This document shows, piece by piece, positions 1 to 64,000 of a DNA stretch of 64,000 nucleotides. Origin of the DNA: Siphonodentalium dalli (Eukaryota > Mollusca > Scaphopoda > Gadilida > Siphonodentaliidae); NCBI GenBank assembly GCA_032622095.1, contig CP136065.1, forward strand, positions 248,929,474 through 248,993,473, given 5' to 3'. Numbering within the stretch: position 1 is the stretch's first letter; each line of letters opens with the position of its first letter. Made by a program: the position numbers and the translations under genes. The notes under the pieces are model-generated. The model was not told the origin of the DNA. It worked only from the letters and a program-made list of their open reading frames with translations, and did no database searches.

Positions 1-1059
1 ATGCAGGGGTATGAATCCTGAATACCACTTAAAACATGCAGGGGTATGAATCCTGATTACCACTTCAAACGGGGGCTTGAATCCCGAATACAACTTAAAA
101 CAGGGGTATGAATCCTGAATACCACTTAAAACAGGGGTATGAATCCTGAATACCACTTAAAACATGCAGGGGTATGAATCCTGAATACCACTTAAAACAT
201 GCAGTGGTATGAATCCTGAATACCACTTCAAACGGGGGCTTGAATCCCGAATACAACTTAAAACAGGGGTATGAATCCTGAATACCGCTTAAAACAGGGG
301 TATGAATCCCGAATACCACTTAAAACAGGGGTATGAATCCCGAATACAACTTAAAACAGGGGTATGAATCCTGAATACCACTTAAAACAGGGGTATGAAT
401 CCTGAATACCACTTAAAACAGGGGTATGAATCCTGAATACCACTTAAAACAGGGGTATGAATCCTGAATACCACTTAAAACAGGGGCATGAATCCTGAAT
501 ACAACTTAAAACAGGGGTATGAATCATGAATACCACTAAAAACAGGGGTATGAATCCCGAATACCACTTAAAACAGGGGTATGAATCCTGAATACCACTC
601 AAAAACAGGGGTATGAATCCCGAATACCACTCAAAACAGGGGTATGAGTCATGAATACCACTCAAAACAGGGGTATGAATCCCGAACAACACTCAAAACA
701 GGGGTATGAATCCTGAATACCACTTAAAACAGGGGTATGAATCCTGAATACCACTTAAAACAGGGGTATGAATCCTGAATACCACTTAAAACAGGGGCAT
801 GAATCCCGAATACAACTTAAAACAGGGGTATGAATCATGAATACCACTAAAAACAGGGGTATGAATCCCGAATACCACTTAAAACAGGGGTATGAATCCT
901 GAATACCACTTAAAACAGAGGTATGAATCCTGAATACCACTTAAAACAGGGGTATGAATCCCGAATACCACTTAAAACAGGGGTATGAATCCTGAATACC
1001 ACTTAAAACAGGGGTATGAATCCCGAATACCACTTAAAACAGGGGTATGAATCATGAAT
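1..1059. repeat. 31-bp tandem satellite array
   Basis: About 34 head-to-tail units of 31 bp, each containing AGGGGTATGAATCCTGAATA followed by CCACTTAAAAC. Recurrent variants are CCCGAATA for CCTGAATA, CAACTT for CCACTT and ATGCAGGGG at the unit start. The array runs off the left edge of the window. It gives open frames of 60-80 codons on the minus strand only because few units contain stops; the peptides are pure repeat and I do not treat them as genes. Copies are slightly diverged. Confidence 0.97.
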
Positions 1060-1077
1060 ATCCGGTTATTTAACCGC

Positions 1078-2040
1078 GGTTTTCTTTGGATTCCGGTGTA
1101 AACAATATTTGATTCGAGTCGAGGAAAGCTCATGCAGAGTGATCAGATATCGATTTTTGAAAATTTTCTTTCCCGATATATGTAATTATTGGCGGCTTGG
1201 CAAATATTCGTCAAGCCGACGGTCTCAGACCAAATTGCGGATGGATAAAGATGGACAACTCTAAAATCAAGCGGCCAAATTTCGTTGAACAAAATGTTGA
1301 TAAATAACGCGTTTTACAGCATTTTGGGCACTTTTATATTATAGTTGACTCAACTTGACTGTGGTTATATAGCATTATTTTTTGGGGGCAATTAATCGAT
1401 TATGATAACTGAATCGGCATTTCAAAAAAAGAATTGTTGTTGGTGGAATCTGATATTGGGACCATCGCATCGGATTGAGTACCTTTACCAAATATTTAGT
1501 CTGTTATAGTTGCATTGGGGACCATGCATCGAATCTGATTGAGTATCTTTAAAGATGCATTATCCGAATTAACGTTCCCAAATTACTATTTCTTTGGCTT
1601 CGGGGGTAAAAAATATTTGATTCGAGTCGATAAACCAACCCATCAAAGTTCAGACATATCAGATATCGATTTTTGAAATTTGTTATTTCTCGAGATGTGC
1701 AATTATTTGTGGCCCAGAAAACAGTCGTCAAACCGACGGTCTCGGACAAAATTGTGGATGAAGATGGTTAACTCTAAAATCAAGTGATAATACGGCCAAA
1801 TTTCATGATACTGAAGTGATAATACGGTCATATTTCATTGAACAAAATGTTGATAAATAACACGTTTTGGGGAAATTTGATACCATAGTTGACAGTGGTT
1901 AGCATTATTGTGTTGCAATTAATCGACTCTGATAACTAAGGCGTATTTTGAAGAAATATTGTTGTTAATTGTTGTTGTTGTTGTTGTTGTATATTGATGA
2001 TATGGGGACCGTCTGATCGGATTGAGTACCTGTAAAGAAA
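1078..2040 (+). repeat. Interspersed repeat, two tandem diverged copies
   Basis: Two copies, about 1078-1555 and 1587-2040, share blocks such as AATATTTGATTCGAGTCGA, GATATCGATTTTTGAAA, AACAAAATGTTGATAAATAA and a closing GGATTGAGTACC-like end. A third copy lies inverted at 33433-33886 in intron 6, which shows this is a dispersed element and not unique sequence. No protein of the element is recognisable. The second copy contains a GTT microsatellite near 1970-1990. Confidence 0.8.
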
Positions 2041-2765
2041 ACTATTTTAAAATTAGGGAGCATATTTTGAGAAATGTTCTAATCTAACACTATATGCGTG
2101 CGTCCAAACGCACTTATTTATTATGCCTGAATGGTTCTTTCGATTTTGGTAATTTCAGAATAGATAAATTGTGTGCAAAAGTACATAATAACAAATTGTA
2201 AGAGTGTTAATTGTGGTCAAAATGATATGATCAACATGTCTGCATTCATCTTGCAATGTATTGTAATTTAAGCTATATTTGTACTATATAATAGGTATGT
2301 CAGGGCACATGCCAACGGCAATGACATTTCATAAACAAAATTCTTAGATTAAGGTATGGTGTCTACACGCCAAATTACTTCTACTCAAGTGTGACATTAA
2401 TGAATTTAATGTGCAATTAGTAATACCCAGCGCGGAGGCAGGTGAATCTTGTCCAATCTTCCCTCTTTAATTGTGAGGAGCACCCATAATTATGTGGGTT
2501 AAATTAAATATAAAACCAAGTTTTTATTTGTAAGATAAATGTATAAGTTAAAACTTAAAAGTAAAAGTTGAGTTACGTTATGTGCAGTTTTTTTTTTGTT
2601 TTTTTTTTAAAGCTGCTGTAGTGGTTTAAGAAATTCTGTACTTTATCAATACATTAATCAGGTGACATGATGTTCCTTGCAATCGAAACTGATGATTTCT
2701 AACGATTGTAACGTCTGACTAATGTTAAAGGGGTCACTCTGACCTAACAATTTAAAGTGATGAAG
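2041..2765. other. AT-rich stretch without recognised features
   Basis: No convincing reading frame and no strong repeat. The block near 2455-2510 with GTGAGGAGCACCC resembles 7793-7840, so it is probably a short piece of an old interspersed repeat. Homopolymer T runs occur near 2590-2610. Confidence 0.5.
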
Positions 2766-2773
2766 GCTGACGA

Positions 2774-3928
2774 CAGGGATGTGGCTAGAGGGTCTCCGCT
2801 GGGGGGGGGGTGTCCACCTTAGGAATTTCCAACTGCACCCCCCCCCCTTGAGTCGGAATCACACCAACACAACTTTTTGCATAATTCCATTTACACCCCC
2901 CCCCCCCTTGACGCGGAATCGCACCAACACAACTTTTTGCATAATTCCATTTGCACCCCCCCCCTTGTACCTCATGCTCAGGCCTAATTTCCTATATATT
3001 CATAAGCCATGCTTCGATTTTCCCAGTATGAGAACATTAAGATATTTGAACCTGAAAATTGCCCCAAAAAAAACAACTAGTGATCTAATTCCAGACAAAT
3101 GCACACAGCTGCCGACAACAGACCAGGAAACACCGGGCCGACCATGGTTGTTTGGCCCGGTGTGAGAACATTTTGAAAACTATATACAAGAAAATCGCAA
3201 ATCCTAGCATCTAGACTGGCCTCAACTGAAGCTTTCCTAGTGTTGGAAATTTCAAACCTCATGCCCTCAGGTTGGAAAATTCTTCAACTGATGACCATTT
3301 ATGTCTACAAGTTTGACCAAATGTAGTAAAATATTGTTTTGCTAAACTAATTAGCAGTTTTGTATTGGCCATGTGGATGGGGCAATGACACACCGGGCCG
3401 ACCATGGTGGGTCGGCCCGGTGTGCGAAAATTTTGAAATCTGAACAAGAAAATCGCAAAATCCTAACATCTAGACTAGCCTCAAGCCTTTCTACTGTTGG
3501 AAATTTCAAACCCTACACCCCCACTTAGGTTGGAAAATTTCCAACTGATGACAATTCCAATGACAATGTTGTTTTCTTAAATTAACTAGAAGTTTTTGAC
3601 TGGCCACGGGGGAGGGACCAGGACACAAGCTTTCCAAGTGTTGGAAATTTCCAACCTGTCACCCCCCCCTAAGGTTGTAAAATTTCCAACTGATGTCCAT
3701 TTCTGTCAAAAATTTTGACCAAAAATAGGAACATATGCAAATATTGGTCGAAAAACAATAATTCCCCCCAATAAATTGTTTTATAATCAAACTACAAGAA
3801 CATTTTCAACCTATTGTTGGTGTGAAATTTCGTTGTGGCAGGTATGAAATTTCCAACTATTGAAAATATAGCTCTCTGCTGGGGGGGGGGTGAGACACCC
3901 CCACACCCCCCCTCTAGCTACATCCCTG
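2774..3928. mobile_element. Non-autonomous hAT-type element with perfect 8-bp target duplication
   Basis: The element begins CAGGGATGTGGCTAGAGGG and ends with the inverted CCTCTAGCTACATCCCTG. It is flanked by identical 8-bp direct repeats GCTGACGA at 2766-2773 and 3929-3936. An 8-bp duplication with CAGGG..CCCTG ends is the hAT superfamily signature. The interior has no transposase. It holds degenerate roughly 270-bp repeats with poly-C/poly-G tracts, TTGGAAATTTCCAAC-like motifs, and two strong palindromes starting CACCGGGCCGACCATGG near 3131-3163 and 3391-3423. Reading frames inside it are low-complexity artefacts. Confidence 0.9.
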
Positions 3929-3936
3929 GCTGACGA

Positions 3937-4712
3937 ATAAGGATGTATACACGGGGTATGAAATCTCGTTGGAAATGAATTTTTTTTTTAGTTTTTTCTT
4001 CTGCACGATTTCTGCTAGAATAATTGTTTACGTTCCAATGAAAATTTAGATGACTGCATATTAATTGCTAATTGGCGCCAGTAAGACAGTTGAGATAAAA
4101 TTGATGCAGCCACGATAGCAAACCATATGTACCATTCAGCACATTTTCAAAAGCTATGTAATCTTTAGTTCTTTTTTATGTGAGAGCTGCTCCTTCCGCC
4201 TGACGCATCGTGTCCCTGCTGCATGTGGGATGCACGTAATGCAAATTGGGATGTTGTGGCGACAGGAGGTGGGATATCTACCCCCGTTTTTTGTTAATCC
4301 AATTCGTTTATTTTCCTAAGTTTCGGTCAAATTTTGACAAAATTGGTCTAATTCAGTTGGATTATATCGAACCATTTTTATTATTATTATTGGGGATGTG
4401 AGGTTGAAAACTTCCTACATTTGGAATGTTTGACGTACAGGTTGGAAAATTTCAACCCAAGGGTGGGTGAAAATAGAATTTCTGGATTTGGGAATTTTTG
4501 TCTGCTTGGTTCAACTGGGGGCGGGGGGCGGGACGCACTGCAAGGGGCAGTACGACACCCCATGCACCCTCAGCAGTTTATAAACTAGCACTCGGAGACG
4601 CACGTGATATTTCGCAAGCTGCCATGCAATCAAAGAGCGTGACTAACACTTCGGTCAGAGTTCACGTGCTTATTTTCTCCCCGAATATTATATATATATA
4701 TATTTAACTAGC
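3937..4712. other. Flank without recognised features
   Basis: No gene-like reading frame. The part around 4390-4470 has GGTTGGAAAATTTCAAC-like wording shared with the interior of the neighbouring hAT-type element, so part of it may be a decayed relative. A short TA run lies near 4690-4705. Confidence 0.4.
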
Positions 4713-5070
4713 CGATGAGCCCGACGTTGTCCGGGCTATTCAAAAACCAAATTTCAAGTCGATAGTTTCACCGGTTTCCGAGATCTGGTCTGCGCATGCC
4801 CGAAGCTGGCGTCGCACGGCTCGGCGACCCGATAAAATTCGTATCCGGGGCAAGATACATTCACATAGCAAATTTCAAGTCGATAGCTCCACCCGTTTCC
4901 GAGATCTCGTCTGCGCATGCGCGAAGCGGGCGCCACACGGGCTCGCCAATACGACAACGTCGACCGCCTGGTCAAACTACACACACGTACCAAGTTTCGT
5001 CCCGATCGGTCGAGAATCGTAGATTTGTATAAATGACATACAGACAAACAAACAGACAATTAAACAGAGG
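4713..5070 (+). repeat. Interspersed repeat tail with two internal ~118-bp repeats
   Basis: Two related units (about 4750-4860 and 4868-4960) share AAATTTCAAGTCGATAG, TTTCCGAGATCT and CTGCGCATGC. They are followed by CGTCCCGATCGGTCGAGAA and an ACAGACAAACAAACAGACA tail. Such conserved 3' tails with CAGACAAA runs are common in LINE- or SINE-derived repeats of invertebrates. Family assignment is inference. The opposing reading frames here are mutual shadows. Confidence 0.55.
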
Positions 5071-5513
5071 TCTTCAAAATATATATGAGATGTTATTTTA
5101 TTTAATGTTATTTTCTCCCCGATTTTCTCACGTCATCATTATTCCATTCCCGAAAATGCACAAATGTAAACTATTCAAGGCTGTTGACGCCATACACATA
5201 GTTTCCACAATCAGTTAAAATCATCCCTCATTGCCATGGAAACAGAAATTTTGCTATTTGTCCAGCTGATTTGTCCCAAATGAGTTGTGTATGTTGCATA
5301 TATTAACTTACTATATATGATGGCACCTTTGCCAAATTTTGTGTTTCAGTTAGTTCCGGGTCGTGTCGGCTTGTCGGTTTCTTGATATATTTACCATTAT
5401 GTTGCTCAACTTGCCCGTAGGCATACCGGCCGATATACCGATTGGCTGCTGGTAAACCCCACTACACGTGGGGCTACCGTCACATTATTACATGCATTCC
5501 AGAAAATTATAGC

Positions 5514-6361
5514 CCGGGAGCTAATAGGGGTACCCTTGCACCCCCATGGGACTTAACTTTACCCCACTCGTTGTGTTCCTTGTTATGTCCTTCAACTTTT
5601 AAGCAATGTTAACAAGAAAACAAAGTGGTCGTGTAGACTCCAGACAAGATGGCGGCCATCATGGCCGCCGTTTTTCAGACAAGGCCCTAAGTCAGTTTGA
5701 TGCAAATTATAGCGGGAAACTCTAGTTAAATGTATACAAATGTATACCTTTGCAACTCCCCATCCACGATGGCCGCCAAAATGGCCGCCGGAAGCTGAAA
5801 ATATGACGTTTATTCACTTATATCTTCTAGATCAGTTTATGCTGTTTGGAACTGGTTTTAGAAATGTGACTTTATTTTGTATTTTGTATATTAACTGATC
5901 ATTGATGCAATGAAATATGCAATTATCGGGGTTCTAGCCACTTCCGATCCCTCAAAAATTCTATTTTACAGAATGCGATATAAAATTTCACCAACAAAAT
6001 TGGGATTCTAATCATATTTCAACAAGAAATGACTCAAATGAGCAGAAATTTCTAATGTAAGTGTCACTTAGTGTGGCATATCATTACCTATGAATATTCC
6101 AACTCATTGGAACCAAAATTGTTTCTTTGGCTCAAAATGGCTGCCAAAATGGCCGCCAAAATATGGAAAATGGTAGATATTTCCACAGCGTGCCCTGCAA
6201 TCGCTTACAAGTTGTGGTAGATGTATACAATTGGCCATTCTGCCTACTATACATTGAATACTAACACGTCTGATGTACCAGCATGGACATAATAAGGAAC
6301 AAAATGAGTGGGGTAAAGTTAAGTCCCAGGGGGGCGCAAGGGTACCCCTATTAGCTCCCGG
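5514..6361. mobile_element. MITE with long terminal inverted repeats
   Basis: The left end reads CCGGGAGCTAATAGGGGTAC and the right end is its reverse complement, GTACCCCTATTAGCTCCCGG. The inverted repeat continues inward for about 60 bp through TTAACTTTACCCCACTC. The interior contains short repeated palindromic motifs such as ATGGCGGCCATCATGGCCGC and AAAATGGCCGCC, and no protein. I could not identify a clear target duplication, so the superfamily is left open. Confidence 0.85.
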
Positions 6362-6977
6362 ACCTTTATATCAATGGCGATTTATACTAAAATAACACGA
6401 GGTTGATTTGGTGTCGGCTTTCCCGTTTCTTGCCTATACACATATATATGGACGGTACCGACTGCATGGACTGCCTGCGTGAACTGTTTGCCATTATATT
6501 GCCACTATATTGCCTGTACCGACTGACTATACTGGCATGCCGTTGCCAGCATTGTCAGTAAGTATAAGTACCATACAGAATGCGGCCGGTACTGGCCTGC
6601 GCCGGTGTGTTTACACATATGCCTACATACAGGGACGTGGCATGCAGGTGGAATCGGGGAGGCGTCTCCACAAACTTGGTCCAAATTTCGATACATGTAT
6701 ATGGGTCACGTTGATAGGCCCTATATAGTTGGAAATGGTGCTGATGTAATCTGCATATTCAGTGTATAAGTGATCAAAGAATTGGGTTGTTTTTGGAGGA
6801 TAGTGCATGGTTAAACTTATATAGCCCTGGAAAAAAACTACGCTGATGAAATAGCCTCTCCTCCAGTTGTCGAGTGCCACGCCAACATTGCCACTCTGCT
6901 GGTAGAATGTCTCTTCTGTATCTGTAGTTGATGCGCGCAGGATCCGTTCGGATGTATAAGCGCGTGGGATGGGATGA

Positions 6978-7685
6978 TTAGGACGTTTTGTTGTTTTCAG
7001 CTGGTTCTCCGTCCATTGTCATTTGGATGGATCGCATGCTGTCTTCTTCCAGAGTATTCCAGTCCTTGATTGTTTTAGGGAAGAATGAGTTTTTGAATTC
7101 TGTAGTCTGCGCGTCGATTAATTCATAGGGTTTTGAGTTGTTACACTCCTGCGTAGAAACAAAGTTCTTTGATACGTACCCCTCGAACTTCCGAGCTTTG
7201 ATTTTTCGACCCACTTTTTGTTTTGGTCTCAACAGGTCTTTGGTGTCGATAGCCGGGACCAGCCCGTCCACTACCTTGCCAAACAACTGGAGTCGATGGT
7301 CATACCTTCGGCCTTCTAGTGTTTGTAGCTGTAATTCACGCAGCATGTTGGTGATTGTTCCTGCCTCTTGTGATGTATAGTCCCCTGTTAGGAATCTCGC
7401 TGCTCTCTTCTGTATCCTCTCTAGTTTGGCAATGTCTCCTATCAGGTGGGGGTCCCAGACAACTGATGCATATTCCATCTTTGGTCGCACTAAGGTTTCG
7501 TATGCGATCAGCTTGCTTTTGGCTGGAGCCTTCTTTAGGTTTCTTCTAATGAAGCCTAGCGTACTATTCGCCTTCTGTGTGATTTTGGTGATGTGAGATG
7601 ACCATTTCATGTCCTTGGAAAGTGTCACCCCCAGGTATGGGTTTTCATCTACTTCTTCCAGTAGGCAGTTTTTTAAAGAATGCAA
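6978..7685 (-). pseudogene. Non-LTR retrotransposon (CR1/jockey-like LINE) ORF2 C-terminal fragment
   Basis: The minus-strand frame of about 235 codons carries motifs typical of the region after the reverse transcriptase palm in LINE ORF2 proteins. In order these are a YLGVTLSKDMKWSSHI segment (about residues 18-33), a KANSTLGFIRRNL thumb-like helix, VRPKMEYASVVWDP, LERIQKRAARFLTGDY, and a basic C-terminal region ending in a WNTLEED-like segment. The endonuclease and the catalytic FADD motif are absent. It is therefore a 5'-truncated copy, as is usual for LINEs after incomplete reverse transcription. It lies about 1 kb upstream of the neurochondrin start on the opposite strand. Clade is uncertain; identity as a LINE fragment is firm. 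Confidence 0.88.
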
Positions 7686-7689
7686 ACGA

Positions 7690-8632
7690 ATCTAAGAAGG
7701 ATATAATAGTAACTGAAGTATACACCGAGATACCTTGTTCCGCAACTGATTCAATGCTTGATTGCTTGTTGTTGAAATCCCTCCTTTAGGTGAGGAGCAC
7801 CCTATTATGATGTCTATTATATTGGGTATACTATATAAAAAAATAGTACCGTAATAAAAACATCTCTATACTTTTATATATGAAAATTTGCATAGCATGA
7901 AAGTATTAAGCACATCGTATACACACATCGTAGTTAGTAGACTCTGAACTTATTAAATCATCCTAATAATAATACAAAAATGTGGGAATGAGATATATCA
8001 TTTAAAGTTAGCGTAAATGACTTCACCCTTTATATTATTCTCGAAACTTTACTTTATATGGACTATATCTTTGTCCATGTACAAATATTTCTTATTTCCT
8101 TTTTAAAACTCCCCCTCTTGAAAATTAGTTAACATTAAGACTACTAAATTATTTACTACCAACACGTAATTTCCCAATAAAAATCCCAACTGCTTATTTC
8201 TAAATATATGCTAAATCAAACTATAACTACTTTCTGGGAAATATAGCCAAATATATAGCTTTACGTTTCTTTAAACAAACTTGCAAATAACCTTAAATTT
8301 AACGTACATGTACATAATTCACTAGATTCTCCAATAACTAAAAACCAAGTTCAACAAAATGATGAAATGACATGTGTTTAAACGACCAAATTTGTGTTAC
8401 AATTATTACCTTGTCTGTATTGGCTGTATTGACAAAAGTCAAGAGCGTTAAAGAGCATAAGTGTATTTTTTATATTGATCCAAACATGTGAGGAGATGTT
8501 GCCCTTATTATTATCACATTCCGGATTTGGTAAGAATGTGCTTCCGTTAAAATGTTATTTATACGTTATTGTTTGTGCTTTTAGCTTTATCCGTTTATTT
8601 ACGTTTTCTGTGCGTACACGTGCGCGAAGAAA
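7690..8632 (+). other. 5' flank and probable 5' UTR/promoter region of neurochondrin
   Basis: No gene-like reading frame. The region is AT-rich and has a block at 7793-7840 related to 2455-2510. The last ~60 bases before the start codon become more GC-balanced (CGTACACGTGCGCGAAG near 8613-8629). No clear TATA box or initiator can be assigned, and the transcription start cannot be placed from sequence alone. Confidence 0.35.
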
Positions 8633-8716
8633 ATGAATGAGGGAAATTTATCACGATGTTTATCTGATTTGCGCAATGCAGAAAGCGATAATGAGAAATT
8701 TGCTTCGTTGTTAATG
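8633..8716 (+). CDS. NCDN: Neurochondrin exon 1 (start codon)
   Basis: The exon encodes 28 residues, beginning MNEGNLSRCLSDLRNAESDN and ending FASLLM, then donor GTAAAA at 8717. The peptide matches the first conserved helix pair of neurochondrins (family pattern L..L..A.ND.E.FAALLL). The start is chosen because this ATG opens the conserved segment, stops lie close upstream, and the family's N-terminal extension before this point is variable. The exon ends in phase 0, matching exon 2, which begins with VTKI. Confidence 0.92.
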
Positions 8717-11700
8717 GTAAAATGTTTTCCAATTTACTACCCAGAGAATCAATGCTGTCGCATAAATTTACCTAATTTCGCGCACAACTCAACAGTGTCA
8801 ACACCACCCACCGGCCCCCCACAACATCATTCATCAATCATCATGATAATGATCATCATGTCAACATTGGCAACAATATAAGTTGTTTTTTCAGGATAAC
8901 GGTTAACATAGAATTTTGACAATAACTACCTTTGTTGCATCATATCTTAGTCCATTCAAGTTTCAACATTTGTCTCGCCAGTCGATGTTCGTGTTCGCTT
9001 TAATCTGATTTAAGCCCTTCCCAGATAGCATGACTACGTTGGGCCAACGTTGGCATAATGTCGGCAACGTTGGCAATAGGTTTGGTTGGGTTAATGGTGT
9101 TGGCCCTTCGTTGGCGAACGTGACAACGGAATTTACTGCAGCACATTGGTTGGGTTGACGTTGTTGGCCCTTCGTTGGCCCAACGTATTCCTCCCAACCG
9201 TTGGAATTATAACGTTTGGCCAACGCGAACGTGCCAACGGAATTTACTGCAAAATTTTGGTTGGGTTGGCGTTGTTGGCCCTTTGTTAGCCCAATGTATT
9301 CCTCCCAACCATTGTAATTATAACGTTGGGCCAATGTTGGGGAGCTCATAAAAGCCGAACACAACCGAACATAACCGAACATAACCGAACACAAGTCCAA
9401 ATAATAGGAAATTTCATGAATAAAGTTCATAGGCATGTGTATTCATGTTCACACTATAAATATACGAAGTTTGGTGGAGTTTGGGCCAATAATAAGTGTT
9501 TTAATCGATATTTTGTAAGACGCGTTTAGTGTTCGGCATAGAAAACCCGAACACAAGCTAGCTTATGTTCGACACTCATGCAGTCACCGGTAATTAATTA
9601 ACACATAGAATGATGTGACATTAGCTGCCGTTTGAGATATATAACTCTATATAGAGTCTACTAAATATACGAACACCTTGTAAACTTCAGACATATGTAT
9701 TCACGTTCAACCTATTACTATACGAAGTTTGGTGGAGTTTGCTTCAATAATGAGTGTTTTGTTAGATGTTTTGTATAACGCGTTTGTGTTCGGCATAGAA
9801 AAGCAGAACACAAACTTCTGTCTCGTGGATTAGTTTATCCGCTGATAGGTGATAAGTAATATCTGCCAGATGGGATTTGGCAGGCTTTATTCGGGAGAAA
9901 AATGCATTGTTGTCCATTTTCGTCCGCATTCTCACTAAAATGTTACCCCCACCCCGTTATTATTACAAGTACATTCGTACAATATGGTTGTTTAGATGGA
10001 TCATACTGGACAAATATCAGCACGCCCCGAATAAAGAGCGTTTCGTATTGTATCTTTTTAAAAGTCTGATATGCTGTGATATGCAGAAATTTAAGATCTT
10101 ATTTTATTTTCAAATATGTCTCTGATATGACAGGAATGTGATATGAAAGGAATAAAGATTATTTATTTTGCGCTCAAGATACTTTTTGATGTTTGCTAGG
10201 GTTGATTGATCTAGTTTTGCATGTCTTTACTCTTTTAGTCTGACATGGCTTCTTGGCAATAGCCCCGTTTTGCGGTATCGTCAAACGTTAAAAACTTTGA
10301 GTTGTAATCTTTCCATGAAGTTACATAAATATTTATTTTTGTAATTATTATTATTCTCGTCACGTTTTGGGAGAGGACTTAATTACAAAAAAGCCACAAC
10401 AGGCTTATTGTCTCATCCCTTTCCAATCACCCATAATCACCCATTAGCATTTTTGTAAAATATTCATCTTCTTTTGTATTGTGTATAAATATTGTTTACA
10501 CCAAGTTTTGCTTCATGTGACGAGTGCATAAGGTATGTGTACTAGCGGGAAAACTTGTTTGTCACTCGACGTTTTTACAATCGTTGTCTTTCACGACGGG
10601 GCCTATCAAAAGCATGTTGTTTCTATAATAGTAGGCGCCATCAAACACTGAAACTATTTGTCAAAACACTAAACTACAATAGGTGAGAGACCGCCATCAA
10701 CAACAATTAAAGCCTTTCGGATTAGTGACCATGTCAGATATTAATTATCACCTAGCTAGACAGCCGTTAGACTAATCCACGACAAAATGATAACTTGTGT
10801 TCGGCTTTTCTATGCCGAACACAAAACGCGTTTTACAAAATATCGAATAAAACACTTATTATTTTCCCGAACTCCACCAAACTTCGTATAGTAATAGTGT
10901 GAACATGAATACACATGCCTATGAACTTTATTCGTGATATTTCCCATTATTTGGACTTGTGTTCGGTTATGTTCGGTTGTGTTCGGTTGTGTTCGGCTTT
11001 TATACGTACCGCAATGTTGGGCCAATGCGAATGTGCCAATGTAAGTAATTTATTGGTTGGGTTGACGTTGTTGGCCCTTCGTTGGCCTAACGTAGGCCTA
11101 TTCCTCCCAACCGTTGGAATTACAACGCTGGTCCAACATTGGGCCAATGCGAACATGGCAACGAAATTTACTGCAGCACATCGGTCGTGTTGACGTTGGT
11201 CCTTCGTTGATCCCAACCGTTGGAATTATAACGTTGGGCCAACGCGAACGTGATAACGGAATTTACTGCAGCACATGCATCAGTTGTGTTGACGTTGTTG
11301 GCCCAACGTAGGCCTATTTCTCCCAACTGTTGGAATTATAAAGTTGGGCCAACACGAACATGCCAACGGCCAATTACAGCTTCACGACAGTCCAATTACA
11401 TATGTAGCGCACATACATGTGATATAAATCTCAACGATATGCTGTATGTTCCGTTAAAAATTAAACGTACAAACATTACTGACACAATATATGCTACGAT
11501 ATGTCATAAAATACGTTGGATGTTGTCGGTTGGTATATCGTTGGCCCAACGTAATGCCAACGTAAATGACGTAGAAAGCTCTGACGTCAAACTATACGCG
11601 CATGCACAACGGATCAGGTGTCTGCCTTTCATATTGCGCGCTTTGTTCTGGTTCTCGTTCAGTGTTGCTGCTGGTATTGATTTTAGCAAATAAAGGATTC

Positions 11701-14700
11701 AGTTTCTTCAATTTGTAATTCAAGGATTTGTTCGCTCTTTAGATGCCGTCATCGGGTCGCTATCCGAGGTAGGTTTACGTTTGTGAGAAACTACTCTTTT
11801 GTGTAAAATTAATTAATTATTTTTCCAATATTTTTGTCGGAATCACAAAGTTCTGAATGTTTGCCCGGCGTACATATAAGTTATAGCGGGGAATACTTAT
11901 TAACATGCATAGTAGTTTCTAACAAACTTGCATCTGATAGTGACACGGTGGCCGATGGTGGTAAGGCCAAAACAAAAAACTTCTCTGTTTCCGATAACAT
12001 TGGGATAATTTTCCAGACAGGCAGGCAGGGATTTTTTTTTTTAAACCTTTCAGTCGTAAGTGATATAATAGTGTAGTTACAGCCCCATGAAATATGGTAG
12101 ATCAATGAGCATTAAAAATGAGCCAAGCATTGGGTAAAAACATGTTGTCCCTTGAATTCATTCACTCTGCAGTATGATCTCTACCAATAACTGACTAATT
12201 TTTGCTTTCGGGATTGGGGAAAAAACAATAAATATTGACATTGACACTCTAACAGGTAACTTTTGACTAGCCTTCTGGAGAAAAAAAAAAATTTGAGGCA
12301 GGCAAGAAAATCTCAGCCAGGCAGGGTATCGGAAACAAAGAGTTTTTTTTTTTGGCCTAACTAAATTATGAACGGATTATTGGATGCCAAAAACAAAAAA
12401 ATCCCCAACGTTATGCCAACCAATTTAGTTTGAGTTCCCAACATTGTCCCTCCGTTGGGTCAACGTTATGCCAACCAAATGGTTTAGCGTCCAACGTTAT
12501 GCCAACCATGTAGTCTGGATATCAACGTTGCATGGCCCAATGTTGGGCCAACACTCTCTATATGTCGTCCAACGTTGGCCCAACGTTGACCCAATGAGCA
12601 AAATTACGTTGGCCCAATGTTGGTTGCCCTACGTTGGCCCAACCATTCAGATGTTGGTTGTGCCAACGTTGGCCCAACCATGTCATGCTATCTGGGTTAA
12701 TTCATTATTTAAAACTTTGATCTCAATAGGCAGGTCAGGGAAATCCTGAAATTGAGGTATTAAACCTCGAATTAAGTACAAAACCCCGATCGAGGTTCTT
12801 CGAGATCATGTGATCAGTTACATGGACTCACCTTCATAGTGTAAGATGAAATACATGTACTCCACATTATATTACTTCCATCAGTATCATTTTTATGTGT
12901 ACCCATACCATGTATGGTACACATAATGCCGACGTCCGGATCAACCATCCGTCGTCCGTCCGTCCGTCCGTCTGTCCGTAGACACTTGCTTTCCGATTCA
13001 ATTACTTGAATATTTTTTATCGGATCGTGTTAAAATTTTATGTGCATGTTTATGATAACACACTCCTCACCTGTATAGTTTTTGGTATCGATCAGTTGAT
13101 CGGTTTAGAAATTATTAACACTTTGCATCCGCACATAGGCATGAGCCATCCGATGCTGTAACCAAAGTACTTTTTGTCCGATTGTTTTCATATTTGATAT
13201 GTAGGTTTATAATGACACACCCCTCACCTGTATAGTTTTTGGTATCGATCGGTTGATCGGTTTGGAAAAAATTAACCCTGCACACAAATGCTATCTGATG
13301 CATCTAAGTCAAACAATTTTCTTCTGATATGCCTCATATTTCTTACCTAGGTTTTTCTTAGCACGTTCTTTATCTGTATGGTTTTTGGTATCGTTTAGTT
13401 AACCCTTTCTGCTCTTGTTTTTAAATAGACTTAATCCAAGCTGTGTTAACATAAATATTTTTCTTCTGATCAGCACCAAATTTGGTACATATGGTCCTCA
13501 CCCCAAAATACAGATCAGGTTCAAATTTGAGTTTGATCTGGTATATTTTAACAGAGTTATGGCCATTTAAAATTCAAGTAGCTTATAATCTAATTAATGC
13601 CTGCAGGCAGTCAGCTTAGCAGAGGAGATCGTATTACACAGCCAGTGTCTTATTGGAAATGAGTTTCTCTTTAGCTTCACATTAGATAAATACCATGGCT
13701 CACAGAGTGTTTAGGGGTTCTCCTTAGCCAATGCTAGTTGGAGACAGACAAATAACACTAAGTGAATAATTGAGCTCATCTCTGGAGAAGCTTGTCACAG
13801 CATCTGGGCTGTGTGCAGTGTTTGTTTATTTAAGTCTCACATTCCTATAATCTGATCTCAAGCCTCACTCTACTGCATAAATAAAATGAATATGACAGTG
13901 ATGGCCAGAGGTCATTAACTTCCACATAGGTGTCTGCTGTCTATATAGTCTTCATGACATTAGGGACTGGCTTGTTGTGTGGGTTTTGCTAAATCCAATG
14001 ACATGCTTTTTATAGACTTTTTTGTGTTTATCAGTTCATTAGTTTGGATAAGATTAACCCTATTCTATCCGATTTCATAACTCAAATATTTCCATTTATT
14101 TTATTTATAGTTCTTGGCATAGTTTATGATAACACACCCCTAACCTGCATATTGAGAGTCATATGGTTGATTTGCTTAAAAATATTAACATCTCCACCAA
14201 TCCTGTTGACACAATGTGATACTAGTAACTAGATATACTTTACATGATCACTATATATAATTGCATCCATGTTGATGCATTCTTCACTTGTTTAGATTTT
14301 GGGATCGATTGGTTTGATAAAATTAACCATAAATTATATTTCCGCTGTTACATAAATTACATCTTTCCAATGTTCAGCTTAGAAGAAAATTAACCCTACC
14401 CATTCCAATCCATGGTCATACAGTATGCTATCCAATGTAATGAATCTTATTTTCAATCTGTCCAATCTCATACTAGTACATATACCTCTAGCTATCTAAA
14501 AATTCAGCATTAAAATATTTTATATCCAATCATTATCAATAATTTTATATCCAAGTCTATACATCCCTCACTTGTACAGTGGTTCATGTATTGATTTTTT
14601 AAATGGGAAATATTAACCATTTTCTCCCATCTAAATGATCCCATGAATTTTTAATATGCAACTAACAAAAAACATAATAAAAACAGCTATGGTGCATCTT

Positions 14701-17700
14701 TCTGACTATGGATTTAGCTTAATTAGCTTTATCACTCTATAAGACATATCTGGTTGAAATTGATTGCCATATCCATGTTCCTATTGTGCATATGTGAGCA
14801 AGGTGCCCAGTAAGTCTGATTCCACTTGTGACCTCAATAGTAAGGTGTGAATTGTTGATTTTTTTGCACTCATGAAAAGGTTGGTGTAAGAATCTATTAA
14901 AATAGCTAATCAGTATCGCCAAGGTATGGGTTAAACCAGGGTTTCCGCTAGGGATAAATAACTGAGGCCGTATTTGGGGGGGGGACACTCAACGCGACGG
15001 GGCGACCATGGTTCGCTCCGTCGGGTGAAAATTTTGATGTTTGTCAGTGAAAAGAAGCAATTTCCTTGCACCTAAGACATGAAATAGGAACGTTGAATCT
15101 ACGTGGATAAAGTAAATTGAAACAGCGCATGTTTTTTGACACCAAATTATTTAGTTATTAATTTAGTATCTCCATCATCGCTGTTCAAAGGTCAAGGGTA
15201 TCAGAATGTGAACCGGATTTCGTACCGGCTGTTTTTCGTACCGATATTCTGAAGCATACCGGTAGTTGGTAACCAAGAGGTCATTCCCCTCGCTACGCTG
15301 GTTTGGGCGCAATTCCGTTTTGCAAGTAACTCCATGCATTTGAAAATGCATCTAATCTTCTCTCTGTTCGCGCCTCGTGTGGTGTTTGATGCGACTTGCA
15401 TTTGTTGCATCACATTTCCCGAAGTAGCTGAAGCGGCAAAGTCAACGCTCGCCTGAACACAATCTACGTGAATTCACATGCCTTTCAAACTGTCTACGTG
15501 GATGGTCAGTCTGCCGAACCCCTGTGTCCACCCAGGACAGACCGATTTGTTGCATTCTGGGCAGAGAACGGCGCCACCGGGAACATAGGGAGCAAATCCA
15601 CCCCCCTTTCTCTATACTGTAATTTGCCCACGGGAAGATCTCCATCCATTTTCGACGTGACGAGACAGACGAACCACCTCGAGAAGATGTCGAATCAATA
15701 CCTTGGCTATCATCTACCATAACGGAAACTATGTTCGCTCCAGTCGACGTTGAAGCAATACATTGTCGATCATATGTTGCATCAGAAACTACGTTCGTAG
15801 AGTTTGGCGCATCGTCGGTCGGCAAGTTTCCAGGTCGCCCAGTAGTATAAAACGCAGTTATTTTTGCTGATCCCTGGGCATCGTTCGGTCGCAGTTTTCT
15901 TTTGTATAATCCATCTTTGTGACTCATAATTAATTTTGTTTAAACGGACCGCTCGCAAATTTTGAAAGTATTCAACTAAAACTTCAATGTAACATGAGAC
16001 GTGACGTCGCGGGAACCGAGTGCGTGGGCAGTTTTCTTTGTCGGCAACGGTCCCTTTGATGTGACGATTGGTTTGTCTTTGACTTATGCCGACAAAGCAT
16101 TACGATGGGTGACCCATGCAACTGATTACGTATAGGCATAAAGTGCATATGTTAATCGCCCAGTGCCGGTGGCCACATTCCCGGGAAAAGAGGTTTGAGC
16201 TCGCCGGGCCATTATTGGGGAGGGGAATGAGGCCGCTTGACGGCCGGCCTGCCGTAGTAGCGGAAACCCTGGTTAAACATCTGCCGATCGTGATCGGCCT
16301 CTCGTTGGTTTAGAGTGTTTCCCCTTATGTCATGGGTGAGTATTTTGGCCAGTGGTCACATGATCTTGAAGAACTTCGATCAAGGTTTTTACACAAATCG
16401 AGGTTTAGTACATAGAGTTTGGGTTTTCCCTGACCTGATAGGGGATAACTTGAACAAATATCAGCTGATATTGTTGATAATCGATTTACGAGAGTTGCTC
16501 AATGTTGATCTAATTCAAAACCTGGCAGGTCCGTCAAGTTTGGGTGGACATGTGGGACTGTAACTCCCCTGACTACAGCCCCCCCCTGATGCACCCCTGG
16601 TACTGACATAGCATTCAGGGCGCTTATCTCTACCATGACAGGAGGTTATTGTTCTGTGGGATGATATAATCTTCTTTCTTCTCAAAATGAAAAATGACCA
16701 GAGATAATCAAGGCTCTGTAATGCCTTGTGAGATGGGAGGAAACAGTATGCTGCAGTTTTATACTGGGAGACTTTATATCATTTGTAACACTTCTAACAC
16801 CTGTCTACTAGTGATGCGGACCGGATCGGACCACCTTGGGTGGTCCGGTCCACTGCCAAGGCGGTCCAGTCCGGTCCTGTCCAGGCCATTCCGGTCCGGT
16901 ACACATGCCTGGACCGGTCCAAAACGGTCCGGTCCATCTATAATAGGCTATATGTTAATTAATTCTCTGTTTTCTAAAAGTTTTTACTCTGTATAGTACA
17001 AACTATAAGGTTACTGGAGTTCAGTGCATTGCAATCAGTCCATACATGTCAAAACTTACATTGTTTGCCGATTGTATGCATCATTGTCTGTCTCTGGTGG
17101 GATATACTGGGAGCGATGCACGATAATAGTATTTCTAGTAATGCGAACATGCACTAATTAAATGTATTGGGCATATATATAGCTAGCTAGGGCCAGAATG
17201 TGTTATAACCAATCTAACATGGCACTCAACTGATCGTATGCATGATTCGTATCATACTTATTTTCATTAAATTGAAATTTAAACGAAATAGCTATACTGA
17301 TGACAATTATACAAATGTGTACTAATATGACTACTACATTAATATTGGAGATTGTGATGGCTGATTGTATAGTCCTGACAATTACAGTTATATACCTAGG
17401 CTAAGTACAGCTACTATAATACTATTGGATTAATGTGACTGTCTTGTGTATGTACTATGTAATGTGGTTTGCATGTTTCTTCGATAATTATAACTGTGAA
17501 AAACAATAGAATACTCGATTCGATATCCATTCAAATTGATTAGTTGATGCCATGTTACACTGTTTATGACAAATAGTTCCATACTCATTCAGTTGCATGT
17601 TTGTCGCATTGGTAGGGTGCTACATAGTGTTGGACATTAAATCAGGCGGCCGCCCACACTGGCACTTTCATTATGAGGAAAGTGACATGTACAATGTACA

Positions 17701-20700
17701 TCTATACATTGTTTTCGTGACATCAAATGTTTAATAGATATTAACCACTTCAATGCGTCAATACATCGTTGCTAATTGATATGACGGCAAATACGCAATA
17801 ATATTCGCGATAGTTTATTATAACTGAAGTAAAATAGTGGACCGGACCGGTGAGTACCGGACCGGCGGCAAAAAGCGGTCCGGTCCAGTAACACCCGGAC
17901 CGGACCGCGGTCCACCCCTGGACCGCGGACCGGACCGGTCCAAAGCGGTCCGGTCCGCATCACTACTGTCTACAAGCATTCTCACTGGAATCTTAGAAAG
18001 TATGTAAGTTAACGCTCTGTAACGCTTTGTAACATGTTGCTACACTGAGATGGGAGGTAACAATATGCTGTGGCTTTTTACTGGGGACTTTATATCATTT
18101 GTAACACCTGTCTATGAGTGGTCTCTCTGGAATCTTAGAAATCATGAAACACTCCGTAATGCTTTGTAACATGTCGCTACACTGATATGGGAGAAAACAA
18201 TATGCTGTGGTTTTCTACTGGGGACTTTATATCATTTGTAACATTTGTAACACCCGTCTACGAGTATAAAAGTATAAATATTTCATTCTATGAATGCAAG
18301 ATGTTACATTTTGTTACACTTTTAACATTTGTGACGGTATTACAAAATGCCTAGTGGTGGACAAGTGTACCGGTTTCATACATGTACATGTATCTTTAGA
18401 AGCCTCAATTGTTTTCCTTTTCAGGTGACAAAGATAATCAAGTCGAATGAATGTGACTCATCAACCAGGCGCTCCATTTATGATGCGGTCGGTTTCAAGT
18501 TTCTAGCTCGACTTCTCAAAACAAGTAAATAATACTTAATCCTGTTAGATTGTTAATTTATCTGATTATATATGCTCTCCATTTATGATGCAGTCGGTTT
18601 CATGTTTCTAGCTCAACTTCTCAAAACAAGTAAATAATACTTAATCCTGTTAGATTGTTAATTTATCTGTTTATATATGCTCTCCATTTATGATGCGGTC
18701 GGTTTCAAGTTTCTAGCTCGACTTCTCAAAACAAGTAAATAATACTTAGTCCTGTTAGATTGTTAATTTATCTGTTTATATATGCCAGGGTTTCCGCCAG
18801 GCCGGCTGCGGGTCTGTCACACGGACCCATTCCCCCCGTCGGTCGTTGCATGAAATCCCGTTCATACACAAATAAATGACGTTATTTAAAACTTATTCAG
18901 TCTTGCCTGTGTCGACAGGCTATACATCTACACTTATTTTCATTAATATTGACATATGAAATCGACACAGTCCATCTCCCGAAAAAAACAATAAGAATAG
19001 CATGCAAATACATTGGAGCAAAACATCAAAGGCGGCAAACATCAATGCCATCAGAATAAGCATGCGTCAGCTGCAGACTTATTTCGTCAGCATATCGGTG
19101 CCATAAATGGGTCTGTTTTTGACGTCGCGTTCAGTTCAGCGCAAACTAACCATGAGCCATAAAAAGGGTGAATATAAAAGAAAAATATGACCAGAAGATG
19201 CAAAGGGTTCGGCGTAGATTAGCAATTTTTTTAGACATGAGACTGAAAGCCAGACAGGTATAGATGGTCAAGTTACACATAGTGACAGTTCCATGTTAAG
19301 ATGAATGTGCAGAACCTTGCCTTGGTACTTTAACAAATACGTCGTCTGACAGAACGCAATCAAGTCGACAATGGGGTGATGAATATCAGTGGGCCTTTTA
19401 CAACGCCGCTAAGTCCAGGTGGATATGCCAACTGTGTACGAATTGGCACGGACAAATACCACGGGCACCGGATACCGACCCATGGTGGGTTGATAAAGGC
19501 ATCAGACTAAGCGATCATCCAAGGCGCCAATTTGAAAAACACCAAAATTCATCAGTCCACCGAAATTGTCTAACTACATGTACTAGCATTGACAGAGTAG
19601 CCGCCACTACAGCCGGGTCCGTGATTCAACAACTACAATATGCCTCAGATACCACTCGGGATGAGAACAGGGGAAAGATAGTGGGAATTTTCAAAATTAT
19701 GGAACTGGTTGTGAAACGAAACTGGGCTTATTCTACTTCCCTTCCTGACATTGTATCACTTGTGGAAGATCTCGGTGTGGATTTGAAACTACTGGGAACC
19801 ACTACATATCTTTCACACCAATCTAATGAAGAAATGATAAAATGTATGAGTGAGTACATAGAGGAAACAATGTGGGATGAATGTAAAAGTGCTAGTTTCT
19901 AGAATATCGTAAAGTATATAAATAGTGCATTCGAACAACGAAAGAACTTAGTGTCTAATGCCAACCTCAAGCAGTAACGATTTACCTTATAAACTTACGT
20001 CAGTCGTATAGCCTTGGCATACCACATTACAGTACGTAAATATTTGTTTTATTGTCTATGTGAAATGTGCATGTATATGTTTCATTGTGTCTTATGTTAA
20101 CCATCAATGTTGAAGTTGTGACAATAAAATCTTATCGTATGAAAATTCAAAATTGTCTAGTGGAAAACGAATATCTAAGTTTGCTTTAATTGTGTCTATG
20201 TTAATCATCATCATCATCATCATCATCATAATCATGGAACAAATCTTTCGACTTTTTGTTCCAGTACTAATGAAAATGTATTGGTAAAAAATGTCACAAT
20301 CATAATGGATTTAAATTATGTTGTTATGCTGGTAGAGTTCTGTCATTGACATCGTCATATAGATATCGCCTGTTGTGGAAATATGAATCTATTAACATTT
20401 TAAATTCCTTCAGAGATGGTGTTGCTACTATGTGGTTTGGTAACGCATTCCAGTCTTCTATTTATATATCCTCTGTGTGAAGAAGTATTTCCCATAGTCC
20501 TTTAACACTGTTCGCTTCTGTAACTTCCATTGGTGACCTCTAGTTTTATCGGACAAACTTTTCTGGAATAGTTCATGAGTATCAACGTTGTAGTGGTCAT
20601 TTAAAAACCTGTACACTTCTATTAAGTCTCCCCGGAAACGTCTATACTTCAGGGACATTATGTTTAGTTCGATCATGCGTTCTCTATAACTAAGTTGCTT

Positions 20701-23700
20701 CAGCTGCGGGTACCAGTTTCGTTGCTTTCCTTTGAACCCTTTCGAGAATTATACTCTGGTATTTATGTCGAGGATGCCATGCGGAATTGCCATACTCTAG
20801 CACAGGACGTACCATGCTCACATATAATTGTCTAAATGTGCCCAGATCTAAGTGGGAGAAGGTTCTGTAAATTATTCCAATGATTTTACTTGCTTTGTTG
20901 CAAATTTGATGTATGTGTTCGTCGAATTTGAGTTTGTTATCAATTATAACCCCTAGATCTCTCTCCGAGTGACTAATAAAATGGGAGTTTCTTCATGTGT
21001 GCTTGTATCAATCATGTGGCAGTTTATTTGTAGATTGTTATGCCCAAAATGGATCACGTGAATTTTATCGTTGTTGAATCGGAGTTGCCATTTCTCTGAC
21101 CACTTACACACAGCATTTATTTCTTTTTGGATGTCATCGTGTTGCGGGTTTACTGTAAGTTTCGTGTCATCGGCAAACATTTCACAGAAACAATTTACAC
21201 TATCGGGCAAGTCATTTATGTAGAGTAGAAACAATATTGGGCCAAGAACGCTTCCTTGTGGTACACCACTAGTGACCATTTTCCATTCAGAATACTGATT
21301 TCCTATCCGGACGCGTTGTTGTCTTATTAAAACCCACCCTTTTACAGACAATTGCACAGAATATTGTTTGGGCTTTATATATCTTACGGTGCTATCATTT
21401 TTTATTGCAGAAAAAGTTCCAGAAGACTGCTCACCATACATATATAGGTCAATTGCATTGAGTCTGCTTGTGTGCTTTAGTACAGATCATGATTTGGTGA
21501 GCCATATATATATATAGGTCAATTGTATGGTGAGCCATACATATTTAGGTCAATTGTATGGTGAGCCATACATGTATAGGTCAATTGTATTGAGTCTAAC
21601 AATGTATTCCTTATTCCATTGTTACAACTACATGTATGAGCAAGGTGTGGGGAGATCTTGAGTAAAATCTGAGGTGAGTCGAAATATCAGGGAGGGGGTG
21701 ATGATAATCTAGGTATTTTTTGTTACTGCCTCAGTTTACTTATTATACCCCCCCCCCCCCACACTGATTATACCCCTATTATGTCTCCCATAGCAGAAGA
21801 GGCCATATACAGGTATGGGTTCCAACATTGTCCGCTTGTAACAAATCTTTTCATTGGGAAATTGTAAGACTGACCATAATGGACTAGGTTACAATTTGTG
21901 TATCGTTCAATGATAATTCTCAGAAGCATATTTTGAATATTGATGCTGATCACCCTTAAATGATTAGACCAATTCAAAAACTCTAGGAAACATATTTTCA
22001 CCCCTTATATCAAATTGGCTTATGGAGACATAGGCTCAGATTGAAGTTCCCAAATGGTGAATATTGTGATGTAATTACAACTACTTTCTCTTTCGGTTAA
22101 ATACGTGCATTTGATTGGTCAATTGCCCTTAGATACGCTTGGTAGCGACGATTTCTATCAGCCGAGGGAAATGTCATTTCCCACATCACAACGCGCAGTG
22201 ATACTTTAAGAAATTGGGCAACATGCACGAACGGTCGCCCAACATCATGATGCCATTTCCTAAAAGCGTCCATAGTTACCATACCGTGAAAATTAAATTA
22301 ACGAATTAGACAGATCAGTGAAACTATGAAATGTGATAATTTAGTTGGGGATAAAGGAATGTTTTACATAACTATTCCACCATTAGTATTAGCATTTATC
22401 CAGCTTTGTGTCAATACTAATATGACATGGTAGTGGTCATGAGAGCATAGAATGCACCATTGTAGCGATTGTTTACTTTTCGAGTTTGTCACCGGAGAAC
22501 GCAAATTCGGTGGGGAAATTTGGGAACACTGCTTCAGAATTGCTATCGAATCAGATTGTCTTTATGACAATAGATGTTCTAGAATCGTTTTAAATAAGTG
22601 AAATTTACACCAGCAAGTACAGTTTAATAGTTTACGGTGTGGTGTCTTGCTTTTGTATAGGTTGGAAAGTTGGAAACAGAGATCGAATTGTGTGTGTTCA
22701 TCTCGAACTTCCGGTCAGTCGCCCAATTTATTCTCGACCCGATTTCCCATTTTCCATTAAAAGAGCAACTGAAGTCCAGACACAAATATCACCTGGGTAG
22801 TTTTACTATTTTAGTGTTTTTAATATAGTTTCTTAAAAAAAACTAGTTTAATCACCAACTAATATGCAGATTGTCGTAATTATAAGCAATCAATGTCGTT
22901 TTTAATGCATCTGTCGGCGTATAGAAGTGTCTGATGCTGAATTACTTACTGTATAATTTCGCAAAGAGAAATTATACTAAGTATGTAGTTTGACATCAGA
23001 CACTTCTATACGCTGACAGATGCATCGAAAACGACGTTTATTGCATATGTACACCCATTGGGAATCTTGATTATGCAATGTGTCATCTGCCAATTTGGGG
23101 ATATCGAGAAACTAAACTAAAAAAATAAATAAAATCTGTGTGAAGAGTAGAAATTTTATAATAAAGAAACTTTCAAGAGAAGATGAGGCCTAAGCAGATT
23201 GGGGTCCCCAGCGGGTGTATTTAGTGATGCTAACCCGCTATGAGGGATAGTGTCACTAAATTCACCCTCTGGGGACCTCATTCCTGAAATGACACACACT
23301 AAACTCAGGATTGAATAGCTCTTTTAAAATATCATTGTTTCATCTCTGTTTCTATTCAACATTAGGTAATATGGAAGGTGGAAGTGACAACAACCTCTGA
23401 AGATAATGCATGAAAATGTACAAATCACACCTCTATCACTCACTCACACTCAAATTATAAACTCCCAGTTAATTTTTAGCTCAACTTTAATTTGTAAACA
23501 TTGAGCTATTGCCATGGGTTGGTGTCCATCGTCCATGCACAATATCAAAGTGAAATTTAGATTTCAACATGTATATACTGGAATGGTCTGTTATTAATTT
23601 TGAGGGGTTTTCAGAAAAAAATAAGCAGGGGCGCCGGAAGCATCCAAGGGCAGGGGGGGGCAGAGCCTACAAAAAGGGCACTTTTCCGCAAAAAAGGGCA

Positions 23701-26700
23701 TTTTCTCCGCAAACTCCAGCTGCAAACTCGGGAAAATAACCATAAATTCAATGTGGCAAAAATCCCTATTTTAATGGTATTTGTCGGTTTTCATGGCCGT
23801 TTTGTGATAAAATTGGCAAAAAATTAATATTCCTTGTGAAATTGGTGGTATTTGGACCAAAAAAGTCACATTTTGATATAAAAACACAAGATTAAACGCA
23901 CAAAAAGCATTTTCTGTCTCCAGAAAAAGGGCAAGTCCTGCCCCCCGCTCACCCCCAGGGTGGTCAGCTGCCCCCTCTGCCCCCCCCCCTCTTCCGGCGC
24001 CCCTGAAAATAAGCAGGTGCAACAGAAAATAACAAGTGCAGAAAATACAAGTGCAGAAGTAGTCCTATTTATTGGAGGGAAATGTTCAGATAATAAGTTC
24101 AACAAATTACCTTTGGTCGGTTGTTGAACATAGTATCTGAACATTTCCTAAAGGAACTAATCATCAATGAGTATTTAGTATAGAAATGTGTCCACGCCTT
24201 TTATATTTAGTATAGAAATGTGTCCATGCCTTTTATATTTAGTATAGAAATGTGTCCACGCCTTTAGTATATAAATGTGTCCACGCCTTTTATATTTAGT
24301 ATAGAAATGTGTCCACGCCTTTTATATTTAGTATAGAAATGTGTCCACGCCTTTTATATTTAGTATAGAAATGTGTCCATGCCTTTTATATTTAGTATAG
24401 AAATGTGTCCACGCCTTTTATATTTAGTATAGAAATGTGTCCACGCCTTTTATATTTAGTATAGAAATGTGTCCACTCCTTTTATTATTAGTATAGAAAT
24501 GTGTCCACGCCTTTTATATTTAGTATAGAAATGTGTCCATGCCTTTTATGTCTGCATTTTGTTTGTGATAAGATTTATTTTCAAAAATTTCCAGGCCGGC
24601 CACCAAGATCTGTTGCAGCATATCCCACTATTGAATGAAATCATATCCAGTGAAAAGTGAGTAATATGAAAGTAAGATTCAGAAATGTCACTTAGAACTA
24701 GTACAAATAGTGAATTAACAAATATAAACAATTATGTTGATATTATATTTATGATAAGTATATCCTGAATGCACACAACAAAAACATTAACTGCTAAGAA
24801 TTATATGCAAAAAGTGAAATACCTTCATTTTAACAGACATGATTTTATGGAGCTTTTAACAAGATTGTTCCAAACATCTGGGCATGTCAGTTTGAATGTC
24901 CATTTTCCATGATATCACTGCACCTTGTTGTGCAATACTTTTTTGGGTAAAATTCTATTTGAAACCTCATGGAGGTTTGCACTCCAAATACACCTAATAA
25001 TATTTGCTTTTGAATATTTCCCGGCATCGAAATAGGTCAATAAATACCTGAACTATCTTCCTACGAGCATTATAATTCCCAGAAAGATGCATTGAAGTGA
25101 TAAAAAATACAACTTCAAAATATTGTATGGGCCCCGTACAAATATGGTGCCATTTGTATTCATCAGAGTTCTGGAATCAGAAATGGAACGTCGGAAAGGT
25201 TATATTTGTATTATCTTAACATGAAACTATTAAAAAAATACTTCGCTCACCGCTTTCTCTTCATTTTAATCATCAAAATTATGTTGTGCCTTTGACGACA
25301 ACATTAGATATTCTTCCCATAGTCTACAATTGCAATGTTTATGCAACCGCTGAATAAAAAAAAGGAACCGGCTCAAATGAAATGATCTCAACATTATCGA
25401 AAAATCTAAGAAACAAAACACGTATTTTCAGTGCTATATCGACAAAAAATTGTTCGAAAAAAAATCTTCCACGTATATATGCTATGCTTTGTTATACTTC
25501 TTTCCAAATTAGGATAAATAAGTAAAAATCTCTCATCACTGAAATGTTCTCTAAAAAAGCCTCGTCGCGAACATTTTTATTAATATTTTCTATTAGAAAT
25601 ATTTTATTTACACAAAGAAAAATGAATTATTTTTTATTTCTGAAGTATGTTTTCCAGATATTGAGACAAAAATAAAAATGATTAGCCACCCCTCCCTCAT
25701 CCCAAAGTTGAAAACACAGATATTTTATTTTAATGGCCTTGTGTATACATAATTTTGGAGTTGGAATGAGCCATGTCTATTTAAATAAGAAGCATCACCA
25801 AGGTTGCACATGATGTAACACTTACTGTATCACTCTCTTGGCAGCACTGAAGAACAAGAGATGCACTGTCTCAAGGATGATGCATATGAACTGTTAACTA
25901 ACATCACTCTAACATCGTCGGGTCTCAGGTCATTATCAGAGCAGAAGACACCAACCGTTCTTACAGAAATATATACTAATCAGATACATGGTAAGCTGTT
26001 AACTAACATCACTCTAACACCGTCGGGTCTCAGGTCATTATCAGAGCAGAAGACACCAACCGTTCTTACAGAAATATATACTAATCAGATACATGGTAAG
26101 CTGTTAACTAATATCACACTAACATCGTTGGGTCTCAGGTCATTATCAGAGCAGAAGACGCCAACCGTTCTTACAGAAATATATACTAATCAGATACATG
26201 GTAAGCTGTTAACTAATATCACTCTAACACCGTCGGGTCTCAGGTCATTATCAGAACAGAAGACGCCAACCGTTCTTACAGAAATATATACTAATCAGAT
26301 ACATGGTAAGCTGTTAACTAATATCACACTAACATCGTTGGGTCTCAGGTCATTATCAGAGCAGAAGACGCCAACCGTTCTTACAGAAATATATACTAAT
26401 CAGATACATGGTAAGCTGTTAACTAACATCACTCTAACACCGTCGGGTCTCAGGTCATTATCAGAGCAGAAGACACCAACCGTTCTTACAGAAATATATA
26501 CTAATCAGATACATGGTAAGCTGTTAACTAATATCACTCTAACACCGTCGGGTCTCAGGTCATTATCAGAGCAGAAGACGCCAACCGTTCTTACAGAAAT
26601 ATATACTAATCAGATACATGGTAAGCTGTTAACTAACATCACTCTAACACCGTCGGGTCTCAGGTCATTATCAGAGCAGAAGACGCCAACCGTTCTTACA

Positions 26701-29700
26701 GAAATATATACTAATCAGATACATGGTAAGCTGTTAACTAATATCACTCTAACACCGTCGGGTCTCAGGTCATTATCAGAGCAGAAGACGCCAACCGTTC
26801 TTACAGAAATATATACTAATCAGATACATGGTAAGCTGTTAACTAATATCACACTAACATCGTTGGGTCTCAGGTCATTATCAGAACAGAAGACGCCAAC
26901 CGTTCTTACAGAAATATATACTTATCAGTAAGCTGTTAACTAATATCACACTAACATCGTTGGGTCTCAGGTCATTATCAGAACAGAAGACACCAACCGT
27001 TCTTACAGAAATATATACTAATCAGATACATGGTAAGTTGTTAACTAACATCACTCTAACACCGTCGGGTCTCAGGTCATTATCAGAGCAGAAGACACCA
27101 ACCGTTCTTACAGAAATATATACTAATCAGATACATGGTAAGCTGTTAACTAATATCACACTAACATCGTTGGGTCTCAGGTCATTATCAGAACAGAAGA
27201 CGCCAACCGTTCTTACAGAAATATATACTTATCAGTAAGCTGTTAACTAATATCACACTAACATCGTTGGGTCTCAGGTCATTATCAGAACAGAAGACAC
27301 CAACCGTTCTTACAGAAATATATACTAATCAGATACATGGTAAGTTGTTAACTAACATCACTCTAACACCGTCGGGTCTCAGGTCATTATCAGAGCAGAA
27401 GACGCCAACCGTTCTTACAGAAATATATACTAATCAGATACATGGTAAGCTGTTAACTAATATCACACTAACATCGTTGGGTCTCAGGTCATTATCAGAA
27501 CAGAAGACACCAACCGTTCTTACAGAAATATATACTTATCAGTAAGCTGTTAACTAATATCACACTAACATCGTTGGGTCTCAGGTCATTATCAGAACAG
27601 AAGACACCAACCGTTCTTACAGAAATATATACTAATCAGATACATGGTAAGCTGTTAACTAATATCACACTAACACCGTCGGGTCTCAGGTCATTATCAG
27701 AGCAGAAGACACCAACCGTTCTTACAGAAATATATACTAATCAGATACATGGTAAGCTGTTAACTAACATCACTCTAACACCGTCGGGTCTCAGGTCATT
27801 ATCAGAGCAGAAGACGCCAACCGTTCTTACAGAAATATATACTAATCAGATACATGGTAAGCTGTTAACTAACATCACTCTAACACCGTCGGGTCTCAGG
27901 TCATTATCAGAGCAGAAGACACCAACCGTTCTTACAGAAATATATACTAATCAGATACATGGTAAGCTGTTAACTAACATCACTCTAACACCGTCGGGTC
28001 TCAGGTCATTAATAGAGCAGAAGACGCCAACCGTTCTTACAGAAATATATACTAATCAGATACATGGTAAGCTGTTAACTAACATCACTCTAACACCGTC
28101 GGGTCTCAGGTCATTATCAGAGCAGAAGACGCCAACCGTTCTTACAGAAATATATACTAATCAGATACATGGTAAGCTGTTAACTAACATCACTCTAACA
28201 CCGTCGGGTCTCAGGTCATTATCAGAGCAGAAGACACCAACCGTTCTTACAGAAATATATACTAATCAGATACATGGTAAGCTGTTAACTAACATCACTC
28301 TAACACCGTCGGGTCTCAGGTCATTATCAGAGCAGAAGACGCCAACCGTTCTTACATAAATATATACTAATCAGATACATGGTAAGCTGTTAACTAACAT
28401 CACTCTAACACCGTCGGGTCTCAGGTCATTATCAGAACAGAAGACGCCAACCGTTCTTACAGAAATATATACTTATCAGTAAGCTGTTAACTAATATCAC
28501 ACTAACATCGTTGGGTCTCAGGTCATTATCAGAACAGAAGACACCAACCGTTCTTACAGAAATATATACTAATCAGATACATGGTAAGTTGTTAACTAAC
28601 ATCACTCTAACACCGTCGGGTCTCAGGTCATTATCAGAGCAGAAGACGCCAACCGTTCTTACAGAAATATATACTAATCAGATACATGGTAAGCTGTTAA
28701 CTAATATCACACTAACATCGTTGGGTCTCAGGTCATTATCAGAACAGAAGACACCAACCGTTCTTACAGAAATATATACTTATCAGTAAGCTGTTAACTA
28801 ATATCACACTAACATCGTTGGGTCTCAGGTCATTATCAGAACAGAAGACACCAACCGTTCTTACAGAAATATATACTAATCAGATACATGGTAAGCTGTT
28901 AACTAATATCACACTAACACCGTCGGGTCTCAGGTCATTATCAGAGCAGAAGACACCAACCGTTCTTACAGAAATATATACTAATCAGATACATGGTAAG
29001 CTGTTAACTAACATCACTCTAACACCGTCGGGTCTCAGGTCATTATCAGAGCAGAAGACGCCAACCGTTCTTACAGAAATATATACTAATCAGATACATG
29101 GTAAGCTGTTAACTAACATCACTCTAACACCGTCGGGTCTCAGGTCATTATCAGAGCAGAAGACACCAACCGTTCTTACAGAAATATATACTAATCAGAT
29201 ACATGGTAAGCTGTTAACTAACATCACTCTAACACCGTCGGGTCTCAGGTCATTAATAGAGCAGAAGACGCCAACCGTTCTTACAGAAATATATACTAAT
29301 CAGATACATGGTAAGCTGTTAACTAACATCACTCTAACACCGTCGGGTCTCAGGTCATTATCAGAGCAGAAGACGCCAACCGTTCTTACAGAAATATATA
29401 CTAATCAGATACATGGTAAGCTGTTAACTAACATCACTCTAACACCGTCGGGTCTCAGGTCATTATCAGAGCAGAAGACACCAACCGTTCTTACAGAAAT
29501 ATATACTAATCAGATACATGGTAAGCTGTTAACTAACATCACTCTAACACCGTCGGGTCTCAGGTCATTATCAGAGCAGAAGACGCCAACCGTTCTTACA
29601 TAAATATATACTAATCAGATACATGGTAAGCTGTTAACTAACATCACTCTAACACCGTCGGGTCTCAGGTCATTATCAGAGCAGAAGACGCCAACCGTTC

Positions 29701-32700
29701 TTACAGAAATATATACTAATCAGATACATGGTAAGCTGTTAACTAACATCACTCTAACACCGTCGGGTCTCAGATCATTATCAGAGCAGAAGACACCAAC
29801 CGTTCTTACAGAAATATATACTAATCAGATACATGGTAAGCTGTTAACTAACATCACTCTAACACCGTCGGGTCTCAGGTCATTATCAGAGCAGAAGACG
29901 CCAACCGTTCTTACAGAAATATATACTAATCAGATACATGGTAAGCTGTTAACTAACATCACTCTAACACCGTCGGGTCTCAGATCATTATCAGAGCAGA
30001 AGACACCAACCGTTCTTACAGAAATATATACTAATCAGATACATGGTAAGCTGTTAACTAACATCACTCTAACACCGTCGGGTCTCAGGTCATTATCAGA
30101 GCAGAAGACGCCAACCGTTCTTACAGAAATATATACTAATCAGATACATGGTAAGCTGTTAACTAACATCACTCTAACACCGTCGGGTCTCAGATCATTA
30201 TCAGAGCAGAAGACACCAACCGTTCTTACAGAAATATATACTAATCAGATACATGGTAAGCTGTTAACTAATATCACACTAACATCGTTGGGTCTCAGGT
30301 CATTATCAGAACAGAAGACGCCAACCGTTCTTACAGAAATATATACTTATCAGTAAGCTGTTAACTAATATCACACTAACAGAAGACACCAACTGCAAAT
30401 TTCACAATTTTGCATAACCTATTTTTCGTTTGCCTGGTTTGTGCCTTGGTAACCCAATGTAACTAATGTATGGGTTTTAGTGAGATCTGGGGATATTGTG
30501 AGCAGCATTTGCTTACTTTAGGCTTGAAATGTTTTTCGCCAAAAGTTTGACCAAAAGAAATTTTCCTTGACCTTTTTCGGAAAAAAATCTAGCTATTGAC
30601 CAATTCAGCCGCCGGTAGTGTGAAAGCTGGTTGTCCTACATAGTTATGCACACATATCTCCTTAACCCTTTCAGTGCCAGGTCCGATTTTTGTATCAACC
30701 CATATACCCTGTGCCAATGCATTCTCTTATATATGTGAGTCGACCATAGGTCGCCTCGCATATATAAGAGAATGCATTGGCCTAACAATTTTTCATCATT
30801 TGTTATTATTTTTTACAATTTTTTACAATTTTAATAATTTTTTCTTATATTCTTTAACAGACTTATTTTGTAGGTTTAGTGCCAGGGAATCTTACGTTTT
30901 TCATGGGCATCAAAATTATTACTATGAATACTTGGTGATAGTTATAACATGCCCCTAAGGTTTTATCCAGTTTGTTTTTTAAATTCGCTATAGCATGCTT
31001 AAGCATACCCAAAACAAAATTCAACCCAAACAAATCTAAAAAAAACATTTTAATTTATTTTTTATTTTTTTATTTTTTTAGGGCCGATTTTACAGACTGT
31101 AAATTAGGGCTGATGAGATCGGCCCCCTGGCACTGAAAGTGTTAAGACCCTGCAAATATGCAGATTTGTAATCTGATATCGATCGGGGAGCTGATGTCGA
31201 CATCAAACTGAATCATAAATCGAATCCCAAATCGTATCCGCTAACCGCCAGTGCTGAATGTAGGTCTTCGAAGTCAGTCCCAATTTTATACCTATACGGT
31301 ATCAGGGAAATAGCAGGCTAGCATCACTAAATTCACCCTCTGGGGACCTCATTCTGGTTAGGCCTCATCTTCTCTGGAAATTTCTTTATTATCAAATTTC
31401 AAAAGAAACTTCATCACATAGATTCTATTTCATTTTTAGTTTAGTTTCTCTATATCCCCAAATTGGCAGACGACACATTGCATAATCGAGGTTCCCAATG
31501 GGAGTACATCACAATATTCACTATTTGTGAACTTCAATCTGAGTCTATGTCTCCCATAGCATATGAAGCCGTAGTGAATGGGGTCCCCAGAGGGTGAATT
31601 TACTAATGCTAGCCCACTATGCGGGATAGAATCACTAAATTCACCTTCTGGGGCCCTCATTCTGCAAATTACAGGCACACTATATCCAGACTTGAGCCTG
31701 TCATATGATATGTCTATTACCTCTAAATTCATTTTCTCAAAATTTTCAGATTGGCAGAAAGCCAAAAATCTATTACTAAGGATTACTTCATTGTGTGATC
31801 GAGACATATGGGGAAACAATGAACAGGGTATTCATTTGTTACTTACCTATCTGGCAGAAAACTTCAAGAAGAATTCATTACCAGACAAGTTGGATATGTG
31901 CTTTGAGATTTCTCAGATCATATCATCATTAAGGATGGACAGAACGGAGAGTGATATTCCACCGTGGTTACATTTATTAGTGAGTGAGGTATGTGGTCTC
32001 CTACAGAACAGACTCGCTGCGGAACAGAGAGCGACGTTACTCCAGTTAGCGTCTGTGATAATTGACTCTACGGGCATCAACTGCTTCTTGCCTCCAAATG
32101 TCTCTGATAAGAAGATGTTACTGCTGATAATCCATCTTGTTTGTATCGACACACGGTTGATTCTAGAGAATACACCATTAGCAGAAGTGAGCATTATAGA
32201 TTTTAACCTCATATCAAATACAAAATACTGGACTTGATCTGTCAAATAAATAGCAGATAGAACGACACAAGTGTGTGAACTGGTTAACGTTATTGTAAAA
32301 TGAGATCCAGAGTTTCGTGTTTTACCTCGCGGCACGACAAATGAGTGCAATAACGTTAACATGTTCACAAAACTGTATTGTTCTATGTTTATTGCACACT
32401 CTGAAGATTGTATTGTACTGCTTTAACCCTTTACCCAACAGAAGGGCCCTGTGCCAATGCATTCTCTTATATATGCGAGTCGACCATAGGTCGCCTCGCA
32501 TATATAAGAGTATGCATTGGCTTAACACATTAAAAATTATAAAATTGTTAAAGAATGTAAGAAAAAATGGTAAAAAGTGTTTAAAAAAGATTTTTTTTAG
32601 GCCAATGCATTCTCTTATATATGCGAGGCGACCTATGGTCGACTCGCATATATAAGAGAATGCATTGGCACAGGGCATAACTGTAACTATCACAATGTGG

Positions 32701-35700
32701 TCAAGGAGCCGGTTCCAATGATATCCATATTTGTATGGTTCTATTGAGACAGACCGAAGATATTTTAGGCTGTTGAAGCTTTATTTGGCCGGTTTTGGCC
32801 GGTTTGTTGGGTAAAGGGTTAAGTAATTGACCCAGTAACTGGGCTAATATGCGTTTATAACTGCGGAAAAACCATAACTGCACCTTAATTAACTGTTCCA
32901 TTACTTGGTGGCACAGCGATTAAATGCTGTAAATAAACCCCTGTTATATTCCTTGACTGCCGATACACTGTAGCTAACTGTTGATTGTCAGCAAATTTTA
33001 TTTTTATGACATGTTTAATTTTGTTGGGGCCGCAATTATACTTGAAGTTAGCGTTTCATACCAGTTGATGATTACATGGATTTTAACAACACAATTCTCT
33101 GGTTGTCTTAGGGTTTCTTCTAATGTCTAATTGAAATTCAGTTTAACTGAGGGGCCACCATGGTTTGATGAGTTATTTACTTAGGGCAGTACAGTAGCTT
33201 GTAATATACTAAAATTTAGGTTGCTATGGTGTTATTTAATTAAACAAATGTGTGATTTATGTAGACTATACTTCATAAGTTAGTCAGGATATTTTCTGTT
33301 AAAGTTGAAGTCGCCACTGACGATGTCAACGTAATCTGTTTGTATTCTTCAAGGACAAGACATTATTTATTTAACTTTTTGAAATCTTTGGTATTTTTGC
33401 CAAAATAAAACCAACGGGTGTGTTATAGATACATAGACGACATGTGTGTTAAAGGTAATAAATCCGATTTGATGGTCCCCATATCATCAGATTCCAACAA
33501 AAACATTTTTTAAATGCGGCTTCAGTTATCAGAATCGATTAATTGCCCAAAAATAATGCTGACCGCAGTCAACTCATTATTCGCCCAAAACCTGTTACTT
33601 ATCAACATTTTGGTCAACTATATTTTGCCGGTTTGTCAAATATCTGACACAAAAAAGCCACTTGATTTTAGAGTTATCCATCTTCATCCTCAATTTGGTC
33701 AGAGAAATTCCTCTCGTCGACTGTTTACTGGGCCACTTAAAATTAAAATAATAGATTTCAAACATCGATATCTGATCACTCTGAGCTTTGATGGATGGGT
33801 TCCTTGACTCGAATCAAATATTTTTTACCCCCGAAGCCAAGGAAATAGTAATTTGCGAGCATTAATTTGGATTGAGTACCTTTAATGGGTTTGTTTATAT
33901 GGCACGAGTGTTAGCGTGGACAGATCGAGTTCTATCATTCCTCGATGGCACAAGTGTCGTTATTTGTTTATTACACATCACCTGTCCTAGAATCTGTGCT
34001 TTAAAAAATACAGGCTTACAAGGTTTATTTAGGCACATACAGGGCTTGTTTTTTCATGTGTGATAATGCTTTTATTTTATAGTTTAGGTTTCATGGTTGA
34101 TTATTACAGATACCCGGGAAGATGAATCTGTTAGTGATATACTACAGTCTGTTAGAGAACACTATACAATACATGATTCAAGAGACACCACTCCAGCTCG
34201 AGAAGAAACAGATTGTTCAACTGCATTCAGCGATGTGTGGTGCATTTAATGCTGTTATTTTCTTCTTATCTGAATGTTCAGCCGATGAATCTGTGCAGGT
34301 TAGTCTCGCATCCATTAGCGCAGGGTTTCCACTTGGGGTTGGGGGAGTGGGACCCCCAGGTCTGATATATTTTGTCAAATTTACCAAATAGCAAATAGAC
34401 GACGTCCCAGGGCTCATTTCCACAAATCTAAACGGATTTCAAAGATATTTGGTATATGAGTTCACCTGACCATTACCTAGAACGAGTTCGCAAGCCAGTT
34501 CTGGCCAGATATTTTTACCGGAGTTATTGGACTTTGTTTATTATTTTTGTTGAATTTACCAAATAGCTAATAGACGACGTCCCAGGGCTCATTTCCACAA
34601 ATCTCAACGGATTTTAAAGATATTTGGTATATGAGTTCACCTGACCATTACCTAGAATGAGTTCGCAACCCAGGTCTGGCCAGATATTTTTACAGGAGTT
34701 ATTGGACTTTGTTTATTATTTTTGTCGAATTTACCAAATAGCAAATAGACGATGTCCCAGGGCTCATTTCCACAAATCTCAATGGATTTCAAAGATATTT
34801 GGTATATGAGTTCCCATGACCAGTACCAAAAATGAGTTCGCAAGCCAGGCTTTTTGACAAAATCCCACCTCTTGTTTAGCGCATACTGAGAATGTAAACA
34901 TTATTGAGAATGCACTTCACCAACTGCACAATTCGGCGAGGGATACCGCCGTCTGCGACTGCTTGTTTTTTTTAATTTTGATGTAAACTTGTTTTTCCTG
35001 GTGGCTTATCCGTCAAATTATGTTTTGAAGACCCATAAATCAGTCAATTTTGATCAAATTGGACAGTCTAAATCCCCTTGTAATATATAATATAAGATAC
35101 TGGACAATCTAAATCACCTTGTATTATTTAATATTGGATACTGGACAATCTAAATCACCTTGTATTATTTAATATAGGATACTGGACAATCTAAATCACC
35201 TTGTATTATTTAATATAGGATACTGGACAATCTAAATCACCTTGTATTATTTAATATATGATACTGCTTCAATATCTAGATCTGTCCATGACCATTTATG
35301 TTAGGAAGAATAAATTATTAAAAATTGAATTCACCCTCCCACCCTAGATTTCTGAAAACGTTTGATGAAAATCTAGCAATTTATTTATATTGGCCTAATG
35401 GAAGTTTGGTTGTATTTCAGCTTCAATCATCAGCTGTCATTGCTTCTGTTCGAGTTCTTGGGTCCTGGTTAGCAGAAGAAACAACAGCACTGAAAGAAGA
35501 AATCTATAACGTTCTACCCTATGTTATGAAAGTGTGGTGAGTGAACAATAGACTGAAGAAATCTATAACATTATACCCTATGTTATGAAAGTGTGGTGAG
35601 TGAACATTGGACTATAACATCATACCCTCAGTCAGTAAAGTGTGGTGAGTGAACAATAGACTGAACATTTTACCATATGCTATGAAAGTGTGGTGAGTGA

Positions 35701-38700
35701 ACAATAGACTATAACATTATACCGTATGTTATGAAAGTGTGGTGAGTGAACAATAGACTATAACATCATACCCTATGTTATGAAAGTGTGGTTAGTGAAC
35801 AATAGACTATAACATCATACCCTATGTTATGAAAGTGTGGTTAGTGAACAATGGACTATAACATACCACATGTTATGAAAGTGTGGTGAGTGAACAATGG
35901 ACTATAACATCATACCCTATGTTATGAAAGTGTGGTTAGTGAACAATAGACTATAACATCATACCCTCAGTCAGTAAAGTGTGGTGAGTGAACAATAGAC
36001 TGAACATTTTACCATATGTTATGAAAGTGTGGTGAGTGAACAATAGACTATAACATTATACCCTATGTTATGAAAGTTGTTAGTGAACAATGGACTATAA
36101 CATCATACCCTATGTTATGAAAGTGTGGTGAGTGAACAATAGACTATAACATCATACCCTATGTTATGAAAGTGTGGTGAGTGAACAATAGACTATAACA
36201 TCATACCCTATGTTATGAAAGTGTGGTGAGTGAACAATGGACTATAACATCATACCCTATGTTATGAAAGTGTGGTGAGTGAACAATAGACTATAACATC
36301 ATACCCTATGTTATGAAAGTGTGGTGAGTGAACAATAGACTGAAGAAATCTATAACATCATACCCTATGTTATGTTATGAAAGTGTGGTGAGTGAACAAT
36401 AGACTATAATATCATACCCTATGTTATGAAAGTGGTGAGTGAACAATGGACTATAACATCATACCCTATGTTATGAAAGTGTGGTGAGTGAACAATAGAC
36501 TGAAGAAATCTATAACGTTCTACCCAATGTTATGAAAGTGTGGTGAGTGAACAATAGACTGAAGAAATATATAACATCACACCCTATGTTATGAAAGTGT
36601 GGTGAGTGAACAATAGACTGAAGAAATCTATAACGTTCTACCCAATGTTATGAAAGTGTGGTGAGTGAACAATAGACTATAACATCACACCCTATGTTAT
36701 GAAAGTGTGGTGAGTGAACAATAGACTATAACATCACACCCTATGTTATGAAAGTGTGGTGAGTGAACAATAGACTGAAGAAATCTATAACATCATACCC
36801 TATGTTATGAAAGTGTGGCGAGTGAACAATAGACTGAAGAAATCTATAAAATCATACCCTATGTTATGAAAGTGTGGTGAGTGAACAATAGACTATAACA
36901 TCATACCCTATGTTATGAAAGTGTGGTGAGTGAACAATAGACTGAAGAAATCTATAACATCATACCCTATGTTATGAAAGTGTGGTGAGTGAACAATAGA
37001 CTGAAGAAATATATAACATCACACCCTATGTTATGAAAGTGTGGTGAGTGAACAATAGACTGAAGAAATCTATAACATCATACCCTATGTTATGAAAGTG
37101 TGGCGAGTGAACAATAGACTATAACATCACACCCTATGTTATGAAAGTGTGGTGAGTGAACAATAGACTGAAGAAATCTATAACATCATACCCTATGTTA
37201 TGAAAGTGTGGCGAGTGAACAATAGACTATAACATCACACCCTATGTTATGAAAGTGTGGTGAGTGAACAATAGACTATAACATCACACCCTATGTTATG
37301 AAAGTGTGGTGAGTGAACAATAGACTGAAGAAATCTATAACATCATACCCTATGTTATGAAAGTGTGGTGAGTGAACAATAGACTGAAGAAATATATAAC
37401 ATCACACCCTATGTTATGAAAGTGTGGTGAGTGAACAATAGACTGAAGAAATCTATAACGTTCTACCCAATGTTATGAAAGTGTGGTGAGTGAACAATAG
37501 ACTATAACATCACACCCTATGTTATGAAAGTGTGGTGAGTGAACAATAGACTATAACATCACACCCTATGTTATGAAAGTGTGGTGAGTGAACAATAGAC
37601 TGAAGAAATCTATAACATCATACCCTATGTTATGAAAGTGTGGTGAGTGAACAATAGACTGAAGAAATATATAACATCACACCCTATGTTATGAAAGTGT
37701 GGTGAGTGAACAATAGACTGAAGAAATCTATAACATCATACCCAATGTTATGAAAGTGTGGTGAGTGAACAATGGACTATAGCATCATACCCAATGTTTT
37801 GAAAGTGTGGTGAGTGAACAATAGACTGAAGAAATCTATAATATCATACCCTATATTATGAAAGTGTGGTGAGTGAACAATAGACTATAACATCACACCC
37901 TATGTTATGAAAGTGTGGCGAGTGAACAATAGACTATAACATCATACCCTATGTTATGAAAGTGTGGTGAGTGAACAATAGACTATAACATTATACCCTA
38001 TGTTATGAAAGTGTGGTGAGTGAACAATAGACTTAAGAAATCTATAACATCATACCCTATGTTATGAAAGTGTGGTGAGTGAACAATGGACTATAACATC
38101 ATACCCTATGTTATGAAAGTGTGGTGAGTGAACAATAGACTGAAGAAATCTATAACATCATACCCTATGTTATGAAAGTGTGGTGAGTGAACAATAGACT
38201 GAAGAAATATATAACATCACACCCTATGTTATGAAAGTGTGGTGAGTGAACAATAGACTGAAGAAATCTATAACATCATACCCTATGTTATGAAAGTGTG
38301 GCGAGTGAACAATAGACTATAACATCACACCCTATGTTATGAAAGTGTGGTGAGTGAACAATAGACTGAAGAAATCTATAACATCATACCCTATGTTATG
38401 AAAGTGTGGCGAGTGAACAATAGACTATAACATCACACCCTATGTTATGAAAGTGTGGTGAGTGAACAATAGACTATAACATCACACCCTATGTTATGAA
38501 AGTGTGGTGAGTGAACAATAGACTGAAGAAATCTATAACATCATACCCTATGTTATGAAAGTGTGGTGAGTGAACAATAGACTGAAGAAATATATAACAT
38601 CACACCCTATGTTATGAAAGTGTGGTGAGTGAACAATAGACTGAAGAAATCTATAACGTTCTACCCAATGTTATGAAAGTGTGGTGAGTGAACAATAGAC

Positions 38701-41700
38701 TATAACATCACACCCTATGTTATGAAAGTGTGGTGAGTGAACAATAGACTATAACATCACACCCTATGTTATGAAAGTGTGGTGAGTGAACAATAGACTG
38801 AAGAAATCTATAACATCATACCCTATGTTATGAAAGTGTGGTGAGTGAACAATAGACTGAAGAAATATATAACATCACACCCTATGTTATGAAAGTGTGG
38901 TGAGTGAACAATAGACTGAAGAAATCTATAACATCATACCCAATGTTATGAAAGTGTGGTGAGTGAACAATGGACTATAGCATCATACCCAATGTTTTGA
39001 AAGTGTGGTGAGTGAACAATAGACTGAAGAAATCTATAATATCATACCCTATATTATGAAAGTGTGGTGAGTGAACAATAGACTATAACATCACACCCTA
39101 TGTTATGAAAGTGTGGCGAGTGAACAATAGACTATAACATCATACCCTATGTTATGAAAGTGTGGTGAGTGAACAATAGACTGAAGAAATCTATAACATT
39201 ATACCCTATGTTATGAAAGTGTGGTGAGTGAACAATAGACTATAACATCATACCCTATGTTATGAAAGTGTGGTGAGTGAACAATAGACTATAACATCAT
39301 ACCCTATGTTATGAAAGTGTGGTGAGTGAACAATAGACTATAACATTATACCCTATGTTATGAAAGTGTGGTGAGTGAACAATAGACTTAAGAAATCTAT
39401 AACATCATACCCTATGTTATGAAAGTGTGGTGAGTGAACAATGGACTATAACATCATACCCTATGTTATGAAAGTGTGGTGAGTGAACAATGGACTATAA
39501 CATCATACCCTATGTTATGAAAGTGTGGTGAGTGAACAATAAACTGTAACATTATACCATGTGTTATGAAAGTGTGGTGAGTGAACAATAGACTGAACAT
39601 TATACCCTATGTTATGAAAGTGTGGTGAGTGAACAATGGACTATAACATCATACCCTATGTTATGAAAGTCTGGTGAGTGAACAATAGACTGAAGAAATC
39701 TATAACATCATACCCTATGTTATGAAAGTGTGGTGATTGAACAATGGACTATAACATCATGCCCTATGTTATGAAAGTGTGGTGAGTGAACAATAGACTA
39801 TAACATTATACCCTATGTTATGAAAGTGTGGTGAGTGAACAATAGACTGAAGAAATCTATAACATTATACCCAGGCCTGGCATTCTGAGGCGAGCGATAA
39901 AATCGCTCGCCTACCGCCCGCCTGAAAATAATCCAGGCGGACGAAATAACGCCCTCCCAAACGGCAAAACATCGCTCTCCAGGACCCGGGTGTAAGTAAT
40001 GATCTATGTACTAACAGAGTCGGCAACGAAGTGTTAAACGATGTCGGTATGGGACCTTTGATCTATAAGCCGCATTCCGACTGTCCCTGGCGAAATGTAC
40101 AAGCGATATTGATTACGTTGTAGCAATATTTCCACCGGAAGCACGTGCCTCTGTGAAATAGACACACCGTTCAGTGTTATGTCACTTTGAAGTATTGCGT
40201 CATGCCTCCCACGCAACTGGACAGTGCTATATAATGTCAGGCATCATTGAGGCATTGTTATGAGGCAATGTAAAAAGAATAGTTGTCTGAATTGTTACTA
40301 ATTACATTACTAGCTAAAGTAACAACATATCTTGTTATTTAATATTAAAATATTTTGTGTAATGAAAACAACAAACTCAGCAATTATTGTAATAGTTTAA
40401 TACTGACATGTACTTTATTTTTATCAATACTGTACATGTGGAGTGGAATATTTACTATGTCTGATTTTGGCAAACATTTTCGCCCTCATGTGCTCGGCAC
40501 AAATAATAGCCCTCCTAGACCTTTTCAGGAGGGCGATTTTTAGCTCTCCTAGATTTCTGAGAATGCCAGGCCTGTATACCCAATGTTATGAAAGTGTGGT
40601 GAGTGAACAATAGACTATAACATTATACCCTATGTTATGTTATGAAAGTGTGGTGAGTGAACAATGGACTATAACATCATACCCTATGTTATGAAAGTGT
40701 AGTGAGTGAACAATAGACTGAAGAAATATATGACATTATACCCTATGTTATGAAAGTGTGGTGAGTGAACAATAGACTGAACAATTGTGCTTGTGCTGTA
40801 TAAAAATAGAGTATGGGAAGGTTAACCCTTCCATGACTGGAGCTTCCTGTAGGGAGCCCCATACATGTGGCAGCTTGTTTAGCTGAGTGTCGTCTGCTCA
40901 CGTTTGAGATGCTCCATATGGGTAGCTTAATCCTTCCATGACTGGAGCTTCCTGAAATTTTGCGAAAACCCTGTGCCAATGCATTCTCTTATATATGCAA
41001 GTCTCCCATAAGGAGCCTGGCATATAGAATAGAATACATTGGCCTAACAATATTTACCTTGACCTTGTAAGCCAGTGAATAATAAGGTATATAACTACTC
41101 ATCAAAGAGTATTTAGTATTGAGCATGTTAAAGACATATGTGACCCGCCATATCAAATCCAGTCGTAAGTCGGGATTTTTTTACCCTGTGCCAATGCATT
41201 CTCTTATATATGCGAGTCGACCATAGGTCGCCTTGCATATATAAGAGAATGCATTGGCCTAACAATTTTTTATCATTTTTTAAAAATAAATGTTTCTTAC
41301 AATTTTTAGGACATAAAATAAAAAACATCCATTACCCTGCAGGGAGCCCCACACATATATAGAAGCATATAGAAGAGTGTCGTCTGCTCATGTTTGTCTG
41401 GGGCTCTGTATGGGTGAAATTTTAAATAAAATTGTTCAAGAATACAAGAAAAAATTATTAAAATTGTAAAAAATTGTTAGGCCAATGCATTCTCTTATAT
41501 ATGCGAGGCGACCTATGGTCGACTCGCATATATAAGAGAATGCATTGGCACAGGGTAAAAAAATCGCGACTTACGACTGGATTTGATATGGCGGGTCACA
41601 TATCATATGCTTTCATTATATGCTTGCTTATAAAATATCGGAAAATGCCGAAATGTAGATCGTCTTATATATCTCTTTGAAGCTACAGTGAAATACGATT

Positions 41701-44700
41701 TTATTATTATTGTAGCTATTGTTATTTTCACTGTTGTGTGAAACCCTCACCAAAGCTTAGTCCAGAGCTAATTTACTGGACGAGTTTTGTAAATTCCACT
41801 ATAAACTGGGGACAAGTCGTAGATCCTCTATATATATGATAGAATGACGTTGTGTGTTGGAAATTTTGATACAAAATTACATGAACTCCTTGTTTATATA
41901 ATTATATTTGCCGATACCTTGGAAACCGCTGCTTCTGCTTTTACGACATCCAAATTTTTCTCAACATGCATAATTGTCCAAGCTTCTATTTATACATTTT
42001 CTGGTCAGTTTGTTTGATACTTGACACTCATAGGCGAACCTGTGCGCCTACGATTATGAGCTCGATCCGACTTTTGTTTATGGAGTTTTTCCCATTTTTG
42101 ACCCCCGAAATATTTTTTTCCGGGGACTATTAAAATAGCCGGTGTCCGTGCGTCCGTACGTGTGTCCAGAAATGGTTTCCGGATGATAACTTTAGTTCGG
42201 TTATTAGATCAAAAGCAAATTTCATAGGTGAGTTTATCAGACCAAAATACAGGTCAAGTTCGAATATGGTTTTGCTCTGCCCATTTTTGCGAGAGTTGTG
42301 GCCCTTTTTCGACTTGGAATCCTGTCAATTTCTGGTTTCTGGATGATAACTTCAGTTTGTGTGATCATATCTGAACCAAATTTGGAATGGTTGTTTATCA
42401 GCCCAAAATACAGGTCAGGTTCGAATATGGGTTTGCTCTGCCCATTTGTGTGAGAGTTATGGGCCTTTTACGACTTAGAATCCTGTTAATTTCTGGTTTC
42501 CGGATGATAACTTTAGTTTGTGTGATCATATCTGAATCAAATTTGTTATATGAGTTCATCAGCTCGAAATACAGATCAAGTTCGAATATGGGTACGATCC
42601 ACCCATTTTCATCTGGTTGCTTCGGATTTAAGATCCTTGTTATTTTTTTCAGAAAAGCTGATGTCCCCAATGAAGCCCCTTTTTCGGGGGACACTGTGGC
42701 CGGATGGCCTTTTATTTCAATTAGAAATTTTTCTAAACATGCACCTCTAAATTTTTTTGCTGTTCCTTTGAGAAGTTCTCTATTTGTCCCCCGAAAAATT
42801 TATTTTCGGGGGACTATAGAAACGGGGTCCGTCCGTCCGTCCGTCCGTTGAGCCGTCCGTCCGTCCGTCACACTTTTGAGTACCTTCATGGTGTAATCAT
42901 CTCCTCCTACAGATTTCATCCCAGAGATTTGAAACTTCAGAATATTGTTGCCCATATATTGAAGATGTGCATCATGTATATAGATAACGGATTTTATTTT
43001 TTTTGGACAGAGTTATTAACCCTTTTCGACTTAGAAAAATTTCAACATTTTTTATAATTTTCAGTATCAGGGTACCTTCATGGTGTAATCAACTCCTCCT
43101 ACAGTTTTGATTGTAGATATTTGAAACTTCAGAGTATTGTTATCCACATATTGGAGATGTGCAACATGTATATAGAGTACGGAAAAATTATTTTTTTATG
43201 GAGTTATTAACCCTTTCAACATTTAAAAAAAAATTCTTTAACAAAGCGGCATTGACTTGCCACTTTTTCGGGGGACACTGTGGTCAGCTGACCTTTTATT
43301 CATCTTTCTTTTAGCCAAAGATCCATGAAAGACCATTCATCTAAACAGATCCCTTCACAAGAAGAACATTCATCACCATCTTCACTGAAAGAAGGGGAAG
43401 CTGATGTACATTCTGAAAATGGAGATCTCCCAATGCAGAGTGATGCGAATGAGCTGAATGGCCAAACGGACACTGGTGGTCAACCACCCCCTCTACCACA
43501 TTATAACATAAGCAATATCAATGTTCTAAGATTTCTGCTTCCTGGGTTGTGTCACTTGACATGTGAGGACAAACCTAGATCAATTCTGCTGACGGAGAGA
43601 GTCCATTCTTTGGTCATAGATTATTTTCATTTACTCTGGAAGGATTTTGTGGAAAATGGAGATGAGAGTGTCTGTGTAAGTTGTGTATTTCTGCACTGTT
43701 TGACAACATAAATTTAATTCCGTCTAGATTTTTTTCCTTTATGTTTGTAAACCAATTTATTAACTTGCTGTGACCATAATACCTACTTTTATCTACCATT
43801 TCCTATGAAGATAAAATTGGCGATAACGAATTGGCGATAAAAACATCTTTATCATTACTGCAGTTGTGTGTGATACAAGGCACACATGACGTCATTGACT
43901 GGTTCAAAATCATGAATGAACTGACGTCACATCAATCGCGTGAAAAATCGACATTCCGACGTATATTCTTGCTTACTATAAACAAATAGTTCCTAGGTTT
44001 TAGCATTATTTGATTGCCTACCATCATGGATATTATGGTATAACATATCACAAAGTAACAAATATGTATTTGTTGAGTATTTATTATACATTATATAAAA
44101 CACGCAGGTGTAAGAGATTTTGTCCATCGAATTGAATTTCAGTTAGGCATATTCGCGTGAACTTGCAGGTTGAGAGAATTTAGCAAAGCAAGGTAATCAC
44201 GTGACACACAAATCCAACAATTTTGGCATTTACGAAACTTCTAAAATGTAATTTGTGTGGTGGATTCTGTCACACCAATGGTAGATAAACGTGTTATATA
44301 CACAATGTGTTTGCAATGATTCATGTATCGTGACTCGGCTAGTTTTCGTGACCACAGAGCCACTCAGCGACCAAGGTCGCCTCGTCGCTATATGGCCATG
44401 AAAACTAGCCTCGTCGCGATACCTGAATCGATACAAACACATTGTGTATATAACACATATTTATTCCCGATTTATTAAAGATTTCATTGATTTATTTTAT
44501 TGGTGATGTTTGAACAATCATCCTATTCCAAATCATTCAGTAAACAGTACTTTAAGTATTCAAATATTTTTGCTACTTTCGAATCAAGTGAATACAGAGT
44601 ATGATTCTTAATAAGTGATGATGATTCAGCCAAACATATATTATCACAAATATCAATGTAATACACACAGGCTGAACAGTGTTATTTTTATTATATTGTC

Positions 44701-47700
44701 GTTTATATCTCACAATGTCATTTAAATTCACTGTTAGTAGAAACACATTGCCAAAATTTAAGCCTGTGTTCTAAAAATATGTTCGATGTTACAGAATAAT
44801 TACTTGAAATACAATGGCAATACAAGATGTGGGCAGTGCCTGAGGACACGGATTGCTTAAAACACTTTAACAAAAACACATATAAATTTGAGCTACAGTG
44901 TTATTGTACACTTTCATTTAACGTTGAGCTTCAGTGTTATTGATACATTTCTTTATACTTCCAGGAACCTCTGACGACACTGTGCAGCATTCTACTGAAT
45001 CTGTCTGTTCTAGAATCCTCCTTGATTTCTATCCACGGTGACTTCCATATGCTCCTCGATACCATCCTTCATGATTTACCTCTCATCAGTGAGTATATAA
45101 AGCCAGATAAAGTAGATTTCCCGTTTCTCACACATGCATGGTCCCTAGTGTTGATTAGTCAACATCGACTAGAACTCGAGACGACATTGACAATCACCTA
45201 GTCGACAAATCGCTATATTTCCCAGAAAGGTATAGATAAATGTTTCATTGGTAGCAATCATTGATGCATTCAGTATACTTCCATATTTAGCATCGCCCAT
45301 GTGAATAAAACACAAACATTGCATTGGAACCCAAATACGACTGCCTGGTAGCGGTTACGGTATTATAAAAACATGTTGCTGATCTAGATATTCAGTTATC
45401 ACGCCAGACATAGCGTCACGTTATGGTCTGTTATTCGCCGAAAAAACCGGATCCTTTTTATGTCTCATTGGAACAAACATTGTTCAGCTAACTCGGATCA
45501 GCAGAATTACTGTACACGTTCACATATTCAAAGCGCAGCACCTTTGTTCTACGAAATTCTACATCCAACGTTGCAATAGATATGTTGATTTGACAACTTG
45601 GTGACTGATACAAGATCAAACCAATTCCGATGTGACCACGTGTTACCTTCAGTCCTGACTGGTCGCTGTTATATTGTGCTGGATTATGCCAATATATCAG
45701 TCAGATTTCTAATCAAGTCATTGACTCATTGTCTTACAACCCACACACCCCTAAAGTAGACAAACGGTTACATGGTATAGCAGAATTAATAGCTCGCAAA
45801 GTAGACAAATGGTTACATGGTATAGCAGAATTAATAGCTCGCAGAACATTGCGTAAAATGTTACAATTGTGATATCATTGGGCAAAAAATAGACTGCGCA
45901 TGCACCAGAAGTTAGGAAGCTTGTTGCATCCAGCTGTATCGAAGTCTATCTATAGTATTTTCCGCCAAGGAGAAGCCCTCAACTGAACTATATGGATTAC
46001 GTCTCCGGCCCTGTGTCAATCAGGAGGGTTAAAATTTTATTGCTGTGCCGACCCCACTCACACCCGTGTCCAGATTAGTCTCGCATGAATACACCCGCAT
46101 TCTATCTATTGTCTAGTCAGTTTTTAATTCCTCCTCGCCAGGACAGGATCGTTTCTATTTTCTCAAGGTTGTATCTTTCTGTGTTGCGAGTTTATCGACT
46201 CAATATTTATTGTTGATATTACAAACTTGCAATTTATTGTACCCGATAGTTAATTAATATTTCTCACATCCGAAACGGGAACTTTTTTCGTTTCACTGTA
46301 TCCGTAATTTGTTTCCGTGTTTTTTTGTTTTCCTCAAGACGGCTTTATCTTTCAACAATTGGAATTAAGATGGCCATCTTGACAATGACTAAAGAGGCAC
46401 ATAGCTTACTTGTGGCAAAACCACATAGTGCATATTGTGCCACACATACGGCGTGATGACTATCATGACTTACAATTGAGGACGCAATGTAGTACGGTAT
46501 GCGATATCTCCTAATTTCGTACTACACGTGCTTCACTTTACATAAGTTTCCGTCGACTCGCTTCGGTTATTTCGTAAGTTCCGTTGCTTTGTATCATAAT
46601 GTATACTGCCAAATCATACATGGCACTGCTCTGTTAATTCGCAGAAAGTTGCACAGGACAGCAATATCCTCCTTTGTAATAATTTACATGAATAAATACG
46701 AAAGATAGTACTTGTTATCAGATGACAATTCACATTTCTTTCGACTGAGCGATCTGTAACATTGTTTTAACGATCAATACCTGCGAATCTACGCCCGCCA
46801 GTATGTATGAGCGTGTGGTCTTGTCTTAGACACATGGCAAATGCAATAAAACATTACAGCGACTTCAAGGTATTTAGAAAATTCTGCCTTGTCTATCACG
46901 ATTAAATATCATATAACTCATTGTATCATCAGTACAATAGTTACTAACACTCCGTAACAGGGGGATGGTATTCGTTATCACATATATAACCACACTTCAA
47001 ATTGATGTGTTGTCTGACGATCTAAATATTGTGTTGCATTCTTTACATCCATGTATGTACAGTTTGGGTTACTACGAAATATTGATCACCAACTGCAATG
47101 AAGTGAAAACTTTGTAGCCTGACACTCCAGCTACACTTGGCTCACTTTACTTAAACAATGGTGATTCTACCCATGGTAAGAACATTTTGGAGCCATCTTG
47201 GATGTTCGACTTGAAGTGAGACCACTGGCCTACTTGTGGAGAGTAACCATCTCCAATGGGAACTTGGCAAATAAGGGAAAGCTTCGTCTTCAATATGGCA
47301 CACCTTGTTCACAACATGGTCAGGGTGTTGCAACGATTTATTGGCTTGCCAGCATCTCACTGAATTTAATTCGATTGATGTTTCTCCTTCATAACATCCG
47401 CCAGATGATTTAAGATTTACGCCACACATGGGTTGGCACTTAGAATTGACAATCTTTGTGATGTAACGACTGTGATCAGCAGATGTCACCAACTTGACAC
47501 ATCTGACCTCTTATCCTCAGACATTATTAGTGTTTGTCGATACATTCAATTTCTCGGTCCCATTGACATATTATGGTTTAAGTGCCTCAATGCCATCTTA
47601 CCGTAGGATCTAATATGCCGCGGCATTGGCGAGCTTGCAATAATGTATTGCACGCCGTAATAGTTCCATACATTGTACATGACAATCATATGGTATTAGG

Positions 47701-50700
47701 GCCTCATGTATGCTGTCAGAACTGACTACTAGTATGCTTACATATGGTGAACAGTTTTCATCCCAATACTGACATACTTTGCAGTTTCATCAGTGAATGA
47801 TAACGGCAAACAGCGAAATAGAAAGAATAAATATTGTCACGTGCTCCAGATTCACTGCCAATAGTCTTTCCAGTAGAGACCATCACTTGGCTCACTAACT
47901 TCTATTTCCACATATATCAAAACGATAATCTGCCAAATAGCTTTCACTCATTTATATTGCTCAGAATATCAGAAAGGACTGCATTTGTATTGTTACATGT
48001 CTAAAGCGAGCTTACATGCGCAGCGTTTATATTGCGCACATCTACTGCCAATATATTTCCGAAGCGGCCAGAACATGGCTCTTCGTCTATTGTCACATAT
48101 CCACTGATTATGTGACAAAACGATTCGATACAATCATGACGAAAATGAAGGCATTCGTATCTTCACGTCCGCTGTAAGCGCACTTTCCTAACGGAAACCG
48201 CCTAGTTCTTGCCTATGTGCATTCGGAACTCATCGTCCTCATATACGAGAAAAGACAGTATCTTACCTGTCATAGCAGGTAAGATCATGTGGCCAGGGGT
48301 ATTAACCTTACTTTCTACTCAATAACCTACAGATTGTATTGTATTATGTCTATTAACCTTGCTTTGTTATAACTAACAGCATGTCTTGCAGTCGAACATG
48401 ATTCGAATTTGCTGGCCACACAGTGCGGGTTGCTCATTCACGGGTGTATTACTTGTTATAGTTGGGTGAGGGCATATTAGTCAATGATTACCTACTTTGA
48501 GCAACCGTACCAGTCTTTACCTCGGGCAGGACCAGTTCTGGCCCCACCCGGCCTGCTACGGCAGTGTGAACCAATGGTAGGCGGGTGCTGCAAGTGGTTG
48601 ATTCGGGAAACCAATCTTCTCGGGCGATTGCTCCAGCACCTTTCTCTCAGGTGCCTAATGGTAGTGGCAATACGATTATTAAATTTCAAGAAAATTCACA
48701 TCGATCTACTATAATTCCACATAGAGAAATTTCTATCAGTATTTTGATTTCGGCCTGGATTCATGCCACGAAGATCTGTTTATAGGTCATCACAATTATT
48801 GGGCACCTGGGAGTAGCCTTTGGCGGCTGTTCTGGGTGGGGAAGACTCGTTGTCACGTGACGCTCTTGCTCTCATAGACATAGCGCACCAGCCAAATGGC
48901 CTTCTGACTCTTCCCCATGGTGCAGTGGCCCACATCATTACAAGATGGGGTCCAGTCGATCCCCTGGAATCGTAATACCTTCGGGATACATCCGGGCCTG
49001 CTCCTCCGCCGTCATGTGATCATAGTGGTATGTCATCGACATTTATTCCAGTTTGGTCAGGACCAACTGCATTTGGGGGATTCCATGGAAGGGGCTTCCT
49101 CTGATCAAATGGCTCATCAGAACTAATTCCCTCTGGCCTTGGGGGCACAGCTTATTCTACATTTGCCATTGCTCGTGCCCCAGACTTTGAGGGGGTGACC
49201 TTGGACAGGACATAGCTACTTATCCCAAATGCAAGAGCATTTGTCTTGCGTCGAACCATTTCAGAGTAGGCCTCTTCCACAGTCTGGTATCCCAACCTAA
49301 TGCAGCCAATTCTGTTGGCTGGCGTCGATCTTGACATGCTTCTCTGCATCGCGTGGCGTCGGCAGGTTTGACGACGATGAGCAAGAATCGCGGGTCGACA
49401 GTGGGTCACCAGGCACACTGTCGGACGAGGATTCTGATGTTCCGCTGGTAAGTGATTTTGTACAGGATTAGGATACAGGTTGATATCTTATATTGCTTCA
49501 TTTAATTCAACAATTTGCGATAAGTACAAGTATTTACCTCAGTCAGGAAAGATCCAGCACTGTAGCCTTTGGAGGATGTTCTGGGTGGGGAAGTGAAGAC
49601 TTGTTGTTGCGTGCCTCCAAGAGCTGCTCCAGCCTTCTGCCTCTTCCCCACGGTGCAGTGGCCCACATCTCCACAGATGGGGTCCAGTCACTCCCCTGGA
49701 ATCGTACACCTTCGGGATACCTCTAGGCCACTCCTCCACCGGTAGGAAAGAAAGGCTGAATGTTCTGGGTGGGGAAGACTTGTTGTTGCGTGCCTCCAAG
49801 AGCTGCACCAACCAGCCTTCTAACTCTTCCCCATGGTGCAGTGGCCCACATCTCCACAAGATGGGGTCCAATCCCCTGGAATCGTAATACCTTAGGGATA
49901 CCTCCAGGCCACTCCTTCACCGGTAGGAAAGAAAGGCTGAATGTTCTGGGTGGGGAAGACTTGTTGTTGTGTGCCTCCAAGAGCTGCACCAACCAGCCTT
50001 CTATCTCTTCCCCACGGTGCAGTGGCCCACATCTCCACACGATGGGGTCCAATCTCCTGGAATCGTAATACCTTCGGGATACCTCCAGGCCACTCCTTCA
50101 CCGGTCATTTTGCAATTTTGATCATTCTGCTAAATTTGATCATTTCGAAATGTACCCGACACTCGTTATGTGCGCCATCATAGATCACTGATGCTTCTAT
50201 GCTTGTTCATCAAGTCCTCAGTGGTGTTCTCTAATCCCATATATACTGGTATGCAATGATACCTTGGATCATGATGGCGTTCCCTGCTCTCTACATTATA
50301 CGAGGCTGGAGTACAGATGTGTGGCATGATATAATGAAACCTCATACCTCGCTACGATATCTGCAGCATATCATTTTTATACCCCCCCGCAACGAAGTTA
50401 GGGGGGGTATACTGGAGTCAGCTTGTCCGTCCGTCCGTCGGCGTCTCCGTCGTCCGTCCGTGGACACAAATTTGTCCGGAGTTTTTCTCAGTCGTTTTTT
50501 TTTTAGTTATCCCCCCTTTTTCGACTTAGAAAATTTTCGCAACATGTATACTTTTGTCCGAGCTTTTATTCCTACATTTTTCGGTCAATTTTTTTAAAAC
50601 TTGGCACAGATATTTAGTACCATTGGAACTTGTGCACCTGCGATTATGACATCTGTCCGACATTTTTTGGTGGAGTTATCCCCCTTTTTCAACTTAGAAA

Positions 50701-53700
50701 CTTTTTTTGCAACATGCATAATTTTGTCCGAGCTTTTATTCCTACATTTTTCGGTCAATGTTTTTTAATCTTGGCACTGATATTTAGTACCATGGGAACC
50801 TGTGCACCTGCGATTATGACGTCTGTCCGACATTTTTTTGTGGAGTTATTCCCCTTTTTCGACTTAGAATTTTTTTCGCAACATACATAATTTTGTCCAA
50901 GCTTTTATTCCTACAATTTTCGGTCAATAGGTTTAAGATTAGGGTTATGGTTGTACACCTGCAATGGGAACTGTTATTTTATTATTTTAACTAAATGTTT
51001 ACTGACATGTGAAACATCTTAGTATTTTAAAAAGGGGGGTATCCGTAGTCCCATTGGGACAGTCACACCTCTAGTTATATCTGGTTTGTGTATCACAGGG
51101 AGCAATTGACTTTCGATATTTGATTAGCAAATAATCTCACATTGACATGATTAGATAGCATTTTTATAACATCATACATGTATAAAAAATTCCTCGCTAT
51201 TACCGGTATCCACATTTCAGTAGCAAATCGCGAAGCGATTCCAGTTAATTTGCTCCCTGGTGTATCATAAGCATTCTGATATCTTATGGCATACACAATG
51301 GCTGCATGTGACATCAGTTCATAATGTGAACTGTCGAGAGAGCGAAGAAGATGACAAAGAGAATAGGATGAAGCAAAGTTATACTTGCTCGGTTGTCTCG
51401 CTAGCATGAATTATATGGCACTACCTGGGATGTTTCTTCCAAAAACAAGGGGGGGGGGGGGTACACATTTGAGCAATGTCGTAATCTGAATTGGGAGCTC
51501 TTTCACGTAACATAATCATATCTGATTCATGACTAAATCACATTTACATGAATCCTGTTTCGGAAGAGTACATTCCCATCGAATTTGGATATTAATTAAC
51601 TTTATTGCTCGTGCCTCCTCCTGGGCTTGCATTCTAATCCATATAGTTCAGTTGAGGGCTTCTCCTTGGCGGAAAAATATAATTTTTATAATTAAAATTA
51701 CTTTTTCCTTAAGGGAAGCCCGAAACTGAACTATCATAGATCCCTCCCATGGTGGTGCCATTCCCAACCCCGCGACTCGCAAATCTCATGATTAAGTCGG
51801 AAATAAAAAACTGACTAGACAATAGATAGAATGCGGGTGCATTCATGCGAGACTAATCTGGACACGGGTGTGAGTGGGGTCGGCACAGCAATAAAATTTT
51901 AACCCTCCTGATTGACACAGGGCCGGAGACGTAATCCATATAGTTCAGTTTCGGGCTTCCCTTAAGGAAAAAGTAATTTTAATTATAAAAATTATATTTC
52001 TATGTCCGTCACTTTGTCGAGATCGCACGCGAACATAACTTCAATGCTTTATTATAAGATATGGGTGATGTTCATGATACTTACCTTTCACTATAGGCTG
52101 TCAACATCGATAAATAAAATGATAAATATGCATGTTTTAATAAATTTATAATAACAAACAGCTGTGAAATATGTAGATCATTGATGTCTAAGAAAATACT
52201 TTGATAATCCCGTGTGGGATAAGAGGATAAATGTTGGATTTATTTATATTCATTCGCAAATTATTTCAAGTGAATATATAAGATATACATGTACATTCAC
52301 CAGTTGTTGACTGACAGACCTGTTAAGTTTTGAATATGGCCATTCAGGAGATTTTTACGGGAGGGACCACCTCCAATTTGCGACCACATTTCCTGTTCAC
52401 TATCTGGTTTATTCTATATATCACCTTCAGTGGGTGATCACCTGTTAAATGTGACCGCGACCCCCTAATTTTCGTTCAAAACACAAATTCCATCTGTGTT
52501 GAGAGACCACCACCACCATTTATTAAAGAGAAAGAAGCAGACACTTCATTTAAACTAAGTTAAAATACTCAGAATTCCACCGGATATGGCCGGATATTGC
52601 GTGAAACCGAAAGAACAAAATCGGAATAAACTATAAAATGGACTCATCTTACGGTTTAACCCCCAAAAGAAATGGACACATTCCACCAATTATTAAAAAA
52701 ATTTAAGAAGCAGAAACTTCATTTAAAATGAGTAAAAATGAACCAGAGTTACACAGGTTACAACCAGACATGCGCAAAACTGAAAGTACAAAATGGAACT
52801 GTCTTACAGTTTTACCCGCTAACGAAATTGACACGTTTGCATGCTTTGTGACTTAGCGGTTATTATATGCATGATTGGATGTTTGTTTTGACAAATGCTT
52901 GAACTGTCTCAGAACAATTAATTAATATATTGAGGTATGCCCAAAATGTGATAACGGGTTTAGTGGCCAATGCGTGTACTCATTTTATCTGTTGTCCGAT
53001 TTTCTTGTTGTAGCTCAGAGAGAAGGTAGCATCATTCTGAAATCCAATATAATTACCCTCGGACTAAAACTGAGCAGGGAACAGAATAAAAGGAAAGGTA
53101 TATAAATAATTCATTAAAGTCAATTCAATCGCCCTCGGGGGACTAACACTAAGACAACTTTGAACACAATGTACGGGACGCATACCTAAACGGGCCGCAT
53201 ACATAAACGGTGGCATTTCTATTCATTGGAATTCTGGAATCAGAATGTCCTGAAAAGGTATATTGTGTTAACTTATCATGAAACTATTAAAGGTATATTG
53301 TGTTAACTTATCATGTAACTAATAACAAACTTCACACGCTTTCTCTTTGTTTTAACCCTTTACCCAACAAACCGGCCAAAACCGGCCAAATAAAGCTTCA
53401 ACAGCCTAAAATATCTTCGGTCTGTCTCAATAGAACCATACAAATATGGATATCATTGGAACCGGCTCCTTGACCACATTGTGATAGTTACAGTTATGCC
53501 CTGTGCCAATGCATTCTCTTATATATGCGAGTCGACCATAGGTCGCCTCGCATATATAAGAGAATGCATTGGCCTAAAAAAATATTTTTTTAACACTTTT
53601 TACCATTTTTTCTTACATTCTTTAACAATTTTATAATTTTTAATGTGTTAAGCCAATGCATTCTCTTATATATGCGAGGCGACCTATGGTCGACTCGCAT

Positions 53701-56700
53701 ATATAAGAGAATGCATTGGCACAGGGCCCTTCTGTTGGGTATTCAGTACCATAAACATTTTAGAGTGATGACGGCTCTAGATTTTATTCCCATGGTGACG
53801 GTCTAAACTAGAAATTTTTACGTGACCGCTGACTGAAAAATTGAACCGGCAGAAACAAAACAATCTCAAATTTATTGAAACAAAACATATTTTGAGCACG
53901 TTATCAATGAATTTCTTCGTAAATGTTCTACATAGGTATGTTCTGAGATACCTCTTACCAAATTATGTATAAAATATATTGGGTTTCGAACAAACCATGT
54001 TCACTTAGCGTTTGGTAAATTTCCCTGAGTCACATTTCTTATCCTAGTCAGAATATGATAGGATAGGATAACTTTATTTATTTTATACACACATGAATAT
54101 CACAAATATATACCTGAGTATCTCATGCGTTACAGGATCTTGATAACATTTGGTATAGGAGTTCATCATCATAAAGGCTTTCAACGAATTGTCAAACTGT
54201 CTTGTTTGCATTTTAGAGTTATTCATCTTTGTTTATCTGGAAATATATTATTGCCCGTCCACCTGAGTATCTCAGCCATGGGTTATAGAATCTCGATGAA
54301 ATTTGGCGACATATATGTTGAAATATGTTCACTATCTCAAGGGCTTTCAATGAAGTCTCAACCGATGTTGTTTGAATATTCCATTCTAGAGTTATTCATC
54401 TTTGTAATATCTGGAAATATTTGTTTTGCCCATCCACCTGAGTATCTCAGCCATGGGTTATAGAATCTCAATGAAATTTGGCGACATATATGTTGAAATT
54501 ATGTTCACTATCTCAAGGGCTTTCAATGAAGTCTCCATTCTAGAGTTATTCTACTTCATTTATCTGGAAATGTTTATTTTTTGTCTGTTCATACAAATAT
54601 CTCAAGTCATGGTTTATCAGATCTCAATGAAATTTGTTATGAATATTCACCGTAATGAGGACTTTCCAAGAAGTTTGAATCATTGTTTTTTTTTTGCTTT
54701 CTTCTTGGGTTATTTCACTTTGCTCACATAGAAATGTTGATATTTGTCTGTCTGTTTGAATGTCTCAACCAAGGGTCATCAGATCTCAATGGAATTGGGT
54801 GGAGATATTCAATACAAGGACAGCTTTTAAGATAAAAATTTAAAAGGATCGAAAATGGTGACGATCCTGTGACTTCTACTTCCCATCCTAGATTTTTTCA
54901 GATCTCAAATTTCCAGTTAACCCTTTACCCAACAAACCGGCCAAAACCAGCCAAAATAAAGCTTCAACAGCCTAAAATATCTTCGGTCTGTCTCAATAGA
55001 ACCATACAAATATGGATATCATTGGAACCGGCTCCTTGACCACATTGTGATAGTTACAGTTATGCCCTGTGCCAATGCATTCTCATATATATGCAAGTCG
55101 ACCATAGGTCGCCTCGCATATATAAGAGAATGCATTGGTCTAAAAAAAATCTTTTTTTAACACTTTTTACCATTTTTTCTTACATTCTTTAACAATTTTA
55201 TAATTTTTAATGTGTTAAGCCAATGCATTCTCTTATATATGCGAGGCGACCTATGGTCGACTCACATATATAAGAGAATGCATTGGCACAGGGCCGTTCT
55301 GTTGGGTAAAGGGTTAAGATAACAATTTAAAAGGATCTGTTGATGAGATTGAAAATGGTGACGATCCTGTCACTTCTACTTCCCATCCTAGATTTTTTCA
55401 GATCTCAAATTTCCAGTTAAATGGCAATTTAATTATAACAATTAATATTTTTCAGATCTCAAATCTGACGCCATCAATAGTTTTTTGACATCTGTGATCT
55501 CATTTCTGCAAAGAACGTTCTGTGTAGAAAAAGAAAAGAAGTCGGTGACCAGACTGTGTATCTCCGAGTCATTTATAGAATGCTGGCGTGATATTTCAGA
55601 GCTATGGGGCCTCGCTGTCCAAAGTATGTATGAAGTTTTACTCTGATTAGCTTACAATGAGTTTACCTAATTACACATAACATTATAAGGCCAAAAACAA
55701 TTCATATTTTGTTTACGAACCCTTTTGCATTTGATTTCTGCCTGCACATTTAACTTTTTTATTGACATCACAAAAAAAATTAAATACAAACACGCCATAT
55801 AATTATACAATGAAAATAAGCCAAAAAAAATACCCAACTTGGAGCATCTTGTTTAATTGTAATTTTGAGCATTGTTTTCCATATACGTTTGATTATTTGA
55901 TCAACTGCATTTTGGTCACGGTTAGACCATAAACTATGCCTGTTGACTGCCGAAAATCAGTGTTAATTAACCCAGTTGTTTGGTTGGAAAAAATCAGTAA
56001 ATTATAGTCAGAAAACTAATATGGACCAATCTGTAAGTGAAACGTGCCAGTATACAAGACAATTTAAACAGTAGATTGATCTTTGCTATATGAAGCTTGC
56101 GAGTTTCAAGCGTAACTTTTACCAACATTTATAAGGATCAACTAATTTTACATTAAAAGAAATATTCCAGTTACAAGTTTATATTTTGATTGAATGACTA
56201 CAAGAAATAACAAACAGCTCGAAATTTGATTAAAAGAATAAATGTGGAATCACAATCACAATGTGTCAATTCATCACTCCCTCTATGGAGTTTGGTTAAA
56301 GAAATTTAAAAACAAATTCATTTGTGAAGCATATTAAAATTTCGAACGGGATTACTAACAGAGCGCAGTAAAAGTGTTCATGATTTTGTTTCGTTTCTGT
56401 TTGATAAATATTGTTGGCATTTTTAACAACCCGAAAAATATGAAATAAAATCCTGTCATTCTCTCACAATTACGATATAAAATACTGCTATCCTCTCACA
56501 ATTATGTTTGGGTATTATTAATAGTTATTAGGGTCATGAAGTGAATATAATGACTCCATATTTCAACCATTGTTTCATAAGTTTAATTGACATATTTCAT
56601 CTCTCCTATTTTCGTTCTATAGCGACTCCTGTCGTAGTACTGATCAATTTAAATTCTGTAGACTCACTTCGCCCTATAGAACGGCCACTTCGCCTTATTT

Positions 56701-59700
56701 TTATAGTAGGGCGAAGTCATTTCGCCCTGAAAATCTGGTCTAGGCTGGTCCCTGTTTGTTATATGATATTTTAGGGAAAATGTTGCATGCATAACATTTG
56801 ACTGTTACTTTTAATGCTTCCACTGCTAGTTTTATTGCTTCCAACTATGTCCACTTGCCCCTAGTTGTAGTGCATTTGCAAAGAAAATATGACTGTCGTT
56901 ATTGTATAAACTAAACATTATTTATGTAAACCAAATGTTTTTTGTATAAATCAAAATTTTTATATGAACCAAATATCACCCATGTCCCCTGAATTTGTCT
57001 CTATCTGAATATCCTGAATTGACAGTTAACCTGCTATGGTATATTTTGGTAACACGTCTTTGAATTGACACTGTCATTGTTGAATGTTTAACAATGAATG
57101 CAACTCGCAATGTCCCAATAATCCATATCGGTCAAATGAGGAGTTTTCATTATGGGCGCATTATCGTTATGTGCTTCTTTTGTGAGAAAGATTGACTGAT
57201 AATTTTTTGTACTTTCTCTGACTTCATTGAGTAGTTTGTCTTATCTTATTTTCAGTTCTGTGCTCAATAATACCAGTGTACCCAGAACTCTCTCTGATTA
57301 TACTAAAGAGTGGCTGGATACCGTCTCTCATGAAAATGTTCCTTGATGTCAAAGGTCAGCTCAGATTTCATGTTATCGAGTCTTAGCATGTGTTATGTTA
57401 TATAATGTTATATGTTATATAACGAAAGTGGTGTTTGTTTAAATATATTTATCAGATTTTGGTAGACTGAAAAACATGAATACTTTTGTACCCTGTCGTT
57501 ACATCATTTGTGATTGTGATTATTGCTATAAGGTGTCGATAAATTTCAGTTTAAGAATTTTTACACAGAAAATAAAATTGCATATGCAATTCTCTGGTTG
57601 TATAAGTTATATACATGTACACTTTGATGATGTTTTATTAATTGAAGTATATTGTTTCAAAGTACAGTTATGTGTACGCACAAAAATAATTATTCTGTTT
57701 GCAGTTAATCATCATTTCGATCCGGTTTGATGTCAATACTGCATAATCTGCAGACATATTCATGGCGTAATAATGTGAAACTAACTAGCGTTATATATAT
57801 GCATGTACATGTACACCCACAATGCAGTTTGAGAAAAATTGGGTCCATAAAGATCTACATTTGTATAACCACCATCCTGATAAATTACAATCAACCAATA
57901 TTAAAATGCTATGCCCTATTGGACAGTTGTCTTATATGTGATCTTTTTGACAGTATACCTAAGTGAACAAACCTCTAATAATAAGAAATTAGCATATTAC
58001 GACAAATATCGTGGATGCATCACTGCTATATATCATCATCAGCCTGGGCAAAATGTCCAACATAGCGTCAATGATGTCGACAAATTGGATATTCGAATCG
58101 GCTGTCCGATTTAGTGTCGACACCGAATCAAATCTACAATATTTGCAGGGACCTAGCTTCATGGCACCCTCATAACCCTGAGAGGGCATCATGGCACCCG
58201 CATAACCCTGAAAGGGCCTCATGGCACCCTCGTAACCCTGAAAGGGCCTCATGGCACCCTCATAACCCTGAAAGGGCCTCATGGCACCCTCATTACCCTG
58301 AAAGGGCCTCAAGGCACCCTGATAACCCTGAGAGGGCCTCATGGCACCCTCATAACCCTGAGAGGGCCTCATGGCACACTCGTAACCCTGAGAGGGCCTC
58401 ATGTCACACTCATAACCCTGAGAGGGCCTCATGGCACCCTCATAACCCTGAGAGGGCCTCATGGCACCCTCATAACCCTGAGAGGGTCTCATGGCACCCT
58501 CATAACCATGAGAGGGCCTCATGGCACCCTCATAGCCATGAGAGGGCCTCATGGCACCCTCATTACCCTGAAATGGCCTCATGGCACCCTCATAACCCTG
58601 AGATGGCCTCATGGCACCCTCATAACCCTGAGAGAGCCTCATGGCACACTCATAACCCTGAGAGGGCCTCATGGCACCCTCATAACCCTGAGAGGGCCTC
58701 ATGGCACACTCATTGCCCTGAGAGGGCCTCATGGCAAACTCATAACCCTGAGAGGGCCTCATGGCACACTCATAACCCTGAGAGGGCCTCATGGCACACT
58801 CATTGCCCTGAGAGGGCCTCATGGCAAACTCATAACCCTGAGAGGGCCTCATGGCACACTCATAACCCTGAGAGGGCCTCATGGCACCCTCATAACCATG
58901 AGAGGTCCTCATGGCACCCTCATAACCCTGAGAGGGCCTCATGGCACCCTCATAACCCTGAGAGGGCCTCATGGCACCATCATAACCATGAGAGGGCCTC
59001 GTGGCACCATAATAACCCTGAGAGGTCCTCATGGCACCCTCATAACCATGAAAGGGCCTCAATGCATCCTCATAACCCTGAGAGGGCCTCATGGCACCCT
59101 CATAACCCTGAGAGGGCCTCATGGCATCCTCATAACCCTGAGAGGGCCTCATGGCACCCTCATAACCCTGAAAGGGCCTCGTGAAATTTTTTATTTGAAA
59201 ATGTAGCCAGAATTCTCTATGAGCTCAAAAGACAAAGTCTCAGCTGGAGCGATAGTCATCACTCCTCGTCTGTTCATCCATCCATCCATCAACAATTCTT
59301 TAAACATCTTCTCCTGAACCATAAGACCGTATGGGTTCATATTTGGTGTGGATGTTGACTCACATTCAGATTTATTCAAATTAGGTCACTGGATCAAATA
59401 TTTGCGAAGCTAAAAGGTACTAGAGAGATATTCAAGACTTCAATAAAAGTGTAGGATCTTTTTATTGAAGTTTTTTGAACATCTATTGTGTCAACTTAAA
59501 ACGACTTCTTCTCAAGTACCATTGGGCCCAATGGGTTCATGTTTGGTATGAAGAGTACTTGGATGACTGGGGTTCAGATTTGTTCAAATGACATCACTGG
59601 GTCAGATGTGGGCAGAGCCAGGGACATAGCTAAAAAATAATTTAGATTTTACTCTCAATTTTTTTTTTAATGAAAATTCAATTTTTATTTTAAATTTAAA

Positions 59701-62551: not shown

Positions 62552-64000
62552 TGTTATGTACAATAATTCTACTCTAATGTTCCAAATAGACCTGCTTTAT
62601 TTTCATTGAAAATTCCATGTGTTTCTTATTTGGGTCTGCACATTTAAACTTGGGAAAGGTTTGTTAATAAGATTCGTGAGGAGGTGTTTCTTATATTTCC
62701 GTTGGTGCCTGCTGTATACGTTTTGACATCAGCTGTAAAAAATCACACACCATTTGCATGTTAGTATTAGTAAATCAGCACACGATTTTGTTTCTAACTC
62801 CATCTGAGATGTCATGTTTGTTTATGTTTTGACAACTGTGCAGAAGAGGGTCACCGGAACAGACTTAATAATAACCATCTCCCCAGACTAGATAGGATGC
62901 GCCCTTGTGGAAACATCTCTGTATGTTTATGTACATTCCGGGAAATTTCTCTATCCCATAATTACTTGTAGGTATGTATTAAATGTGTGCAGTTCAGTGC
63001 TAGCTCCCTAGTACCAGAAACAAATGTAAATTTAAACCCTTGGCAATATTTCAAACCATGTAAAATACTCTCAATCTATGGAAAATCAACTAATTATACA
63101 TGCACCTACACTTGGTCCTGACATATATTTCAATGAACTACATGATTATTTGGGTCTACACATTTATTAAATTTTATCAGGATTTCCACCCTTTACATTT
63201 ATTTGGGACTGCTCCATTAATAAATTTTGTCAGGATTTCCAGCCTGCACATTAATTTGGGACTGCACCTTTATTTGGAACATTAGAGTAATGTATGTGAA
63301 ATTTTGATATATTGTTGATTTTCATGTGAGAATTAAAACAAACTGTTGTTTTTGTCAGATTACTTTCTTTGATATTTTCTCTCAAACAGGGCTTGTGGGT
63401 AACTTTGACAGGCATCCCCCCCAGAAATTTGTGACAATACAGTCAATCAATATGGTCATTGTCTGATGCAAGGCGAAAAATAAGTGGCCGGTCATGGTCA
63501 TTGTCTGATGAAAAATAGCTTATGTCCAGTGCACTTCTGTATCTGTCGGACATTTTGTCCGATGCAAATTTTTAAACAATCTATCTGTTTGGGTATGTAC
63601 AAGGAGCCACTACTGGCCAAATAGGACATTGAAGGTGAAATTTTTTTCAGTACTGCAAGTTATATATAGATCCATTCTGAACCCACTCTTTGCTGAAAAT
63701 AATGTGTATTTACCACTTTGGACATGAAATGGATAATCTAAATTAAATTATACTTTTATTGGTGCGATAATTTAATTCTGGTTCGGGTTTTTGTTTTTTT
63801 TTCCATATGACGGAAGCTAGATAGAACATCTGTTTTGCAATTCGTGTAAATGAAATGTGGAAAAGAATTCTCGATGCACGTTATTGTTTTATTTTATTCA
63901 TTGAATTATTAAACATAGTTGTATTGATATGATATTTGACCTTGAATTGTCCTGTGATAACATAAATAATACAGGACCATCAACTGTTGGTCATTTGTAA
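62552..64000 (+). other. 3' UTR and downstream flank
   Basis: No further gene-like frame is seen. Candidate ATTAAA signals occur, for example at 62978-62983, but none can be chosen as the poly(A) site. Degenerate ~50-bp repeats with TTATTTGGGTCTGCACATTT and TTTGTCAGGATTTCCA-like text lie at 62620-63290. Confidence 0.4.

Follow-up and report, generated by a model that had tools for sequence, protein, structure and literature searches.

The window (the whole stretch of Siphonodentalium dalli DNA analysed, 64,000 nucleotides) carries a neurochondrin gene of 14 exons and 724 codons with a reading frame open throughout; ∼20 C-terminal codons were not located. At four of the 14 exons (2, 3, 5 and 8), the exon/intron junction is copied into a tandem array. 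The preliminary description of this DNA, whose exon numbering agrees with that of the independent gene model for exons 2, 5 and 8, had listed arrays at those three exons only. Its count was understated, and the fourth array, at exon 3, strengthens the clustering of arrays at donors. The features, all on the + strand, are as follows.

8633-8716, +, neurochondrin exon 1, with the ATG start
18425-18524, +, exon 2, array at donor
18472-18785, +, exon-2 donor array (TRF: 105 bp × 3.0); its first copy contains the 3′-terminal 53 nt of exon 2
21411-21496, +, exon 3, array at donor
21434-21597, +, exon-3 donor array (TRF: 21495-21590, 31 bp × 3)
24595-24656, +, exon 4, donor without array
25845-25990, +, exon 5, array at donor
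25891-30391, +, exon-5 donor array (TRF: 25891-30353, 105 bp × 42.9)
31750-32186, +, exon 6, without array
34110-34298, +, exon 7, without array across the donor
35421-35536, +, exon 8, array at donor
35499-39871, +, exon-8 donor array, main part (TRF: 35563-39872, 49/59 bp, 81.0 copies at period 49)
39872-40574, +, element with terminal inverted repeats inside the exon-8 array, TATACC at both sides
40575-40787, +, continuation of the exon-8 array beyond the inserted element (TRF: 40575-40781), ending at the intron 3′ flank
43315-43675, +, exon 9, donor without clear array
44965-45088, +, exon 10, donor without clear array
53014-53097, +, exon 11, donor without clear array
55456-55623, +, exon 12, donor without clear array
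57256-57354, +, exon 13, donor without clear array
60846-60963, +, exon 14, donor without clear array

In a tree whose sequences do not include an amphioxus protein, the neurochondrin protein groups within Mollusca (support 98/99), and its placement among deuterostomes has a p-AU of 1.6e-5; amphioxus, considered as a source because of its mirages, is rejected on the trees. Branchiostoma is not named among the 68 homologues, many of them unnamed, obtained by scoring the 7,994 candidates that share most words, a weak absence. The same homologue search gave one partial match, from a pearl oyster, of 50% identity covering 30% of the query, and a profile search for closer relatives returned none above 37% identity. 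Retroelement proteins did not point to a species, as the best 120 of 6,488 rows are mostly unnamed and those with names come from mixed taxa. Searches of the 64-kb window for tRNA genes and Rfam families gave no match (ARAGORN was run with the bacterial code).

For exons 2, 3, 5 and 8, the repeat unit starts at an offset of 47, 23, 46 and 78 nt within the exon, and its length is always in the minisatellite range (105, 31 shortened from 69, 105 and 49/59 bp, respectively); the introns measure 2886-7778 bp. That exons 2, 5 and 8 each head a donor-spanning array is borne out by TRF and by alignments of the exon end with the 5′ part of the intron (55/56, 99/100 and 49/57 identical positions, with 0/100 shuffles as good), each unit beginning inside its exon and crossing the GT donor. 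The copy numbers first given as 3, 43 and ∼80 were counted as 3, 43 and 86. Three donors occur in the exon-2 array. At exon 3, the exon segment 21434-21496 and GTGAGC are followed by shortened copies of 31 bp, the final one truncated within exon-derived sequence; the three donors lie at 21497, 21530 and 21561, and segment 21434-21465 is identical to the copy at 21566-21597 at 30/32 positions (0/100 shuffles as good). If the copy in the exon itself is counted, the exon-5 array has 43 full units (37 of 105 bp and six of 97 bp), followed by a partial last unit. Units of the exon-8 array are mostly 49 and 59 bp long, with 86 anchors over both parts, the exon's own copy included. The units of exons 2, 5 and 8, described earlier as mutually unrelated, are so in 11 of the 12 pair-and-strand comparisons; the exception, an antisense match between exons 2 and 5 (score 26, 0/200 shuffles as good), probably arose by chance, given 12 tests. 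Tandem duplication of whole exons is rejected, since the units start inside exons 2, 3, 5 and 8 and carry no acceptor.

The reading frame bears on which donors are used. Only the first donor keeps it open at exon 2 (one of three), at exon 3 (one of three) and at exon 8 (that at 35537, among 81 counted donors), and later ones lead to stops or frameshifts. The repeat-free gene model, aligned with nine homologues, has no repeat-sized insertion at the four array junctions. Because the later donors of exons 2, 3 and 8 break the frame and the protein aligns in this way, we infer regular splicing at the first donor. At exon 5, nine of the 43 donors, the normal one included, preserve an open frame as far as exon 14; eight later donors thus keep the frame, and use of the first is not forced by it there. 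Together with a unit of 105 bp, i.e. 35 codons, and an open frame at 25819-26931, this would fit an array that is partly coding, with alternative donors adding in-frame 35-residue repeats. Such an addition is nevertheless highly improbable: the frame is ended by the 97-bp unit form, which first occurs as the tenth unit, a GAA-to-TAA change is present in two of the 43 copies, and repeats of this kind are absent from the nine aligned homologues. Coding use of the entire array is ruled out by stops.

The abundance of donors, with 43 GTAAG sites in the exon-5 array and GT in 79/86 exon-8 copies (GC in the other 7/86), could instead suggest that extra donors are kept by selection, either as decoys or as splicing-regulatory repeats that bind U1 or tune intron removal. 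Selection for decoys had been put forward as a shared cause of the arrays. It is an improbable one, as the donor is not specially conserved: among 84 aligned exon-8 units, 8% have a change at its T and 5% at the base after it, against 0-1% for the following ten bases. Besides the loss of frame from later donors at exons 2, 3 and 8, recent block duplication alone accounts for the identity of the copies.

Traces of turnover are visible in the arrays. In the exon-5 array, a block is repeated exactly 1244 bp further on, giving identical 295-amino-acid frames at 27472 and 28716, and a two-unit block occurs three times; shortened unit forms (97 versus 105, 49 versus 59 and 31 versus 69 bp) occur as well. 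The block duplications suggest length instability. Divergence in the exon-5 array shows no gradient away from the exon, and therefore the order of growth is not readable. Assemblies often misstate the copy numbers of long arrays, and this, with the exact repetition of the exon-5 block, could point to misassembly that created or multiplied the repeats. An artefact of this sort is very unlikely: several distinct variants and length forms, arranged in ordered patterns, distinguish the copies from one another; the exon-8 array contains an element that ends in inverted repeats; and most reads would be long enough for the arrays of exons 2 and 3 (314 and 164 bp).

When exon and intron were compared for similarity against shuffles, none of the 13 acceptors had a clear array, and 10 of the 14 donors had none either. 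Among these 27 junction tests, three were borderline (donor of exon 9, 1/100 shuffles as good; donor of exon 11, 3/100; acceptor of exon 3, 2/100), and they are not convincing as arrays. Other arrays of the gene do not span an exon edge, e.g. 32 bp × 12 at 24172-24549, 175 bp × 2.7 at 34370-34849, 41 bp × 5 at 35060-35266, 30 bp × 34 at 58159-59180 and smaller ones. Two lie less than one unit from a junction without exon similarity, namely the 175-bp array near the exon-7 donor and a 36-bp array at 44888 near the exon-10 acceptor.

Clustering at donors in this gene is supported as non-random. Four donor-spanning arrays were observed against 0.18 expected (P 1.7e-5 for 12 arrays with a period of at least 10 and at least 2.95 copies, 40575-40781 being counted apart, in a gene not chosen blind). 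In 200,000 random placements of 12 arrays, with the 86-bp array at 50570 replacing 40575-40781 and an exon-3 founding unit of 69 bp, four donor matches never occurred (0/200,000), again for a gene noticed as striking. Both nulls assume that arrays start from seeds placed uniformly. When all 31 arrays with a period of at least 10 are included, the donor excess is weaker (P 3.2e-3), and the difference between donors and acceptors (4/14 versus 0/13) is not significant (Fisher p 0.098). The earlier argument from three arrays in one gene to a shared cause is partly supported, namely for the non-random clustering; four donor arrays in one gene suggest something beyond chance.

One candidate is that 5′ splice sites are true duplication hotspots, the rate of tandem duplication being raised by transcription or splicing at donors (stalling, U1-bound nascent RNA or nicking), which would be compatible with the explanation favoured below. 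In its favour, 4/14 donors in a single gene is far above random placement, and the same anatomy is reported in several amphioxus genes, at two junctions in PGBD5. Against it, the gene was noticed because it is striking, 10/14 donors lack a clear array, the donor 9-mers of the array-bearing exons are not alike, and coding-strand GC skew of the four arrays is of mixed sign (−0.10, +0.24, −0.17 and +0.18). Since the sign differs, R-loop breaks at U1 sites, another shared cause proposed at the outset, gain no support. Such hotspots appear rather unlikely. A similar doubt applies to the wider proposal that tandem duplication would be favoured at 5′ splice sites of animals in general, as seen independently in lancelets and molluscs, because something about donors seeds duplications during transcription or replication, with arrays at these exon edges reaching dozens of copies harmlessly.

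The explanation that we favour, with a probability of about 0.75, is that the arrays are mirage-type minisatellites, i.e. chance donor-spanning duplications tolerated in the intron and grown by ordinary minisatellite turnover. A chance tandem duplication across a 5′ splice site would give head-to-tail copies of the exon's 3′ terminus together with its donor and a short piece of intron. The first donor would stay in use, and since all further copies then fall within the intron, they would be tolerated and nearly neutral. Growth and homogenisation may then proceed by duplication of blocks of one to many units, via unequal exchange or replication slippage. The anatomy, copy numbers, block duplications and within-gene excess are observed, whereas the founding events, first-donor use and the neutrality of the copies are inferred. 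Template slippage, also suggested early on, is possible; microhomology at the founding junctions, as read by eye, is 3 bp at exon 8 and 0-2, 0 and 0 bp at the other three. This scarcity of founding microhomology counts against chance duplication followed by turnover. Chance and tolerance do not explain the excess at donors over random intron sites, which suggests junctions either unusually prone to repeats or unusually tolerant of them.

Mirage minisatellites were reportedly described in a paper on amphioxus Adh3. They are known from amphioxus Adh3, the globins BflGb6 and BflGb9 (PMC3087553), PGBD5 (PMC3902484) and troponin C. Their units, 10-160 bp long, lie across an exon-intron boundary next to an exon that is itself intact, and many contain splice signals (PMC3087553, PMC3902484). 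Regular splicing is apparently undisturbed by the Adh3 and globin mirages (PMC3087553), Adh3 and BflGb6 are reported to vary in length among alleles or somatic cells, and in PGBD5 two junctions are affected, the first repeat abutting the (predicted) 5′ splice site (PMC3902484). Likewise, the neurochondrin units span the exon-intron boundary, are of minisatellite length and carry donors in their copies; judged on these features, the arrays belong to the mirage kind already known from amphioxus, a precedent not mentioned in the preliminary description. They differ in that their host groups in Mollusca, outside the recorded cephalochordate distribution, that all four junctions are donors, whereas both sides are affected in the amphioxus globins, and that 43 and 86 copies, known from one haplotype's sequence, compare with the 2-7 given for globins and PGBD5 in the parts consulted. 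Among open-licence papers, nothing termed mirage was found outside lancelets, a weak negative. Mirages occurring so extensively outside lancelets would be more than a peculiarity of amphioxus; they would be a recurrent route to intron growth and to the accumulation of exon fragments with working donors. With four independent cases, this one gene would also let nature test how, among dozens of donors that are nearly identical, the spliceosome chooses the first.

Related systems differ in outcome. In human segmental duplications, minisatellite variation in internal tandem repeats that lie at exon-intron boundaries affects gene structure; in genes duplicated recently, these repeats are reported to give rise to novel introns and to alternative splicing (PMC2812944). 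In neurochondrin, by contrast, each intron relies on an acceptor of its own far downstream, and the repeats appear to be mere passengers of the intron. Duplications of a fourth exon in earthworm, which are reportedly absent from the transcript, are possibly related. Intron gain by tandem genomic duplication, as in the Rogers model (cited in PMC3087553) and in potato RdRp (PMC4974935), likewise involves tandem duplication of a segment bearing a splice site. Unlike in that model, the neurochondrin acceptors lie kilobases away and are dissimilar to the unit, and the introns are not built from the duplicated segment; intron gain was rejected at all four junctions (4/4), each unit being shuffle-like against the 3′-terminal 300 nt of the intron it lies in and 60 nt of the next exon. 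A published model holds that intron gain may start from mirage repeats (PMC3087553), and mirages outside lancelets, if true, would make it testable.

The plus strand of the window carries most of one neurochondrin gene. Its model of 14 exons, traced through GT-AG junctions and the reading frame, comprises 724 codons and zero stops; a C-terminal end of ~20 residues, present in homologues, was not found in it. The product of exons 2-10 (540 residues) matches Pfam Neurochondrin (E 1.3e-104), and the model protein aligns over its length with nine homologues, the top identity in the tree alignment being 38%. In trees built without amphioxus sequences, it clusters with homologues from gastropods and bivalves (support 98/99), with limpet and abalone proteins as weakly supported neighbours (84/67), and a deuterostome placement is ruled out (p-AU 1.6e-5). 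The source is therefore most probably a mollusc, one with no near relative among the recovered proteins.

Tandem arrays span the donors (5′ splice sites) of four exons of this gene, and a further element interrupts one of them:
Exon-2 array: 105 bp, 3 copies, spans the donor
Exon-3 array: shortened 31-bp units with GTGAGC, between 21434-21465 and its recurrence at 21566-21597, spans the donor
Exon-5 array: 105 bp, 43 copies, spans the donor
Exon-8 array: 49/59 bp, 86 copies, spans the donor
39872-40574: element of ~700 bp with terminal inverted repeats CAGGCCTGGCATTCT and TATACC at both sides, interrupts the exon-8 array

The preliminary description placed arrays at exons 2, 5 and 8, with 3, 43 and roughly 80 copies; these are real, with 3, 43 and 86 copies, and exon 3 adds a fourth, the two occurrences of its segment being identical at 30 of 32 bases. 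In the exon-5 array, GTAAG closes every full unit, and six units have a 97-bp form in which an 8-base loss puts a stop codon in frame. Exact recurrence of a unit run at a distance of 1244 bp and the presence of one two-unit block three times indicate turnover by blocks; exon-proximal copies are no more similar to the exon than remote ones. The exon-8 array mixes chiefly 49- and 59-bp units, with a GC donor in 7 of 86 copies.

Exon edges were compared with adjoining intron sequence, each against 100 shuffles: 14 exon ends against the initial 600 bases of the next intron, and 13 exon starts against the final 600 bases of the intron before. Donors of exons 2, 3, 5 and 8 scored far above all 100. 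Three further edges are borderline and unconvincing across 27 tests, namely the exon-9 donor (1/100 shuffles equally good), the exon-3 acceptor (2/100) and the exon-11 donor (53031-53153; 34 of 48 positions alike, 3/100), where a decayed duplication is possible. The remaining 20 edges show chance-level similarity.

When arrays are modelled as seeds placed randomly along the collapsed gene, the 12 arrays that reach roughly three copies give four donor matches against 0.18 expected (P 1.7e-5; at least four in 0 of 200,000 simulated placements) and the wider set of all 31 arrays with period of at least 10 gives P 3.2e-3, values that cannot represent the genome because the gene was noticed for looking odd. 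Donors are not significantly favoured over acceptors (Fisher p 0.098). A shared genome-wide tendency to such arrays in molluscs would be a bold reading.

Among the proposed causes, R-loop-associated breaks are unlikely as a common mechanism, since coding-strand GC skew differs among the four arrays (-0.10, +0.24, -0.17 and +0.18). Selection for decoy donors finds no support, because in 84 aligned exon-8 units the donor T is altered in 8% and the next base in 5%, whereas the ten intron bases beyond are altered in only 0-1%. A low-homology process, slippage or template switching, would fit the short microhomology seen by eye at the founding junctions (3 bp for exon 8, 0-2 bp for the others).

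In exon 2 (1/3 donors), exon 3 (1/3) and exon 8 (1 of 81 counted), the frame stays open with the first donor alone; in exon 5, 9 of 43 preserve it, the first included. As, in addition, the nine aligned homologues have no repeat-sized insertion at the array junctions, the extra copies would best be read as intronic passengers. A donor-crossing duplication would leave the original exon and donor intact as copy one, which would explain the survival of the arrays. The passenger reading does not by itself account for the high frequency of donor arrays. Creation of the four introns by the duplications is rejected, since all four acceptors resemble array units only at shuffle level.

Other repeats and elements occur in the window:
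4-1060: 31-bp array, 34 copies, at the beginning of the window and 5′ of the gene
6978-7691, minus strand: reverse-transcriptase-like fragment, by eye
20953-21486, minus strand: reverse-transcriptase-like fragment, many RT protein matches (PF00078)
24172-24549: 32-bp array, 12 copies, its end 45 bp before exon 4
30700-30785, 32450-32680, 40970-41260, 41480-41560: palindromic motif around GGCCAATGCATTCTCTTATATATGCGAG, seen by eye in several introns
58159-59180: 30-bp array, 34 copies, inside intron 13, away from exon edges

The exon-4 start shows no similarity to the array before it, and long open frames, 369 and 411 codons in length, occur in the intron-13 array in both orientations. The 20953-21486 frame overlaps exon 3 in antisense, and the recurrent GGCCAATGCATTCTCTTATATATGCGAG motif is probably a dispersed inverted-repeat element. 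The exon-2 array terminates exactly at a CAGGGTTTCCGCC motif (region 18786-19902). Within this region, 500 bp past the array end, lies a 200-codon open frame; it resembles a minus-strand frame at 15442-15939 (score 189, against at most 49 in 100 shuffles), and the region may perhaps be a transposon remnant.

Boundary-spanning tandem repeats reportedly owe their name, mirages, to work on amphioxus Adh3. In amphioxus globin genes, according to PMC3087553, mirages occur at donor and acceptor sides, that of BflGb6 has 6 units in one haplotype and 3 in another, RT-PCR suggests undisturbed regular splicing, and mirages are put forward as a source from which new introns arise. Two are described in lancelet PGBD5: their units measure 60 and 108 bp, copy numbers vary with the assembly (2-7 and 3-6), and a predicted 5′ splice site adjoins the first repeat (PMC3902484). 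Human segmental-duplication genes have variable exon-intron boundary repeats able to form new introns (PMC2812944). The neurochondrin arrays are like amphioxus mirages in all three anatomical features tested (boundary span, minisatellite unit length and splice signals in copies), and unlike them in host, arrays per gene and copy number.
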